From positions 1 through 48,155 of the IMG/VR virus record IMGVR_UViG_3300020185_000073: a stretch of DNA of 48,155 nt; one strand, written 5' to 3'. Under the pieces are notes generated by a model. The model searched no databases, was not told the origin of the DNA, and saw only the letters and a list, made by a program, of their open reading frames with translations. This stretch comes from a virus. Positions within the stretch are counted from its first letter, which is position 1. Each line of letters begins with the position of its first letter. Positions 1 to 48,155 of the stretch are shown one piece after another. Made by a program: the position numbers and the translations under genes.

Positions 1-29
1 CATGAATACATTCCAATGTTGTTACTTAC

Positions 30-49
30 TATTTATACGTTTATTTATA
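30..49 (-). promoter_or_regulatory. Tandem T4-type late promoters
   Basis: Two exact copies of the T4 late-promoter octamer TATAAATA read on the minus strand at 30-37 and 42-49. They lie just past the terminator of the giant fibre gene and point out of the left edge, so they should drive the next late gene or operon outside the window. In T4 this octamer is recognised by gp55/gp33-modified host RNA polymerase. That this phage has those factors is inferred from the repeated occurrence of the octamer between its genes. Confidence 0.75.
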
Positions 50-63
50 CTAAAATTAAATAT

Positions 64-90
64 AAAAAAAAGGGGACCGAAGTCCCCTTT
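64..90 (-). terminator. Intrinsic terminator with UUCG tetraloop
   Basis: On the minus strand a perfect GGGGAC / GTCCCC stem closes a TTCG loop (72-87). It is extended by three A-T pairs and followed by a run of eight T (64-71). It starts 23 bp after the stop codon of the 3255-residue fibre gene. C(UUCG)G hairpins followed by a U run are a classic strong phage terminator. Confidence 0.93.
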
Positions 91-112
91 CATATCTTGG
101 TCGAAACCTAGA

Positions 113-3100
113 TTAGTTAACGATAGTACCGTTTACATCATAAACATCGATACGGTAGTGCGAAGGTGATTCATTACCTAATGCATTAGCGTCTCCAGAA
201 GAAGCAACGTGTAACGCTGTAGCAGCTTCTGTTTCGTCTATTGAGATAGTACCTGTGGTTGAATTATAAGTGATACATAGACCACCAGTTAGGACTGACT
301 TAGTACGTTCTGGAGTCCAGAACTTGTTAGTACCTTCACTTAGGTTATCTGTAGTCCACGACTCAATTGCTGATACACCAGACTCTAGAGAAGTTAGTCG
401 AGTACCGTGACCACCGACTACACCTGTTAGGGTGCTGTCAGCATTCTGGAACTCGGCAACAATCTCTGCAAGAGAGTTCAATGCAGTTGCATCTGTGTTA
501 GACAGGATGTTAGAGATCTGAGTCTGTAGACCAGATTCCGCACCTGTTGCACGAGATACTTCAGCATCAATTGAAGATTGTAGATCACTATCACCGGCAA
601 TACGATCATTTGTTTCAGTGGATACGGCAGATGTTCTTGCTGTAGTCTCTGAAGAGATCGCAATGTTGGACGAATTAGTCAATGCATCAATTGCAGACTG
701 TAGACTTGAGTCACCAGCAATACGAGCAGTTTCTTCTGCACTAATAGACGCAGATAGATCCGAATCACCGGCAATACGACCACTTGTTTCATTAGCAAGA
801 TCAGTATTCATTGCAGACTTATCAGAATCTAATCTTAGACCTAGTGCAATATCTCCAGCACCACGTGCGTTCTCTTCAGCAGACAAGTCTGTTTCGAGTG
901 CAGTGATGTTGTTTTCAGCAGTAGTCAATCGACCACCGTTTGCAGTGATAACACCAGATAGATCTGAGTCAGCATTTTCAAACGCAGATACAATCTCAAC
1001 CAATGTGTCTAGAGATGCAGGGGAACCAGAAATAATGGTACCGACCTGATTCTGTAGACCAATGATGTCAGACTCTAGAGCAGCATCAGCAGAACTACGT
1101 GCAGATGTTTCTGACAAGATGTTCGCAGCGTTGACTGCTTCCGCAGATGATGCACGAGCAACTTCAGCAGTAATCTGTGACTGTAGGTTAGACTGGTCAC
1201 CAGACTGAGTTAAAGTTAGACTATCGATTGCAGACTGTAGATCACTATCACCAGCAATACGTGCCGATGTTTCGATAGTGTCTGCGGTAGTTCTAGCAAC
1301 AATTTCTGCATCAATTGCAGACTGTAGATCACTATCACCAGCAATACGTGCAGTTTCTTCACCATCAATGTTGATCTGAAGACCTGAGTCAGCAGTACTA
1401 CGTGCAGATGTTTCTGCGTCTAGTGAAGTTTGATTTGCCTTAGTACCGATAGATGCAGTAACAGTTGCAGAGAAGTTCGCATCGTCACCTAATGCAGCAG
1501 CCAACTCGTTAAGAGTGTCTAGTGCGGCAGGAGCAGCGTCAACGGTTGCAGCAACAACTTGATCCGCATATGCTTTCGCATCAGCTTCAGCAGCATCTGC
1601 TTTAACAGTTGCATCAGCACTTGCAGTAGAGATAGCAGATGTTACAGCACTTTCCCTAGCAGATGTTTCAGCAGCGAGTGACACAGTTAGATCACTATCA
1701 ACACCGTCAACATACCCTTTGTTAGCAGCTTGTCCAACGTCTGTCGGAGTATCAACTCTAACATCCGAACCACTTAGCATGACAATACCGTCTTGGAAGT
1801 CGAATGTTCCGCCAGGACCAGTAATGGATATTGAACCACCAGATGCAACCTGAAGTTGATCTGTTGCCAAACGACCACTTAGTAGCTCAGTCCACTCATA
1901 GTCTGTACCGTTCCACTTGACGAATTCGCCAGTGTTAGCAGTAGACTTGTTTAAGTGTACATCAACTTGGTCATTGATTGTAGAACCTAGACCACCAACG
2001 GATGCTGAACTGAAGTTTACTATGGAACCTTCGAAGTCGACTGTACCTAGTTTTGCGTTTAGTGTACCGCCATTGTCTAGATCAAGGCGATCAGCAACAA
2101 GATCATCAGCCTGAACTCTCCAAGCGTTCTTGATCTCTTTCGTGCTCATGTCGATATTTTGACTCAATACAACCTGAGAGTCAGAATCTACACTGATACC
2201 AGCAACCTGTGTCTGTAGATCAGAGATGTCAGAATGTAGTTCGTTGATAGCACCAGAAACTGTTGACGATGAAGTATCAAAACTAACAGAACCCGCTGGT
2301 TGACCAGTTGAGTCAAAACCGTTACCAGTTAAGTAGTCAGAATATGTAACTTCGGACTGAACACCAGAACTATCATAGACCTTCACAGTGTCAAATGATG
2401 GCCAATGACCACCAACTGGTGTACCTACACCAGAACCGTTTTGTTGACTTGCTGGGACAGAAGTGTTATACTGAGTTCCGTATACAGTGGTAAGTATCGA
2501 ATCTGGATCTCCAGTACCTACATTTGAACCATCTGTTCTTAGAAGTATTTCTCCGCGAGTCACTGTGGAATTGTACTGGGTACTAGATGTTATATCATTA
2601 GGTGATACAAAACCATATGTTACGGTTCCATTATTCAAGAATTCAACTCTACGGACTCCTGAGACAGAACTTATTTGAGAATGTATAGAAGTTCTCAATG
2701 TATCTGATAAAGCTCCACCATCAAATGCGATTTGTGCAGAACTATGACTATTAGATGATCCACCACCAGTATACCTTGCGGAATACATAGATTCGTAATA
2801 TGCAACCTCTGTTTTTCCTAGTAAGGTGTCAAGTGCAGTAACAGTAGTAACGTCTGCCTTAGTATCAAGAGCAGCAGTAGTTGCAGCATCATCCGCCTTA
2901 GTTGCGATAGATGAAGTTACTGAAGATGCAAAGTTCGCATCGTCACCTAGAGCAGCAGCCAACTCGTTAAGAGTGTCTAGTGCGGCAGGTGCAGCATCAA
3001 CTGTTGCAGCAACAACCTGATCGGCATATGCTTTAGCGTCTACTTCTGCTTGATCTGCTTTACTAGTTGCATCAGCACTTGCAGTAGAGATAGCAGATGT

Positions 3101-6100
3101 TATTGCAGTTTCCCTAGCAGATGTTTCGGCAGCAATTGCAATTTCCCTAGCAGATGTTTCGGCAGAAACTAATGATTCTAGATCCGACTGTAGTGAGAAA
3201 CCACCGGCAAGACTAGATACATCCCATCTATTAATACCTTTTGGAGAAGATGATCCACTACCATCATATTCGGTAATATACAATGTCTCGTCATCCGCAG
3301 TGATACCACCGAAGTACCCATAAAACGACTGTGCTGTCGATATAGTCACTGGAGTGGCATTAAGGTCACTCAGATCATAAACTTTCAAAACTCCTTCGTC
3401 TGTTCCCAAGGCACCATATTGATCGGTTTTTATCGATCCGATATATAAATGACTAGAAGTCGCATGAAGTGCATTCGAAGGATTTCCACCCAAGTCAATT
3501 GCAGTCCTAACATTAGAACCAAATTCGTAAACGTTAGCAATTGTATTAGGTGACCAACTAATAAATTTACCACCTCCGATTACTCCATAGTATGAATTCC
3601 CACTATTAGTAATAGTAGATTGGAGAGTCAATGTCGCCACATCATACTCATACCAAGTCGAGGTCGCTTGTTCGAATACGTACATCCGACCTTCACCAGC
3701 TACCACGCGGTTCCCCCAAGATACACCAGTCGGACTTACAAAGGCAGTGGGTGATGCAGATAAAGAATTTTCATCCCAAAGTAGAAGTTGTGACCCTGAA
3801 AAGTTAGTCTTACTTGTTGCAATAAACTTTCCGTCAGTATTTGCTCTTACTTTCAACCTATCGTCCGTAGATCCCAGATATTGATGTTTCATGGATATGT
3901 TATTTCTATCAGTGACATCGAAGAACTGTATACCGCCTGTATTTGAACTACTGACCGAAGTCGACCATGAACACGCTAGAGTCTTAGTATTCTCTGACCA
4001 TACCATATTTTCGCCGAAGCTAGGTCCATATTGAGTGTTGATAAGAGAACTTTCATTTTGCATCTCAATGACTGATGGAACAGATTCTGTGTTATTTTTA
4101 TCATACACAAAAACTTGTCCATGTTGATCAGACCCATAGTTATCTGCAGCAACGATCACATAGTCGTTAGTGATAATCATATTAGATCCGAAACGATCAC
4201 TATGTGATGAACCTGAACTAATAGGAGATATCTTAGTCAATGGAACCGCTTCCGGAGTTACGTCAGAAACATTGCCATTCAAGAAATCTTCGATAGCAGT
4301 AACAGTAGTAACGTCTGCCTTAGTTGCAAGAGCAGTAGTAGTTGCAGCATCATCCGCCTTAGTTGCAAGAGCAGTAGTAGTTGCAACATCGTCTGCCTTA
4401 GTAGCAAGAGCAGTAGTAACCGTTGAAGCAAAGTTTGCATCGTCACCCAAAGCAGCAGCTAGTTCATTCAACGTATCCAATGCGGCAGGAGCAGCATCAA
4501 TGGTCGAAGCAACAACTTGATCAGCATATGCTTTAGCGTCTACTTCTGCTTGATCTGCTTTCGCAGTTGCGTCGGTAGATGCAGTAGCGATTGCTTGTGA
4601 CTGTGCAGCATTGGCAAGTGCAGTTGCAGTATCAGATGCAGTTGAGATTGCTTGTGACTGCGCAGCGTCTGCTTTCGCAGTTGCATCAATAGAAGCGGCA
4701 GTCTGTGCGGCATCTGCTTTAGCAGTTGCGTCAGTACTTGCAGTAGAGATTGCTTGTGACTTGGCAGTTGCAATTTGAGATGTTAGACTAGAAGTATCAC
4801 CAGACTGTATACCACTCAAAGCGTCAATAGCAGACTGAAGATCCGAGTCAGCACTTTCTCTTGCAGTAGTTTCAGCAGAGATTGCAGCAGTAGTTGCAGT
4901 AGAATCAGACTTAGTTGCAAGACTAGCAGTAACAGTTGATGCGAAGTTTGCGTCATCTCCTAATGCGGCAGCCAACTCGTTAAGAGTATCTAACGAAGCA
5001 GGAGCAGCGTCTATTGTCGCAGCGATCGCGGCAGTTGCGGCAGTTCCAGCAGCAGTGATTGCTGCAGTCTGTGCGGCATCTGCTTTAGCAGTTGCATCAG
5101 CAGCGGCAGTTGAAAGACTAGTACTAATCTCACCGTCAACATATCCTTTAGTAGTAACATCAACAGAGTCTACAGGAGTTCCAACACCAAGGAGTTTGTT
5201 ACCCTGCATGTCCATATTAGACAAGACTTGGATATCATCAACACCAGAGTTGAATCCGATAGAACCATTTCCGTCACCGAACGATAGTCCACCATTGAAA
5301 TTAGCAGTACCAGTGATTGTTAAATCACCACTTGCTATATCACCACCTAAGTGAGATACTAGATCTGCCTCAGCAGCTTGTGCACGAGCAGTCTCTGCGG
5401 CAATCGCAGCGGTATTCGTGTCAAGGTCAGTTTGAGATGCTTTAGTAGCAATCGCAGTAGTATTTGCGTCGAGGTCAGTCTGAGATGCTTTAGTTGCGAT
5501 AGATGCAGTAACAGTTGATGCAAAGTTTGCGTCATCTCCTAATGCGGCAGCTAATTCATTCAGTGTATCCAGTGAAGCAGGAGCAGCGTCTACAACATTA
5601 GCGACTTCAGCAGTAATCGCTGAATTCATCTCAGCAGTTGTTGAGTAACCAGAAAGATCAACGTCAGCGTTAGCAATAGCAGTATTCATTTCCGCAGTTG
5701 TTGAGTAACCAGATAGATCAACATCAGCGTTAGCAATAGCAGTATTCATTTCCGCAGTTGTTGAGTAACCTGATAGATCTGGTTGAGCATTAGACAAGAC
5801 TCCGATTTCACTATGAATTTCATTGATAGAAGAGATAATTGATTTTTCATTAGTGTTTAAATCTGACAATGATGACGGGCCACCTGGCCAAGCAGCGTTA
5901 TCAGGTTTTAGAACCATAGCGTTCATTCCGAAATAATATCCGGATTTTGGCAACTCAATAGCTGTAGAGGGAGATGTTAAATCTATCGCATGAATATTTG
6001 GTTCGTGAAGGTTGCCATTACCAACTACTAACATATTACCTTTTAACGTTAAAGTGCTACCAAATTTGTGAACACCGTATTGGTAACCAGTAAGTACCAT

Positions 6101-9100
6101 TGTCGGGGTTGTTGTAAAACTAGTATCTCCAGTTCTCTGGAAAACGTAGACAATACCTTTATCCTGATCTACAGTATATGGCCCTGTTGTCCAATGGGTA
6201 AATTCTTCTTCTTTCATACCATCTGTATGTGAAATAATTAACCAATCATCACTAAGTACGCAAGATGAACCTACCTTACCAAAACCGTTATCGTGGGTGT
6301 ACATACTTGGATTTGGTGTTGTATTCCATTGCGCATATTGGTTTATTATCCTCGTTTTCTCGGCTGGAGACTCCCAAAAATCACTACTGTACCCAGAGGT
6401 AAGTGTAGTGATAGGTGTGAAGATATTATCCTTATGGTAAACATCGACTTGACCATTCCAAGGAGTTTGGTGACTAAATGTATTAGTTGCACCATCATAT
6501 TTCAGACCAAGTCCACTTACGAAGTAATCTCCGTGTGATGCTGTAAAATCACCATACCTTCCACTTCTTTTTGATTCTACGTAACCTCTGGCCGCAGATC
6601 CAGTAGGTACACCTGTTGCTGGGTCTAAATTCCAAGAATATAGGGTTCCACTGTTTGGGGATTCTCCTTTATCATCCAAAGATACTCCAATTATTAACTT
6701 ATCATTGACAACCTCAAAAGTATCACCGAAGTGATAATCACCTCCAAAACCACTATATTCAGGATCTCCCGTAGGAGCAAATTGACCTAGGTATTGTCCT
6801 GTAGTTTTGTGATATGCGTATATAGCACCATCATCAGTGCTTCCACCTTCTTCTTTAGGATCACCTACTAAAATTGTGTCATGGGATGTGCCTTTAGAGA
6901 TTCCTAGACATTCACCAAACTTATTTGACGCAGGGTCGACATCCGAATCCCAAGCAAGAACCATTGGATTTTCCAAATCATTTAAGTGCCAAACAATAAC
7001 ACTTCCTTCCATACCGGAAGCAACAATAACTTCACTATCCGCAATAACACTTCGATGTCCAATCTGTGGGTCGGTGACACCGGATATACCAGATCCAGAA
7101 GTTGGTGTTGTTAGACTTATTGGAGTTGCCGTTGGATTATTAAGATCGAAAATTGATAAGTTACCTTGTTTTGTACCAGAGGCATAAGTAAATCCATCAT
7201 AACCACCACCAACTAAAACTTGTAACTCTACATCTTGTCCAGTTAACATTTCACGAACTGAGGTAATATCAGTTTGTGATGCCTTAGTTGCAAGACTAGT
7301 AGTAACAGTTGAAGCAAAGTTCGCATCGTCACCTAGAGCAGCAGCCAACTCGTTAAGAGTGTCTAGTGCGGCAGGAGCAGCATCTACAACATTAGCAACT
7401 TCAGCAGTAATTGCTGAATTCATCTCTGCGGTAGTTGAGTAACCTGATAGATCAACGTCAGCATTAGCAACAGCTGTTGCGATAGCAGAGTTCATCTCAG
7501 CAGTAGTTGAGTATCCAGAAAGGTCAGTATCTACCGAACTTACTTTAGTCCAAGAAGAGTCTTCTACTTGAGTTATTTCGAAGTATTCTATGCGTCCACC
7601 GTTACTAGTACCGCTAGCACCTACTCTAAATGCCGATATTTTTTTGGTGAAATAATTATTTCCAAGGTTTGAACCGTAACCAGTACTGCCGTTTGCATTG
7701 AAAAACTCTACAGTACCGTCTTCATATTTTACGGAGTGTAATTGGGGATCAGACTTCCAACCACCTAAACTAACAGGAGTTTTAAATTTAAAAACGTCCG
7801 GATGGTTATCGTCCCAAACATTGGGTTCATACGCATTATCAAAACCAGAAGAACCTATCTGATAGTGGAATATTGGAAGAACATTTCCAGCAGATTGAGA
7901 TGCGGACTCAATCGTAGTGTTTTGATCAATGAACGGCACATATTCGTCTTTGAACATAATGCTAGGTCCATTACCAAATGTACCACCCCAATGAGAAGTG
8001 TGGGTGGGACGTTTTTCGAACATATCTGATGTTATTCCACCGACTTGAATTGAAGCTCCAGACTTATGAACAGAACCATCTGTGCTATTGATCCAAATTT
8101 CGTTCTCTGTCATTGTAGAAGGAGCAGAATCCTGAACATATAACTTAGTAGAGATGCCTAAACTATCTTGTAGAGTTTGTACTTCAGCAACAGTTGCTTT
8201 ACCAGCAAGAGCAGTCGTCATAGTAGATGCAAAGTTCGCATCGTCGTTTAGAGCAGCAGCTAATTCATTTAATGTATCCAAACCAGCAGGAGCAGCATCA
8301 ATTGCATCAGCAACTGCACCGTCTGCATATGTTTGTGCTTCTGTTTTAGCAGCAGCGATAGCAGTTGTCATCTCAGTAGTATTTGGATAACTAGATAGAT
8401 CTGGATCTGCATTAGCGACAGCAGTATCAACATAAACCTTAGATGCGAAAACAGAATCGTCTACATCGTAAGAAGTAGAAGTAGATCCAGATAGATAACC
8501 ATAATTAACACCGAGATCAGTAGTCACTAACAAGTCAGTTCCATCAAGAACCACTTGGGTCATTTCATTATGACCACTAAGAGTCTTAGTTCCAGTTAAA
8601 GTTCCTGAAGAAATACTGAGCTGATTTATAGTTGAATCATCAGTAACTAATACAGTATCATCGTTAACATAAACTCCGTCAGGCACGCCCGATCCGCCTA
8701 GATTATGTGCAAAAGATGTAACTAAAGAACCAGCCATAGTGTACACATATACGTTATCATTACTTAAGACGACTACGTTAGTACCGTCAGTATTCATTCC
8801 ATAACCCCAATTTGAAGCGCCTGGGTTACTTATTTCTGAAACAACACTTCCATCCGCCGCTGATACAACAACATATTTACTAACTGGAGATCCAGAACTA
8901 TAAACTAGATAGGTGCCTGCAGCCTCCATGTACATACCAATGTACTCATTGCTCGAACCGCCGGTTATATTGTAATTATTAGCATCACTTGTTTGATGAG
9001 TTCCAGCTGATCTAGGTTGTACTCTAATTCTTCCGTTATTAGGTGTGTTATCATTGGTGGTATCCATTGCTTTCCAAGCAAGAACATTGTCACTGATTGC

Positions 9101-9880
9101 AACTGTGGTTCCTAAACCAACTGAACTGCTTGACGAATTTAACCACACATCGTCTAATCTTCCATACCATATGTTTCCACCATTGCTAGGATTACCTACA
9201 ATAAAGAATCCGTCATCTGAAACTTTAAACCTTGACTTGAATGTGTTTCCATTCATACCAGAAAAGGCAGTAGACAGGGAAGATCCGCTTCCAACCCACT
9301 GTCCAGCGGAAGAACCATCAGATCTATTGTATAGGTACATGGTATCAAAATCACCATTGTTATAGAAATCTAATATTGCAACTTTATCTGAAGAAAAACC
9401 ACCACCTTTAGCTCCTTCTATCCAATCGAATGTTCCAACAACATCGTAAGGTGTATATGAACTAACATCAACTGTAGTAGATGTAATTTTAGAAATACTA
9501 TTTCCAAAGTCTTCTGGTTGTGCAGCAGTATCAGCAAGAGCACCTTGAGCGGCAGTTGCAACACCGCTTGTTAAAGTGTTATTAATTGTAGCAATGTCAG
9601 ATGTGTTAGTTGCGACATTTGCCACTAAGTTTGTATCTGCATCTTGGAATGCAGTTACGATTTCTTGAAGTGTATCCAGAGTTTCTGGAGACGTTCCTAA
9701 AATCGCAGTAACTTGCGACTGTAGGTCTGCGATGTCAGAAGCAGTTAAATCTGCTACCGCATCAGCAATTGCACCTGCGACAATTTTGCCGTCTGCGTCA
9801 ATAACAGTAACGTCGTTGATTGATAGTTCTCCAACTATGTCAGCTCCGTTCTGAATTCTAAATTTTTTATTAGTACTCAT
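113..9880 (-). CDS. Giant modular tail-fibre protein (3255 aa) with beta-propeller-like inserts
   Basis: Very probably a receptor-binding tail fibre or tail-associated adhesin. The N-terminus (KKFRIQNG.DI.GEL, then a PETLDTLQEIV coiled coil) is paralogous to that of the upstream collagen-like gene. The body alternates linkers and globular inserts. Seven near-identical linkers read APA.LDTLNELAAALGDDANF. Inserts at about residues 140-470, 880-1320 and 1865-2225 contain repeated FG-GAP-like blades (FG......DD.L.VG....G.VYVY), so they look like beta-propellers. Unrelated globular segments lie at about 618-790 and 2355-2560. Residues 2700-3170 are mostly coiled coil (ARIAGDSDLQSAID repeats). The C-terminus (LSEGTNKFWTPERTKS, then a beta segment) is a motif common in marine phage fibres. 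The ATG at 9880 follows an AAAAGGT ribosome site. Its own terminator lies downstream. The exact receptor is unknown. Confidence 0.9.
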   Translation of the reverse strand: MSTNKKFRIQNGADIVGELSINDVTVIDADGKIVAGAIADAVADLTASDIADLQSQVTAILGTSPETLDTLQEIVTAFQDADTNLVANVATNTSDIATINNTLTSGVATAAQGALADTAAQPEDFGNSISKITSTTVDVSSYTPYDVVGTFDWIEGAKGGGFSSDKVAILDFYNNGDFDTMYLYNRSDGSSAGQWVGSGSSLSTAFSGMNGNTFKSRFKVSDDGFFIVGNPSNGGNIWYGRLDDVWLNSSSSSVGLGTTVAISDNVLAWKAMDTTNDNTPNNGRIRVQPRSAGTHQTSDANNYNITGGSSNEYIGMYMEAAGTYLVYSSGSPVSKYVVVSAADGSVVSEISNPGASNWGYGMNTDGTNVVVLSNDNVYVYTMAGSLVTSFAHNLGGSGVPDGVYVNDDTVLVTDDSTINQLSISSGTLTGTKTLSGHNEMTQVVLDGTDLLVTTDLGVNYGYLSGSTSTSYDVDDSVFASKVYVDTAVANADPDLSSYPNTTEMTTAIAAAKTEAQTYADGAVADAIDAAPAGLDTLNELAAALNDDANFASTMTTALAGKATVAEVQTLQDSLGISTKLYVQDSAPSTMTENEIWINSTDGSVHKSGASIQVGGITSDMFEKRPTHTSHWGGTFGNGPSIMFKDEYVPFIDQNTTIESASQSAGNVLPIFHYQIGSSGFDNAYEPNVWDDNHPDVFKFKTPVSLGGWKSDPQLHSVKYEDGTVEFFNANGSTGYGSNLGNNYFTKKISAFRVGASGTSNGGRIEYFEITQVEDSSWTKVSSVDTDLSGYSTTAEMNSAIATAVANADVDLSGYSTTAEMNSAITAEVANVVDAAPAALDTLNELAAALGDDANFASTVTTSLATKASQTDITSVREMLTGQDVELQVLVGGGYDGFTYASGTKQGNLSIFDLNNPTATPISLTTPTSGSGISGVTDPQIGHRSVIADSEVIVASGMEGSVIVWHLNDLENPMVLAWDSDVDPASNKFGECLGISKGTSHDTILVGDPKEEGGSTDDGAIYAYHKTTGQYLGQFAPTGDPEYSGFGGDYHFGDTFEVVNDKLIIGVSLDDKGESPNSGTLYSWNLDPATGVPTGSAARGYVESKRSGRYGDFTASHGDYFVSGLGLKYDGATNTFSHQTPWNGQVDVYHKDNIFTPITTLTSGYSSDFWESPAEKTRIINQYAQWNTTPNPSMYTHDNGFGKVGSSCVLSDDWLIISHTDGMKEEEFTHWTTGPYTVDQDKGIVYVFQRTGDTSFTTTPTMVLTGYQYGVHKFGSTLTLKGNMLVVGNGNLHEPNIHAIDLTSPSTAIELPKSGYYFGMNAMVLKPDNAAWPGGPSSLSDLNTNEKSIISSINEIHSEIGVLSNAQPDLSGYSTTAEMNTAIANADVDLSGYSTTAEMNTAIANADVDLSGYSTTAEMNSAITAEVANVVDAAPASLDTLNELAAALGDDANFASTVTASIATKASQTDLDANTTAIATKASQTDLDTNTAAIAAETARAQAAEADLVSHLGGDIASGDLTITGTANFNGGLSFGDGNGSIGFNSGVDDIQVLSNMDMQGNKLLGVGTPVDSVDVTTKGYVDGEISTSLSTAAADATAKADAAQTAAITAAGTAATAAIAATIDAAPASLDTLNELAAALGDDANFASTVTASLATKSDSTATTAAISAETTARESADSDLQSAIDALSGIQSGDTSSLTSQIATAKSQAISTASTDATAKADAAQTAASIDATAKADAAQSQAISTASDTATALANAAQSQAIATASTDATAKADQAEVDAKAYADQVVASTIDAAPAALDTLNELAAALGDDANFASTVTTALATKADDVATTTALATKADDAATTTALATKADVTTVTAIEDFLNGNVSDVTPEAVPLTKISPISSGSSHSDRFGSNMIITNDYVIVAADNYGSDQHGQVFVYDKNNTESVPSVIEMQNESSLINTQYGPSFGENMVWSENTKTLACSWSTSVSSSNTGGIQFFDVTDRNNISMKHQYLGSTDDRLKVRANTDGKFIATSKTNFSGSQLLLWDENSLSASPTAFVSPTGVSWGNRVVAGEGRMYVFEQATSTWYEYDVATLTLQSTITNSGNSYYGVIGGGKFISWSPNTIANVYEFGSNVRTAIDLGGNPSNALHATSSHLYIGSIKTDQYGALGTDEGVLKVYDLSDLNATPVTISTAQSFYGYFGGITADDETLYITEYDGSGSSSPKGINRWDVSSLAGGFSLQSDLESLVSAETSAREIAIAAETSARETAITSAISTASADATSKADQAEVDAKAYADQVVAATVDAAPAALDTLNELAAALGDDANFASSVTSSIATKADDAATTAALDTKADVTTVTALDTLLGKTEVAYYESMYSARYTGGGSSNSHSSAQIAFDGGALSDTLRTSIHSQISSVSGVRRVEFLNNGTVTYGFVSPNDITSSTQYNSTVTRGEILLRTDGSNVGTGDPDSILTTVYGTQYNTSVPASQQNGSGVGTPVGGHWPSFDTVKVYDSSGVQSEVTYSDYLTGNGFDSTGQPAGSVSFDTSSSTVSGAINELHSDISDLQTQVAGISVDSDSQVVLSQNIDMSTKEIKNAWRVQADDLVADRLDLDNGGTLNAKLGTVDFEGSIVNFSSASVGGLGSTINDQVDVHLNKSTANTGEFVKWNGTDYEWTELLSGRLATDQLQVASGGSISITGPGGTFDFQDGIVMLSGSDVRVDTPTDVGQAANKGYVDGVDSDLTVSLAAETSARESAVTSAISTASADATVKADAAEADAKAYADQVVAATVDAAPAALDTLNELAAALGDDANFSATVTASIGTKANQTSLDAETSARSTADSGLQINIDGEETARIAGDSDLQSAIDAEIVARTTADTIETSARIAGDSDLQSAIDSLTLTQSGDQSNLQSQITAEVARASSAEAVNAANILSETSARSSADAALESDIIGLQNQVGTIISGSPASLDTLVEIVSAFENADSDLSGVITANGGRLTTAENNITALETDLSAEENARGAGDIALGLRLDSDKSAMNTDLANETSGRIAGDSDLSASISAEETARIAGDSSLQSAIDALTNSSNIAISSETTARTSAVSTETNDRIAGDSDLQSSIDAEVSRATGAESGLQTQISNILSNTDATALNSLAEIVAEFQNADSTLTGVVGGHGTRLTSLESGVSAIESWTTDNLSEGTNKFWTPERTKSVLTGGLCITYNSTTGTISIDETEAATALHVASSGDANALGNESPSHYRIDVYDVNGTIVN

Positions 9881-9889
9881 TTTTAAGTA

Positions 9890-9903
9890 TACCTTTTAGA
9901 ATG
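9890..9903 (-). promoter_or_regulatory. Duplicated ribosome-binding segment
   Basis: The 14-mer CATTCTAAAAGGTA (minus strand) is identical here and at 10681-10694, directly upstream of two genes whose N-termini are paralogous. It carries AAAAGGT as the likely Shine-Dalgarno element, 9-11 nt before each ATG. The leader was therefore probably duplicated together with the 5' end of the gene. Confidence 0.6.
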
Positions 9904-10037
9904 GTTAATTGGAAACTGGACTGATTCCAGTCCCGATGAATGAAAGTAAAAGGACTTTACTTTCGATTAGTTATATGTCCTGAAGATCAGAACGTATTTT
10001 CAATACCCCCAACCCAAAAGGGTTGGAGGAATTATTT

Positions 10038-10068
10038 AAAAAGAGAAACTATTATAGTTAATTTCTCT
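10038..10068 (-). terminator. Probable intrinsic terminator after the collagen-like gene
   Basis: On the minus strand AGAGAAA / TTTCTCT forms a 7-bp stem (10042-10048 with 10062-10068) around a 13-nt loop, and is followed by TTTTT. It lies 15 bp past the stop codon at 10083. The stem is A/U-rich, so termination may be partial. Confidence 0.55.
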
Positions 10069-10082
10069 GTTGTTACTATTTA

Positions 10083-10673
10083 TTAAGATTTTATACCACT
10101 GTTTTGAAGAGCATATTTTAACTCGTCAACTTGACATTGGAGATCCATAATAGCAGTCATCATTTCATGAGACACTGGACCTTGCGTTCCGGTTGGTCCA
10201 CGTGAACCAGTCTGACCTTGGTTACCAGTTTGTCCTGGCTCACCTTGCGGACCTTTTGGTCCTCTAGCACCAGTGGGTCCAGCTGGGATATTTTGGACAG
10301 CAGCATTTAATTCATTAATTGCACCAACAATAGTGTCGGCATCAGTGTCTAAAGAACCCGAACCGACAGATGAAGATAAAAACTTCACCGAGGTGGAATT
10401 GTTTTTAATCAATGTTTGTAGATCATTATCAGCAGTTTTAAAAGATGCAACGATCTCTTGAAAAGTATCTAAAGATTCCGGAGAGGAACCAAGGATCGCA
10501 TCTACTTGTGACTGTAGACCAGAAATGCCATTTGATATGGACTCTGAAACAAATCCGTCAATAGCAGATGGAGCAATAGTTCCATCAGGATTTATTACTA
10601 ATTGGTCACCTACACGTACTGTACCAGTAATATCTACACCATGTTGTATTCTAAATTTTTTACTAAGACTCAT
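10083..10673 (-). CDS. Short tail-fibre protein with collagen-like segment (196 aa)
   Basis: A fibrous virion protein. Residues 1-85 (KKFRIQHGVDITGTV, then LQSQVDAILGSSPESLDTF) closely resemble the start of the giant fibre encoded next, which suggests attachment at an equivalent site. Residues 132-167 are twelve uninterrupted Gly-X-Y triplets (GPTGARGPKGPQGEPGQTG...), which should form a collagen triple helix. One triplet has Pro and one has Lys in the Y position, the positions hydroxylated in animal collagens. A short C-terminal coiled coil (MMTAIMDLQCQVDELKYAL) may register the trimer. There is no large receptor-binding head, so it may be a spacer, whisker or adaptor. The ATG at 10673 has AAAAGGT 9 nt upstream. 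Confidence 0.88.
   Translation of the reverse strand: MSLSKKFRIQHGVDITGTVRVGDQLVINPDGTIAPSAIDGFVSESISNGISGLQSQVDAILGSSPESLDTFQEIVASFKTADNDLQTLIKNNSTSVKFLSSSVGSGSLDTDADTIVGAINELNAAVQNIPAGPTGARGPKGPQGEPGQTGNQGQTGSRGPTGTQGPVSHEMMTAIMDLQCQVDELKYALQNSGIKS
10173..10280 (-). repeat. Collagen-like Gly-X-Y segment (12 triplets)
   Basis: Residues 132-167 of the 196-residue fibre read as twelve consecutive G-X-Y triplets, rich in P, Q, T and R. Short collagen-like stalks are known from phage tail fibres, where they trimerise. Confidence 0.93.
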
Positions 10674-10702
10674 TTTACTTTACCTTTTAGAATGAATTAA
10701 AG

Positions 10703-10722
10703 GGGGGTGGAAACCCACCCCC
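10703..10722 (-). terminator. Probable terminator after the 1825-aa fibre gene
   Basis: A GC-rich 8-bp stem GGGGGTGG / CCACCCCC with a 4-nt loop starts 15 bp past the stop at 10738. On the minus strand it is followed by CCTTTAATTC, a weak U run, so partial read-through into the collagen-like gene is likely. I see no late-promoter octamer between them. Confidence 0.6.
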
Positions 10723-10737
10723 GATTTATGGTTTGTA

Positions 10738-13700
10738 TTATACATCTACATACGTAGAGGATACTGACACGACTGCACCAGCACTTACTGCGGTATACAA
10801 CAACTCAACACTTGAACCAGTTATACGAACATCGGTGTCACCCAATAGGGTTGAACCTGTGTATAGGATACCGTACTCTGTGATGTAAGCATCTGTTCCG
10901 TCATGAATAACTAGACATTCACGAGTTTCGAACTCACCATTGTTCTCTACAGTTACTACATACTTAGCAGAACGATATACTGCTTTGTTGAATGTAGATA
11001 CTACTGTAGCAGAAGTTCCGGCAATGATATCATTACCTTGTTCGAATACCTTGATGTTATCAGCAAGAGTCTCAAGACCTACAGACTTAGGATCTAGTAC
11101 ACCAACTGAGTTAGTAGACTGAGCAATTACAACTGCCTGTGTACCAACTGGTAGAGCAGCGTTGAAAGTGATCTGTTGGTTAGTAGCATCAATCGAGTAG
11201 TGAACCGATGGATCCTGAATAACACCACCAACGAATACCATTGCGTTAGCTTCTAGAGTATAGAAGTCCAAAGCAAACATAGTCTGTGCACCGTCACCAG
11301 AAATAACTTGTCGTCTTGAATCGTTGAATGACAACTGAGCAGGGTCGACTAGTTCGATACCAGAACCGTCTGTCTTAACACGAGCAACAAAACCGTTCTT
11401 ATTTACTAGATCAGCATCAACAACGTCTTCCAACTCAACGAATGCCTTACCAGTTGATACTGATAGAACACCAGATGTGTTGTCATAAGATACGTTACCT
11501 TCACCGTCTACGTCTGTGACTGCGATTGAAGCACGTGCACGAGCAGGAGTGAAGTATTCGTTGTCACCTTCTGCTAGATCAGTAGTTGAGAACTGTGAGA
11601 TGTGTTGTGCAGCAAGACCTGCGTCCATCTGACCTTTGTTCACTGCGTCAGCAGTGTCAGTACCAGTTGCAACACCAGAAACTTTGTTTCCACCCATTGC
11701 AAGTACACCAGTCATTGAATCACCAGACTTAGATACTAGACCGTCGATTTGAGTCTGTAACCCAGCATCAGCAGTAGCAAACTCACCACGTACAGCATTG
11801 TCACCAGCAATTCGGTCAGTGATTTCTTGTGCAAGACCTGAAGCATTAGTTGAGATATCTGTTACGTTCTGGTTAATTAGACCAGTTAGAGTACCATCTG
11901 CACTTTGGAATGCAGCAACGATTTCAGTTAGTGAATCTAGAGCAGCAGAGTCAGTGTTTGACGTAATGAAGTCAATTTGAGTCTGAAGTGAACCTTCAAC
12001 ACCTTGTGCACGAGATGATTCAGTAGCAATCGCAGTTGCGTTTGCAGTGATTAGTACACCATTTGCAGCTTCAGCAGCAGTTGCACGAGCAACTTCTGTT
12101 GCTAGATCAGATGTTAGAGTACCTTCAGCACTGGTTGCACGAGCAATTTCCGCATCCAACTGTGATTGTAGGTTGGTGATACCAGAATTTCTTGTGTTAT
12201 CAACCACCTTGATTGCAGCGTCTAACTTCTTGTCCGCATCTGATATAGATGTAGATAGGTCAATGTAGTTAGTGCCAGATGGAGTTGCGTAAGTACCGTC
12301 AGCATTTACACCAACAGAAAGTTGAATTGCAGACATTTCTGTCTCAAGTACTGTTGCACGTGAGTCTAGTGCGTTATCAGCATTTTGACGTGAAGTTGCT
12401 TCTGTAGTAATCTTACCATCTAGAACCGTATCTGCGTTTTCACGTAGAGTTGCTTCACTAGCAACGATTCCGTCTGCGTAGATTTTAGCAGCAGCTTCAG
12501 CATCATCTGCTTCTGATTCTGCGTAAGTCTGTGCAGATGCAAGGACGACTGCGTCACGTGCAGTATAGTCTGCTTGATCAGTGACACGATGTGCTGCAAG
12601 ATCAGAACGGATTAGAGTGTCAGCAGCAGTACGTGCAACGATTTCAGATGCAAGTGCGTCACTATCAGCATCAGCACGAGCAACAGCAGCCGCAAGTCCA
12701 GAAGTGTTAGTATCCGTCTCACCGTGTACTTCGTTGATTGCACCAGTTAGAGTTTGAGCAACTGTGTCTAGAGTTTCTGAAGAAGAACCGATCTTAGTTT
12801 CTAGAGCATCGATGTCACCTTCGTTAACTGTTAGACGGCCATCTTGTAAACCTTGCTCAGTCTCAAGTGCAGAGGCACGAGTTTCTAGAGCAGTAGCACG
12901 ACCTTCAACATTGTCCATCTCTGTTTCTAGAGTTGCAACTTTAGCAGTTTCAGCATCTACTTCACCATGTAGTTCGTTGATTGCGTCAGAAACGTTAGTA
13001 GCAACAGTTGCTAGAGTAGCAGATCCTTGCTTAGTTTCTAGAGCAGTAGCACGACCTTCTAGTACAGTAGCACGTCCTTCTACAGAAGTAGCACGACCTT
13101 GGATTGCAGTGAAGTCTGAATCGTGTCCATCTAAACGACCTTCAGCAACATCCATTTCTGATTGTAGTACGTCAACATTTCCTGCTTCAACGTCCAATTC
13201 TGCGTGAATCTCATTGATTGCGTCAGAAACGTTAGTAGCAACAGTTGCTAGAGTAGCAGATCCTTGTTTAGTTTCTAGATCATCGATGTCTGATTCGTTG
13301 ACATTTAGTCGACCGTTCTGAACAACTTGTTCTGTTTCCAGAGCAGTAGCACGACCTTCAACAGCAGTTGCACGTGCTTCTAGATCCGTAGAACGAGTTT
13401 CTAGAGATGTTGCACGACCTTCGACTGTAGTCAATCGACCAGAGTTTGCAGAGATAACACCTGTTAGATCAGAATCTGCGTCTTGGAATGCAGATACGAT
13501 TTCTGTTAGTGAGTCTAGAGCAGCACCGTCTTCATTAGAAACGATGTAGTCAACTCGACCTTCTAGAGTTGTTAGGTCAGTACGGATACCACCTTCAATA
13601 CCAGTTGCTCGTAGAACTTCTGCATCAATTTGGTCTTGCAAGTCAGTGATGTCTGTTCCTTGTAGATTTTGCAGTGCAAGGATGTCAGAATCATTTGCAG

Positions 13701-16215
13701 TAACTTGTGACTGAACACTATCTACGTCTGTACGTAAACCTGCTTCGATACCTTCCGCACGGTTCTTTTCAGTAACAACAGCAGCGGCATTAACACCTTC
13801 TGCGGCAGTTGCACGGTTGACTTCAGCAGTGATCTGTGCTTGGTTGTCTGCATGATCAGCAGCTTGCAATACTTGTAGAGCAAGAATGTCTGAATCATTA
13901 TCAGAAATGTCAGATGCATTTTGATCAACGTCTGTACGTAAACCTGCTTCGATACCAGTAGCACGAGTTACTTCAGAAGTAATCTGTGTTTGTAGATCTG
14001 AATCAGCAGCAGTGTAATCAGTAATAACACCATCTACACGTGTACCCAATGCAGATTCCGCAGCAAGAGCACGAGTGCGTTCTGCGTTAATGTCACCTAG
14101 ATTAGATGATATGCTGACTGTATTAGTGTTTACATCTGTACGTAGACCAGCTTCGATTGCTTCTGCACGTTGACGTTCAGTAACAACAGCAGTGGCATTA
14201 ACACCTTCTGCTCCTTGAGCACGAGCAACTTCTGTTGCTAAGCCAGATGTTAGTACACCTTCCGCAGAGATAGCACGAGCAGTTTCAGCAACGATTTGAC
14301 CTTGTAGATCGGAATCACCAGAATGTCGAGCAACTTCTTCTGCACGTAGATCGATTTCATTCTGAGCAGCAAGAGCTTCAACAGTATCCATCTCACCTTC
14401 TAGTACAGTAGTACGTAGAGATAATGCGTCATCAGCAGCTAAACGAGTTGCTGCTTCAGCAGAAACCTGTGAGTCTGTGTATGCAGTTGACTCACCTTTA
14501 GCAGTTGCGATACGAGCAGTAATAGTATTACCAACAGTACCGTTTACAGATGCGTCACCGATTAGAGCAACATCTTGTGCATCAGCATGTGCTTCTGCAG
14601 CTGCTTGATGTGTGTCTGCTTCTTGATCAGTATATGCTTTTGCAGATTCAAGAGTGTCTGAATCACGACCGATATAATCTAGTGTGATGTTATCGATTTG
14701 TGACTGTAGACCAGTGTCCGCAGTAGCACGAGTAGATGCTTCGGTATTGATATTCGTTTGTAAAACACCTTCAGCTGCTTCAGCACGTGCCTTTTCAGTA
14801 GAAATTGCAGTAGTGTTAGAAGAAACAAGAGCAGACATATCACTATCAGCATTTTGGAATGCAGAAACGATTTCTGTTAGTGAGTCTAGTGCAGCAGAGT
14901 CTGTGTTTGAAGTAATGAAATCAATCTGTGATTGTAGGTTTGAGTCACCAGCAATACGAGCAGCAGTTTCAGTTGAATCAGCAGTTTGCAATGCAGTGAT
15001 ATCACCATCATTAGAAGTGATTTGTGACTGTAGACCAGACTCAGCAGATTCTGCACGTGTCTTCTCGACAAGTACTTTAGCAGCAGCATCTGCGGCCGCA
15101 ACAGTTTCTGCATCTGACTTAGAAGTTGCAATTCGATCAGTGATGGTATTGCTTGCGGAACCGTCAACAGTTGCATCACCAATCATCAATGTGTCTTGTG
15201 CTTCGGCATGTGACTGAGCAGCGTTCTGTGCAGTAACAATGTCGGCACCTAGATCAGTACGAACTTGTGTATCAGCAGTTGCACGAGCAGTGATTTCGTC
15301 TTGCAAGTTAAGTGCGTTTGCAGATTCTGCACCAGTTGCACGAGTAACTTCATCAGCAAGATCTTGTGTAAGAACTGATTCAGCACCAGTAGCACGAGTA
15401 ACTTCAGCAGTGATTTGACCTTGTAGAGAAGTTGTTGATGCTTCTTCTGTGCTTAGACGTGCAGATAATGCATCATCAGCAGAGATACGTGCAGTCTCTT
15501 CAGCAGTAAGTAAAGATGTGATTGCAACTTCTGCCGAAGTAGCACGAGCAACTTCAACAGCAAGATCACTAGCAATTCCAGTTTCTACCGCAATTGCACG
15601 TGCTTTCTCAGTAGTGATCGCAGAAGAGTTAGCAATGATAGAACCGGATAGTACATCATCAGCATCTTCAAATGCAGCAATTACTTCTACAAACGAGTCG
15701 ATTGCAGCAGAGTCTGTGTTACTTAGAATGTCATCAATACGACCAGATAGAGCAGTGTCAGCAGATTGAGATGCTGCTTCAATTGCGTCTTCACGTGCTT
15801 TCGCACGAGTTTCTTCGGCAGTGATGTTAGATTGTAATGTTATGTCTGCTTGTGCACGTGTTGATGCTTCGGCAGTGATGTTGGATTGTAATAGTTGTTC
15901 AGCAACTGTTGCACGGTTAGTTTCTACCGCTACCGCATCTGCGATATCTTGAGCAACAGCAACTTTAGCCCTCTCAGGTGTAAAGTATTGATTATTACCT
16001 TCTGATAAATCGTCCGTAGAGAACGATCCAAAGAATGCGTCTGCTGTAATCTTCTTTAATGAGTCTGAACCGACATCATATAGAAGGGTAAAACAGTCAG
16101 ATGGATTAGTCATACCTACAAGGGTGGATTGTCCCTGTACAGCACTTTCGTCTAATTTGGTATTGATTACCGCCTTATCTGCTAATGCTGGGGATTTAAT
16201 CTGCCTAAATGCCAT
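10738..16215 (-). CDS. Long coiled-coil tail-fibre protein (1825 aa)
   Basis: A large fibrous tail protein. The N-terminus (MAFRQIKSPALADKAVINTK, later FSTDDLSEGNNQYFTPERA) is a fibre-attachment type I recognise from marine myophages. Residues from about 90 to 1480 are nearly all coiled coil, built from imperfect repeats such as TRATGAESVL, SDLQ.QI, GRATALE and TLATVATNVSDAINE. The C-terminal part turns globular: KGQMDAGLAAQ, a second TTDLAEGDNEYFTPARARA motif, an AMVFVGGVIQDP beta module and a final beta-rich domain (about 1650-1825) that is the best candidate for receptor contact. Start ATG at 16215 has AGGAG about 7 nt upstream. It follows the 119-residue gene by 59 bp and probably shares its late promoter. 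Which fibre (long, short or side) it is cannot be told from sequence. Confidence 0.87.
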   Translation of the reverse strand: MAFRQIKSPALADKAVINTKLDESAVQGQSTLVGMTNPSDCFTLLYDVGSDSLKKITADAFFGSFSTDDLSEGNNQYFTPERAKVAVAQDIADAVAVETNRATVAEQLLQSNITAEASTRAQADITLQSNITAEETRAKAREDAIEAASQSADTALSGRIDDILSNTDSAAIDSFVEVIAAFEDADDVLSGSIIANSSAITTEKARAIAVETGIASDLAVEVARATSAEVAITSLLTAEETARISADDALSARLSTEEASTTSLQGQITAEVTRATGAESVLTQDLADEVTRATGAESANALNLQDEITARATADTQVRTDLGADIVTAQNAAQSHAEAQDTLMIGDATVDGSASNTITDRIATSKSDAETVAAADAAAKVLVEKTRAESAESGLQSQITSNDGDITALQTADSTETAARIAGDSNLQSQIDFITSNTDSAALDSLTEIVSAFQNADSDMSALVSSNTTAISTEKARAEAAEGVLQTNINTEASTRATADTGLQSQIDNITLDYIGRDSDTLESAKAYTDQEADTHQAAAEAHADAQDVALIGDASVNGTVGNTITARIATAKGESTAYTDSQVSAEAATRLAADDALSLRTTVLEGEMDTVEALAAQNEIDLRAEEVARHSGDSDLQGQIVAETARAISAEGVLTSGLATEVARAQGAEGVNATAVVTERQRAEAIEAGLRTDVNTNTVSISSNLGDINAERTRALAAESALGTRVDGVITDYTAADSDLQTQITSEVTRATGIEAGLRTDVDQNASDISDNDSDILALQVLQAADHADNQAQITAEVNRATAAEGVNAAAVVTEKNRAEGIEAGLRTDVDSVQSQVTANDSDILALQNLQGTDITDLQDQIDAEVLRATGIEGGIRTDLTTLEGRVDYIVSNEDGAALDSLTEIVSAFQDADSDLTGVISANSGRLTTVEGRATSLETRSTDLEARATAVEGRATALETEQVVQNGRLNVNESDIDDLETKQGSATLATVATNVSDAINEIHAELDVEAGNVDVLQSEMDVAEGRLDGHDSDFTAIQGRATSVEGRATVLEGRATALETKQGSATLATVATNVSDAINELHGEVDAETAKVATLETEMDNVEGRATALETRASALETEQGLQDGRLTVNEGDIDALETKIGSSSETLDTVAQTLTGAINEVHGETDTNTSGLAAAVARADADSDALASEIVARTAADTLIRSDLAAHRVTDQADYTARDAVVLASAQTYAESEADDAEAAAKIYADGIVASEATLRENADTVLDGKITTEATSRQNADNALDSRATVLETEMSAIQLSVGVNADGTYATPSGTNYIDLSTSISDADKKLDAAIKVVDNTRNSGITNLQSQLDAEIARATSAEGTLTSDLATEVARATAAEAANGVLITANATAIATESSRAQGVEGSLQTQIDFITSNTDSAALDSLTEIVAAFQSADGTLTGLINQNVTDISTNASGLAQEITDRIAGDNAVRGEFATADAGLQTQIDGLVSKSGDSMTGVLAMGGNKVSGVATGTDTADAVNKGQMDAGLAAQHISQFSTTDLAEGDNEYFTPARARASIAVTDVDGEGNVSYDNTSGVLSVSTGKAFVELEDVVDADLVNKNGFVARVKTDGSGIELVDPAQLSFNDSRRQVISGDGAQTMFALDFYTLEANAMVFVGGVIQDPSVHYSIDATNQQITFNAALPVGTQAVVIAQSTNSVGVLDPKSVGLETLADNIKVFEQGNDIIAGTSATVVSTFNKAVYRSAKYVVTVENNGEFETRECLVIHDGTDAYITEYGILYTGSTLLGDTDVRITGSSVELLYTAVSAGAVVSVSSTYVDV

Positions 16216-16274
16216 TAGGTTATCTCCTAGATTTTAGTTGTTGTTTTGAATATAATTAAACGTTTAATAATATA

Positions 16275-16634
16275 CTAACGAAATTTAATGTAGATGTCCG
16301 TTCCGGCAGGAGGGATTTCAAAGAATTGAATAGTATTATCAAAGGTCTCATAGATCTCTTCAGGATGCTGAAGAACATCATTCACCCATACATCAATCAA
16401 ATCATCACGAGACGGTGTCCCGTTCAGTTCAAATAGTGCAGTGTCGCCCACAGCAGTGATCGATTGTGCTTCTGGGATCACTGTACGATCATTGGTTGAT
16501 GATGAGGTACCTTCAATATAATCAAACAGGTTTGTCTCTTGACCAGGTGTAGTAGTTACCTGTTCTTGTTTTGATTTTGCCAAGTTGAATAAACTCTCAG
16601 CAAGTACCCGATTGAAAGACTTGTTATTGATCAT
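16275..16634 (-). CDS. Small fibre-associated protein (119 aa)
   Basis: Function not known. The N-terminal half is polar and partly helical (RVLAESLFNLAKSKQEQ). The C-terminal 40 residues (DLIDVWVNDVLQHPEEIYETF...GTDIYIKFR) match a small beta module, V.VNGVLQ.P..Y, also present in the next two fibre proteins (16710-17588, VYLNGVLLHQGIDY; 10738-16215, VFVGGVIQDPSVHY). This suggests a connector or adaptor for the fibre encoded downstream. A consensus late promoter lies 38 bp upstream, so this gene probably opens the transcript that continues into the 1825-residue fibre. Confidence 0.65.
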   Translation of the reverse strand: MINNKSFNRVLAESLFNLAKSKQEQVTTTPGQETNLFDYIEGTSSSTNDRTVIPEAQSITAVGDTALFELNGTPSRDDLIDVWVNDVLQHPEEIYETFDNTIQFFEIPPAGTDIYIKFR

Positions 16635-16671
16635 ATTTATGATATACTATAGGATGGTTAATATACCCATT

Positions 16672-16679
16672 TATTTATA
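16672..16679 (-). promoter_or_regulatory. T4-type late promoter
   Basis: Exact TATAAATA on the minus strand, 38 bp before the ATG of the 119-residue gene and just after the end of the 292-residue gene. A short A/T hairpin (TTAACT-AGAC-AGTTAA, 16692-16707) lies between the upstream stop and the promoter but has only a weak U run. Confidence 0.8.
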
Positions 16680-16709
16680 ATTAAAATGAGTTTAACTAGA
16701 CAGTTAATT

Positions 16710-17588
16710 TTATACTAATTGTTGCAAAGTAGACTTTATTTCTTGGATATCACTATCCAATGAATTGAGTCTTGTATTGATTTGATCTATTTCTGTTTGC
16801 GTGGTGATGTTTTCACCATTTAATGTGTAGTTTCCAAGAAGTTGGACACTAGAACCGTCAATTATAAATCTATCATCATTAAGATGTTGTATTTTGAATT
16901 TACTACCACTAAAACCTAAGTGTTTGATGATAGTATCAACACCATTATGGTAGAATCGAGTTTCTTCGTTTGTACCCACCGTAAATGCAAAATGGTCATC
17001 TAAGATAAGGTCATTACCAAGAGAAACTCCTGTAGAGTTGTAGGCTGCGACTTGAACTACTTGTTCGTCATCTACAACGTGAGTTAAGGAGATACTATCT
17101 CCAGTATCGGCAACATAGTCTATTCCTTGATGGAGCAAGACACCGTTGAGATAAACTTGAATCCTTGATGCATTATTAGGATTCGGATCGTACGTAAGTA
17201 CATCACCAGAATCATCTTCTCCAGTGATCACTTCTAATGTGCCATCAGAAGTATAAATGTAAGAGTTGAATGTGGTGGTTGCAGAAAGATTATCGGTTCC
17301 AGTGCCAATTTCGACAATTGTCTGGATTCCACCGTCATACTCTCTTTTGATATAAACCTTACCATCTTGAGTATTGATGCCGATCTCACCCAACTTCAAC
17401 TCATTAATTGCTGGAATATCCCCAAGACCATCAAAGGTTTTGATGTTATCACTTCTATTTTGAACGACACGACTTACAGGACGACCCATAGTAACTCTTC
17501 TTACTTTAGTCGTGCCACTGCCTACCCCACTAATTCTTTTGACTAGGGTTTCACTTTCAGGACTCGTTGATACCTTCCTTATAGGCAT
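16710..17588 (-). CDS. Tail-fibre / adaptor protein (292 aa)
   Basis: Probable small virion fibre or adaptor. The basic N-terminus (MPIRKVSTSPESETLVKRI, later KVRRVTMGRPVSR) is followed by LNELKLGEIGINT-type text (NELKLGEIGINTQDGKVYIK), typical of marine phage fibres that bind a baseplate partner. Residues about 100-200 hold the VYLNGVLLHQGIDYVAD beta module. Residues 210-250 are a small beta segment, and the C-terminus is a coiled coil (TEIDQINTRLNSLDSDIQEI). The gene begins 8 bp after the BppU-like gene, so the two are one transcript from the late promoter at 17993. No catalytic motifs are seen. Confidence 0.7.
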   Translation of the reverse strand: MPIRKVSTSPESETLVKRISGVGSGTTKVRRVTMGRPVSRVVQNRSDNIKTFDGLGDIPAINELKLGEIGINTQDGKVYIKREYDGGIQTIVEIGTGTDNLSATTTFNSYIYTSDGTLEVITGEDDSGDVLTYDPNPNNASRIQVYLNGVLLHQGIDYVADTGDSISLTHVVDDEQVVQVAAYNSTGVSLGNDLILDDHFAFTVGTNEETRFYHNGVDTIIKHLGFSGSKFKIQHLNDDRFIIDGSSVQLLGNYTLNGENITTQTEIDQINTRLNSLDSDIQEIKSTLQQLV

Positions 17589-17595
17589 AAGATTA

Positions 17596-17952
17596 TTACC
17601 TTGTCACCGAAGGATTGACTTTTATTTTGCCTTCAAGCACTCTTTCTATAATAGTGTTGCCTTCTCCATCGACATAACTTATCTCGACATCATAGACATA
17701 TCTACCACGAGTAGTTAGCATGTCGGTTTGGAGATTGGTTAAGGAAATGGTAACAATACCATCTGTTGAAGGGTCTGGAATAATAGCAGTAAAGTCAACA
17801 GTACTGTCATCAGAACTATTGAAGGTTTTCTTCATCTTGGCAGATACAGAGAACCCAGTTAGGTCTTTTGTTGATTCATCAGGGTCTACTAACTCTATTT
17901 GCAAAGCAAAGTCTGAACCCTGATCAATTGTGAAATCTTCGTAAGTTGCCAT
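17596..17952 (-). CDS. Small beta-sandwich baseplate protein, BppU-N-like (118 aa)
   Basis: The sequence has the look of a recurrent phage baseplate or fibre-adaptor domain: IDQGSDFALQIEL at the start, LTGFSVSAKMKK, a G.VTISLTN.QT strand, RGRYVYDVEI, and a final EGKIKVNPSVTR. In other phages similar domains sit at the N-terminus of upper baseplate proteins (BppU-type) and hold receptor-binding proteins. Here it stands alone, directly before a small fibre gene. The assignment rests on motif resemblance only. The late promoter lies 41 bp upstream. Confidence 0.65.
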   Translation of the reverse strand: MATYEDFTIDQGSDFALQIELVDPDESTKDLTGFSVSAKMKKTFNSSDDSTVDFTAIIPDPSTDGIVTISLTNLQTDMLTTRGRYVYDVEISYVDGEGNTIIERVLEGKIKVNPSVTR

Positions 17953-17992
17953 ATTCCTAAAAACCTTAAACTGTTTATAAAACGTCTAACTC

Positions 17993-18000
17993 TATTTATA
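17993..18000 (-). promoter_or_regulatory. T4-type late promoter
   Basis: Exact TATAAATA on the minus strand, 41 bp before the ATG at 17952 and directly downstream of the structured terminator at 18036-18120. It separates the enzyme operon from the fibre operon. Confidence 0.82.
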
Positions 18001-18035
18001 ACAGTTTAAGGTTTGAAGATTGAGATATATTTATC

Positions 18036-18120
18036 AAAAAAAGATAACAACCCCACGAACCGGATTACAACGCAATCCCCCCGACACAATCGTCTACTTG
18101 CTAACCCGCGGGGTTGTTAT
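18036..18120 (-). terminator. Structured terminator / candidate small structured RNA
   Basis: An 11-bp perfect stem ATAACAACCCC / GGGGTTGTTAT (18044-18054 with 18110-18120) encloses 55 nt and is followed on the minus strand by seven T (18036-18042). The enclosed part has its own perfect hairpin, GGATT-GCGTTGT-AATCC in the minus sense (18062-18078), and several short complementary segments. A simple terminator would have a short loop, so this may be a multi-branched structured RNA that also terminates. T runs on both sides mean it could work in both directions. It begins only 3 bp past the stop codon of the oxygenase-like gene. Confidence 0.6.
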
Positions 18121-18122
18121 TT

Positions 18123-18830
18123 TTATTCCGCAGATTGAATATCTGCAAGAACCATTGCACGGAATCCTTCGGATGCTTCTGAATGATCAAAAACATAGGA
18201 TACTGTACACCGCCAGTCATCTGTAGATGCGGCATGATACATTACTTTATCTGATTCACCATAGTGACCAAAGTATGCTGCCTTACAAGTCCATTCGCCC
18301 GGCTTGTCTTGACAACGAACAACTTCTTTGGTTTCAGGGTGAATGTATTCAAAGTAACCTGAACCGTCTTCTGAGTAAGAGAAGATTAGGTTGTAACCTG
18401 GAGCATTTGCATTGTTATGCCATGAGATGAATCCACCTGGTGGATATACAGCAGCAAGTGCATTATGTTTAACTGACAAGAAGTTCATCATCCTGTCATT
18501 TAAATCACGTAAGTGATGAGTCACGTCACGTTTAAAGATAGGATCAGCATCCTTCTCAAACATTTGATGTGCTTTGTCGGAAAGTTTGAAGTTGTAACCA
18601 ACTAGTTCGTCTGGGTAACCTTCGTGATCCTGACCCAATGCAACAATATCATTCATGTATTTGGTACCGACAAAGTACGGTCTCTGAATAATGTGTTGCG
18701 CAGAGGATAGGTGACAGTTTTCTTCAAAACCTTTTATGGTATACAACTTGGAATATTCGTTTAGAATCTCTAACAATTCAGGATTGTTAACCTGTACATG
18801 TTGTAGATATTGATCGTTTACCTGTGTCAT
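18123..18830 (-). CDS. 2OG-Fe(II) oxygenase-like protein (235 aa)
   Basis: Resembles phage-encoded 2-oxoglutarate, Fe(II)-dependent hydroxylases. Motifs in order: YPPGGFISWHNNANAPGYN with H138-x-N140, a long beta stretch (IFSYSEDGSGYFEYI), then MYHAASTDDWRCTVSY with H199 and R207. That gives the His...His...Arg pattern of the double-stranded beta-helix fold: two metal ligands plus the 2OG-binding Arg. The usual Asp of HxD is Asn here. The gene overlaps the glycosyltransferase-like gene by 4 bp (ATGA), so the two are translationally coupled. A substrate cannot be read from sequence; a fibre protein or a nucleotide is possible. Length suits a single-domain enzyme. Confidence 0.72.
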   Translation of the reverse strand: MTQVNDQYLQHVQVNNPELLEILNEYSKLYTIKGFEENCHLSSAQHIIQRPYFVGTKYMNDIVALGQDHEGYPDELVGYNFKLSDKAHQMFEKDADPIFKRDVTHHLRDLNDRMMNFLSVKHNALAAVYPPGGFISWHNNANAPGYNLIFSYSEDGSGYFEYIHPETKEVVRCQDKPGEWTCKAAYFGHYGESDKVMYHAASTDDWRCTVSYVFDHSEASEGFRAMVLADIQSAE

Positions 18831-19564
18831 ACGATTGGAGTATCCTTATTTAAACCTGCTGAGAAGTGACGTAGTATCACTGGTCCAGTTTCAGGTTTAG
18901 TTCTTGCCCAATTTAGAGCATTGTAATAATTCCATCTCAAGTCGTCATCAAAGATACCAACCTTGAGATCCTTATATTTTTCTTCTTTCTCGGTCAACCA
19001 CCAAAGAGAGAATTGGTCCCAAGACTTGAGACTGTCAATATATCCTTCTGGCCACCAAGTGTCGTTCATTTGTCTGAACGTTAAGTCCCACCAGTCATCC
19101 ATGAACTCACGAACGATTGGTTTGGTCATATCATATAAACATACACCACCGCATAATGTAAACTTCGCACTACCTTCTGGTGTATCAAAGTCTCTTTCTG
19201 CGTAAATATAATCACGATCATCTGTCAATGCAGAGAAGACCACGTCATGGTCCTTCATTTCATCCCAAACCTTGATAATGTCTTCGTGCTCACATTCCAT
19301 GTCAGCATCAATATACATTGTCAAGTCGTACGGAGATTTTGACATCCCCCATAACTTGGCACGATAGTGGTCATCACAGAATATAATATCATCTGCAACA
19401 TCACGACCACGGTCATCAAGAAATCGTTCTTCTGTAACGATACAAATCTTACACTCTTCTTCAGGTTCATAATAGTCCCTGAGAGACTCTGCGAGATTCA
19501 GTCCATACAAATAAAAGTTTCGTTTCTTGGACGAAACAATTATAAATCCTTTAGTCTTTTCCAT
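18827..19564 (-). CDS. Glycosyltransferase-like protein, GT-A fold (245 aa)
   Basis: Likely transfers a sugar from a nucleotide-sugar donor. GT-A / GT8-like signs: N-terminal beta strand GFIIVSSKKRNFYLYGLNLAESL, the metal-binding DxD as YIDADME (D86, D88), CGGVCLYD near 138-145, SWDQFSLWW (D183, Q184) and a C-terminal HFSAG. No membrane segment is seen. The ATG at 19564 gives a 14-bp overlap with the upstream coiled-coil gene; an earlier in-frame TTG at 19579 would add five residues and is less likely. It is coupled to the 2OG-oxygenase-like gene downstream. Sitting among late tail genes, it may glycosylate a virion fibre, though action on host surface sugars is also possible. Confidence 0.75.
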   Translation of the reverse strand: MEKTKGFIIVSSKKRNFYLYGLNLAESLRDYYEPEEECKICIVTEERFLDDRGRDVADDIIFCDDHYRAKLWGMSKSPYDLTMYIDADMECEHEDIIKVWDEMKDHDVVFSALTDDRDYIYAERDFDTPEGSAKFTLCGGVCLYDMTKPIVREFMDDWWDLTFRQMNDTWWPEGYIDSLKSWDQFSLWWLTEKEEKYKDLKVGIFDDDLRWNYYNALNWARTKPETGPVILRHFSAGLNKDTPIV

Positions 19565-20012
19565 CTGTCTCGGCCTCAAGTTGGTCTTGTAGAATCATGA
19601 TTGAGTACATATCGACTTCAATCTTAGATTTTGCACGACGCAATTTTGCCTTCAACTTACGGTTTTTAGAGTTCTTAATCTCTTCGACTTCGAACGCCTC
19701 CATCTTGTAATTGAAGAGTTTTTCAAGTTTACGTGCTTTATTATGTTCCTCATCACGTATCTTCTCTTCTTCAGCTTGTGCCTCTTTACGCACAACACGT
19801 TCGGTAGTTTCCTTATCAATCGCATCAACACCCAAAGCATCGACTACTTCATTAAACAGTTCGTTTTCAGCACCGTTCTTATCATGTCGATGCAAGAACA
19901 TCTGTTGACGTGTTACACGACCCATATCATCTTCAAGTTCTAGGATACAGTTTAGTTCTTTCTTTTTGTCTGTTTCCCAGAACGCATTATCCATCCATTG
20001 CTTACGACTCAT
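19551..20012 (-). CDS. Charged coiled-coil protein of unknown function (153 aa)
   Basis: I do not recognise the family. Residues 1-45 look globular (MSRKQWMDNAFWETDKKKEL, then QQMFLHRHDKNG). Residues from about 65 to the end are highly charged and helical (RVVRKEAQAEEEKIRDEEHN, KLKAKLRRAKSKIEVD), which suggests a dimeric coiled coil. It is the first gene of a three-gene unit with the glycosyltransferase-like and oxygenase-like genes, and overlaps the former. A role as chaperone or scaffold for the modification of a fibre is possible but is inference from position only. Confidence 0.6.
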   Translation of the reverse strand: MSRKQWMDNAFWETDKKKELNCILELEDDMGRVTRQQMFLHRHDKNGAENELFNEVVDALGVDAIDKETTERVVRKEAQAEEEKIRDEEHNKARKLEKLFNYKMEAFEVEEIKNSKNRKLKAKLRRAKSKIEVDMYSIMILQDQLEAETDGKD

Positions 20013-20051
20013 TAAGTATCTCCAGAGAGTTCAATTCATTCAAAGTTATAA

Positions 20052-20080
20052 TGTATATAGTGTTGGAACAAGTGGGTCAA
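20052..20080 (-). promoter_or_regulatory. Possible host-type sigma70 promoter
   Basis: On the minus strand TTGACC (20075-20080) and TATACA (20052-20057) are separated by exactly 17 bp, 40 bp before the ATG at 20012. No TATAAATA octamer is present in this gap, unlike most other transcription-unit starts here. The -35 element overlaps the 20071-20094 hairpin. The match is moderate and may be chance. Confidence 0.35.
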
Positions 20081-20094
20081 ATGAATGACCCACT
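20071..20094. other. 9-bp hairpin between operons
   Basis: Perfect inverted repeat AGTGGGTCA - AATGAA - TGACCCACT in the 142-bp gap after the tetrapeptide-array gene. On the minus strand it is followed by TGTTCC, so the U run is poor. It may be a weak terminator, an RNA-processing or stabilising 3' hairpin, or a protein-binding site over the possible promoter. Confidence 0.5.
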
Positions 20095-20154
20095 GTTTTC
20101 ATGATCTTAATCAAGTTAAGTTCAATTATTTCCATTATACCATACTTAGGTCTG

Positions 20155-23100
20155 TTATGCAACCCTTACGTATAAAGTATAAGTTTCTGGTGTATGTACT
20201 AAAGTGTCACTAATCGTTGCACCAGTGTAGTTACCTAGGAAGGATCGTGAGTAGTTTCCACCGAAGTTACGTGAGTAATCACCTGCAAAGTCACGTGAGT
20301 AGTTACCAGTGAAGTCACCTACGTATGTAGATACACGGTCACGTGAGTAAGTACCTGAGTATGCAGAACTACGGATTCTTGAGTAAGCAGAAACTCTGAC
20401 TCTTGAGTAATCACCTACAAAGTCTCTTGAGTAGTTACCAGTGAAGTCACCTACAAAGTCACGGGCATATGTACCAGTATACTCACCAGCAAATGCTCTT
20501 GAGTAATCACCGACGAAGTCACCAGCGAAGTCTCTTGTATATTGACCAGAGAATTCACGTGAGTAGTTACCAGTGAATGTGTTGCTGTAGGTTCCTGTGT
20601 ACTCACCGGCATAGTTTCTTGCATAGTTTCCTACGTAGTTTCCACCAAAGTCTCTTGAGTAAGTTCCTGAGTAAGTACCAGCGTATTCACCCACGAATCC
20701 ACGTGAGTAAGTTCCAGCATATTCACCAGTGAAAGTACGTGCATAGTTTCCTACGTAGTTTCCACCAAAGTCTCTTGAGTAATTACCAACATAGTTACCA
20801 GCAAAGTCACCGACGTAATCACCTACAAAGTTACCTGCGTAGTTACGTGAGTATTCACCAGCGAAAGTTCTTGCGTAGTTACCAGTGAAGTCTCCAGCGA
20901 AGTCAGTTATACGGTCACGGGCATATGAAGAACTACGGTTACGAGTGTATACCGAAATTCGGTTACGTACATATGCAGAGTAACGAGTACGTGTTGAAGT
21001 ACGAGCATACTCACCAGTGAAGTCTCCAGCGAAGTCGCCAGCATATCCACGTGCGTAGTCTCCTATGAAGTCACCAACATATCCACGTGCATAGTTGCCC
21101 ACGAAGTTACCTGCGAAGTCAGTTACTCTATCTCTAGTGAAATCTCCAACATAGTTTGTGATACGAGTACGAGAATAAGCAGAACTACGGTTACGAGTCG
21201 AGTCACGAGTACTGTTACGAGTAAAGTCACCAACATAGTTTGTGATACGAGTACGAGCATATGCAGAGTAACGAACACGAGTAGAAGTTCGAGTTGAAGT
21301 TCTTGCGTAGTTACCCACAAAGTTACCGGCAAAGTTAGTTACACGGTTACGAGTAAAGTCACCAACATAGTTTGTGATACGAGTACGAGCATATGCAGAG
21401 TAACGAGTACGTGTTGAAGTACGAGTACTTGTTCTTGCGTAGTTACCTACGAAGTCACCAGCGTATGCTAGAGTTCGACCATAGTCACCTACGAAGTCAC
21501 CAGCATAGTAACCTACACGAGTATAGTAACCAGTGTTAGTTGAAGTACGAGTACTTGTTCTTGCGTAGTTACCAGTGTAGTTACCAGTACGTGTACGAGA
21601 GTAGTTACCAGTGTAGTTACCAGTACGTGTACGAGAGTAGTCACCTACGAAGTCACCAGCAAAGTTGGTTACACGAGTTCTTGCGTAATCTCCAGCGTAT
21701 GAAGCTGCCCGTGTACGAGAGTAGTCACCAGTATAATAGAAAGAAGAGTAACGATTCCTTGTGTAGTTGCCAGTATATGCTTCAGCAAGAGTAGAAGTTC
21801 TGGTACTATATCTTATATAAGCAGAACCACGACTACGAGTAAAGTTTCTTGCGTATGCACCTGAATAGTATAGGTTACGTGTATAGTTACCTACGAAATC
21901 TCTCGTGTATGCCATAGCAGTGACAAAGTTACCACCGAAGTTCCCGACATATGATGAGGAACCTAAAGCATTTCTATAAACTTTATACCAAGTGAATCCA
22001 CCAGAAGTTGTATAGTAAGATCCTCTATAGTAAACGTTCCCATCACTGCCATTGGTTGAAGTTGCAGTAGGAATATAATGTACTGCTTTTAGTGTCCCAG
22101 CCCATCTGACATGAATATCTGATGGTTCACCAGGAACAGGTGGTCCCACCCTCCAGTAATAGTAATTTGATGCATCCCAACCATTGTAGAATTCAGCACT
22201 AGTAAAGTTACCAGCTACTACACTGGTTCTTGTAGAAGTTCTAGTTGAGACGAGGTTACGAGTAAAGTTGCCCACGAAGTTACTAACATAGGACCCTATA
22301 CGAGAGTAATCACCACCGTAGGCACGAGAATAGTTACCCACATAGTAACGTCCATAGTTACCTGCGAAATCTCCAGTATAATAGAAAGAAGAATAACGAT
22401 CCCTTGTGTAGTTGCCAGTATATGCTTCAGCACGAGTTGATGTACGAGAATAGTTACCAACATAAGATGCGGCACGAGTACGACCATAGTTACCTACGAA
22501 GTCACCAGCATAATTGGTTACACGAGTTCTTCCATAGTTACCAACATATGAGAATGCACGGTTACGTGAGTAATCTCCAACATATGAGAATGCACGGTCA
22601 CGAGTATAGTCACCTACGAAGTCACCAGCATAGTACAATGTACGAGTGTAATCTAGTGTTCTTGTAGATGTACGTGTTGAGTTACGAGTATAATTAAATG
22701 CACTGTTACGAGTACGTGTAGAAGTTCTTGCATACTCACCAACATAGTTACCAGCGAAGTCACCAGCGTATGCTCTAGCATAGTTACCTACGAAGTCACC
22801 TGTGAAAGTTGTTGCATAGTTTCCAACAAAATCACCAGCAAAGTTAGTTACTCGGTCACGTGAATAGTCACCTACGAAGTTACCGACAAAGTCACCAGCG
22901 TAACCACGAGCATAGTTACCTACGAAGTCACCTGTGAAAGTTGTTGCATAGTTCCCTGTGAAATCTCCAGCATAGTTACCTGTGAATGTACGTGAATAGT
23001 TACCTACGAAGTCACCAGTAAAGGTAGTCGCATAGTTACCTATAAAGTTACCGGCAAAGTTAGTTACACGGTCACGAGTATATGCAGAGTAACGAGTACG

Positions 23101-24738
23101 TGTTGATGTACGTGCGTATGCAGAATATCGAGTTCTTGTAGAAGTTCGAGTAGATACACGAGCATAGTTACCAACATAATCACCGGCATAACCACGAGAG
23201 TAATCCCCAACGAACCCACGAGAGTAATCCCCAACGAATCCACGAGAGTAATTTCCTGCAAAGTTACCAGCAAAGTTAGTGACTCGATTACGAGTATAAG
23301 CAGAAACACGTGCACGAGAGAAAACACCTGCGAAGTTAGTTACGCGGTCACGAGTATAGTTGGTAATACGAGTACGGGTATAATCAGCAGAGTATGCAGA
23401 AGTACGAGTACGAGTATAAGTCCCTGCGTAAGCAGATACACGGTTGCGTGAATAGGTACCGGCATATGCAGATACACGGTTGCGTGAATAAGTCCCTGCG
23501 TAAGTTCCAGTGTATGATGATACACGTGTACGAGTGTAGTCTGCTGAGTAAGAAGAACTACGAGTACGTGAGTAAGTACCTGAATAAGTTGAAACCCGAC
23601 CACGAGTATAAGAAGAAACTCTATTACGTGAGAATGTACCAGTAAATGGTGTGATTCGGTTTCGGACATATGTAGAAACACGTGAACGGTTGTAAGTACC
23701 GGCAAAATAACCAGTAAATGCAGTTAGTCTGTTACGTGTGTATGAAGATGTACGAGTTCTTGCATAGTTACCGACAAAGTCACGTGAGTAGTTACCTGCG
23801 AAGTCACGTGAGTACGCACCTGTATATTCTCCAACAAATGTACGTGAGAAAGTGTCTACACTGTTCCTTGTGTAAGTAGATATACGGTTACGAGCATATG
23901 CAGAGATTCTTGTGCGAGTGTAAGCTGAGTTACGTGTACGAGAATATGATGCATCGACAATAGTACGTTGGGTGTTTGCGGCAGAACCACGAGGTACCCA
24001 AGTACCTGCTGAAGTTGGAGCACCTTGTGCAGATGAACGCAACTGGTATGAACCAATCGCACCTGCTGTTGCTCGAAGTGATTTAGCACGTTGACCAAGT
24101 GTGTACTTGATCTCTGCGTCTGACATTTCTTTTAGACCGTTAAATGACGTACCGTCATAGTCGGTCGCAACTGGACGAACTACTGAAACACCAGAAGGTG
24201 ATACAGTCTTCTTCCAAATATGATAATCTATTGTTGTACCATCACCTAATGTATTAGAGAAAACATTATCGACATGTTTAGTCCAGTCACTGCCTGGTGA
24301 GGTGGCTTGTAGTACAAACGAACCCTGAAGTCCATTGGACTCAATGTTTTTTAATGCACGGTTTGTGAGGTTATCCAAATCTGCGTCTACCATTTCGTAG
24401 AAGCCAGGATTTGCGTTATCTGCGTAATAACCGACAGGTCGAGCAAAATCAGAACCAGACTCACTTGCGGAACCACTAACCTGTCTCAAGGTTGTAGTTA
24501 CACTCGTGTTTGTGATAGCAGACATCGGGTGTGTTCCCGCTGGTTCATTGTAGAAGGTATCTACAAATGAACCGATGTTTGTACCGTTGGTTAAACTGAT
24601 GTCACCAATATCACCAGCAGTGGCCTCTGCTAGTGCTTCTCCTACTTTAACAGCGAGGTAATTCTCTTCTGCTGGAGTAAGTTCCTGTAGGTCACCATTA
24701 GCATTCTTAATTTTTAGTGGTATACTAGATGCTGACAC
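20155..24738 (-). CDS. Giant tetrapeptide-array structural protein (1527 aa)
   Basis: Residues 1-260 form a distinct N-terminal domain (LKIKNANGDLQELTPAEENY, TNGTNIGSFVDTFYN, PVGYYADNANPGFYEM) of a kind I associate with marine myophage structural proteins. From residue 265 to about 1507 the protein is an array of four-residue words of the forms Y-x-R-x, F/Y-x-G-N/D, R-x-S-x and STRT. One globular insert of about 85 residues (GWDASNYYYWRVGPPVPGEP...) lies near residues 845-930. Outside the insert and its immediate flank I see no Lys, His, Cys, Met or Trp in the array. The last 15 residues (TLVHTPETYTLYVRVA) leave the pattern. It has its own late promoter 50 bp upstream and is therefore a late, virion-associated product by inference. 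Function is unknown; a long beta-structured fibre or surface layer is my best guess. Confidence 0.85.
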   Translation of the reverse strand: MSASSIPLKIKNANGDLQELTPAEENYLAVKVGEALAEATAGDIGDISLTNGTNIGSFVDTFYNEPAGTHPMSAITNTSVTTTLRQVSGSASESGSDFARPVGYYADNANPGFYEMVDADLDNLTNRALKNIESNGLQGSFVLQATSPGSDWTKHVDNVFSNTLGDGTTIDYHIWKKTVSPSGVSVVRPVATDYDGTSFNGLKEMSDAEIKYTLGQRAKSLRATAGAIGSYQLRSSAQGAPTSAGTWVPRGSAANTQRTIVDASYSRTRNSAYTRTRISAYARNRISTYTRNSVDTFSRTFVGEYTGAYSRDFAGNYSRDFVGNYARTRTSSYTRNRLTAFTGYFAGTYNRSRVSTYVRNRITPFTGTFSRNRVSSYTRGRVSTYSGTYSRTRSSSYSADYTRTRVSSYTGTYAGTYSRNRVSAYAGTYSRNRVSAYAGTYTRTRTSAYSADYTRTRITNYTRDRVTNFAGVFSRARVSAYTRNRVTNFAGNFAGNYSRGFVGDYSRGFVGDYSRGYAGDYVGNYARVSTRTSTRTRYSAYARTSTRTRYSAYTRDRVTNFAGNFIGNYATTFTGDFVGNYSRTFTGNYAGDFTGNYATTFTGDFVGNYARGYAGDFVGNFVGDYSRDRVTNFAGDFVGNYATTFTGDFVGNYARAYAGDFAGNYVGEYARTSTRTRNSAFNYTRNSTRTSTRTLDYTRTLYYAGDFVGDYTRDRAFSYVGDYSRNRAFSYVGNYGRTRVTNYAGDFVGNYGRTRAASYVGNYSRTSTRAEAYTGNYTRDRYSSFYYTGDFAGNYGRYYVGNYSRAYGGDYSRIGSYVSNFVGNFTRNLVSTRTSTRTSVVAGNFTSAEFYNGWDASNYYYWRVGPPVPGEPSDIHVRWAGTLKAVHYIPTATSTNGSDGNVYYRGSYYTTSGGFTWYKVYRNALGSSSYVGNFGGNFVTAMAYTRDFVGNYTRNLYYSGAYARNFTRSRGSAYIRYSTRTSTLAEAYTGNYTRNRYSSFYYTGDYSRTRAASYAGDYARTRVTNFAGDFVGDYSRTRTGNYTGNYSRTRTGNYTGNYARTSTRTSTNTGYYTRVGYYAGDFVGDYGRTLAYAGDFVGNYARTSTRTSTRTRYSAYARTRITNYVGDFTRNRVTNFAGNFVGNYARTSTRTSTRVRYSAYARTRITNYVGDFTRNSTRDSTRNRSSAYSRTRITNYVGDFTRDRVTDFAGNFVGNYARGYVGDFIGDYARGYAGDFAGDFTGEYARTSTRTRYSAYVRNRISVYTRNRSSSYARDRITDFAGDFTGNYARTFAGEYSRNYAGNFVGDYVGDFAGNYVGNYSRDFGGNYVGNYARTFTGEYAGTYSRGFVGEYAGTYSGTYSRDFGGNYVGNYARNYAGEYTGTYSNTFTGNYSREFSGQYTRDFAGDFVGDYSRAFAGEYTGTYARDFVGDFTGNYSRDFVGDYSRVRVSAYSRIRSSAYSGTYSRDRVSTYVGDFTGNYSRDFAGDYSRNFGGNYSRSFLGNYTGATISDTLVHTPETYTLYVRVA
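20218..23946 (-). repeat. 12-bp / tetrapeptide array, about 290 words
   Basis: The coding DNA is a degenerate 12-bp repeat, seen on the plus strand as variants of gagtagttaccagtg or acgaagtcaccag. The first 104 words run without a break in four-residue phase. Later phase breaks are additions of two residues. Arg is coded variously by CGT, CGA and AGA in equivalent positions, so the protein pattern is kept while the DNA diverges. The array is interrupted at about 21951-22205 by a normal globular segment. Confidence 0.95.
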
Positions 24739-24788
24739 AATATCGTCTCTCTTTAGCTAAAGTTAAATTTAAGGTTTATAACATCATT

Positions 24789-24796
24789 TATTTATA
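24789..24796 (-). promoter_or_regulatory. T4-type late promoter
   Basis: Exact TATAAATA on the minus strand, 50 bp before the ATG of the 1527-residue gene. It abuts the U run of the preceding terminator, so one transcription unit ends and the next begins within about 50 bp. Confidence 0.85.
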
Positions 24797-24798
24797 AT

Positions 24799-24837
24799 AA
24801 AAAAAATGTGCATAAACAAAGTCTACGCACATTTTTT
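24799..24837 (-). terminator. Strong intrinsic terminator
   Basis: On the minus strand AAAAAATGTGCGTA pairs with TATGCACATTTTTT (24801-24814 with 24824-24837), giving 14 bp with one G-U pair around a 9-nt loop, followed by further T. The symmetric A and T runs mean it could act in both directions. It ends the cassette-B transcript. Confidence 0.88.
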
Positions 24838-24863
24838 GACTCATTTTTTCGAATGTGTTTATA

Positions 24864-24880
24864 GTGCATACAATACGCAC
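24864..24880 (-). other. Second hairpin with the same stem core
   Basis: GTGCGTA-TTG-TATGCAC on the minus strand (one G-U pair) repeats the GTGCGTA / TATGCAC core of the terminator 27 bp away. It has no U run of its own. The two could form alternative pairings, or one may be a decayed copy of the other. Confidence 0.5.
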
Positions 24881-24914
24881 CATTATACACTATTATCTAG
24901 AAAATAGCAAGTAA

Positions 24915-25355
24915 TTATTTTGGTTTCTTTGGCCAATCAACATCCTTAACGTTGGAAATATTATCTTCGACAAAGGATAGACTTCTTAGTTCCTCACGAT
25001 ATATTTGCCAATCCAACTTCTCATCTTCTGACAGTGGAGAGTCTGACATTTGAGTCCAGTCACTACTCTGAAGCAATCGATTACGAATTTCTCTTACCTC
25101 TTGAATGAGATCGTCCCATGACCATTCCCACTGATTGTTCACCCACTTGGAATGTTTGTTGGGAGATACTTCTCTTTCTTTCCACTCGTCGTCCCAATAG
25201 TGAGTCATAATGAAGTCATTTCTATTATCTATAGCAAAATCAATATGAACCACTTCAGAACCGTCTTCACGTAATCCTTCTGGTTCATTATTACCAGATG
25301 CTAATTTCAGGACTTCTATCTCATTATTTCTAATGAAAGCAATATAATAAATCAT
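24915..25355 (-). CDS. Tail-assembly-chaperone-like protein, cassette B (146 aa)
   Basis: The C-terminal half carries the pattern of the Phage_tail_APC family: W.W....LI..V..IRNRLLQSSDWTQ (residues about 78-102), then PLSEDEKLDWQIYREELRSL and a final VDWPKKP. The N-terminal half (EPEGLREDGSEVVHIDF) is shared with the cassette-A protein at 34300-34782. Proteins with this domain are encoded next to tail-fibre genes and probably help fold or attach the fibres; some are virion parts. It is the last gene before the terminator at 24799, 11 bp after the double-YGL gene. Likely partner: one of the cassette-B fibre proteins. Confidence 0.75.
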   Translation of the reverse strand: MIYYIAFIRNNEIEVLKLASGNNEPEGLREDGSEVVHIDFAIDNRNDFIMTHYWDDEWKEREVSPNKHSKWVNNQWEWSWDDLIQEVREIRNRLLQSSDWTQMSDSPLSEDEKLDWQIYREELRSLSFVEDNISNVKDVDWPKKPK

Positions 25356-25366
25356 TTATCTTCTCT

Positions 25367-26104
25367 TTATGTTAATTCTGCTGAAAGTATCATTCCGGTG
25401 ATACTGGGTTTCCATGTTTCATCACTTGTTGTAGAAGTCTGTCCTTCAGACCCAGTGTTATTACCGACACTAAAATAGTCAATAGCATAAGGTCCACCAC
25501 CAATAAACCAAATACCAACTATAGAAGTATCACCTTCGAAGGTGTTGGCCAAACCACTCGTCCAGTTAGATATTTCCCAGTAGTCTGAAAATGAACCTAA
25601 ACCAACTCCACCATTTGTAGTAGACCATGCATCCACACTTCTTGGTTCATGATATGTATTTATTTTAAAATGGTGTCCTAGTTGTATGGCACGACTATCA
25701 AACTGTTTGGTATTATCTGCATTGAAAACCACTAGACCATAATCATCTGAGGATGAAACTTTACTCGAATGTTTTACCGTAAAATAATCTAGTGTGGCTT
25801 CAGTCGCAGGACCAAAAGTAGTAGTCGACTGTCCTCCCGAAAAAGTATTGGTTATCTGACGTTTATTAAACTTTTTACTAATTTGGTTATAAAAAATAAC
25901 TTGATCACTGAAGGCATTTATCTGACCATCAGGAATCTTAATAAAAACGAAATCCGCATCACTAGTAGAAAATGGACCATTTGTCGTTACACTAGGACCA
26001 GTTCCAGTTCCTATTTCACTAACAACGTAACTGTTCATCTTTCTACGAGAATCAAACATTAATCCGTTGTTAGAATTATAAACTGTAAGACCATAATCTG
26101 ACAT
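25367..26104 (-). CDS. Double-YGL beta-domain protein (245 aa)
   Basis: Contains two copies of a small domain starting DYGL.V.N.....FDSR (residues 3-20 and about 118-136). Each is followed by beta-rich text ending in LDYF.V (TLDYFTVKH, AIDYFSVGN). The same double domain forms the N-terminus of the cassette-A array protein at 34843-38964, where the second half reads YGLQLLTESGEIALDSR. I believe this resembles a phage family of unknown function (DUF6453 type), but cannot confirm it. It begins at a TAATG junction with the upstream small YGL gene. Unlike its cassette-A relative it has no tetrapeptide array and no Calx-beta-like part. Probably a fibre tip or adhesin subunit. Confidence 0.65.
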   Translation of the reverse strand: MSDYGLTVYNSNNGLMFDSRRKMNSYVVSEIGTGTGPSVTTNGPFSTSDADFVFIKIPDGQINAFSDQVIFYNQISKKFNKRQITNTFSGGQSTTTFGPATEATLDYFTVKHSSKVSSSDDYGLVVFNADNTKQFDSRAIQLGHHFKINTYHEPRSVDAWSTTNGGVGLGSFSDYWEISNWTSGLANTFEGDTSIVGIWFIGGGPYAIDYFSVGNNTGSEGQTSTTSDETWKPSITGMILSAELT

Positions 26105-26397
26105 TACTGAAACCTAAAAAGTTTTGCGGAAAATACCGCATTTCCATTATTCGTATTGGTGATTGTCAAAGTGTCAGTAGAAGAATTTCGAGTAATCTCT
26201 ATATTTTCACTCGAAGTTGTTAAGTCTATTCCGATCAATGCTGAATTTCCAGCACCTTCTGTTTGGATATTAATAGAGGAATTTCCTCCAATAGATTGAC
26301 TAGTAAGTTCAAAATCATACTCTTCATTGAATATGACATCGGAGTTAGTTATAACTCCTCCGTTGATACCGTCACTTATGTATAGTCCGTGACTCAT
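26104..26397 (-). CDS. Small YGL-type beta protein, cassette B (97 aa)
   Basis: A short beta-rich protein (MSHGLYISDGINGGVITNSD...). The start resembles the YGL domains of its neighbours. Ser, Thr and Asn are abundant, and it ends in an AVFSAKLFRFQ strand that resembles AIFAAKLG in the large cassette-A protein. It overlaps the upstream fibre gene as ATGA and the downstream gene as TAATG, so all three are translationally coupled. Its cassette-A counterpart is 38964-39284. Function is unknown; a fibre tip subunit is plausible. Confidence 0.6.
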   Translation of the reverse strand: MSHGLYISDGINGGVITNSDVIFNEEYDFELTSQSIGGNSSINIQTEGAGNSALIGIDLTTSSENIEITRNSSTDTLTITNTNNGNAVFSAKLFRFQ

Positions 26398-27743
26398 AGT
26401 CCTGCCAAGTTCCCTAGTTGTACACGTAGTTGACCCGATGAATCAAATATCTTGGTGGCATCATTTGTCAATTCCATTCGAGCACCAGTTTGACCTGTAC
26501 CTATATCTAGTTGTCCCGTAACTGTCGCATTAGAAAGTAACACCTCATTACCAGAAACAGTGAATGGTTGGATCTCCGAATTGGAGGCATTGACGATACG
26601 GAAGGTATCTGCGGTTAAAGCAAACTCAGAGGTTGTTCCATCATTACCGAACTTGATACCAGCAATGTGTGGGTTTGCTTCAGTTCCAGCAACTAGATCT
26701 ATACCCCAAGATGCACTTGTTGTTATTAATCCTTCAACTCGTGAGACTTCTGTCTGTAGTGATTCTGTGGCTAAAGCAAGGAATGTAGTCGGGTTACCGT
26801 CCGAATCTACGGTGTCTATTTTACCTTCAAGAGTAGTAATATCTCCCTGTACAGTCGAGATATTTCCCTCATTGACCGTCACACGAGAAGTTAGTTCTGA
26901 TCTTGCGGCACCTTCTGCGGTGATTAGGGCACCCGTATCGGAATCATTAACCCTAACCAAGGTGTCTAGGTCTACTATTTTACTAGCTTCCAATATCAAC
27001 TTATCACTATCAGCGTTAAGTCTAAGAGTCAACTCATCTAGAGCACCCCCAATAGCTTCCGTAACTTGTTCTGGAGTAAGAGTGATACCATCACTAATAA
27101 TTTGATTGAGGTCTATATCTAATTGAGTCACATCACTAACTACTGCACTCAACCCACTGGTGTTTGCGTTCACACTTGCAGTTAAAGAACTTATTGCACT
27201 GGTTTGTAGGTCGATACGGTCATTAGTAGCAGAGTCACGAAGAAGTAAACTTGCATTTACACTGTCTATGTTTCCTGCAAATACACTTATACTACTATCT
27301 GTCGCATCGATTCGAGAGATTAAAGTGGTGTTTGCATTTGCAATAGCATCTGCAAGTAAGTCGGAGTCGATACCACCTAGAACAAGACCGTCAAGTTGTG
27401 CTTGAGTGGATTGTATCTGTGAGGCAAGAACGGTGATACCACTATCAGTCTGAGTGATGCTTGCTTGAATATCAAAAATAGAACTGGCGTTCGCAGATAT
27501 TCCTGATTCAACGTCTGTAAGGTCAACATTCACATCTATGGTAAATTGCTGTAGATATTCTTCGTTGATGACTGAAAGAAAATAATCCGAATCAAGAATA
27601 TTGTTGACGATATTCGTAACCGAATTTGAATCTACACTATTAAAGACTCCGGTCTCAACAAGAGCAAAGTTTTCGTTTAATTTATCGAATGCAGCATTAA
27701 TATTATCTGCTAGATTGACTGATTGTATAGTACCTGTGCTCAT
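26394..27743 (-). CDS. Coiled-coil tail fibre with DUF1983-like C-terminus, cassette B (449 aa)
   Basis: The N-terminus (NLADNINAAFDKLNENFALVE) is the short helical module seen in many marine phage fibres. The middle is coiled coil with beta turns (SIFDIQASITQTDSGITVLA, SVFAGNIDSVNASL). The last 100 residues (GIKFGNDGTTSEFALTADTF, then ATVTGQLDIGTGQTGARMEL) resemble the C-terminal region of host-specificity proteins of the lambda gpJ kind (DUF1983-like). The same C-terminal type occurs in the 1573-residue fibre at 39302-44023. It overlaps both neighbours by 4 bp (ATGA). Likely a central or side fibre that carries the YGL proteins. Confidence 0.75.
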   Translation of the reverse strand: MSTGTIQSVNLADNINAAFDKLNENFALVETGVFNSVDSNSVTNIVNNILDSDYFLSVINEEYLQQFTIDVNVDLTDVESGISANASSIFDIQASITQTDSGITVLASQIQSTQAQLDGLVLGGIDSDLLADAIANANTTLISRIDATDSSISVFAGNIDSVNASLLLRDSATNDRIDLQTSAISSLTASVNANTSGLSAVVSDVTQLDIDLNQIISDGITLTPEQVTEAIGGALDELTLRLNADSDKLILEASKIVDLDTLVRVNDSDTGALITAEGAARSELTSRVTVNEGNISTVQGDITTLEGKIDTVDSDGNPTTFLALATESLQTEVSRVEGLITTSASWGIDLVAGTEANPHIAGIKFGNDGTTSEFALTADTFRIVNASNSEIQPFTVSGNEVLLSNATVTGQLDIGTGQTGARMELTNDATKIFDSSGQLRVQLGNLAGL

Positions 27744-27970
27744 TTCTTATCCTCTAATAAACGAAAAAGCAATTCTTTTATTTGTGTAACATCATCTCTC
27801 AATGTGTCTACTTCATTGGTCAGATTTGTGATATGTTTTTCTTTTTCTTTTTGAACCGTTTTAAGTTTTCTTGCTCTTTCTATTTCTGTCTTGTTGGTAT
27901 TTAGGATAACACTTGTGCGTTTATCCCTTACCAAATTGTTGTGACCTTCTACTCTTTGATAGTTGTTCAT
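27740..27970 (-). CDS. Small coiled-coil phage protein (76 aa)
   Basis: Begins NNYQRVEGHNNLVRDKRTSV, then ILNTNKTEIERARKLK, followed by a heptad-rich helix (HITNLTNEVDTLRDDVTQIK). Proteins with this layout (R.EGH..L.RD...ILN.N, then a coiled coil) recur in T4-like marine phages near the baseplate genes. I know of no experimental function. It is coupled on both sides, TAATG with the DUF4815 gene and ATGA with the fibre gene. Confidence 0.7.
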   Translation of the reverse strand: MNNYQRVEGHNNLVRDKRTSVILNTNKTEIERARKLKTVQKEKEKHITNLTNEVDTLRDDVTQIKELLFRLLEDKK

Positions 27971-30900
27971 TATGATACCAGTGCGATCACACGTAGGTCT
28001 CTGATAACAGGTGACTTAGATGAATTACTTGAGTGCATCACTATCTTTACTTGGAATGCGGTGAACTGTTCAGTGTCAATAGTGTACTCATAGTCACGGT
28101 ACGTAGACGGGTTTTCATCCGAAGGTAGTTCCTTGTCTATAGTTGCTTGTACCCACTCGGATATGAAGTTATTGTCATCAGTACCGTCGGTAGCAGCCAA
28201 AGCATCTTCATCCACCGCAACTCTTACGTAAACATCAAAGTTGGAAGGAGAGGGTCGGTTTGCGGCAAAGATAACCTTTAGACCAACAGAAGACTCATCG
28301 ATTACTACTGGTACAGTTATGTGTTGTGCTGCATCATTATTATCAATAACGTTCTCTAGTGCAAGTGTAGAAACTCTCTGAAGGTCGATTACCGGAGATA
28401 CCTTTGAGTCATCAGTAGATAGACTTAGGTTGAACTTCATGGTTTCTGAACCACTCGCATTATCCGAAGATGCTACAACACTAGGGAATGTGTTTGTGTT
28501 GTAGTCGTTTAAGAACACGGACTTCGCATTTACTAAACCGACAGGTAAACCATACCCAAACTGATTAGTTGAACGAAAGTCTCCATAAGAAGAAACAGTA
28601 GGACTAAACAACTTTGCTGTAATGCTTGTTGCGTTCGGTGTCACGGCCTGTATCTGTGGTACGAACTCATCGTAATAAACTTGCTGAGATGCAGTCACAT
28701 CGTCACCACCACCATTCGAAGACGATGTTGCGGTAGTTGATACGGTAATATTATACCCATCCCACGTCGGGTTAGATACAAGGAAAGTGCCTTCGAAGTC
28801 TGTTGAAGGTACTCCACCAATTGCATTAGGTACATCAGATATAGATACTGTATCGTTATGACTAAATCCATGGCCTTCTTGGTAGATCTTAACAATCGAA
28901 GACCCTTGGGTAGTGTCGATAGGATTAGATTGAAGAGTAACTTTTGGCAATGATGCATTATCAAGAACAAGATCACCTGAAGTATCAAAGTCAGCACGGT
29001 CCAATTCAAACATGAGGTCTTTAGTCTGGTCTGGTGTCCAAGTGAAACCATTCTGTGATAGGAATAGTGAACCTAAAGTAGGTTGTCTTGTTACTCTATC
29101 TTCACGTGAACCGATTATGTTCTTGTAAGTTTCAGCAATATAAGCATTATATCCCACTGACTCTGCAAGTAAGATTATCGCATATTCTTCCCCACTTGTC
29201 AAGTAAATTGGTTCATCAAATTCAACTATTGTTGGAGAACCTTGTACGTCTTCAATTGTTTCGGGATCAGTTGCAATCGCAATATCAACAGGGTCGATAA
29301 ACTTGACTGCACCAGGCACGATACGTGTAGTTGGTATACCGTTTTCTACTGGACGAATCTGAACCTGTAGAGGAATGTTGTCATCCTTGGTAGACATGAA
29401 GATACGTGCTTTAGTTAAGAATAGTCCGTTAGGGTTCTCTATCTGGTCAACAAAGAATGTCTGTGCGAGAGGGTCTTGACGACCAGCTCTTGGTTGAACG
29501 ACACGTGTACTACGAACAGTTCTCTGAACACTCTCAATAGAACCTGTTGATGTGTAAGTGGAACGAGTGGTAACTGTTGCTTCATTCTCGTCATTGAGAC
29601 TTACATCAAGCAGTTTGAACTCTTGGGTGCCCGTTCTGAAGTTGATAGAAGGTGTGTTTGGTAGGAAGAAACTGCCGATCAATTCACCGTTTGCATCTGT
29701 CTGTAGTGGAGTTGCACCACCAAGAACCGAAGGATATCCAGTCTCATTCGCATACTGACTACCGAACTCTGTAGGGTCATCCGAGAATCTTGAAACAGTT
29801 GTCTCTTGTCTTACCCATGAACTCACTTCCTTATCACCGAAGTATGCGAACATCTTAGTGTTAGGACGCAAACCTTTGGCAGTGAAGTGGATTCTACGAG
29901 AACGCATGAACGGAATGACTTCTACATCTGCAACCTGTTCACCAATGAAGTCTTGTATGCTTCGAGTGGTTTCTCTGAAGGACACGTCTCTTGGTATTGT
30001 GGTAAAGAGTCCTGAATTGCCGATATTATTAGATCCTCGACCTTCACTTGAATTGATCCATAGATCCGCATCGAAGTTTTCCAATCGACGTACAGTAGTC
30101 TGCATGATAGGTGGTAGAGTACGAGTCTCGACCCACTCATCCGAAGATGGGGATAGTTCCATGTGTCCGGTTTGAGTTAGAACCGCAAATGGGTTCACGT
30201 TCATTGTATCTGTAGCAAGTACCTGTGATACTAGATTGACATCTGTATAAGGTAGAGTTACTAGGTCACCATGCTTCTCAACCGCATTGACATTGTCTGT
30301 ACTATAAGAAAGACGGACTGAGTTTTCACGGAAAGATGGTTTCAGAAGGCCTTGTGGGTCGATAGACGCACGATAGTTATCATTGTTGATATCAGAGAAG
30401 GTGAACGAACTAAAGTTGTCCGCAATGAAACCTGTCTTGGTACGTGTATTACCACTAGCATCCAATACAGTCAAAGAGTTAGTGTTTGACTCTAACAGAC
30501 TCAACGTTGTAAGTTCGTATAGGTCACCTATACGTTGTTCCAACTTACCGATATCTTTCATTGTGAATCGTTTGTTTGGAATGAATGTGCTAGTAAGGTC
30601 GGCAGTGCCAAATGTGTATGGGTTCAATCGGAACTTGTACAGTGCCATTGAACCTGTAGGAATCTCTGGTTCACGTGGGATTACATTAGACTCACCTTGA
30701 ATCACTTGTAGTTCCCCGAATCCGATGTCACCACGACTGTCTGTTGCGTTGGCAACTAGAATGTCGATACGTGGTAGGTAGTACTGTATACTGTTGATTG
30801 TAATTGCCGAGGCATTCTGTGGTAGTTCGGCCCTAACATCAAATTCACCTAGGTAAGTAAATGCACGAGAAGGACGGAAGTCCAACACATCACGCATAGA

Positions 30901-32916
30901 GATAACTTGACCTGTCGCAGTAGTGTGGTCTGGAATGCTTTCGTAAGTATCGTCCACATAAGAACTTGCGGTGAAGAAGACACCGTCATCTTGCTGGTCG
31001 TAATAAGTATAGGTCACCTGAATCTCAGAATCACCACCATGCGGTATGACATACCCTGACTTAACGTACACAACTATCTGGTCATAGAAGTTATCACGTT
31101 GACCACCGTCTAGGGTGAACTGGTGAGTGATATCTTCAGCATCTGCCCAATCAGTATTGACATCATCTCTGTACTTAACTGATTGTAGAGCAATACCATC
31201 AACTTCTCCGGTAAATACTGGACGTGCTTGCCAGTCAGCTGACGGAATAGTTTGAGTTTTAACTCCGGTTGCAATCTGTTTGGTACGTGGTTGTACGTTA
31301 CTGAGTTCTACGTAGTATGCGATGTCGTAGTCTTGACCAGAAGTTAGTCCCGTATATGTACCTGATGAATTTGGAGAAATCGATAAGATAGGACCATCCG
31401 TTTCACAGATTACCCACTGACTTTGTTCTGTACCGGAAAGACTAATCTCTTGATTAACTGCCGTTTGTCTAGTGTATCGTTGGATAGTATAGTTCGCAGT
31501 AATCGGGTCTATAGAAGGACTGGTTCTAGGTAAAGGAAACAATAGGTTATTGTTCGATGCTTCATGGATTACACTGTCCACCAACTTTATTTCTGAACCA
31601 CCGCCTGGGATGTTATCTTCCATCACGTCTACGTCAGAGAAACTGTAGTACCCAACACCACCTGGTGGTATAGGATCCATACGAATGTTGAAGATGTATA
31701 GTCGAGTACCAACAGAATCTTGTTGAACACCACGCACGTTACAGTAACCGATGTAATTACCAGTAGAGTTTTTTAATCTCTGGTGTCCAAAGGTAGCAAA
31801 ACGACCGAACCCTTCGGATAATGCTTCGTCGATATAGACATAGTTGCCATATGCAGCAGGGACAGGTTCGTTTGTTTTTGTAATAAGGTCTCTTGCCTTC
31901 GGTACATTGATGTCTGTTGTACCAATCTCTAGTCGATAACCATCTACGTATGCGATACCTTCGGTAACGTCTAGGTTCAGGTTGGTAGCATCTTTCTCTT
32001 CGAAGATTGCTTTGAACTGTTCTACTACGTAGTTACCGGACTCTTCCTTTGTACGTTGTGCAAGAAGGTCATTGATTCGATTGTATGCATCAAAGGTACT
32101 TACCTCACGAGTAATAACACCCTCAACCACACGTGCAATGAATACGAAGTTCTCTTCAACTTCTACTTGGTCACGTGTAGTAGGTACTAACTTAATCTGA
32201 TATCGGTCTGCACCTGGTGCAGTAGTGTCTGGAACATCACCTTGGTTATCATATAAGTCGATATCTTCATTTACAGTGATGATGCTTTGTTGGATCAGAA
32301 ATCCAATGTCTGTTGTAGGTAGAGAACTGTACTTGTCGATGAAAGAACTACCACCTTCCATGTACACAAAGTGTCCCTGAACAAAGAAGTCACCAGCAGC
32401 AAAGTATGCTTTGGTTGAACGACCTGATGCTGGAATAGGGTCTGAACTGTCATCAATAACTGTAAGGGTTGATGTATCTGGACGAGTTAAAGTGTCCAGT
32501 GAGGCAACACGAGGTGCCTTAGTAGTGTCCGTTACACCCGAAGTATCGGTGTACTGTACGTAAAGTGTAGCCGGATCAGTTGCAGTAGATTCGAGTGCTT
32601 CAATTACTTTGAATTCAATAGTGCCATTAGTTAATGTCTCACCTACCAAGGTAGGGTCAATAATACTAGTTGCATCTAGTCGAATGTATTCCAATTTATT
32701 GTTTACAGTAGCACCACCTGGATTGACTAGTGCACCTTCTTTGAAGATGTTACGACCGAATCGTGCAATCTCCTCTTGGATAATTGTCTGTGATTCGATT
32801 AACTCACGTGCTTGTAGTGCTCTACCTGAGTTGAATAATACACGATGATAACTATCTTCAGGATTATAAAAATCTCGGTAAGTTTCTTTGAACGTCTTAT
32901 TTGTAAAATCTGCCAT
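27970..32916 (-). CDS. DUF4815-domain tail/baseplate structural protein (1648 aa)
   Basis: The first 70 residues (DFYNPEDSYHRVLFNSGRAL, QARELIESQTIIQEEIARFG) are the hallmark of DUF4815 proteins, large structural proteins of marine T4-like phages. The rest is beta-rich and has no low-complexity repeats, unlike its neighbours. It includes SISPNSSGTYTGLTSGQDYD (fibronectin-like), a long central region ending in DPLAQTFFVDQIENPNGLFL, and GEEYAIILLAESVGYNAYIA with C-terminal strands. The position directly after gp8 matches the place of gp9/gp10-type peripheral baseplate proteins in T4-like phages, so a fibre-docking role at the baseplate edge is likely. It starts 8 bp after the gp8-like gene. The DUF4815 call is firm by motif; the exact role is inference. 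Confidence 0.82.
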   Translation of the reverse strand: MADFTNKTFKETYRDFYNPEDSYHRVLFNSGRALQARELIESQTIIQEEIARFGRNIFKEGALVNPGGATVNNKLEYIRLDATSIIDPTLVGETLTNGTIEFKVIEALESTATDPATLYVQYTDTSGVTDTTKAPRVASLDTLTRPDTSTLTVIDDSSDPIPASGRSTKAYFAAGDFFVQGHFVYMEGGSSFIDKYSSLPTTDIGFLIQQSIITVNEDIDLYDNQGDVPDTTAPGADRYQIKLVPTTRDQVEVEENFVFIARVVEGVITREVSTFDAYNRINDLLAQRTKEESGNYVVEQFKAIFEEKDATNLNLDVTEGIAYVDGYRLEIGTTDINVPKARDLITKTNEPVPAAYGNYVYIDEALSEGFGRFATFGHQRLKNSTGNYIGYCNVRGVQQDSVGTRLYIFNIRMDPIPPGGVGYYSFSDVDVMEDNIPGGGSEIKLVDSVIHEASNNNLLFPLPRTSPSIDPITANYTIQRYTRQTAVNQEISLSGTEQSQWVICETDGPILSISPNSSGTYTGLTSGQDYDIAYYVELSNVQPRTKQIATGVKTQTIPSADWQARPVFTGEVDGIALQSVKYRDDVNTDWADAEDITHQFTLDGGQRDNFYDQIVVYVKSGYVIPHGGDSEIQVTYTYYDQQDDGVFFTASSYVDDTYESIPDHTTATGQVISMRDVLDFRPSRAFTYLGEFDVRAELPQNASAITINSIQYYLPRIDILVANATDSRGDIGFGELQVIQGESNVIPREPEIPTGSMALYKFRLNPYTFGTADLTSTFIPNKRFTMKDIGKLEQRIGDLYELTTLSLLESNTNSLTVLDASGNTRTKTGFIADNFSSFTFSDINNDNYRASIDPQGLLKPSFRENSVRLSYSTDNVNAVEKHGDLVTLPYTDVNLVSQVLATDTMNVNPFAVLTQTGHMELSPSSDEWVETRTLPPIMQTTVRRLENFDADLWINSSEGRGSNNIGNSGLFTTIPRDVSFRETTRSIQDFIGEQVADVEVIPFMRSRRIHFTAKGLRPNTKMFAYFGDKEVSSWVRQETTVSRFSDDPTEFGSQYANETGYPSVLGGATPLQTDANGELIGSFFLPNTPSINFRTGTQEFKLLDVSLNDENEATVTTRSTYTSTGSIESVQRTVRSTRVVQPRAGRQDPLAQTFFVDQIENPNGLFLTKARIFMSTKDDNIPLQVQIRPVENGIPTTRIVPGAVKFIDPVDIAIATDPETIEDVQGSPTIVEFDEPIYLTSGEEYAIILLAESVGYNAYIAETYKNIIGSREDRVTRQPTLGSLFLSQNGFTWTPDQTKDLMFELDRADFDTSGDLVLDNASLPKVTLQSNPIDTTQGSSIVKIYQEGHGFSHNDTVSISDVPNAIGGVPSTDFEGTFLVSNPTWDGYNITVSTTATSSSNGGGDDVTASQQVYYDEFVPQIQAVTPNATSITAKLFSPTVSSYGDFRSTNQFGYGLPVGLVNAKSVFLNDYNTNTFPSVVASSDNASGSETMKFNLSLSTDDSKVSPVIDLQRVSTLALENVIDNNDAAQHITVPVVIDESSVGLKVIFAANRPSPSNFDVYVRVAVDEDALAATDGTDDNNFISEWVQATIDKELPSDENPSTYRDYEYTIDTEQFTAFQVKIVMHSSNSSKSPVIRDLRVIALVS

Positions 32917-32924
32917 GATTAATC

Positions 32925-34283
32925 CTAAACGGTGATTACTATCTTAATGTCTTCTTGTTGTTCTGCGTCACGTCGTATTCTGTGTCTGTTCTCAATATAT
33001 AGTACTTCGCCAGAGAACCGATCTACACCATTGTCGGCATACACTAATGAAACAACTCCCGTTGCGTCTCCACCTATCTCGGTAACAGTCTCACCGACTT
33101 CAAAGTCACCGAATCCTGTTGACTCATTTTGATGGAAGTAGACGTTGTTGTTTACGGACTCATCAATGTGACCTAGAGGGCAAAGCTTTGCCCTCCCAAG
33201 TGCATCTGAGTTAGAACCCTTGATTTGGTTACCAGCAGTAAATCCAGATGCGGATGTAAGTCTGACATAAGGTAAAACTTTTAATTTGGTTCCTAAGAAA
33301 GGTGTTCCGTCAGTGTTGTCAATGTCTTTCAATAGACCCATTTGACGGAAAGTGTTCTCTACGATGAATGTATCATCTTCAACACCATTCGGTTTGATTG
33401 TGAACATCACTGAACTTGTTTTGAAATCATTTGTCTGGTCCTTACCCAGACCATTATGGTCGGAAAGGATTGCTCTTAATACACAATCATATCCAACACC
33501 TTCAACAGTAACACTTGCGTTACTGTAGTCTTGTCCACGGTTAGTCATATTAACCTTGACTATCTTACCACCTAACACAGTTGCAGTACCTGCGGCACTT
33601 GTACCATCACCATTTACTACTAATGGTAAAGTTCCGTCAGTATATCCAGTCCCACCGTCAACAACTTCTACTGATACTAACTGACCTGGGATTGCAGTGT
33701 TCTGAACTTCGATAAGAAGGTCTTCGAAAGGACCTGCATCAGCAGGGTCTTTATCGGAAACTAGAACAGGAATATAGTTAGATGATAGAAAACTGACTAC
33801 ACGTTCTGGTGATAACGAGAACATGTACTTCCACTCATATCCATCCGCAGTGGTGAATGGAGTTAAGTATTGATCTGGGTGTATGGTACCATAGTTAGGT
33901 TCAACTGTAGATAGATTAGGAGTTTCTGAGGAACCACCTTGTGACAAACAGATATACACTTCTTTCTGTTCATTCATTACATAGAATGGATGTACGGTCT
34001 CCTTATCTGACCAAGCCGAGTACAAGGAACCACTATTCCAATTCACACGAGGAATCACCATAGATGATGCCTCTACTCTTTTGATAGACTGTAGGTTATT
34101 TCGAAACTCTCTTTCTTCATGTGCAGTATCTATCGCAGAAACTGCTACATCTATAGGGTCAGTATCAAAAACATCTGACTTACCAATACCGATAAAGTAT
34201 TGACTTGATAAGTTTTGAGCGGTTGCCAATAAATCTCTTGCTAAACGAGATTTCATTGTTTGTCTTACGATAGCTAGTATCAT
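32925..34283 (-). CDS. 8: Baseplate wedge protein, gp8-like (452 aa)
   Basis: Matches the T4 gp8 type of wedge protein. The N-terminus has SSQYFIGIGKSDVFD, then the R.NW.SGSLYSAWSD segment, FYVMNEQKEVYICLS and DGYEWKYMFSLS (about residue 148), the usual order of gp8 signature segments. It is longer than T4 gp8 (334 aa), as in marine relatives. The extra C-terminal part is beta-rich (VSVEVVDGGTGYTDGTLP, GQDYSNASVTVEGVGYD). In T4, gp8 is part of the wedge and contacts gp6, gp7 and gp10. It lies 16 bp after the chaperone-like gene on the same late transcript and directly precedes the DUF4815 gene. Confidence 0.82.
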   Translation of the reverse strand: MILAIVRQTMKSRLARDLLATAQNLSSQYFIGIGKSDVFDTDPIDVAVSAIDTAHEEREFRNNLQSIKRVEASSMVIPRVNWNSGSLYSAWSDKETVHPFYVMNEQKEVYICLSQGGSSETPNLSTVEPNYGTIHPDQYLTPFTTADGYEWKYMFSLSPERVVSFLSSNYIPVLVSDKDPADAGPFEDLLIEVQNTAIPGQLVSVEVVDGGTGYTDGTLPLVVNGDGTSAAGTATVLGGKIVKVNMTNRGQDYSNASVTVEGVGYDCVLRAILSDHNGLGKDQTNDFKTSSVMFTIKPNGVEDDTFIVENTFRQMGLLKDIDNTDGTPFLGTKLKVLPYVRLTSASGFTAGNQIKGSNSDALGRAKLCPLGHIDESVNNNVYFHQNESTGFGDFEVGETVTEIGGDATGVVSLVYADNGVDRFSGEVLYIENRHRIRRDAEQQEDIKIVITV

Positions 34284-34299
34284 TGTATGTTCCTATTTT

Positions 34300-34782
34300 T
34301 TATTCGGGTATTGTAGGCCAAACTACTTCTGCAACTGAAGATAAGTTATCTTGAACATTGTCTGGCAAGTCTCTCAATTGTTGTCTGTACACTCTCCACT
34401 CTTGGAGTTTTGACTCTGTCAGAGGAACGTCCATTGCTTGCGTCCAATCAGAAGAGAGTAAAAATCTGTTTCTTTCTAAAACCACATCCTTCAATAGTAG
34501 TTCAAAATCCCATGTCCAACCTTCGGTTGCATTCCATAAGGCATGACGATTGGGAGGCAACCCTATAAATTCAAATGAGTTCGTTTCCTCGTTGTACCAA
34601 TGATAGTCTAAGAAATATCTAAGGTCTTCACACCCTTCAGGAACACCTCCTTCGAATATGTGGACGACACGTGTGGTCCCATCATCAGAGATACCTTCAG
34701 GTTCAATATTATGATTAGGTAATGATATTCTGGATATCTTCCCAGTTTCTAAGTTTACATATACTACAAGTTTCAAGTTCAT
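34300..34782 (-). CDS. Tail-assembly-chaperone-like protein, cassette A (160 aa)
   Basis: Homologue of the cassette-B protein at 24915-25355. Shared features: NIEPEGISDDGTTRVVHIF near the start, PPNRHALW, then GWTWDFELLLKDVVLERNR, LLSSDWTQAMDVPLTESK, EWRVYRQQLRDLP and a final WPTIP. This is the Phage_tail_APC pattern (about residues 100-156). Such proteins accompany tail-fibre genes and are thought to aid fibre folding or attachment. It has its own late promoter 28 bp upstream, separate from the large array gene before it, and leads the transcript that continues into gp8. Confidence 0.77.
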   Translation of the reverse strand: MNLKLVVYVNLETGKISRISLPNHNIEPEGISDDGTTRVVHIFEGGVPEGCEDLRYFLDYHWYNEETNSFEFIGLPPNRHALWNATEGWTWDFELLLKDVVLERNRFLLSSDWTQAMDVPLTESKLQEWRVYRQQLRDLPDNVQDNLSSVAEVVWPTIPE

Positions 34783-34809
34783 CAGGGTTACCTTACATTT
34801 TCATTATAC

Positions 34810-34817
34810 TATTTATA
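34810..34817 (-). promoter_or_regulatory. T4-type late promoter
   Basis: Exact TATAAATA on the minus strand, 28 bp before the ATG at 34782. The 60-bp gap after the array gene contains only a 4-bp hairpin (CGAT-AGA-ATCG), so I see no terminator here; upstream transcription probably reads through. Confidence 0.82.
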
Positions 34818-34842
34818 ACGATTCTATCGGTACATTTTTAAA

Positions 34843-37800
34843 TTAATTTATGTTACTGCCTGGTGTAGGTGTTGGCGTAGGTGTAGGTGTTGGCGTAGGT
34901 GTTGGCGTAGGTGTTGGTGGTACGTAGTCAGTATCTAGTATTCTAGACACAGTGTAGTATGAAGCTAAAACCCAACCATTCACTTGACCATTAAACACTT
35001 CCATTTTGTAAGTGTAACTATCTCCTTTAGGTGGTACCTCACTAACCGTCAAATTAGTTCTTCCATTGTTTATGAGTAGATATGAGGGTACTATAATATG
35101 AGAACCTCTTATAATTCTTGCAGGAACATGTTCAGTTCCTTCTGAGAAGAAATCATAAGTTAATTGATGACTTGTTGCTGTATGATGCAATACTTGCGGA
35201 GACATCGATACAAATAAACCTATATCATTGTCTATCAACGTGAATTCTTTGGAGTCTAACACCTCGACATTAGAATCCCCTCTTGGGGCAGACATGGCCG
35301 TTGCGTCTGACCCTCTCCTCAGTTCAATAACAAATCTTTCACCTTGCCACCCAATCTCTGAGGTATCTAGTACATTTCGAGTAGACTGTGTTGTACGACT
35401 ACTGACATAATCCCCTACATAACTAGCAGTAAATTCTCTAGTGTAGAATGCCCCCCTAACATAAGAAGACGTTCTATTTCTTTCGTAATCACCGATATAG
35501 ATTGATGGTCTAGTAAATGTGCCAGTATAATTACCAACAAATGATAATACTTGACTATAAGTAGAAATTTTACTAAAGTCACGAGTGTACGCACCAGAGT
35601 AATCTCTAGCATAATCTCCAGTAAAGTATAATGTGCGACTGTATGATAAAGTTGTAGGTCTGGTACGAGTACTTGTCCTTTCATAATTGCCAACAAAATA
35701 ACCAATGAAGTCACTACTATAGTTAACGGTTCTACTAAAGTCACGACTGTACGCACCAGAGTAATCTCTAGAATAGTTTCCAGTGAAGTATAGTGTGCGA
35801 CTATATGATAAAGTTGTAGGTCTGGTACGAGTGCTGAGACGTGTAAATGCACGTTCATAGTTCCCAACATACTGTGGATTTCGTGTATATGTACTATAAC
35901 GTGTTAGAGTCGAAAAACGTGTCCTAGTGAATGTTGAGGTTGTTCCTCTAGCGTAGTCACCTACGAAATCACGAGTAGATGACCTACTATAGTTACCTAT
36001 GAAGTCACGTACATAGTATAATGTACGTTCATAGTTACCAACATAATCACCAGAATAACCTCGTGCGTAGTCACCTACATAATTACCAGCAAAGTCACGT
36101 GTGTAGTTGCCTATGAAATTACTGGTATATGTACTGACTTTTGTAGATGTACGTGAATATATGGAGTTACGGGTCCTTGCGTAAATAGCAGGAACAGTCG
36201 TTTCAGGTTCACCATTGGTACCACCTAAGACTCTTGTCGAAATTCCGGTATAATTTCCTGCAAAATATCCTATTCGTGTTCTAGTATACACCGACTCACG
36301 AGTATAACCGTCACTGTAGGTTGAGGTGCGCACCGCACCTGAAACATAGTTACCTGTAAAATCTCCAATATAGGAACTTACACGAGTCCTAGTATATGGA
36401 ATAGTTCCGGTATAATTGACTACATTATTCCTAGTGTAGTTAAAATCCCTAGTATAATTGGTTGTTGTTCCTGTTGGGGGTGCAGAGGTTGAAGTATTAG
36501 CAATAGAGTAATATTTAATATCACCGACGGTATTCTGTAGAGTGCCTTTGTGCCAGTACCCTTGCATTGAGTTGACTTGTGTTAAGTTGGCCATTGTCGT
36601 CGTCGTAGTGGTATATATTAATGATCCACCCGAATAGATACTTACATCTAATAAGGTAAGTGAACCCGAAGGACCTCCACTATTAGGTCCACTTTCAGTA
36701 TCTGGTTCTTCTTTCCAGTATGTCTTAGGAGAAGATATGTAACTATAGGCACTCACTGTTCTACTGTAGGATTGAGTTCCTATGTAATCACCAATGAATG
36801 TTCGAGTAGATATTGCACTTCTACTATATGAAGTCGTGAAATCTCTGGTAGAGGTTAACGTACTGTTCCTAGTATATTCGACATTATCAACAAAATCACG
36901 AGTGAAATTGCCAGTATAAGAAATAGTTCCAGTATAATTACCTGCAAAATTTCCAGTATAGTCACCTATATAATCAACTGTTGGTATATAATTACCAACG
37001 AAATTGCGTGAATAACTTGCTGAATAGTAAAGTGTCCGAACACTTTCGAAAGTACGAGTCCTTGTATAAGCACTAATCCGTGTTCGAGTACTATTTCTAG
37101 TGAAAGAAGATGATCGTGTTCGAGTACTATTTCTAGTGTAATCAACAACATTAGGATTTGATACTGTCCGTGTTCTTGTGTAGGTTGCTACATAGGAAGA
37201 TGGTCTTGACCTAGTGTAATAAGAAACAAAGAATGTTGGGAAATAATAAGTTTGTCCATTTTCAACTATAGGAGTTGTTGCTAAATAATTACCAATATAA
37301 CTGTTGCCTTGGCTAAATCCACGTGTGTAGTTACCAGTGTAGATGGGAGCACGAGTGTAATCACGTGTGTAATTACCAGTGTAGTTACCGACATAGGACA
37401 AAGGTCTACTGTAAGAACTAACTCTTGTACTAGTTCTTGTAAAATTCCTAGAATATTCTCCAGCATATGCAGACGTTCGGGTGATAATTCTAGATGACGT
37501 TAATATACTATTCCTAGTTCGAGTACTTGTTCTTTCGTAATTACCAGTGTAGTTACCGACATAGGACAAAGGTCTACTGTAAGAACTAACTCTTGTACTA
37601 GTTCTTGTAAAATTCCTAGAATATTCTCCAGCATATGCTGAAGTACGAACGATTTCTCTAGATGATATTAATGTTCTAGTATACGTGTCGACAAAGTCAC
37701 GTTCCGATGTTATAGTACGAGAGTAATTCCCTGTATAATTTCCTACAAAAGTTCTAGTATATGAAGTGTCATTAGAGTTAAGGTAGGATGATATTCGTCC

Positions 37801-38964
37801 TCTAGTGTAAGTGCCTGTGTAAGAATTACTGTAAATCTTATCAAACGTCTGAGGTGTAGTTGTTGTTGGGTTATATGTAGATAATGTGACTGTCTGAGAA
37901 TCAGTATTGGGCAAGGATTGTGTTACGGAAACGAAGTCTTTCCCATCAGCACCATTAGAACCTGATAACCTAAATACACGAGTGTGATAACTCGATACCT
38001 CTGAACACTGCACATCAAAAGACAGAGTATCACCTTCTACTATCGTATTGCTACTGCCTTGAGAGTATTCTATTGTTCCCGTGATTTCATCTGGATCTTG
38101 ATCTGGTGGTTCTTCATCACCCCCACCTGGATTAGAAGGTGAATCTTGATTGGTTCCAAGTTTTGCTGCGAAAATGGCATTATGACTGGACCAAATTTGT
38201 AGTGTGGGTTCACCACCTTGATGAGAAGTGACATCACCGTCAATAGTGTATGCACTAGTTGGTCCTATGTAAAGTCCAGAGACACCTGAAGCCCCTTCAT
38301 TTAATGAAGGACTGTTAATTGAAGGACCAGTTTTAGCCCACTCTATGTTAACATAAGAACCGGCACTATATGATAATGATTGGGTTCCACTTTGATTAAG
38401 AATACCGAAGTTTGATTCTGGTGGAAGATAACTTTCAATGTAAAATGTTTTGTCTGAAGTAAAACTTCTTGAGTCTAGTGCAATTTCACCAGACTCTGTT
38501 AATAGTTGCAACCCATAATTTTCAGATGTGTTGAGTCCCAGACTCTCAATAGTAGATGCTTTACGTACCACGAAGTAATCCATTACAACTTCAAATTGAT
38601 CGTATACGAAGAAATCTCGATTACCATAAACACTGTTAGAAGTTACCCACTGCCATGCAGCACCATAAAAGTCATAGGTATACAGATTTTGAGAATTGGC
38701 ACGGAACCCATATACAAATGGATTGTTGAAATAGATATTACCTCTTTGTGGTACTTCTATAGACCCAACTTGCCAATCTCCACCACCTGTCGCTCTAGGG
38801 GATTTGACGAATATTAAATCTGTATCTTGTAGACCACCCTCTATCACTATGGAAGATCCAGAACCAACTTGAGACACGATCATGTTGACCATACTCAGGT
38901 CAGTATCAGCAACCGTAAAGTCACCTCCGTTATCATTGCCTATAATCTGTAGTCCGTAGGACAT
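34843..38964 (-). CDS. YGL / Calx-beta-like protein with long tetrapeptide array (1373 aa)
   Basis: Domains in order. Residues 1-285: double YGL domain (YGLQIIGNDNGG...; YGLQLLTESGEIALDSR), homologous to the 245-residue protein of cassette B. Residues about 285-305: acidic Pro/Gly linker. Residues about 305-380: first half of a Calx-beta-like fold (GTIEYSQGSSNTIVEGDTLS...GADGKDFVSVTQS). Residues about 382-1195: array of Y-x-R-x, Y-x-G-N and R-x-S-x words, with globular inserts near 555-585, 735-840 and 910-930. Residues about 1200-1245: text like the second half of a Calx-beta fold (GWQGERFVIELRRGSD...KEFTLIDND). Then a beta-rich tail domain and a terminal (PT)n run. It is coupled by TAATG to the small YGL gene. 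Probably a virion adhesin; no enzyme motif is seen. Confidence 0.82.
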   Translation of the reverse strand: MSYGLQIIGNDNGGDFTVADTDLSMVNMIVSQVGSGSSIVIEGGLQDTDLIFVKSPRATGGGDWQVGSIEVPQRGNIYFNNPFVYGFRANSQNLYTYDFYGAAWQWVTSNSVYGNRDFFVYDQFEVVMDYFVVRKASTIESLGLNTSENYGLQLLTESGEIALDSRSFTSDKTFYIESYLPPESNFGILNQSGTQSLSYSAGSYVNIEWAKTGPSINSPSLNEGASGVSGLYIGPTSAYTIDGDVTSHQGGEPTLQIWSSHNAIFAAKLGTNQDSPSNPGGGDEEPPDQDPDEITGTIEYSQGSSNTIVEGDTLSFDVQCSEVSSYHTRVFRLSGSNGADGKDFVSVTQSLPNTDSQTVTLSTYNPTTTTPQTFDKIYSNSYTGTYTRGRISSYLNSNDTSYTRTFVGNYTGNYSRTITSERDFVDTYTRTLISSREIVRTSAYAGEYSRNFTRTSTRVSSYSRPLSYVGNYTGNYERTSTRTRNSILTSSRIITRTSAYAGEYSRNFTRTSTRVSSYSRPLSYVGNYTGNYTRDYTRAPIYTGNYTRGFSQGNSYIGNYLATTPIVENGQTYYFPTFFVSYYTRSRPSSYVATYTRTRTVSNPNVVDYTRNSTRTRSSSFTRNSTRTRISAYTRTRTFESVRTLYYSASYSRNFVGNYIPTVDYIGDYTGNFAGNYTGTISYTGNFTRDFVDNVEYTRNSTLTSTRDFTTSYSRSAISTRTFIGDYIGTQSYSRTVSAYSYISSPKTYWKEEPDTESGPNSGGPSGSLTLLDVSIYSGGSLIYTTTTTTMANLTQVNSMQGYWHKGTLQNTVGDIKYYSIANTSTSAPPTGTTTNYTRDFNYTRNNVVNYTGTIPYTRTRVSSYIGDFTGNYVSGAVRTSTYSDGYTRESVYTRTRIGYFAGNYTGISTRVLGGTNGEPETTVPAIYARTRNSIYSRTSTKVSTYTSNFIGNYTRDFAGNYVGDYARGYSGDYVGNYERTLYYVRDFIGNYSRSSTRDFVGDYARGTTSTFTRTRFSTLTRYSTYTRNPQYVGNYERAFTRLSTRTRPTTLSYSRTLYFTGNYSRDYSGAYSRDFSRTVNYSSDFIGYFVGNYERTSTRTRPTTLSYSRTLYFTGDYARDYSGAYTRDFSKISTYSQVLSFVGNYTGTFTRPSIYIGDYERNRTSSYVRGAFYTREFTASYVGDYVSSRTTQSTRNVLDTSEIGWQGERFVIELRRGSDATAMSAPRGDSNVEVLDSKEFTLIDNDIGLFVSMSPQVLHHTATSHQLTYDFFSEGTEHVPARIIRGSHIIVPSYLLINNGRTNLTVSEVPPKGDSYTYKMEVFNGQVNGWVLASYYTVSRILDTDYVPPTPTPTPTPTPTPTPTPTPGSNIN
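34861..34915 (-). repeat. Pro-Thr dipeptide run, 6-bp DNA repeat
   Basis: Codes for the alternating Pro-Thr residues near the C-terminus of the 1373-residue protein. The DNA is a nearly perfect 6-bp repeat (plus-strand ggtgta / ggtgtt / ggcgta) and should be prone to slippage in whole dipeptide steps. Pro-Thr runs are usually extended, flexible linkers. Confidence 0.85.
35395..37821 (-). repeat. Second tetrapeptide array, about 160 words with inserts
   Basis: Same four-residue words as the array at 20218-23946 (YTRN, STRT, YVGN, RISA, YAGE), but with more two-residue phase shifts and three non-repeat inserts (approximately 36185-36240, 36455-36750 and 37207-37310). It contains a 102-bp exact direct repeat, 37369-37470 and 37537-37638. 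Confidence 0.92.
37369..37638 (-). repeat. 102-bp exact direct repeat pair
   Basis: 37369-37470 and 37537-37638 are identical by eye over 102 bp. The offset is 168 bp, exactly 14 tetrapeptide words. Both encode text around YAGEYSRNFTRTSTRVSSYS. The perfect identity, in an array where other words have diverged in codon use, points to a recent duplication or gene conversion. Confidence 0.9.
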
Positions 38965-39284
38965 TATCCAACCCTCAATGCTATAACTGTACCAGATACC
39001 GAATTGGCAAGTTGGTATTCATTGGTTACTGTGAACCCAGTAGCAGTCTTGTCACTGTCATGGACGACTAATCCTCGTGCAGACTGAAAGGTTATTAAAA
39101 TTTTTGAGGTATCATTGGCATCTGGGCACGGAATGAACATAGTACCATTTTTATTCACGGTTATTTCAGAATAAACTTGCATATTACAAGTTCTTATAGA
39201 ATCTGAGAAGACAACAGACGATGTAATAGAGTTTCCATTACCGTCACTGTCTGGACTTATAATTTCAATTCCATAATTAGACAT
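38964..39284 (-). CDS. Small YGL-type beta protein, cassette A (106 aa)
   Basis: Starts MSNYGIEIISPDSDGNG, resembling the YGL domain starts of the neighbouring large proteins, then runs as beta strands (TCNMQVYSEITVNKNGTMFI, KILITFQSARGLVVHDSDK). It is the counterpart of the 97-residue protein at 26104-26397: both follow a coiled-coil fibre with a DUF1983-like end, and both join the next gene by TAATG. AAGGAG lies a few bases before the ATG at 39284. Function is unknown; likely a fibre tip subunit. Confidence 0.65.
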   Translation of the reverse strand: MSNYGIEIISPDSDGNGNSITSSVVFSDSIRTCNMQVYSEITVNKNGTMFIPCPDANDTSKILITFQSARGLVVHDSDKTATGFTVTNEYQLANSVSGTVIALRVG

Positions 39285-39301
39285 GATATAATCTCCTTAA
39301 A

Positions 39302-42300
39302 CTATGATAACTTACCAAATCTAACACGTGGATTGTTACCAGCATCGGTAATAGTAATCGTCTGATTGGTAATAGACATAGCACCACCGGCATCAGAATT
39401 AAATATATCTAGTTGTCCGGTAACTGTCGCATTTGATAGTTTCACAACACCATTATCAACTTCGAATGGTGAGACGTTACTAGATCCATTTACAACTTTG
39501 AACTTGTCTGCTGTTAATATGAAACTTGAGGTGACCCCATTATTGTTCAGTTCGAATCCTGCGAAGTGATTGTTGTTGTCCAGTGAAACAAAATGTTTCT
39601 GATTAACTGAGGCCAGACCATCACTATTTGCCGTTGACTGTTGTATAAGACCTTGTTGAGCGATTGCGAATTCACCCTCTGAATCGTATTCACCACCGAA
39701 TAAACCTGTCTTGAATGTAGTAACTGCTTGGTTTGCAATGGTTGCAATGCCTGCACTATCAAGAATAATTAAAGCCTCGATCTCACCTTGAACATCATTG
39801 ATTAAACTACTTACACTTGAGTCAGTACCAAGACCAATATCTGTACGGAATGCCGTTAGTCTCGAATTAGTGATAGACAGTATATCCGAATCTGATCTAA
39901 TGTCAGAACGTATACCTTCTTCTACATCATTCAACAGTTTGCCTACACTATCTGTACCGATACCAATCTCTGTACGGAATGTCGTTAAACGTGAGTTAGT
40001 GACCGAAAGAGCACCAGCAGAGTCTAACATCTCAGCACGTATACCTTCTTCTACATCATTCAACAGTTTACCTACACTATCTGTACCGATACCAATCTCA
40101 GTCCTAAACCCTGTTAGTCGTGAATTTGTAATCGAAAGAGCACCAGCAGAGTCTAACATCTCAGCACGAATGCCGTCTTCGACATCGTTTAATAACTTGC
40201 CAACACTATCTGTACCGATACCAATCTCTGTACGGAATGTCGTTAGTCTCGAATTTGTAATCGAAAGAGCACCAGCAGAGTCTAACATCTCAGCACGAAT
40301 GCCGTCTTCGACATCGTTTAGTAGTTTACCTACACTATCTGTACCGATACCAATCTCTGTACGGAATGTCGTTAAACGTGAGTTAGTGACCGAAAGTATG
40401 TCTGAGTCTGACCTAATGTCAGCACGAATGCCGTCTTCGACATCGTTTAGTAGTTTACCTACACTATCTGTACCGATACCAATCTCTGTACGGAATGTCG
40501 TTAAACGTGAGTTAGTGACCGAAAGTATGTCTGAGTCTGACCTAATGTCAGCACGAATGCCGTCTTCGACATCGTTTAATAACTTGCCAACACTATCATC
40601 ACCAAACCCAAGTTCAGTCCTAAACCCTGTTAGTCTTTCATTGGTGACCGAAAGTATATCCGAATCTGACCTAATGTCTGATCGGATACCTTCTTCGACA
40701 TCGTTTAATAACTTGCCAACACTATCTGTACCGATACCAATCTCAGTCCTAAACCCTGTTAGTCGTGAGTTAGTAATAGACAGTATATCCGAATCTGATT
40801 TAATGTCTGATCGGATGCCCTCTTCTACATCATTCAAAAGGGTCGTGATGTCACTGCCTTCACCTAGACCAATCTCAGTCCTAAACCCTGTTAGTCGTGA
40901 GTTAGTAATCGAAAGAGCACCAGCAGAGTCTAACATCTCACCACGAAGTTCATCTTTCACTGCATTGGTTGCTGCAACAAGGTCGTCACTGTCTACTCGA
41001 TCCAATGATTGATTGAACGTAACAATCTTAGAGTCGACAATTGATGTTATATCTGAATCACTTCGGATCTCAGATCGTAGAGCATCTTCTACAGTACTAA
41101 TCGCAGAAACTACAGTTCCTGAATCTGCTTTACTTTCAAGTGACTGAGTCAATGTTGTGACATCACCTGCAAGTGCAAACAGTTCATCTGAGTTTTTACC
41201 CACAAGTGCATAGAGATCGTTGGTCGTATTAGATAGAATCGCAACCACGAGATCGGAATCAATACCTTCTTGTAGTGCGGCATCTAGTTCCGTCACACGT
41301 GAAGAGATAACTTGCAAATCACTATCTGTCTGAATGATCAACGTTGCCATACTGTCCATGGCAAGACCATTCGCAATAATATCTGCACGAAGGTCACTGT
41401 CATTGATTGAGTTAAGATCAACTTCTAGACGTGTAACATCTGCCGATAGTAACATTAACGTGGCACTGTCTTGATCTATACGTGAAACTAGTTCACTTCG
41501 AGCAGTCGATTCTGCATCAATGCGTGATCCTAGATCAGAGTCAATCTGATTCAGAGTAGCACCTAGATTTGTAACGTCTTGAGATACAATAGCAAGTGAC
41601 GCACTGTCTTGAGTTACACGACTTTCTAGTGATTGTCGAGCGGTCGATTCTGCATCAATTCTAATGCCTAGATCCGAATCAATTTGATTTAGTGATGCAC
41701 CCAAGTCTGTTACGTCTTGAGATACAATAGCAAGTGACGCACTGTCTTGGTCGATTCTAGTCTCTAGTGATTGCCGAGCAGTACCTTCTGCATCAATACG
41801 TGCACCTAAATCAGAATCTATTTGATCTAAACTTACATTTAGATCGGTGACATCTTGAGATACAATAGCAAGTGACGCACTATCTTGGTCAATGCGAGTA
41901 ACTAGTTCTTGACGTGCTGTTGTTTCTGCATCAATACGGACACCTAGATCCGAATCAATTTGGGATAGTGTAGCATCTAGTTCGGTTACTTTACCAGCCT
42001 CAATTAATAGGTCACTATCTGTCGCATTAATTCTAGTAGTCAATGCCTCACGTGCAGTCGCACCAGCAGATAGTTGTGAACGTAGATCTGAGTCAATCAC
42101 GTCTAGTTCAGCTTCTAGTGTAGTGACATCTTGAGATAAGATCGAGAGACCGTTGCTGTCTGCATCAACACGAGAAGTAAGTGATTGTAGAGAAGTACTA
42201 TTCGCAGCAGTTATATTTGCATTATCTAAGATACCAGCGAGAAGGTCACTATCAAGGTCACCAATAGACGCATTTAAAGAAGTGACCGAAGATGATAATG

Positions 42301-44023
42301 CAGAGACTGCACTATCGGTAGCAGAGATTTCTGTTCGCAACTCTTGGTCAACTGTTGCGACGGCATTAGCGATGTCGGTAGTAACATCAGCCCTCAGTTG
42401 TACCACATCACTGGACACTACGTTTATTGCAGAGTCATTAGCGGTGATTAGAGTTGTTAGTTCACTTGTTGCAGTGGATACCGCATTAACGATGTCTGTG
42501 GTCAAAGAAGCTTCTAGAGCAGTAACTTCAGATGACAGTATGGATAGACTGTTGCTGTCCGCATCAACACGAGTGGTCAATGCTGTGATCGCACCGGAGT
42601 TTGCAGAAACTGCACCAGCATTGTCGAAGATGCCTGATAATAAGTCACTATCAATGTCACCGAGAGATGCGTTCAATGATGTGATGGATTCACTTAATAC
42701 ACTTACAGATGAGTCAGTTGCGTTGATAAGAGTAGTCAATGAACTTGTTGCGTCTGCTACTGCGGTACCAATATCTGTTGCCGTTTGGACTTCTAATGCG
42801 GTTACATCGGATGCCAATGAGGTGAGTGATGAGTCAGTTGCATCTATACGAGTGGTTAGTCCAGATGTTGCAGTAGATACTGCTTCACCAATATCTGTTG
42901 CCGTTTGGACTTCTAATGCGGTTACATCGGATGCTAAGGCAGTCAACGAAGAATCAGTTGCATCTATACGAGTAGTCAATGAATCAGTTGCCGTAGATAC
43001 TGCTTCACCAATGTCGGTCGATGTCTGTACTTGCAATGCGGTTACATCAGATGCTAAGGCAGTCAACGAAGAATCAGTTGCAACAATCATTGCAGTCAAT
43101 GAATCAGTTGCCGTAGATACTGCTTCACCAATATCTGTTGCCGTTTGGACTTCTAATGCGGTTACATCAGATGCCAATGCAGTCAACGAAGAATCAGTTG
43201 CATCTATACGAGTGGTTAGTCCAGATGTTGCCGTAGATACTGCTTCACCAATGTCGGTCGATGTCTGTACCTCTAGTTCTGTGACATCGGATGCTAAAGC
43301 AGTCAACGAAGAATCAGTTGCAACAATCATTGCAGTCAATGAACTTGTTGCGTCTGCTACTGCGGTACCAATATCTGTTGCCGTTTGGACTTCTAATGCG
43401 GTTACATCAGATGCCAATGCAGTAAGAGAGGAATCGGTAGCAACAATCATTGCAGTCAATGAACTTGTTGCGGCTGATACTGCTGAACCTATATCAGCTT
43501 CAACTTGGACTTCTAAGGTAGTCACATCGGATGCTAGTGCAGTGATAGATGAATCATTCTCAACAATCATTGCAGTCAGAGTACTATTCGTAGCTGCGAT
43601 GTTATTATTCAGTTCTACTCGAAGGTCTACAATGTCTTGCGAAAGGACAGTTATATCAATACCATTATCATCGATATATTCTATTATGGTTGCACGTGCA
43701 TCTGCTGCGGCATCTATGTCACTGTCGATAACAGATTCGATGTCATCCAGTTGAGCTAGAATAGATGTAATATGTGCTTCGTTGACGGCAACTCTAGGTT
43801 CAAGGTTTCCGTTGATGTCACCATTACCTATGGCATCAGTTAGTGCAGAATCGACTAGAAGTGATATGTCACCAATAGTAATACCACCACTGTCTCCACT
43901 TGTAAGTTGAAGAAGATTGTAGAGTTCAACGAAGTTATCATTGATTTTATCACCGGCAGTTCGAAGAGAGTCACCACTCTTACTGTTTGCCGCAGTACCC
44001 AATCCTATGATTTGTCTAGTCAT
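39302..44023 (-). CDS. Long coiled-coil tail fibre with DUF1983-like C-terminus, cassette A (1573 aa)
   Basis: The N-terminus (GTAANSKSGDSLRTAGDKIN, DNFVELYNLL) is a well-known marine phage fibre start. The shaft is built from three families of in-frame tandem repeats: a 40-residue unit (SLTALASDVTALEVQ...), a 46-residue unit (RIDQDSASLAIVSQDVT...) and a 43-residue unit (LLNDVEDGIR...SITNSRLT.FRTEIGIG). The last 110 residues (KHFVSLDNNNHFAGFELNNN, then ILTADKFKVVNGSSNVSPFE and ATVTGQLDIFNSD) match the C-terminus of the 449-residue cassette-B fibre and look like the lambda gpJ DUF1983 region. It follows the gpI/gp7-like wedge gene, the place where P2-like and T4-like phages put fibres. The C-terminal partner is probably the YGL proteins encoded next. 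Confidence 0.82.
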   Translation of the reverse strand: MTRQIIGLGTAANSKSGDSLRTAGDKINDNFVELYNLLQLTSGDSGGITIGDISLLVDSALTDAIGNGDINGNLEPRVAVNEAHITSILAQLDDIESVIDSDIDAAADARATIIEYIDDNGIDITVLSQDIVDLRVELNNNIAATNSTLTAMIVENDSSITALASDVTTLEVQVEADIGSAVSAATSSLTAMIVATDSSLTALASDVTALEVQTATDIGTAVADATSSLTAMIVATDSSLTALASDVTELEVQTSTDIGEAVSTATSGLTTRIDATDSSLTALASDVTALEVQTATDIGEAVSTATDSLTAMIVATDSSLTALASDVTALQVQTSTDIGEAVSTATDSLTTRIDATDSSLTALASDVTALEVQTATDIGEAVSTATSGLTTRIDATDSSLTSLASDVTALEVQTATDIGTAVADATSSLTTLINATDSSVSVLSESITSLNASLGDIDSDLLSGIFDNAGAVSANSGAITALTTRVDADSNSLSILSSEVTALEASLTTDIVNAVSTATSELTTLITANDSAINVVSSDVVQLRADVTTDIANAVATVDQELRTEISATDSAVSALSSSVTSLNASIGDLDSDLLAGILDNANITAANSTSLQSLTSRVDADSNGLSILSQDVTTLEAELDVIDSDLRSQLSAGATAREALTTRINATDSDLLIEAGKVTELDATLSQIDSDLGVRIDAETTARQELVTRIDQDSASLAIVSQDVTDLNVSLDQIDSDLGARIDAEGTARQSLETRIDQDSASLAIVSQDVTDLGASLNQIDSDLGIRIDAESTARQSLESRVTQDSASLAIVSQDVTNLGATLNQIDSDLGSRIDAESTARSELVSRIDQDSATLMLLSADVTRLEVDLNSINDSDLRADIIANGLAMDSMATLIIQTDSDLQVISSRVTELDAALQEGIDSDLVVAILSNTTNDLYALVGKNSDELFALAGDVTTLTQSLESKADSGTVVSAISTVEDALRSEIRSDSDITSIVDSKIVTFNQSLDRVDSDDLVAATNAVKDELRGEMLDSAGALSITNSRLTGFRTEIGLGEGSDITTLLNDVEEGIRSDIKSDSDILSITNSRLTGFRTEIGIGTDSVGKLLNDVEEGIRSDIRSDSDILSVTNERLTGFRTELGFGDDSVGKLLNDVEDGIRADIRSDSDILSVTNSRLTTFRTEIGIGTDSVGKLLNDVEDGIRADIRSDSDILSVTNSRLTTFRTEIGIGTDSVGKLLNDVEDGIRAEMLDSAGALSITNSRLTTFRTEIGIGTDSVGKLLNDVEDGIRAEMLDSAGALSITNSRLTGFRTEIGIGTDSVGKLLNDVEEGIRAEMLDSAGALSVTNSRLTTFRTEIGIGTDSVGKLLNDVEEGIRSDIRSDSDILSITNSRLTAFRTDIGLGTDSSVSSLINDVQGEIEALIILDSAGIATIANQAVTTFKTGLFGGEYDSEGEFAIAQQGLIQQSTANSDGLASVNQKHFVSLDNNNHFAGFELNNNGVTSSFILTADKFKVVNGSSNVSPFEVDNGVVKLSNATVTGQLDIFNSDAGGAMSITNQTITITDAGNNPRVRFGKLS
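39777..40942 (-). repeat. 129-bp tandem repeat, 9 units, two alternating forms
   Basis: Units of 43 codons; matched positions (plus-strand tctgtaccgat or its equivalent) recur at 39951, 40080, 40209, 40338, 40467, 40596 and 40725, exactly 129 bp apart. Units fall in two forms at one segment, SDIRSDSDIL or AEMLDSAGAL, with the rest nearly constant. Degenerate units flank the block on both sides. Confidence 0.93.
41440..42000 (-). repeat. 138-bp tandem repeat, about 4-5 units
   Basis: 46-codon shaft units around RIDQDSASLAIVSQDVT and LNQIDSDLG.RIDAE. Matched text (gatacaatagcaagtgac) at 41583 and 41859 is 276 bp apart, two units of 138 bp. Confidence 0.85.
42690..43590 (-). repeat. 120-bp tandem repeat, about 7-8 units
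   Basis: 40-codon shaft units (SLTALASDVTALEVQTATDI...). The text agtcaacgaagaatcagttg recurs at 42941, 43061, 43181 and 43301, exactly 120 bp apart. As in the 129-bp block, two forms alternate at one segment: GLTTRIDATDS or SLTAMIVATDS. Confidence 0.93.
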
Positions 44024-44038
44024 TATGTTTCCCTAATT

Positions 44039-44995
44039 TTAAATTGTATCTTCTGCGTCATCAGCATCACTTAGATATACAGTACTTGACATGAATATCG
44101 ATTCGTCTGCTAATGTGACTGAAGCAGGAGATGCCCAATCCGCAATGGTTCCGTGGATAGTCTGTAGGTCTTCTACAGTCATTTCTCGATACTGGTCTAG
44201 TATCTTCATTGAACTGATAATGAACTCAGAATCATCCGAGTCTGTCTCACGCATGGTCAATAGAGTAAACTCTGGATCGATACTTGCACCTGTTTGACCA
44301 ACAAGAGACATTGGGTATTCTGGTGCAGCAAGTGGGTCAGTTGGCAATCCAGAACGGATACCCATTATTGCGTGACCTTGTATGACCACATCTGCCGCTA
44401 GATAGAATCCAGCAGGATGTACCATCTTCTTATACAGTTCTTCGTAGTCACTGAAGGATAGACCTGTTTTCAAAAGAACTGAGAATATTTGATATCTCTT
44501 ATCATCTTGTATATAATGTAATGATTCCGGTCCGATCAAAGAACCACCAATCTTATCGTTCAAAATAAATATGTCTTTCTTTGGATAAGTTACTTCAACT
44601 TCTTCATTGAAGAATGCTTTGAAGAACTGTTCTGCTGAAATCTGTGTACCCTTAGAACGATAGAAGTCTGCAATCAGTCGTGCCATCAACCTAGGGTTAG
44701 CATAGAAGGATTCCGAACTCAACCCATCGGTGATATCACCAAATAACAGGTCAAGAAAATCATTATGTTCATCTTCGGTTGATGTTAGTGAAGAGATGTC
44801 ACGTGAATGAAATAAGTCACGTATCAACCTAGAAAAAGACCCGGCCGCATCACCGTCCATGTAATCATAATAAGTCTCTAGGAACTTAATGAATAACGGA
44901 TACTCTTCGTCGAAGAAGTCTGGTAATGCTTCATCGACCTTAGAGTTGTGGAAGGATACGTGACTTCTCTTAGGGTCTATCTCTATACTATACAT
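44039..44995 (-). CDS. Baseplate wedge protein, gpI/gp7-like (318 aa)
   Basis: Begins MYSIEIDPKRSHVSFHNSK, then LPDFFDEEYPLFIKFLETYY, and later FYRSKGTQISAEQFFKAFFN and EVEVTYPKKDIFILNDK. The 'R.KGT' helix after an N-terminal 'P.F..E.YP.F..FLE.YY' segment is typical of wedge proteins encoded directly after the gp6/gpJ gene, so I place it as a gpI/gp7-type wedge part by motif and gene order (gp25, gp6, this, fibre). I chose the ATG at 44995, one base after the gp6 stop (TAACATG). A TTG at 45028 would add 11 residues overlapping gp6 and is less likely. In the baseplate it would link the wedge core to the fibres. Confidence 0.68.
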   Translation of the reverse strand: MYSIEIDPKRSHVSFHNSKVDEALPDFFDEEYPLFIKFLETYYDYMDGDAAGSFSRLIRDLFHSRDISSLTSTEDEHNDFLDLLFGDITDGLSSESFYANPRLMARLIADFYRSKGTQISAEQFFKAFFNEEVEVTYPKKDIFILNDKIGGSLIGPESLHYIQDDKRYQIFSVLLKTGLSFSDYEELYKKMVHPAGFYLAADVVIQGHAIMGIRSGLPTDPLAAPEYPMSLVGQTGASIDPEFTLLTMRETDSDDSEFIISSMKILDQYREMTVEDLQTIHGTIADWASPASVTLADESIFMSSTVYLSDADDAEDTI

Positions 44996-44996
44996 G

Positions 44997-46769
44997 TTAC
45001 AACAATACTCTAGTAGTCTGTTCGTCAATTACTGCATGGGCAATCAGTGAGTCCTCATCTAATTCAATGATGTAGTTTCTCAATGGACGTATTGTACTTG
45101 GATTAGCAGGGGTCACAGATACATTTAATATTAGAGGTGTGACAGTATCTACCGAAAGTGCGTGTAGGAAGACCTCTCCAGTAACAGGTTCGTAACGACC
45201 GATGTTTCTCTCTCGGACAATATTATCTAGGTCAAATATCTGTAGTCGAGTCGACCCTATTTCGTTCTTAATGTATGCATTTTGACCATTGTACTTGAAT
45301 ATAGATGTCTTCACCGTGTGTTCATCATTGTCCGGTTCTGCCAATGCATATGGGAAGTTGACAGTGTGATCCTTTTCAGAACTATTGTTCACCTCGATTC
45401 TTTGTTGTCCCTTAACATCCACCTTAGAGTTTAGAATAGATGGACTAATATCATCGATCTCTTTCAATAGATTAGATCGACGGAACACGGCATCGAATGT
45501 ACCTAGACTAGAATTGAAATGCTCAGTAATGACATTCTTTACTGCCACTTGCATTGCTTCGGGACTAGTTGTTCTTGCAGGATCGATGTTAAATCTACAT
45601 GAAATTTCGATATAAGTCATTTCTGGGTCAACGAACTTAGTATCAATTGACATGATTGCTAGGTTAGATGTTAGGTTGTCACTGATCAAATTCTTAGTGT
45701 CTTGTTTACTCAACTCATCAACATCGTCTTCGAAGTTGAGACTAACAAACACCTTACCGAACTCTGGTGGAATATTGTCCTGACCACCCCAAGCAATCAC
45801 ATCACTTATATGAGATGCGAACTTAGTTTTTATCAGATTCTTGTAATCTTCCCCAGTGACCAGCCGTTGTTGTGCAGTGAATGCTCTGGGTGCGTTTCTT
45901 TTTATAGAAGAAAGAGACTCTTTCTCTGAACCACCCGATGATGCAGAAATTGTTTGAGTGGTAACTGTTCTACCATTCAACAACTCGGCACTGAACGAAC
46001 TTACACCATTTGCAACTGGACCACGAGTCTGTAAGTAGTCTACCTGAATCTTGCTACCAACAGTAGGTATCTGACCCAGTACATTACCGTCACTGAAAAA
46101 GATTTCAAAGTAACCATTCGAAACTTCCTTGACGATATAAACCTTAGAGTCTCCATCTATAGTTACTGAGTTCTCTATGTTGATGTAGGTATCGTACACG
46201 GATGTATTGAAGTTACTGAATATTTTGACGGACATGGTCGATGTGTCCATGTTCTTGTCCGAAATTACATATGCGTTGTCTTCACCAGAGAATATGAATG
46301 CACTTGTTTTTGAAACACCTTCGTATACCCGAACATTCTCGAATACGAACTGGTCGTCGGTTTTGAATGCGACTGTTTGTTCTTGGGTCACAAAGGTAAA
46401 TGATACTTCATCGACATCTCCAGTGAACCGATGTCCGGCTGGCAGTGTCAGTACGTCTTCACCTGACAATGCGTCAATCGTCACAGTAACCAACCCAGTT
46501 GAACCTGTGCGAGACTTCGTAGTGTACCCTAAAGATTCTGCATGGGCAAGTGCAGAAGAACGTATCTGAGATGATGATAGGAACGACTCGTTGATTGCCA
46601 TGTTAGCAGTCAATGCATTGATGTGTGTATTGTATGCGAGTACGTCTAGTAGACTAGAGAGTCCACTACCATCGAAATTGTAGTCACTGAAATCTTCACT
46701 CTGTCTAAAGTGTTCAATGAGACTTTGCTTGATGTTTGCAAAATCTAGGTCAGAATTTTTTATTGTCAT
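44997..46769 (-). CDS. 6: Baseplate wedge protein gp6-like, J family (590 aa)
   Basis: Homologue of T4 gp6 / P2 gpJ, which with gp25 forms the conserved core of the baseplate wedge and closes the iris around the hub. The N-terminus has LDFANIKQSLIEHFRQSEDF, SDYNFDGSGLSSLLDVLAYN and then ANMAINESFLSSSQIRSSAL, the standard gp6 opening. Further on come KSRTGSTGLVTVTI, RLVTGEDYKNLIKTKF and SDVIAWGGQDNIPPEFGKVF, the Baseplate_J hallmarks. Length is a little below T4 gp6 (660 aa). It starts directly after the gp25 stop (TAAATG). Confidence 0.94.
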   Translation of the reverse strand: MTIKNSDLDFANIKQSLIEHFRQSEDFSDYNFDGSGLSSLLDVLAYNTHINALTANMAINESFLSSSQIRSSALAHAESLGYTTKSRTGSTGLVTVTIDALSGEDVLTLPAGHRFTGDVDEVSFTFVTQEQTVAFKTDDQFVFENVRVYEGVSKTSAFIFSGEDNAYVISDKNMDTSTMSVKIFSNFNTSVYDTYINIENSVTIDGDSKVYIVKEVSNGYFEIFFSDGNVLGQIPTVGSKIQVDYLQTRGPVANGVSSFSAELLNGRTVTTQTISASSGGSEKESLSSIKRNAPRAFTAQQRLVTGEDYKNLIKTKFASHISDVIAWGGQDNIPPEFGKVFVSLNFEDDVDELSKQDTKNLISDNLTSNLAIMSIDTKFVDPEMTYIEISCRFNIDPARTTSPEAMQVAVKNVITEHFNSSLGTFDAVFRRSNLLKEIDDISPSILNSKVDVKGQQRIEVNNSSEKDHTVNFPYALAEPDNDEHTVKTSIFKYNGQNAYIKNEIGSTRLQIFDLDNIVRERNIGRYEPVTGEVFLHALSVDTVTPLILNVSVTPANPSTIRPLRNYIIELDEDSLIAHAVIDEQTTRVLL

Positions 46770-47213
46770 TTATCGTATCCTCGCAATATTCACATTCACA
46801 GTATCGATCACTGATGTACTTATCACTTCAAAAGTCACCGATATGCTTGCACTATTGTAATCTGGTTGTATATTAACCTTAACCTTTTTAACTTTCACCC
46901 TAGGTTCATGGTCTCGTAGAGTCTCTCTCACGGCAATCCGTATGTCTTCTGCGTCTAAGTCTGTAGATAGACTAAACAAAAGGTCACCTAGGTTAGCACC
47001 AAGGAGAGGACGGAAAGGAACAGAAGAGTGATTAGTCATCAGTAAGTTCTTTACTGATTGACGAACCGCTGCGGTCTCTGTCTTCTTATAGACATCACCT
47101 GATGGTTTCTTTTCAAAAGAACAATCAACATCACTATTAACATGCGGTATGCTAACAGTGATAGGTCTGTTGGATAGGTTACCATCTTGAATAGAAAATT
47201 TGGTATTAGTCAT
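46770..47213 (-). CDS. 25: Baseplate wedge protein gp25-like (147 aa)
   Basis: Clear GPW_gp25-family protein. Seen: DCSFEKKPSGDVYKKTETAA, VRQSVKNLLMTNHSSVPFRP, LLGANLGDLLFS, then the EDIRIAVRETLRDHEPRVKV strand-helix end. In T4, gp25 sits in the inner wedge core with gp6 and helps trigger sheath contraction. Length fits the family (T4 gp25 132 aa). It is the first gene after the late promoter at 47236 and adjoins gp6 with no gap. Confidence 0.95.
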   Translation of the reverse strand: MTNTKFSIQDGNLSNRPITVSIPHVNSDVDCSFEKKPSGDVYKKTETAAVRQSVKNLLMTNHSSVPFRPLLGANLGDLLFSLSTDLDAEDIRIAVRETLRDHEPRVKVKKVKVNIQPDYNSASISVTFEVISTSVIDTVNVNIARIR

Positions 47214-47235
47214 AATGGTTAAACTCTTTTTGTAC

Positions 47236-47243
47236 TATTTATA
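47236..47243 (-). promoter_or_regulatory. T4-type late promoter overlapping a stop codon
   Basis: Exact TATAAATA on the minus strand, 23 bp before the ATG of gp25. The TAA stop codon of the upstream gene (47239-47241) lies inside the octamer, so one sequence serves both purposes. Confidence 0.8.
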
Positions 47244-48155
47244 CAGGAACCGCAACATCGATTTCAGGTAATTCGGGTAATGTTATATCAAAAGATGTTG
47301 GAATACCTATTAGACCAAGTACATCACAGAATGTCAGGGTTAGGAAGTCGAGTAGAGCACCTAGTCCTATAGCATCTAGGAATGATTTAATCTTCTTAAT
47401 CCACATGTTGATAAGTTCTTTCTGCCACTGTGCGAACCAGTCACGGGCTGCACGTACAAGGTCTGCAATCTCCTCCTCCGGACATATGACATTGGTATTA
47501 ATCTCACCCCCAATGATATCCTGTAAGGACATACCGAATAGACTTATGCCCTTCAGTTGGTCTTGTACGTATCCGCCAACACTGAAGTCTTCGATGTCGG
47601 TATTCAACTTGTCCAGTTGGTCTTGAATACTTTTCTTAGCATCACCGACCGCAGTCTCGATGTCCCTCTTGAGTTGTTCTGCTTGTTGTTCTAGGGATTC
47701 TTTGTACTGAATTGCCTGCGCCTTGAACCCATCTATCTGCCCACGTATCCATGTCTCTACATCGAATGTGAGTAGAACGGGTAGACTAGGTAGACCTAAT
47801 GTATCCCATATCGTCTTGAACTTGTCGATCAACTTACCGAATGCAGCATGTAGTGTGTTGGTACAGAAGAGGATGATTTCATTCTTAAAGTAGTCCCATG
47901 TCAACTTACCCTTCCATTCATCACACAATACACCGAACTCGCCTGAATAGTACTGGTACCCTTTGGGAACCATACCGTAGAACTTATCTACTTCGGATGT
48001 AATCTGTCTCTTGATGCGTTCCTGTTCGTCCTTCTCCAGTATCTTGAGTACATCAACACTGATTCCCATAATGGATACAGTGAACCCTATTGGTATTACC
48101 TTGGATATCATCTCCAACATCTTGGCTGGGATGTAGATATGGAACTCATCTATCA
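47239..48155 (-). CDS. Virion structural protein, 5'-truncated at the window edge
   Basis: The reading frame stays open to the right edge (IDEFHIYIPAKMLEMISK...), so the first ATG seen at 48120 is probably internal and the N-terminus lies outside. Visible features: helical, partly hydrophobic N-terminal part (PIGFTVSIMGISVDVLKILE), a Trp/Tyr-rich middle (GYQYYSGEFGVLCDEWKGKL), a coiled coil (ESLEQQAEQLKRDIETAVGD) and a hydrophobic C-terminal part (FLDAIGLGALLDFLTLTFCD). It lies immediately upstream of gp25, a place held by tail or baseplate proteins in marine T4-like phages. I cannot name it more exactly. Confidence 0.7.
   Translation of the reverse strand, partial: IDEFHIYIPAKMLEMISKVIPIGFTVSIMGISVDVLKILEKDEQERIKRQITSEVDKFYGMVPKGYQYYSGEFGVLCDEWKGKLTWDYFKNEIILFCTNTLHAAFGKLIDKFKTIWDTLGLPSLPVLLTFDVETWIRGQIDGFKAQAIQYKESLEQQAEQLKRDIETAVGDAKKSIQDQLDKLNTDIEDFSVGGYVQDQLKGISLFGMSLQDIIGGEINTNVICPEEEIADLVRAARDWFAQWQKELINMWIKKIKSFLDAIGLGALLDFLTLTFCDVLGLIGIPTSFDITLPELPEIDVAVPV

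Follow-up and report, generated by a model that had tools for sequence, protein, structure and literature searches.

Genomic context of the array gene

The window analyzed here is a 48,155-nucleotide stretch of viral DNA, positions 1 to 48,155 of IMG/VR virus record IMGVR_UViG_3300020185_000073. It contains a gene whose product consists largely of four-residue words (Table 1). This array, at 20218-23946 and read on the minus strand, corresponds to residues 265-1507 (1243 residues) of the 20155-24738 open reading frame (ORF). The gene sits among baseplate and tail genes, including baseplate wedge genes at 44997-46769 and 46770-47213, and has a dedicated chaperone, as in a T4-like tail fiber module. 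A homologue of the PF16778 chaperone is present in 45 of 46 loci carrying the gene, and in 42 it lies just upstream on the same strand. The three-ORF set follows downstream in 29-31 of the 46 loci, many of which end short of that point. The conserved neighbor at 18827-19579 (minus strand) has a sub-threshold match to glycosyltransferase family 2 (E 0.005).

Table 1. Features of the array gene and its surroundings; roles given to parts of the array protein are proposals
Feature	Position	Strand	Remarks
Array protein (proposed hairpin fiber), 1527 aa, GTG start	20155..24738	(-)	45 homologous loci
Conserved N-terminal domain, residues 1-264	23947..24738	(-)	No Pfam, PHROG or PDB relative
Arm 1 (outgoing), residues 265-838	22225..23946	(-)	Proposed to pair with arm 2 at i+j=1769
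Central insert (putative tip), residues 839-930	21949..22224	(-)	Hypervariable among close relatives
Arm 2 (return), residues 931-1504	20227..21948	(-)	Antiparallel complement of arm 1
Conserved C-terminal tail, residues 1505-1527 (GATISDTLVHTPETYTLYVRVA)	20158..20226	(-)	Predicted strand; proposed hairpin base
Tail-fiber assembly chaperone, PF16778 Phage_tail_APC	24915..25355	(-)	E 3e-15; directly upstream of the fiber gene
Three conserved ORFs, 153, 250 and 235 aa	18123..20012	(-)	No assigned function; downstream of the fiber gene
LtfC-like / L-shaped-tail-fiber assembly protein gene	17596..17952	(-)	Downstream of the fiber gene
Second array protein P0002, 1373 aa	34843..38964	(-)	Unrelated N terminus; putative hairpin with many bulges
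Second Phage_tail_APC (PF16778) chaperone	34300..34782	(-)	Directly downstream of P0002

Several other large proteins are encoded on the minus strand of the window. A 3255-aa protein at 113-9880 has a weak FG-GAP match, and the 1825-aa repeat-rich, fiber-like protein at 10738-16215 is probably a coiled coil. A 1573-aa repeat-rich tail protein at 39302-44023 contains repeats of 120-129 bp, and the long plus-strand frames antisense to it (39798-41012, 404 aa; 42153-43754, 533 aa) are probably by-products of these repeats.

Residue alternation and selection

A first-pass annotation of the letters had described the first 104 words of the array as keeping exact four-residue phase. This holds for 103 of them, which fit the broad word classes, SVDT being the exception. 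From residue 1092, another 73 consecutive words match the classes strictly, and the longest run in residue shuffles of the array was at most 9 words. Aromatic residues have an autocorrelation of about 3 at all multiples of 4, to lag 40. Two compositional claims of the same annotation were confirmed: outside the insert and its flank there is no Lys, His, Cys, Met or Trp, all five being limited to residues 854-942, and Arg is encoded by a mixture of codons (CGT 107, AGA 34, CGA 10, others 10).

Underlying the four-residue words is a two-residue alternation with strict parity. On one face, R (26%), Y (24%), G (21%), F (13%) and S (9%) account for 93% of positions, and the other face consists of T, A, N, V, S and D. 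The R/Y/G/F/S (core) face is 87-96% identical among homologues, compared with 51-80% for the opposite face. Such alternation with one conserved face would be expected of a beta strand with one face constrained.

The array is under purifying selection. Across 13 homologue pairs with measurable divergence, dN/dS was 0.16-0.43 for the array and ranged from 0.06 to 0.20 for the N-terminal domain, and the homologous ORFs are all open; values near 1 and frequent frameshifts, named beforehand as signs of an unselected frame, were not observed. The peptide pattern is thus selected, as had been supposed from the mixed Arg codons. The wider suggestion of a selected beta-type filament in a marine myophage tail-fiber region agrees with the two- and four-residue alternation, the conserved face, the purifying selection and the adjoining chaperone gene.

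Distribution and domain conservation

Searching IMG/VR with the N-terminal domain recovered 45 loci, 31 of which have both ends of the ORF, the others being cut by contig or locus ends. Among 50,697 annotated phages, the domain occurs in a single one, C48C1 (Kyanoviridae, 3347 aa), and it has no relative among the bacterial and archaeal genomes of our species set. A DNA-pattern scan for the words found at least 119 stretches, and most of the resulting ORFs have a diverged N-terminal domain and a C-terminal tail ending in a form of YTLYVRVA. Comparable arrays therefore do occur in other marine phages, as had been believed without a search.

Conservation is uneven along the protein. Between the window protein and its homologue L011, identity is 97% in the N-terminal domain, 93-94% at the arm bases, 78-86% in the distal arms and 42% in the central insert; in other homologue pairs, the insert is 17-41% identical. 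Pfam, PHROG and PDB searches with the N-terminal domain, insert and arms returned only one weak match, to an unknown PHROG (E 0.0018).

Two arms complementary in antiparallel order

The array consists of two arms that flank a central insert and are almost the same length. Simple parity segmentation of homologues in which this insert stands out gave arm lengths such as 603/603, 637/635, 664/652 and 959/968. Because the arms are so nearly equal around the insert, an out-and-back path of the chain is suggested.

We scored ANTIPARALLEL complementarity by comparing residue i with residue C-i at every C. In 7 of 7 long proteins, the mutual information of facing residues was highest within 2 residues of one common base-anchored register. 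We then trained a log-odds pair matrix on four relatives, taking as background those registers that share the word phase, and applied it to 15 other full-length relatives. One positive register was found in 14 of the 15, and in 13 it was single and strong (+67 to +144), all competing same-phase registers being negative. In one of the two remaining proteins, L026, the matrix score was weak and fell at the same base-anchored register, and the gapped self-fold scored 73 versus 24 when shuffled; the other, L027, was missed by the gapless scan yet fitted by the gapped self-fold (53 versus 17 when shuffled). The register was C = n+242 to n+247 throughout, a fixed distance from both termini in proteins of 850 to 2282 aa.

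In the window protein, the self-fold aligned residues 265-838 with 1504-931 as one ungapped ladder of 574 pairs with a score of 400, versus at most 29 in 40 word-shuffled controls. Cognate scores of 365-409 likewise compared with at most 7 for parallel alignment, 161 for other antiparallel offsets and 152 for local word shuffles, and block shuffles also fell far below the cognate register. The same-phase registers and the word shuffles rule out tetrapeptide phase alone as the cause.

The four proteins used for training are closely related to one another, and the homologues are not independent samples, a concern answered by the held-out proteins and by more distant families. In 54 further full ORFs, whose N-terminal domains are mostly 84% down to about 24-30% identical to that of the window, all 54 self-folds scored above their own shuffles, 37 by more than twofold, although some distant ORFs barely exceed the null. 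P0002, which has a Thr-Pro C-terminal tail, scored 47.5 versus a null maximum of 16.9.

C48C1 is the strongest single case. Its outgoing arm (263-1295) has almost no interruptions, whereas the return arm is broken by several domains of about 130-280 aa; past every one of these, the register picks up again (self-fold 493 versus 18 when shuffled). The C48C1 inserts (ORF at L001:15900-25943) are non-array domains with no usable Pfam, PHROG or PDB relative, and one is partly tandemly duplicated. At the level of sequence, these comparisons establish that the array consists of two arms mutually complementary in antiparallel order, in a single register. The equal arms, this residue-level complementarity and the insert as a hypervariable tip had all escaped the first-pass annotation.

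A complementarity code between the arms

Among about 4000 conserved-face pairs in 13 proteins, the commonest are G:R (25%), Y:Y (18.5%), F:R (14%) and R:S (9.5%). R:R pairs occurred 9 times, versus 302 predicted by composition, and their avoidance persisted with word phase controlled (log-odds -3.6). The most frequent element between Y:Y anchors is YxRxFxGxY opposite YxRxRxSxY. Since R faces G, F or S and almost never R, and Y faces Y, the octads YxRxFxGx and YxRxRxSx complement each other, and because octad order is aperiodic, one register is by far the best. The rule looks like one Arg per rung opposite Gly, Phe or Ser, with Tyr opposite Tyr, and its cause would be the pairing of strands across a beta-ladder. 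Matching of residue volumes between the facing positions does not explain it, as summed volumes were more variable than in shuffled controls (79.9 versus 75.4).

Compensatory changes

Close homologues that differ in length tend to do so by the same amount in both arms, at mirrored positions. L023 and L024 differ by 124-aa indels at 363-486 and 1313-1436 (mirror prediction, 1314-1437) and by a further 72/72 pair; L053 and L020 differ by 40-aa indels at 590-629 and 1172-1211 (mirror prediction, 1174-1213). Paired indels were also found in L033/L036 (112/112), L019/L020 (44/44) and L014/L017 (28/28), between L036 and L037 (176 in one arm versus 156+20) and between the window protein and L011 (12/12, 10/10 and 2/2). 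Mirrored positions are sometimes 4-47 residues off, as expected for indel placement in repeats. One exception is L040/L042, where a difference of 24 aa is confined to arm 2 and lies within a near-perfect 72-nt DNA repeat; this is perhaps an assembly collapse or else a tolerated bulge. Double-sided core substitutions are likewise enriched, with 45 observed versus about 12 expected from single-side counts (odds ratio 8.3). As read from these alignments, the two arms change length jointly in evolution.

Structure prediction

AlphaFold2 did not build the ladder. In the full-length short homologue L026 the arms had pLDDT of about 20, and arm 2 modeled alone had pLDDT 26. The N-terminal domain of L026 folded in parts, its second half mostly at pLDDT of about 60-80, and a C-terminal tail strand at 838-849 was clearly more confident than the arms. 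This strand and the last strand of the N-terminal domain (248-260) have a midpoint sum of about 1097, near the ladder register of 1094, which is only suggestive of contact at the base. Foldseek searches against PDB and BFVD gave nothing significant, the input models being too poor for this to weigh much.

Proposed architecture and alternatives

We consider it quite probable that the protein is a chaperone-assisted lateral tail fiber whose stalk is one giant antiparallel beta-ladder hairpin presenting a receptor-binding tip. The N-terminal domain and C-terminal tail would together form the base, attached to the baseplate; arm 1 would run out and arm 2 back, paired rung by rung; and the hypervariable insert at the loop would be the receptor-binding tip. 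The adjacent PF16778 chaperone may aid folding, and the aperiodic octad code may keep the strands from zipping out of register. A beta strand rises about 0.33 nm per residue, so 574 rungs would span about 190-200 nm if extended and less if twisted. Each ribbon may stand alone, or three hairpins may be bundled in the manner of other tail fibers.

More generally, it is likely that a short residue alphabet acts here as an aperiodic self-complementary code, by which the chain zips into a unique antiparallel beta hairpin of hundreds of rungs, forming a marine-phage fiber with a receptor-binding domain at the loop and, in C48C1, further domains on the return strand; as part of the same reading, the array protein may be compared to a nucleic acid stem such as an RNA hairpin, with its compensatory changes and mirrored indels. 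One objection to the hairpin is that a ribbon of only two strands, standing free over 574 rungs, would have no precedent. To our knowledge, no natural protein has two strands of hundreds of residues with an explicit pairing code and RNA-like compensatory evolution. The literature we searched, which included few subscription papers, contained no description of an antiparallel or hairpin phage fiber, a self-complementary repeat protein or a tetrapeptide array.

The complementarity could instead be real but satisfied between chains, either in an antiparallel homodimer or in a trimer where arm 1 pairs with arm 2 of the next subunit. A constant i+j suits a symmetric antiparallel dimer or a domain-swapped trimer equally well, and tail fibers are usually trimers. 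A symmetric dimer, however, would have an N-terminal domain at either end and the tip in midfiber, which is awkward for baseplate attachment, and the constant, conserved N and C termini at one end of the ladder are most simply explained as a single base. We regard interchain pairing as rather unlikely.

It is very improbable that the array is a disordered set of Tyr/Arg-rich stickers forming a sticky, phase-separating virion coat. In its favor are a composition of R, Y, G and S without Lys, as in Tyr/Arg sticker proteins, and the low AlphaFold2 confidence. The fixed register, mirrored indels and strict parity are nevertheless all present, none is required by disorder, and the "sticky surface layer" that the first-pass annotation offered as its other option is left without support.

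Equally slight is the chance of a classical beta-solenoid or triple-stranded beta-helix, in which successive turns pair and the arms are unrelated to each other. Short-period repeats and corner-like G-N and G-D steps would suit such a fold, and the triple-stranded beta-helix of T4 gp5 also has an 8-residue repeat, with VxGxxxxx octads in three interdigitated chains about one symmetry axis (PMC4576200). Both are thus beta-structured phage shafts of octads, or would be; gp5 as described, unlike the array protein, lacks an arm-to-arm complementary code and mirrored indels. The array octads are not of the gp5 type, being instead YxRxFxGx and YxRxRxSx, complementary between arms. Neither a solenoid nor a beta-helix predicts that the arms should be equal, that one register of constant sum should stand out or that indels should be mirrored; some pairing within an arm may exist in addition. 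A collagen-like fiber was rejected as well, with a period of 4/8 residues rather than 3 (G-X-Y) and no Pfam Collagen match.

Equal-length arms about a centre might also suggest that the symmetry arose as an artefact at the DNA level, for example by inverted duplication. This is refuted by the absence of inverted repeats (longest partial match, 29 nt at 72%) and is exceedingly unlikely also in that facing residues are complementary, not identical (Arg opposite Gly, Phe or Ser, not Arg).

Comparison with known phage fibers and implications

By analogy, the array protein may work like a receptor-binding lateral fiber of the T4 type. It shares with the T4-type long tail fibers (gp34-gp37) a baseplate/tail-fiber gene setting, an adjacent chaperone gene, a conserved base and a variable tip. 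Pfam, PHROG and PDB searches found no sequence relation to T4-type fibers or known fiber families. T4 long tail fibers are parallel trimers with the receptor-binding tip at the C terminus, whereas the array protein is proposed to have both termini at the base and the tip in midchain.

The host recognition cluster of pelagimyophages and cyanomyophages, as set out in part of one account, occupies the genomic region of the array gene in the same kind of marine T4-like phage and holds unidentified structural proteins and receptor-binding candidates; the cluster proteins named in that part have YHYH, concanavalin, collagen and YadA domains, not array words (PMC7029224). One cyanophage structural protein, SWTG_00067 of Synechococcus phage S-RIM2 (YP_007675557.1; L002:7414-13152), has a short, array-like C-terminal run of VTGN/LTGD tetrapeptides and matched at about 31% identity over 17% of the query. 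Unlike the array protein, it has at most 2 in-phase Y/F/R words and no related N-terminal domain.

If the proposed hairpin is correct, it would represent a new principle of fiber building in marine phages. It would locate receptor-binding tips in proteins that annotation tools do not recognize, and fiber length would be readable from sequence. The pairing would also provide structure predictors with a strong long-range constraint that they at present miss, and offer a designable code for addressable beta fibers.
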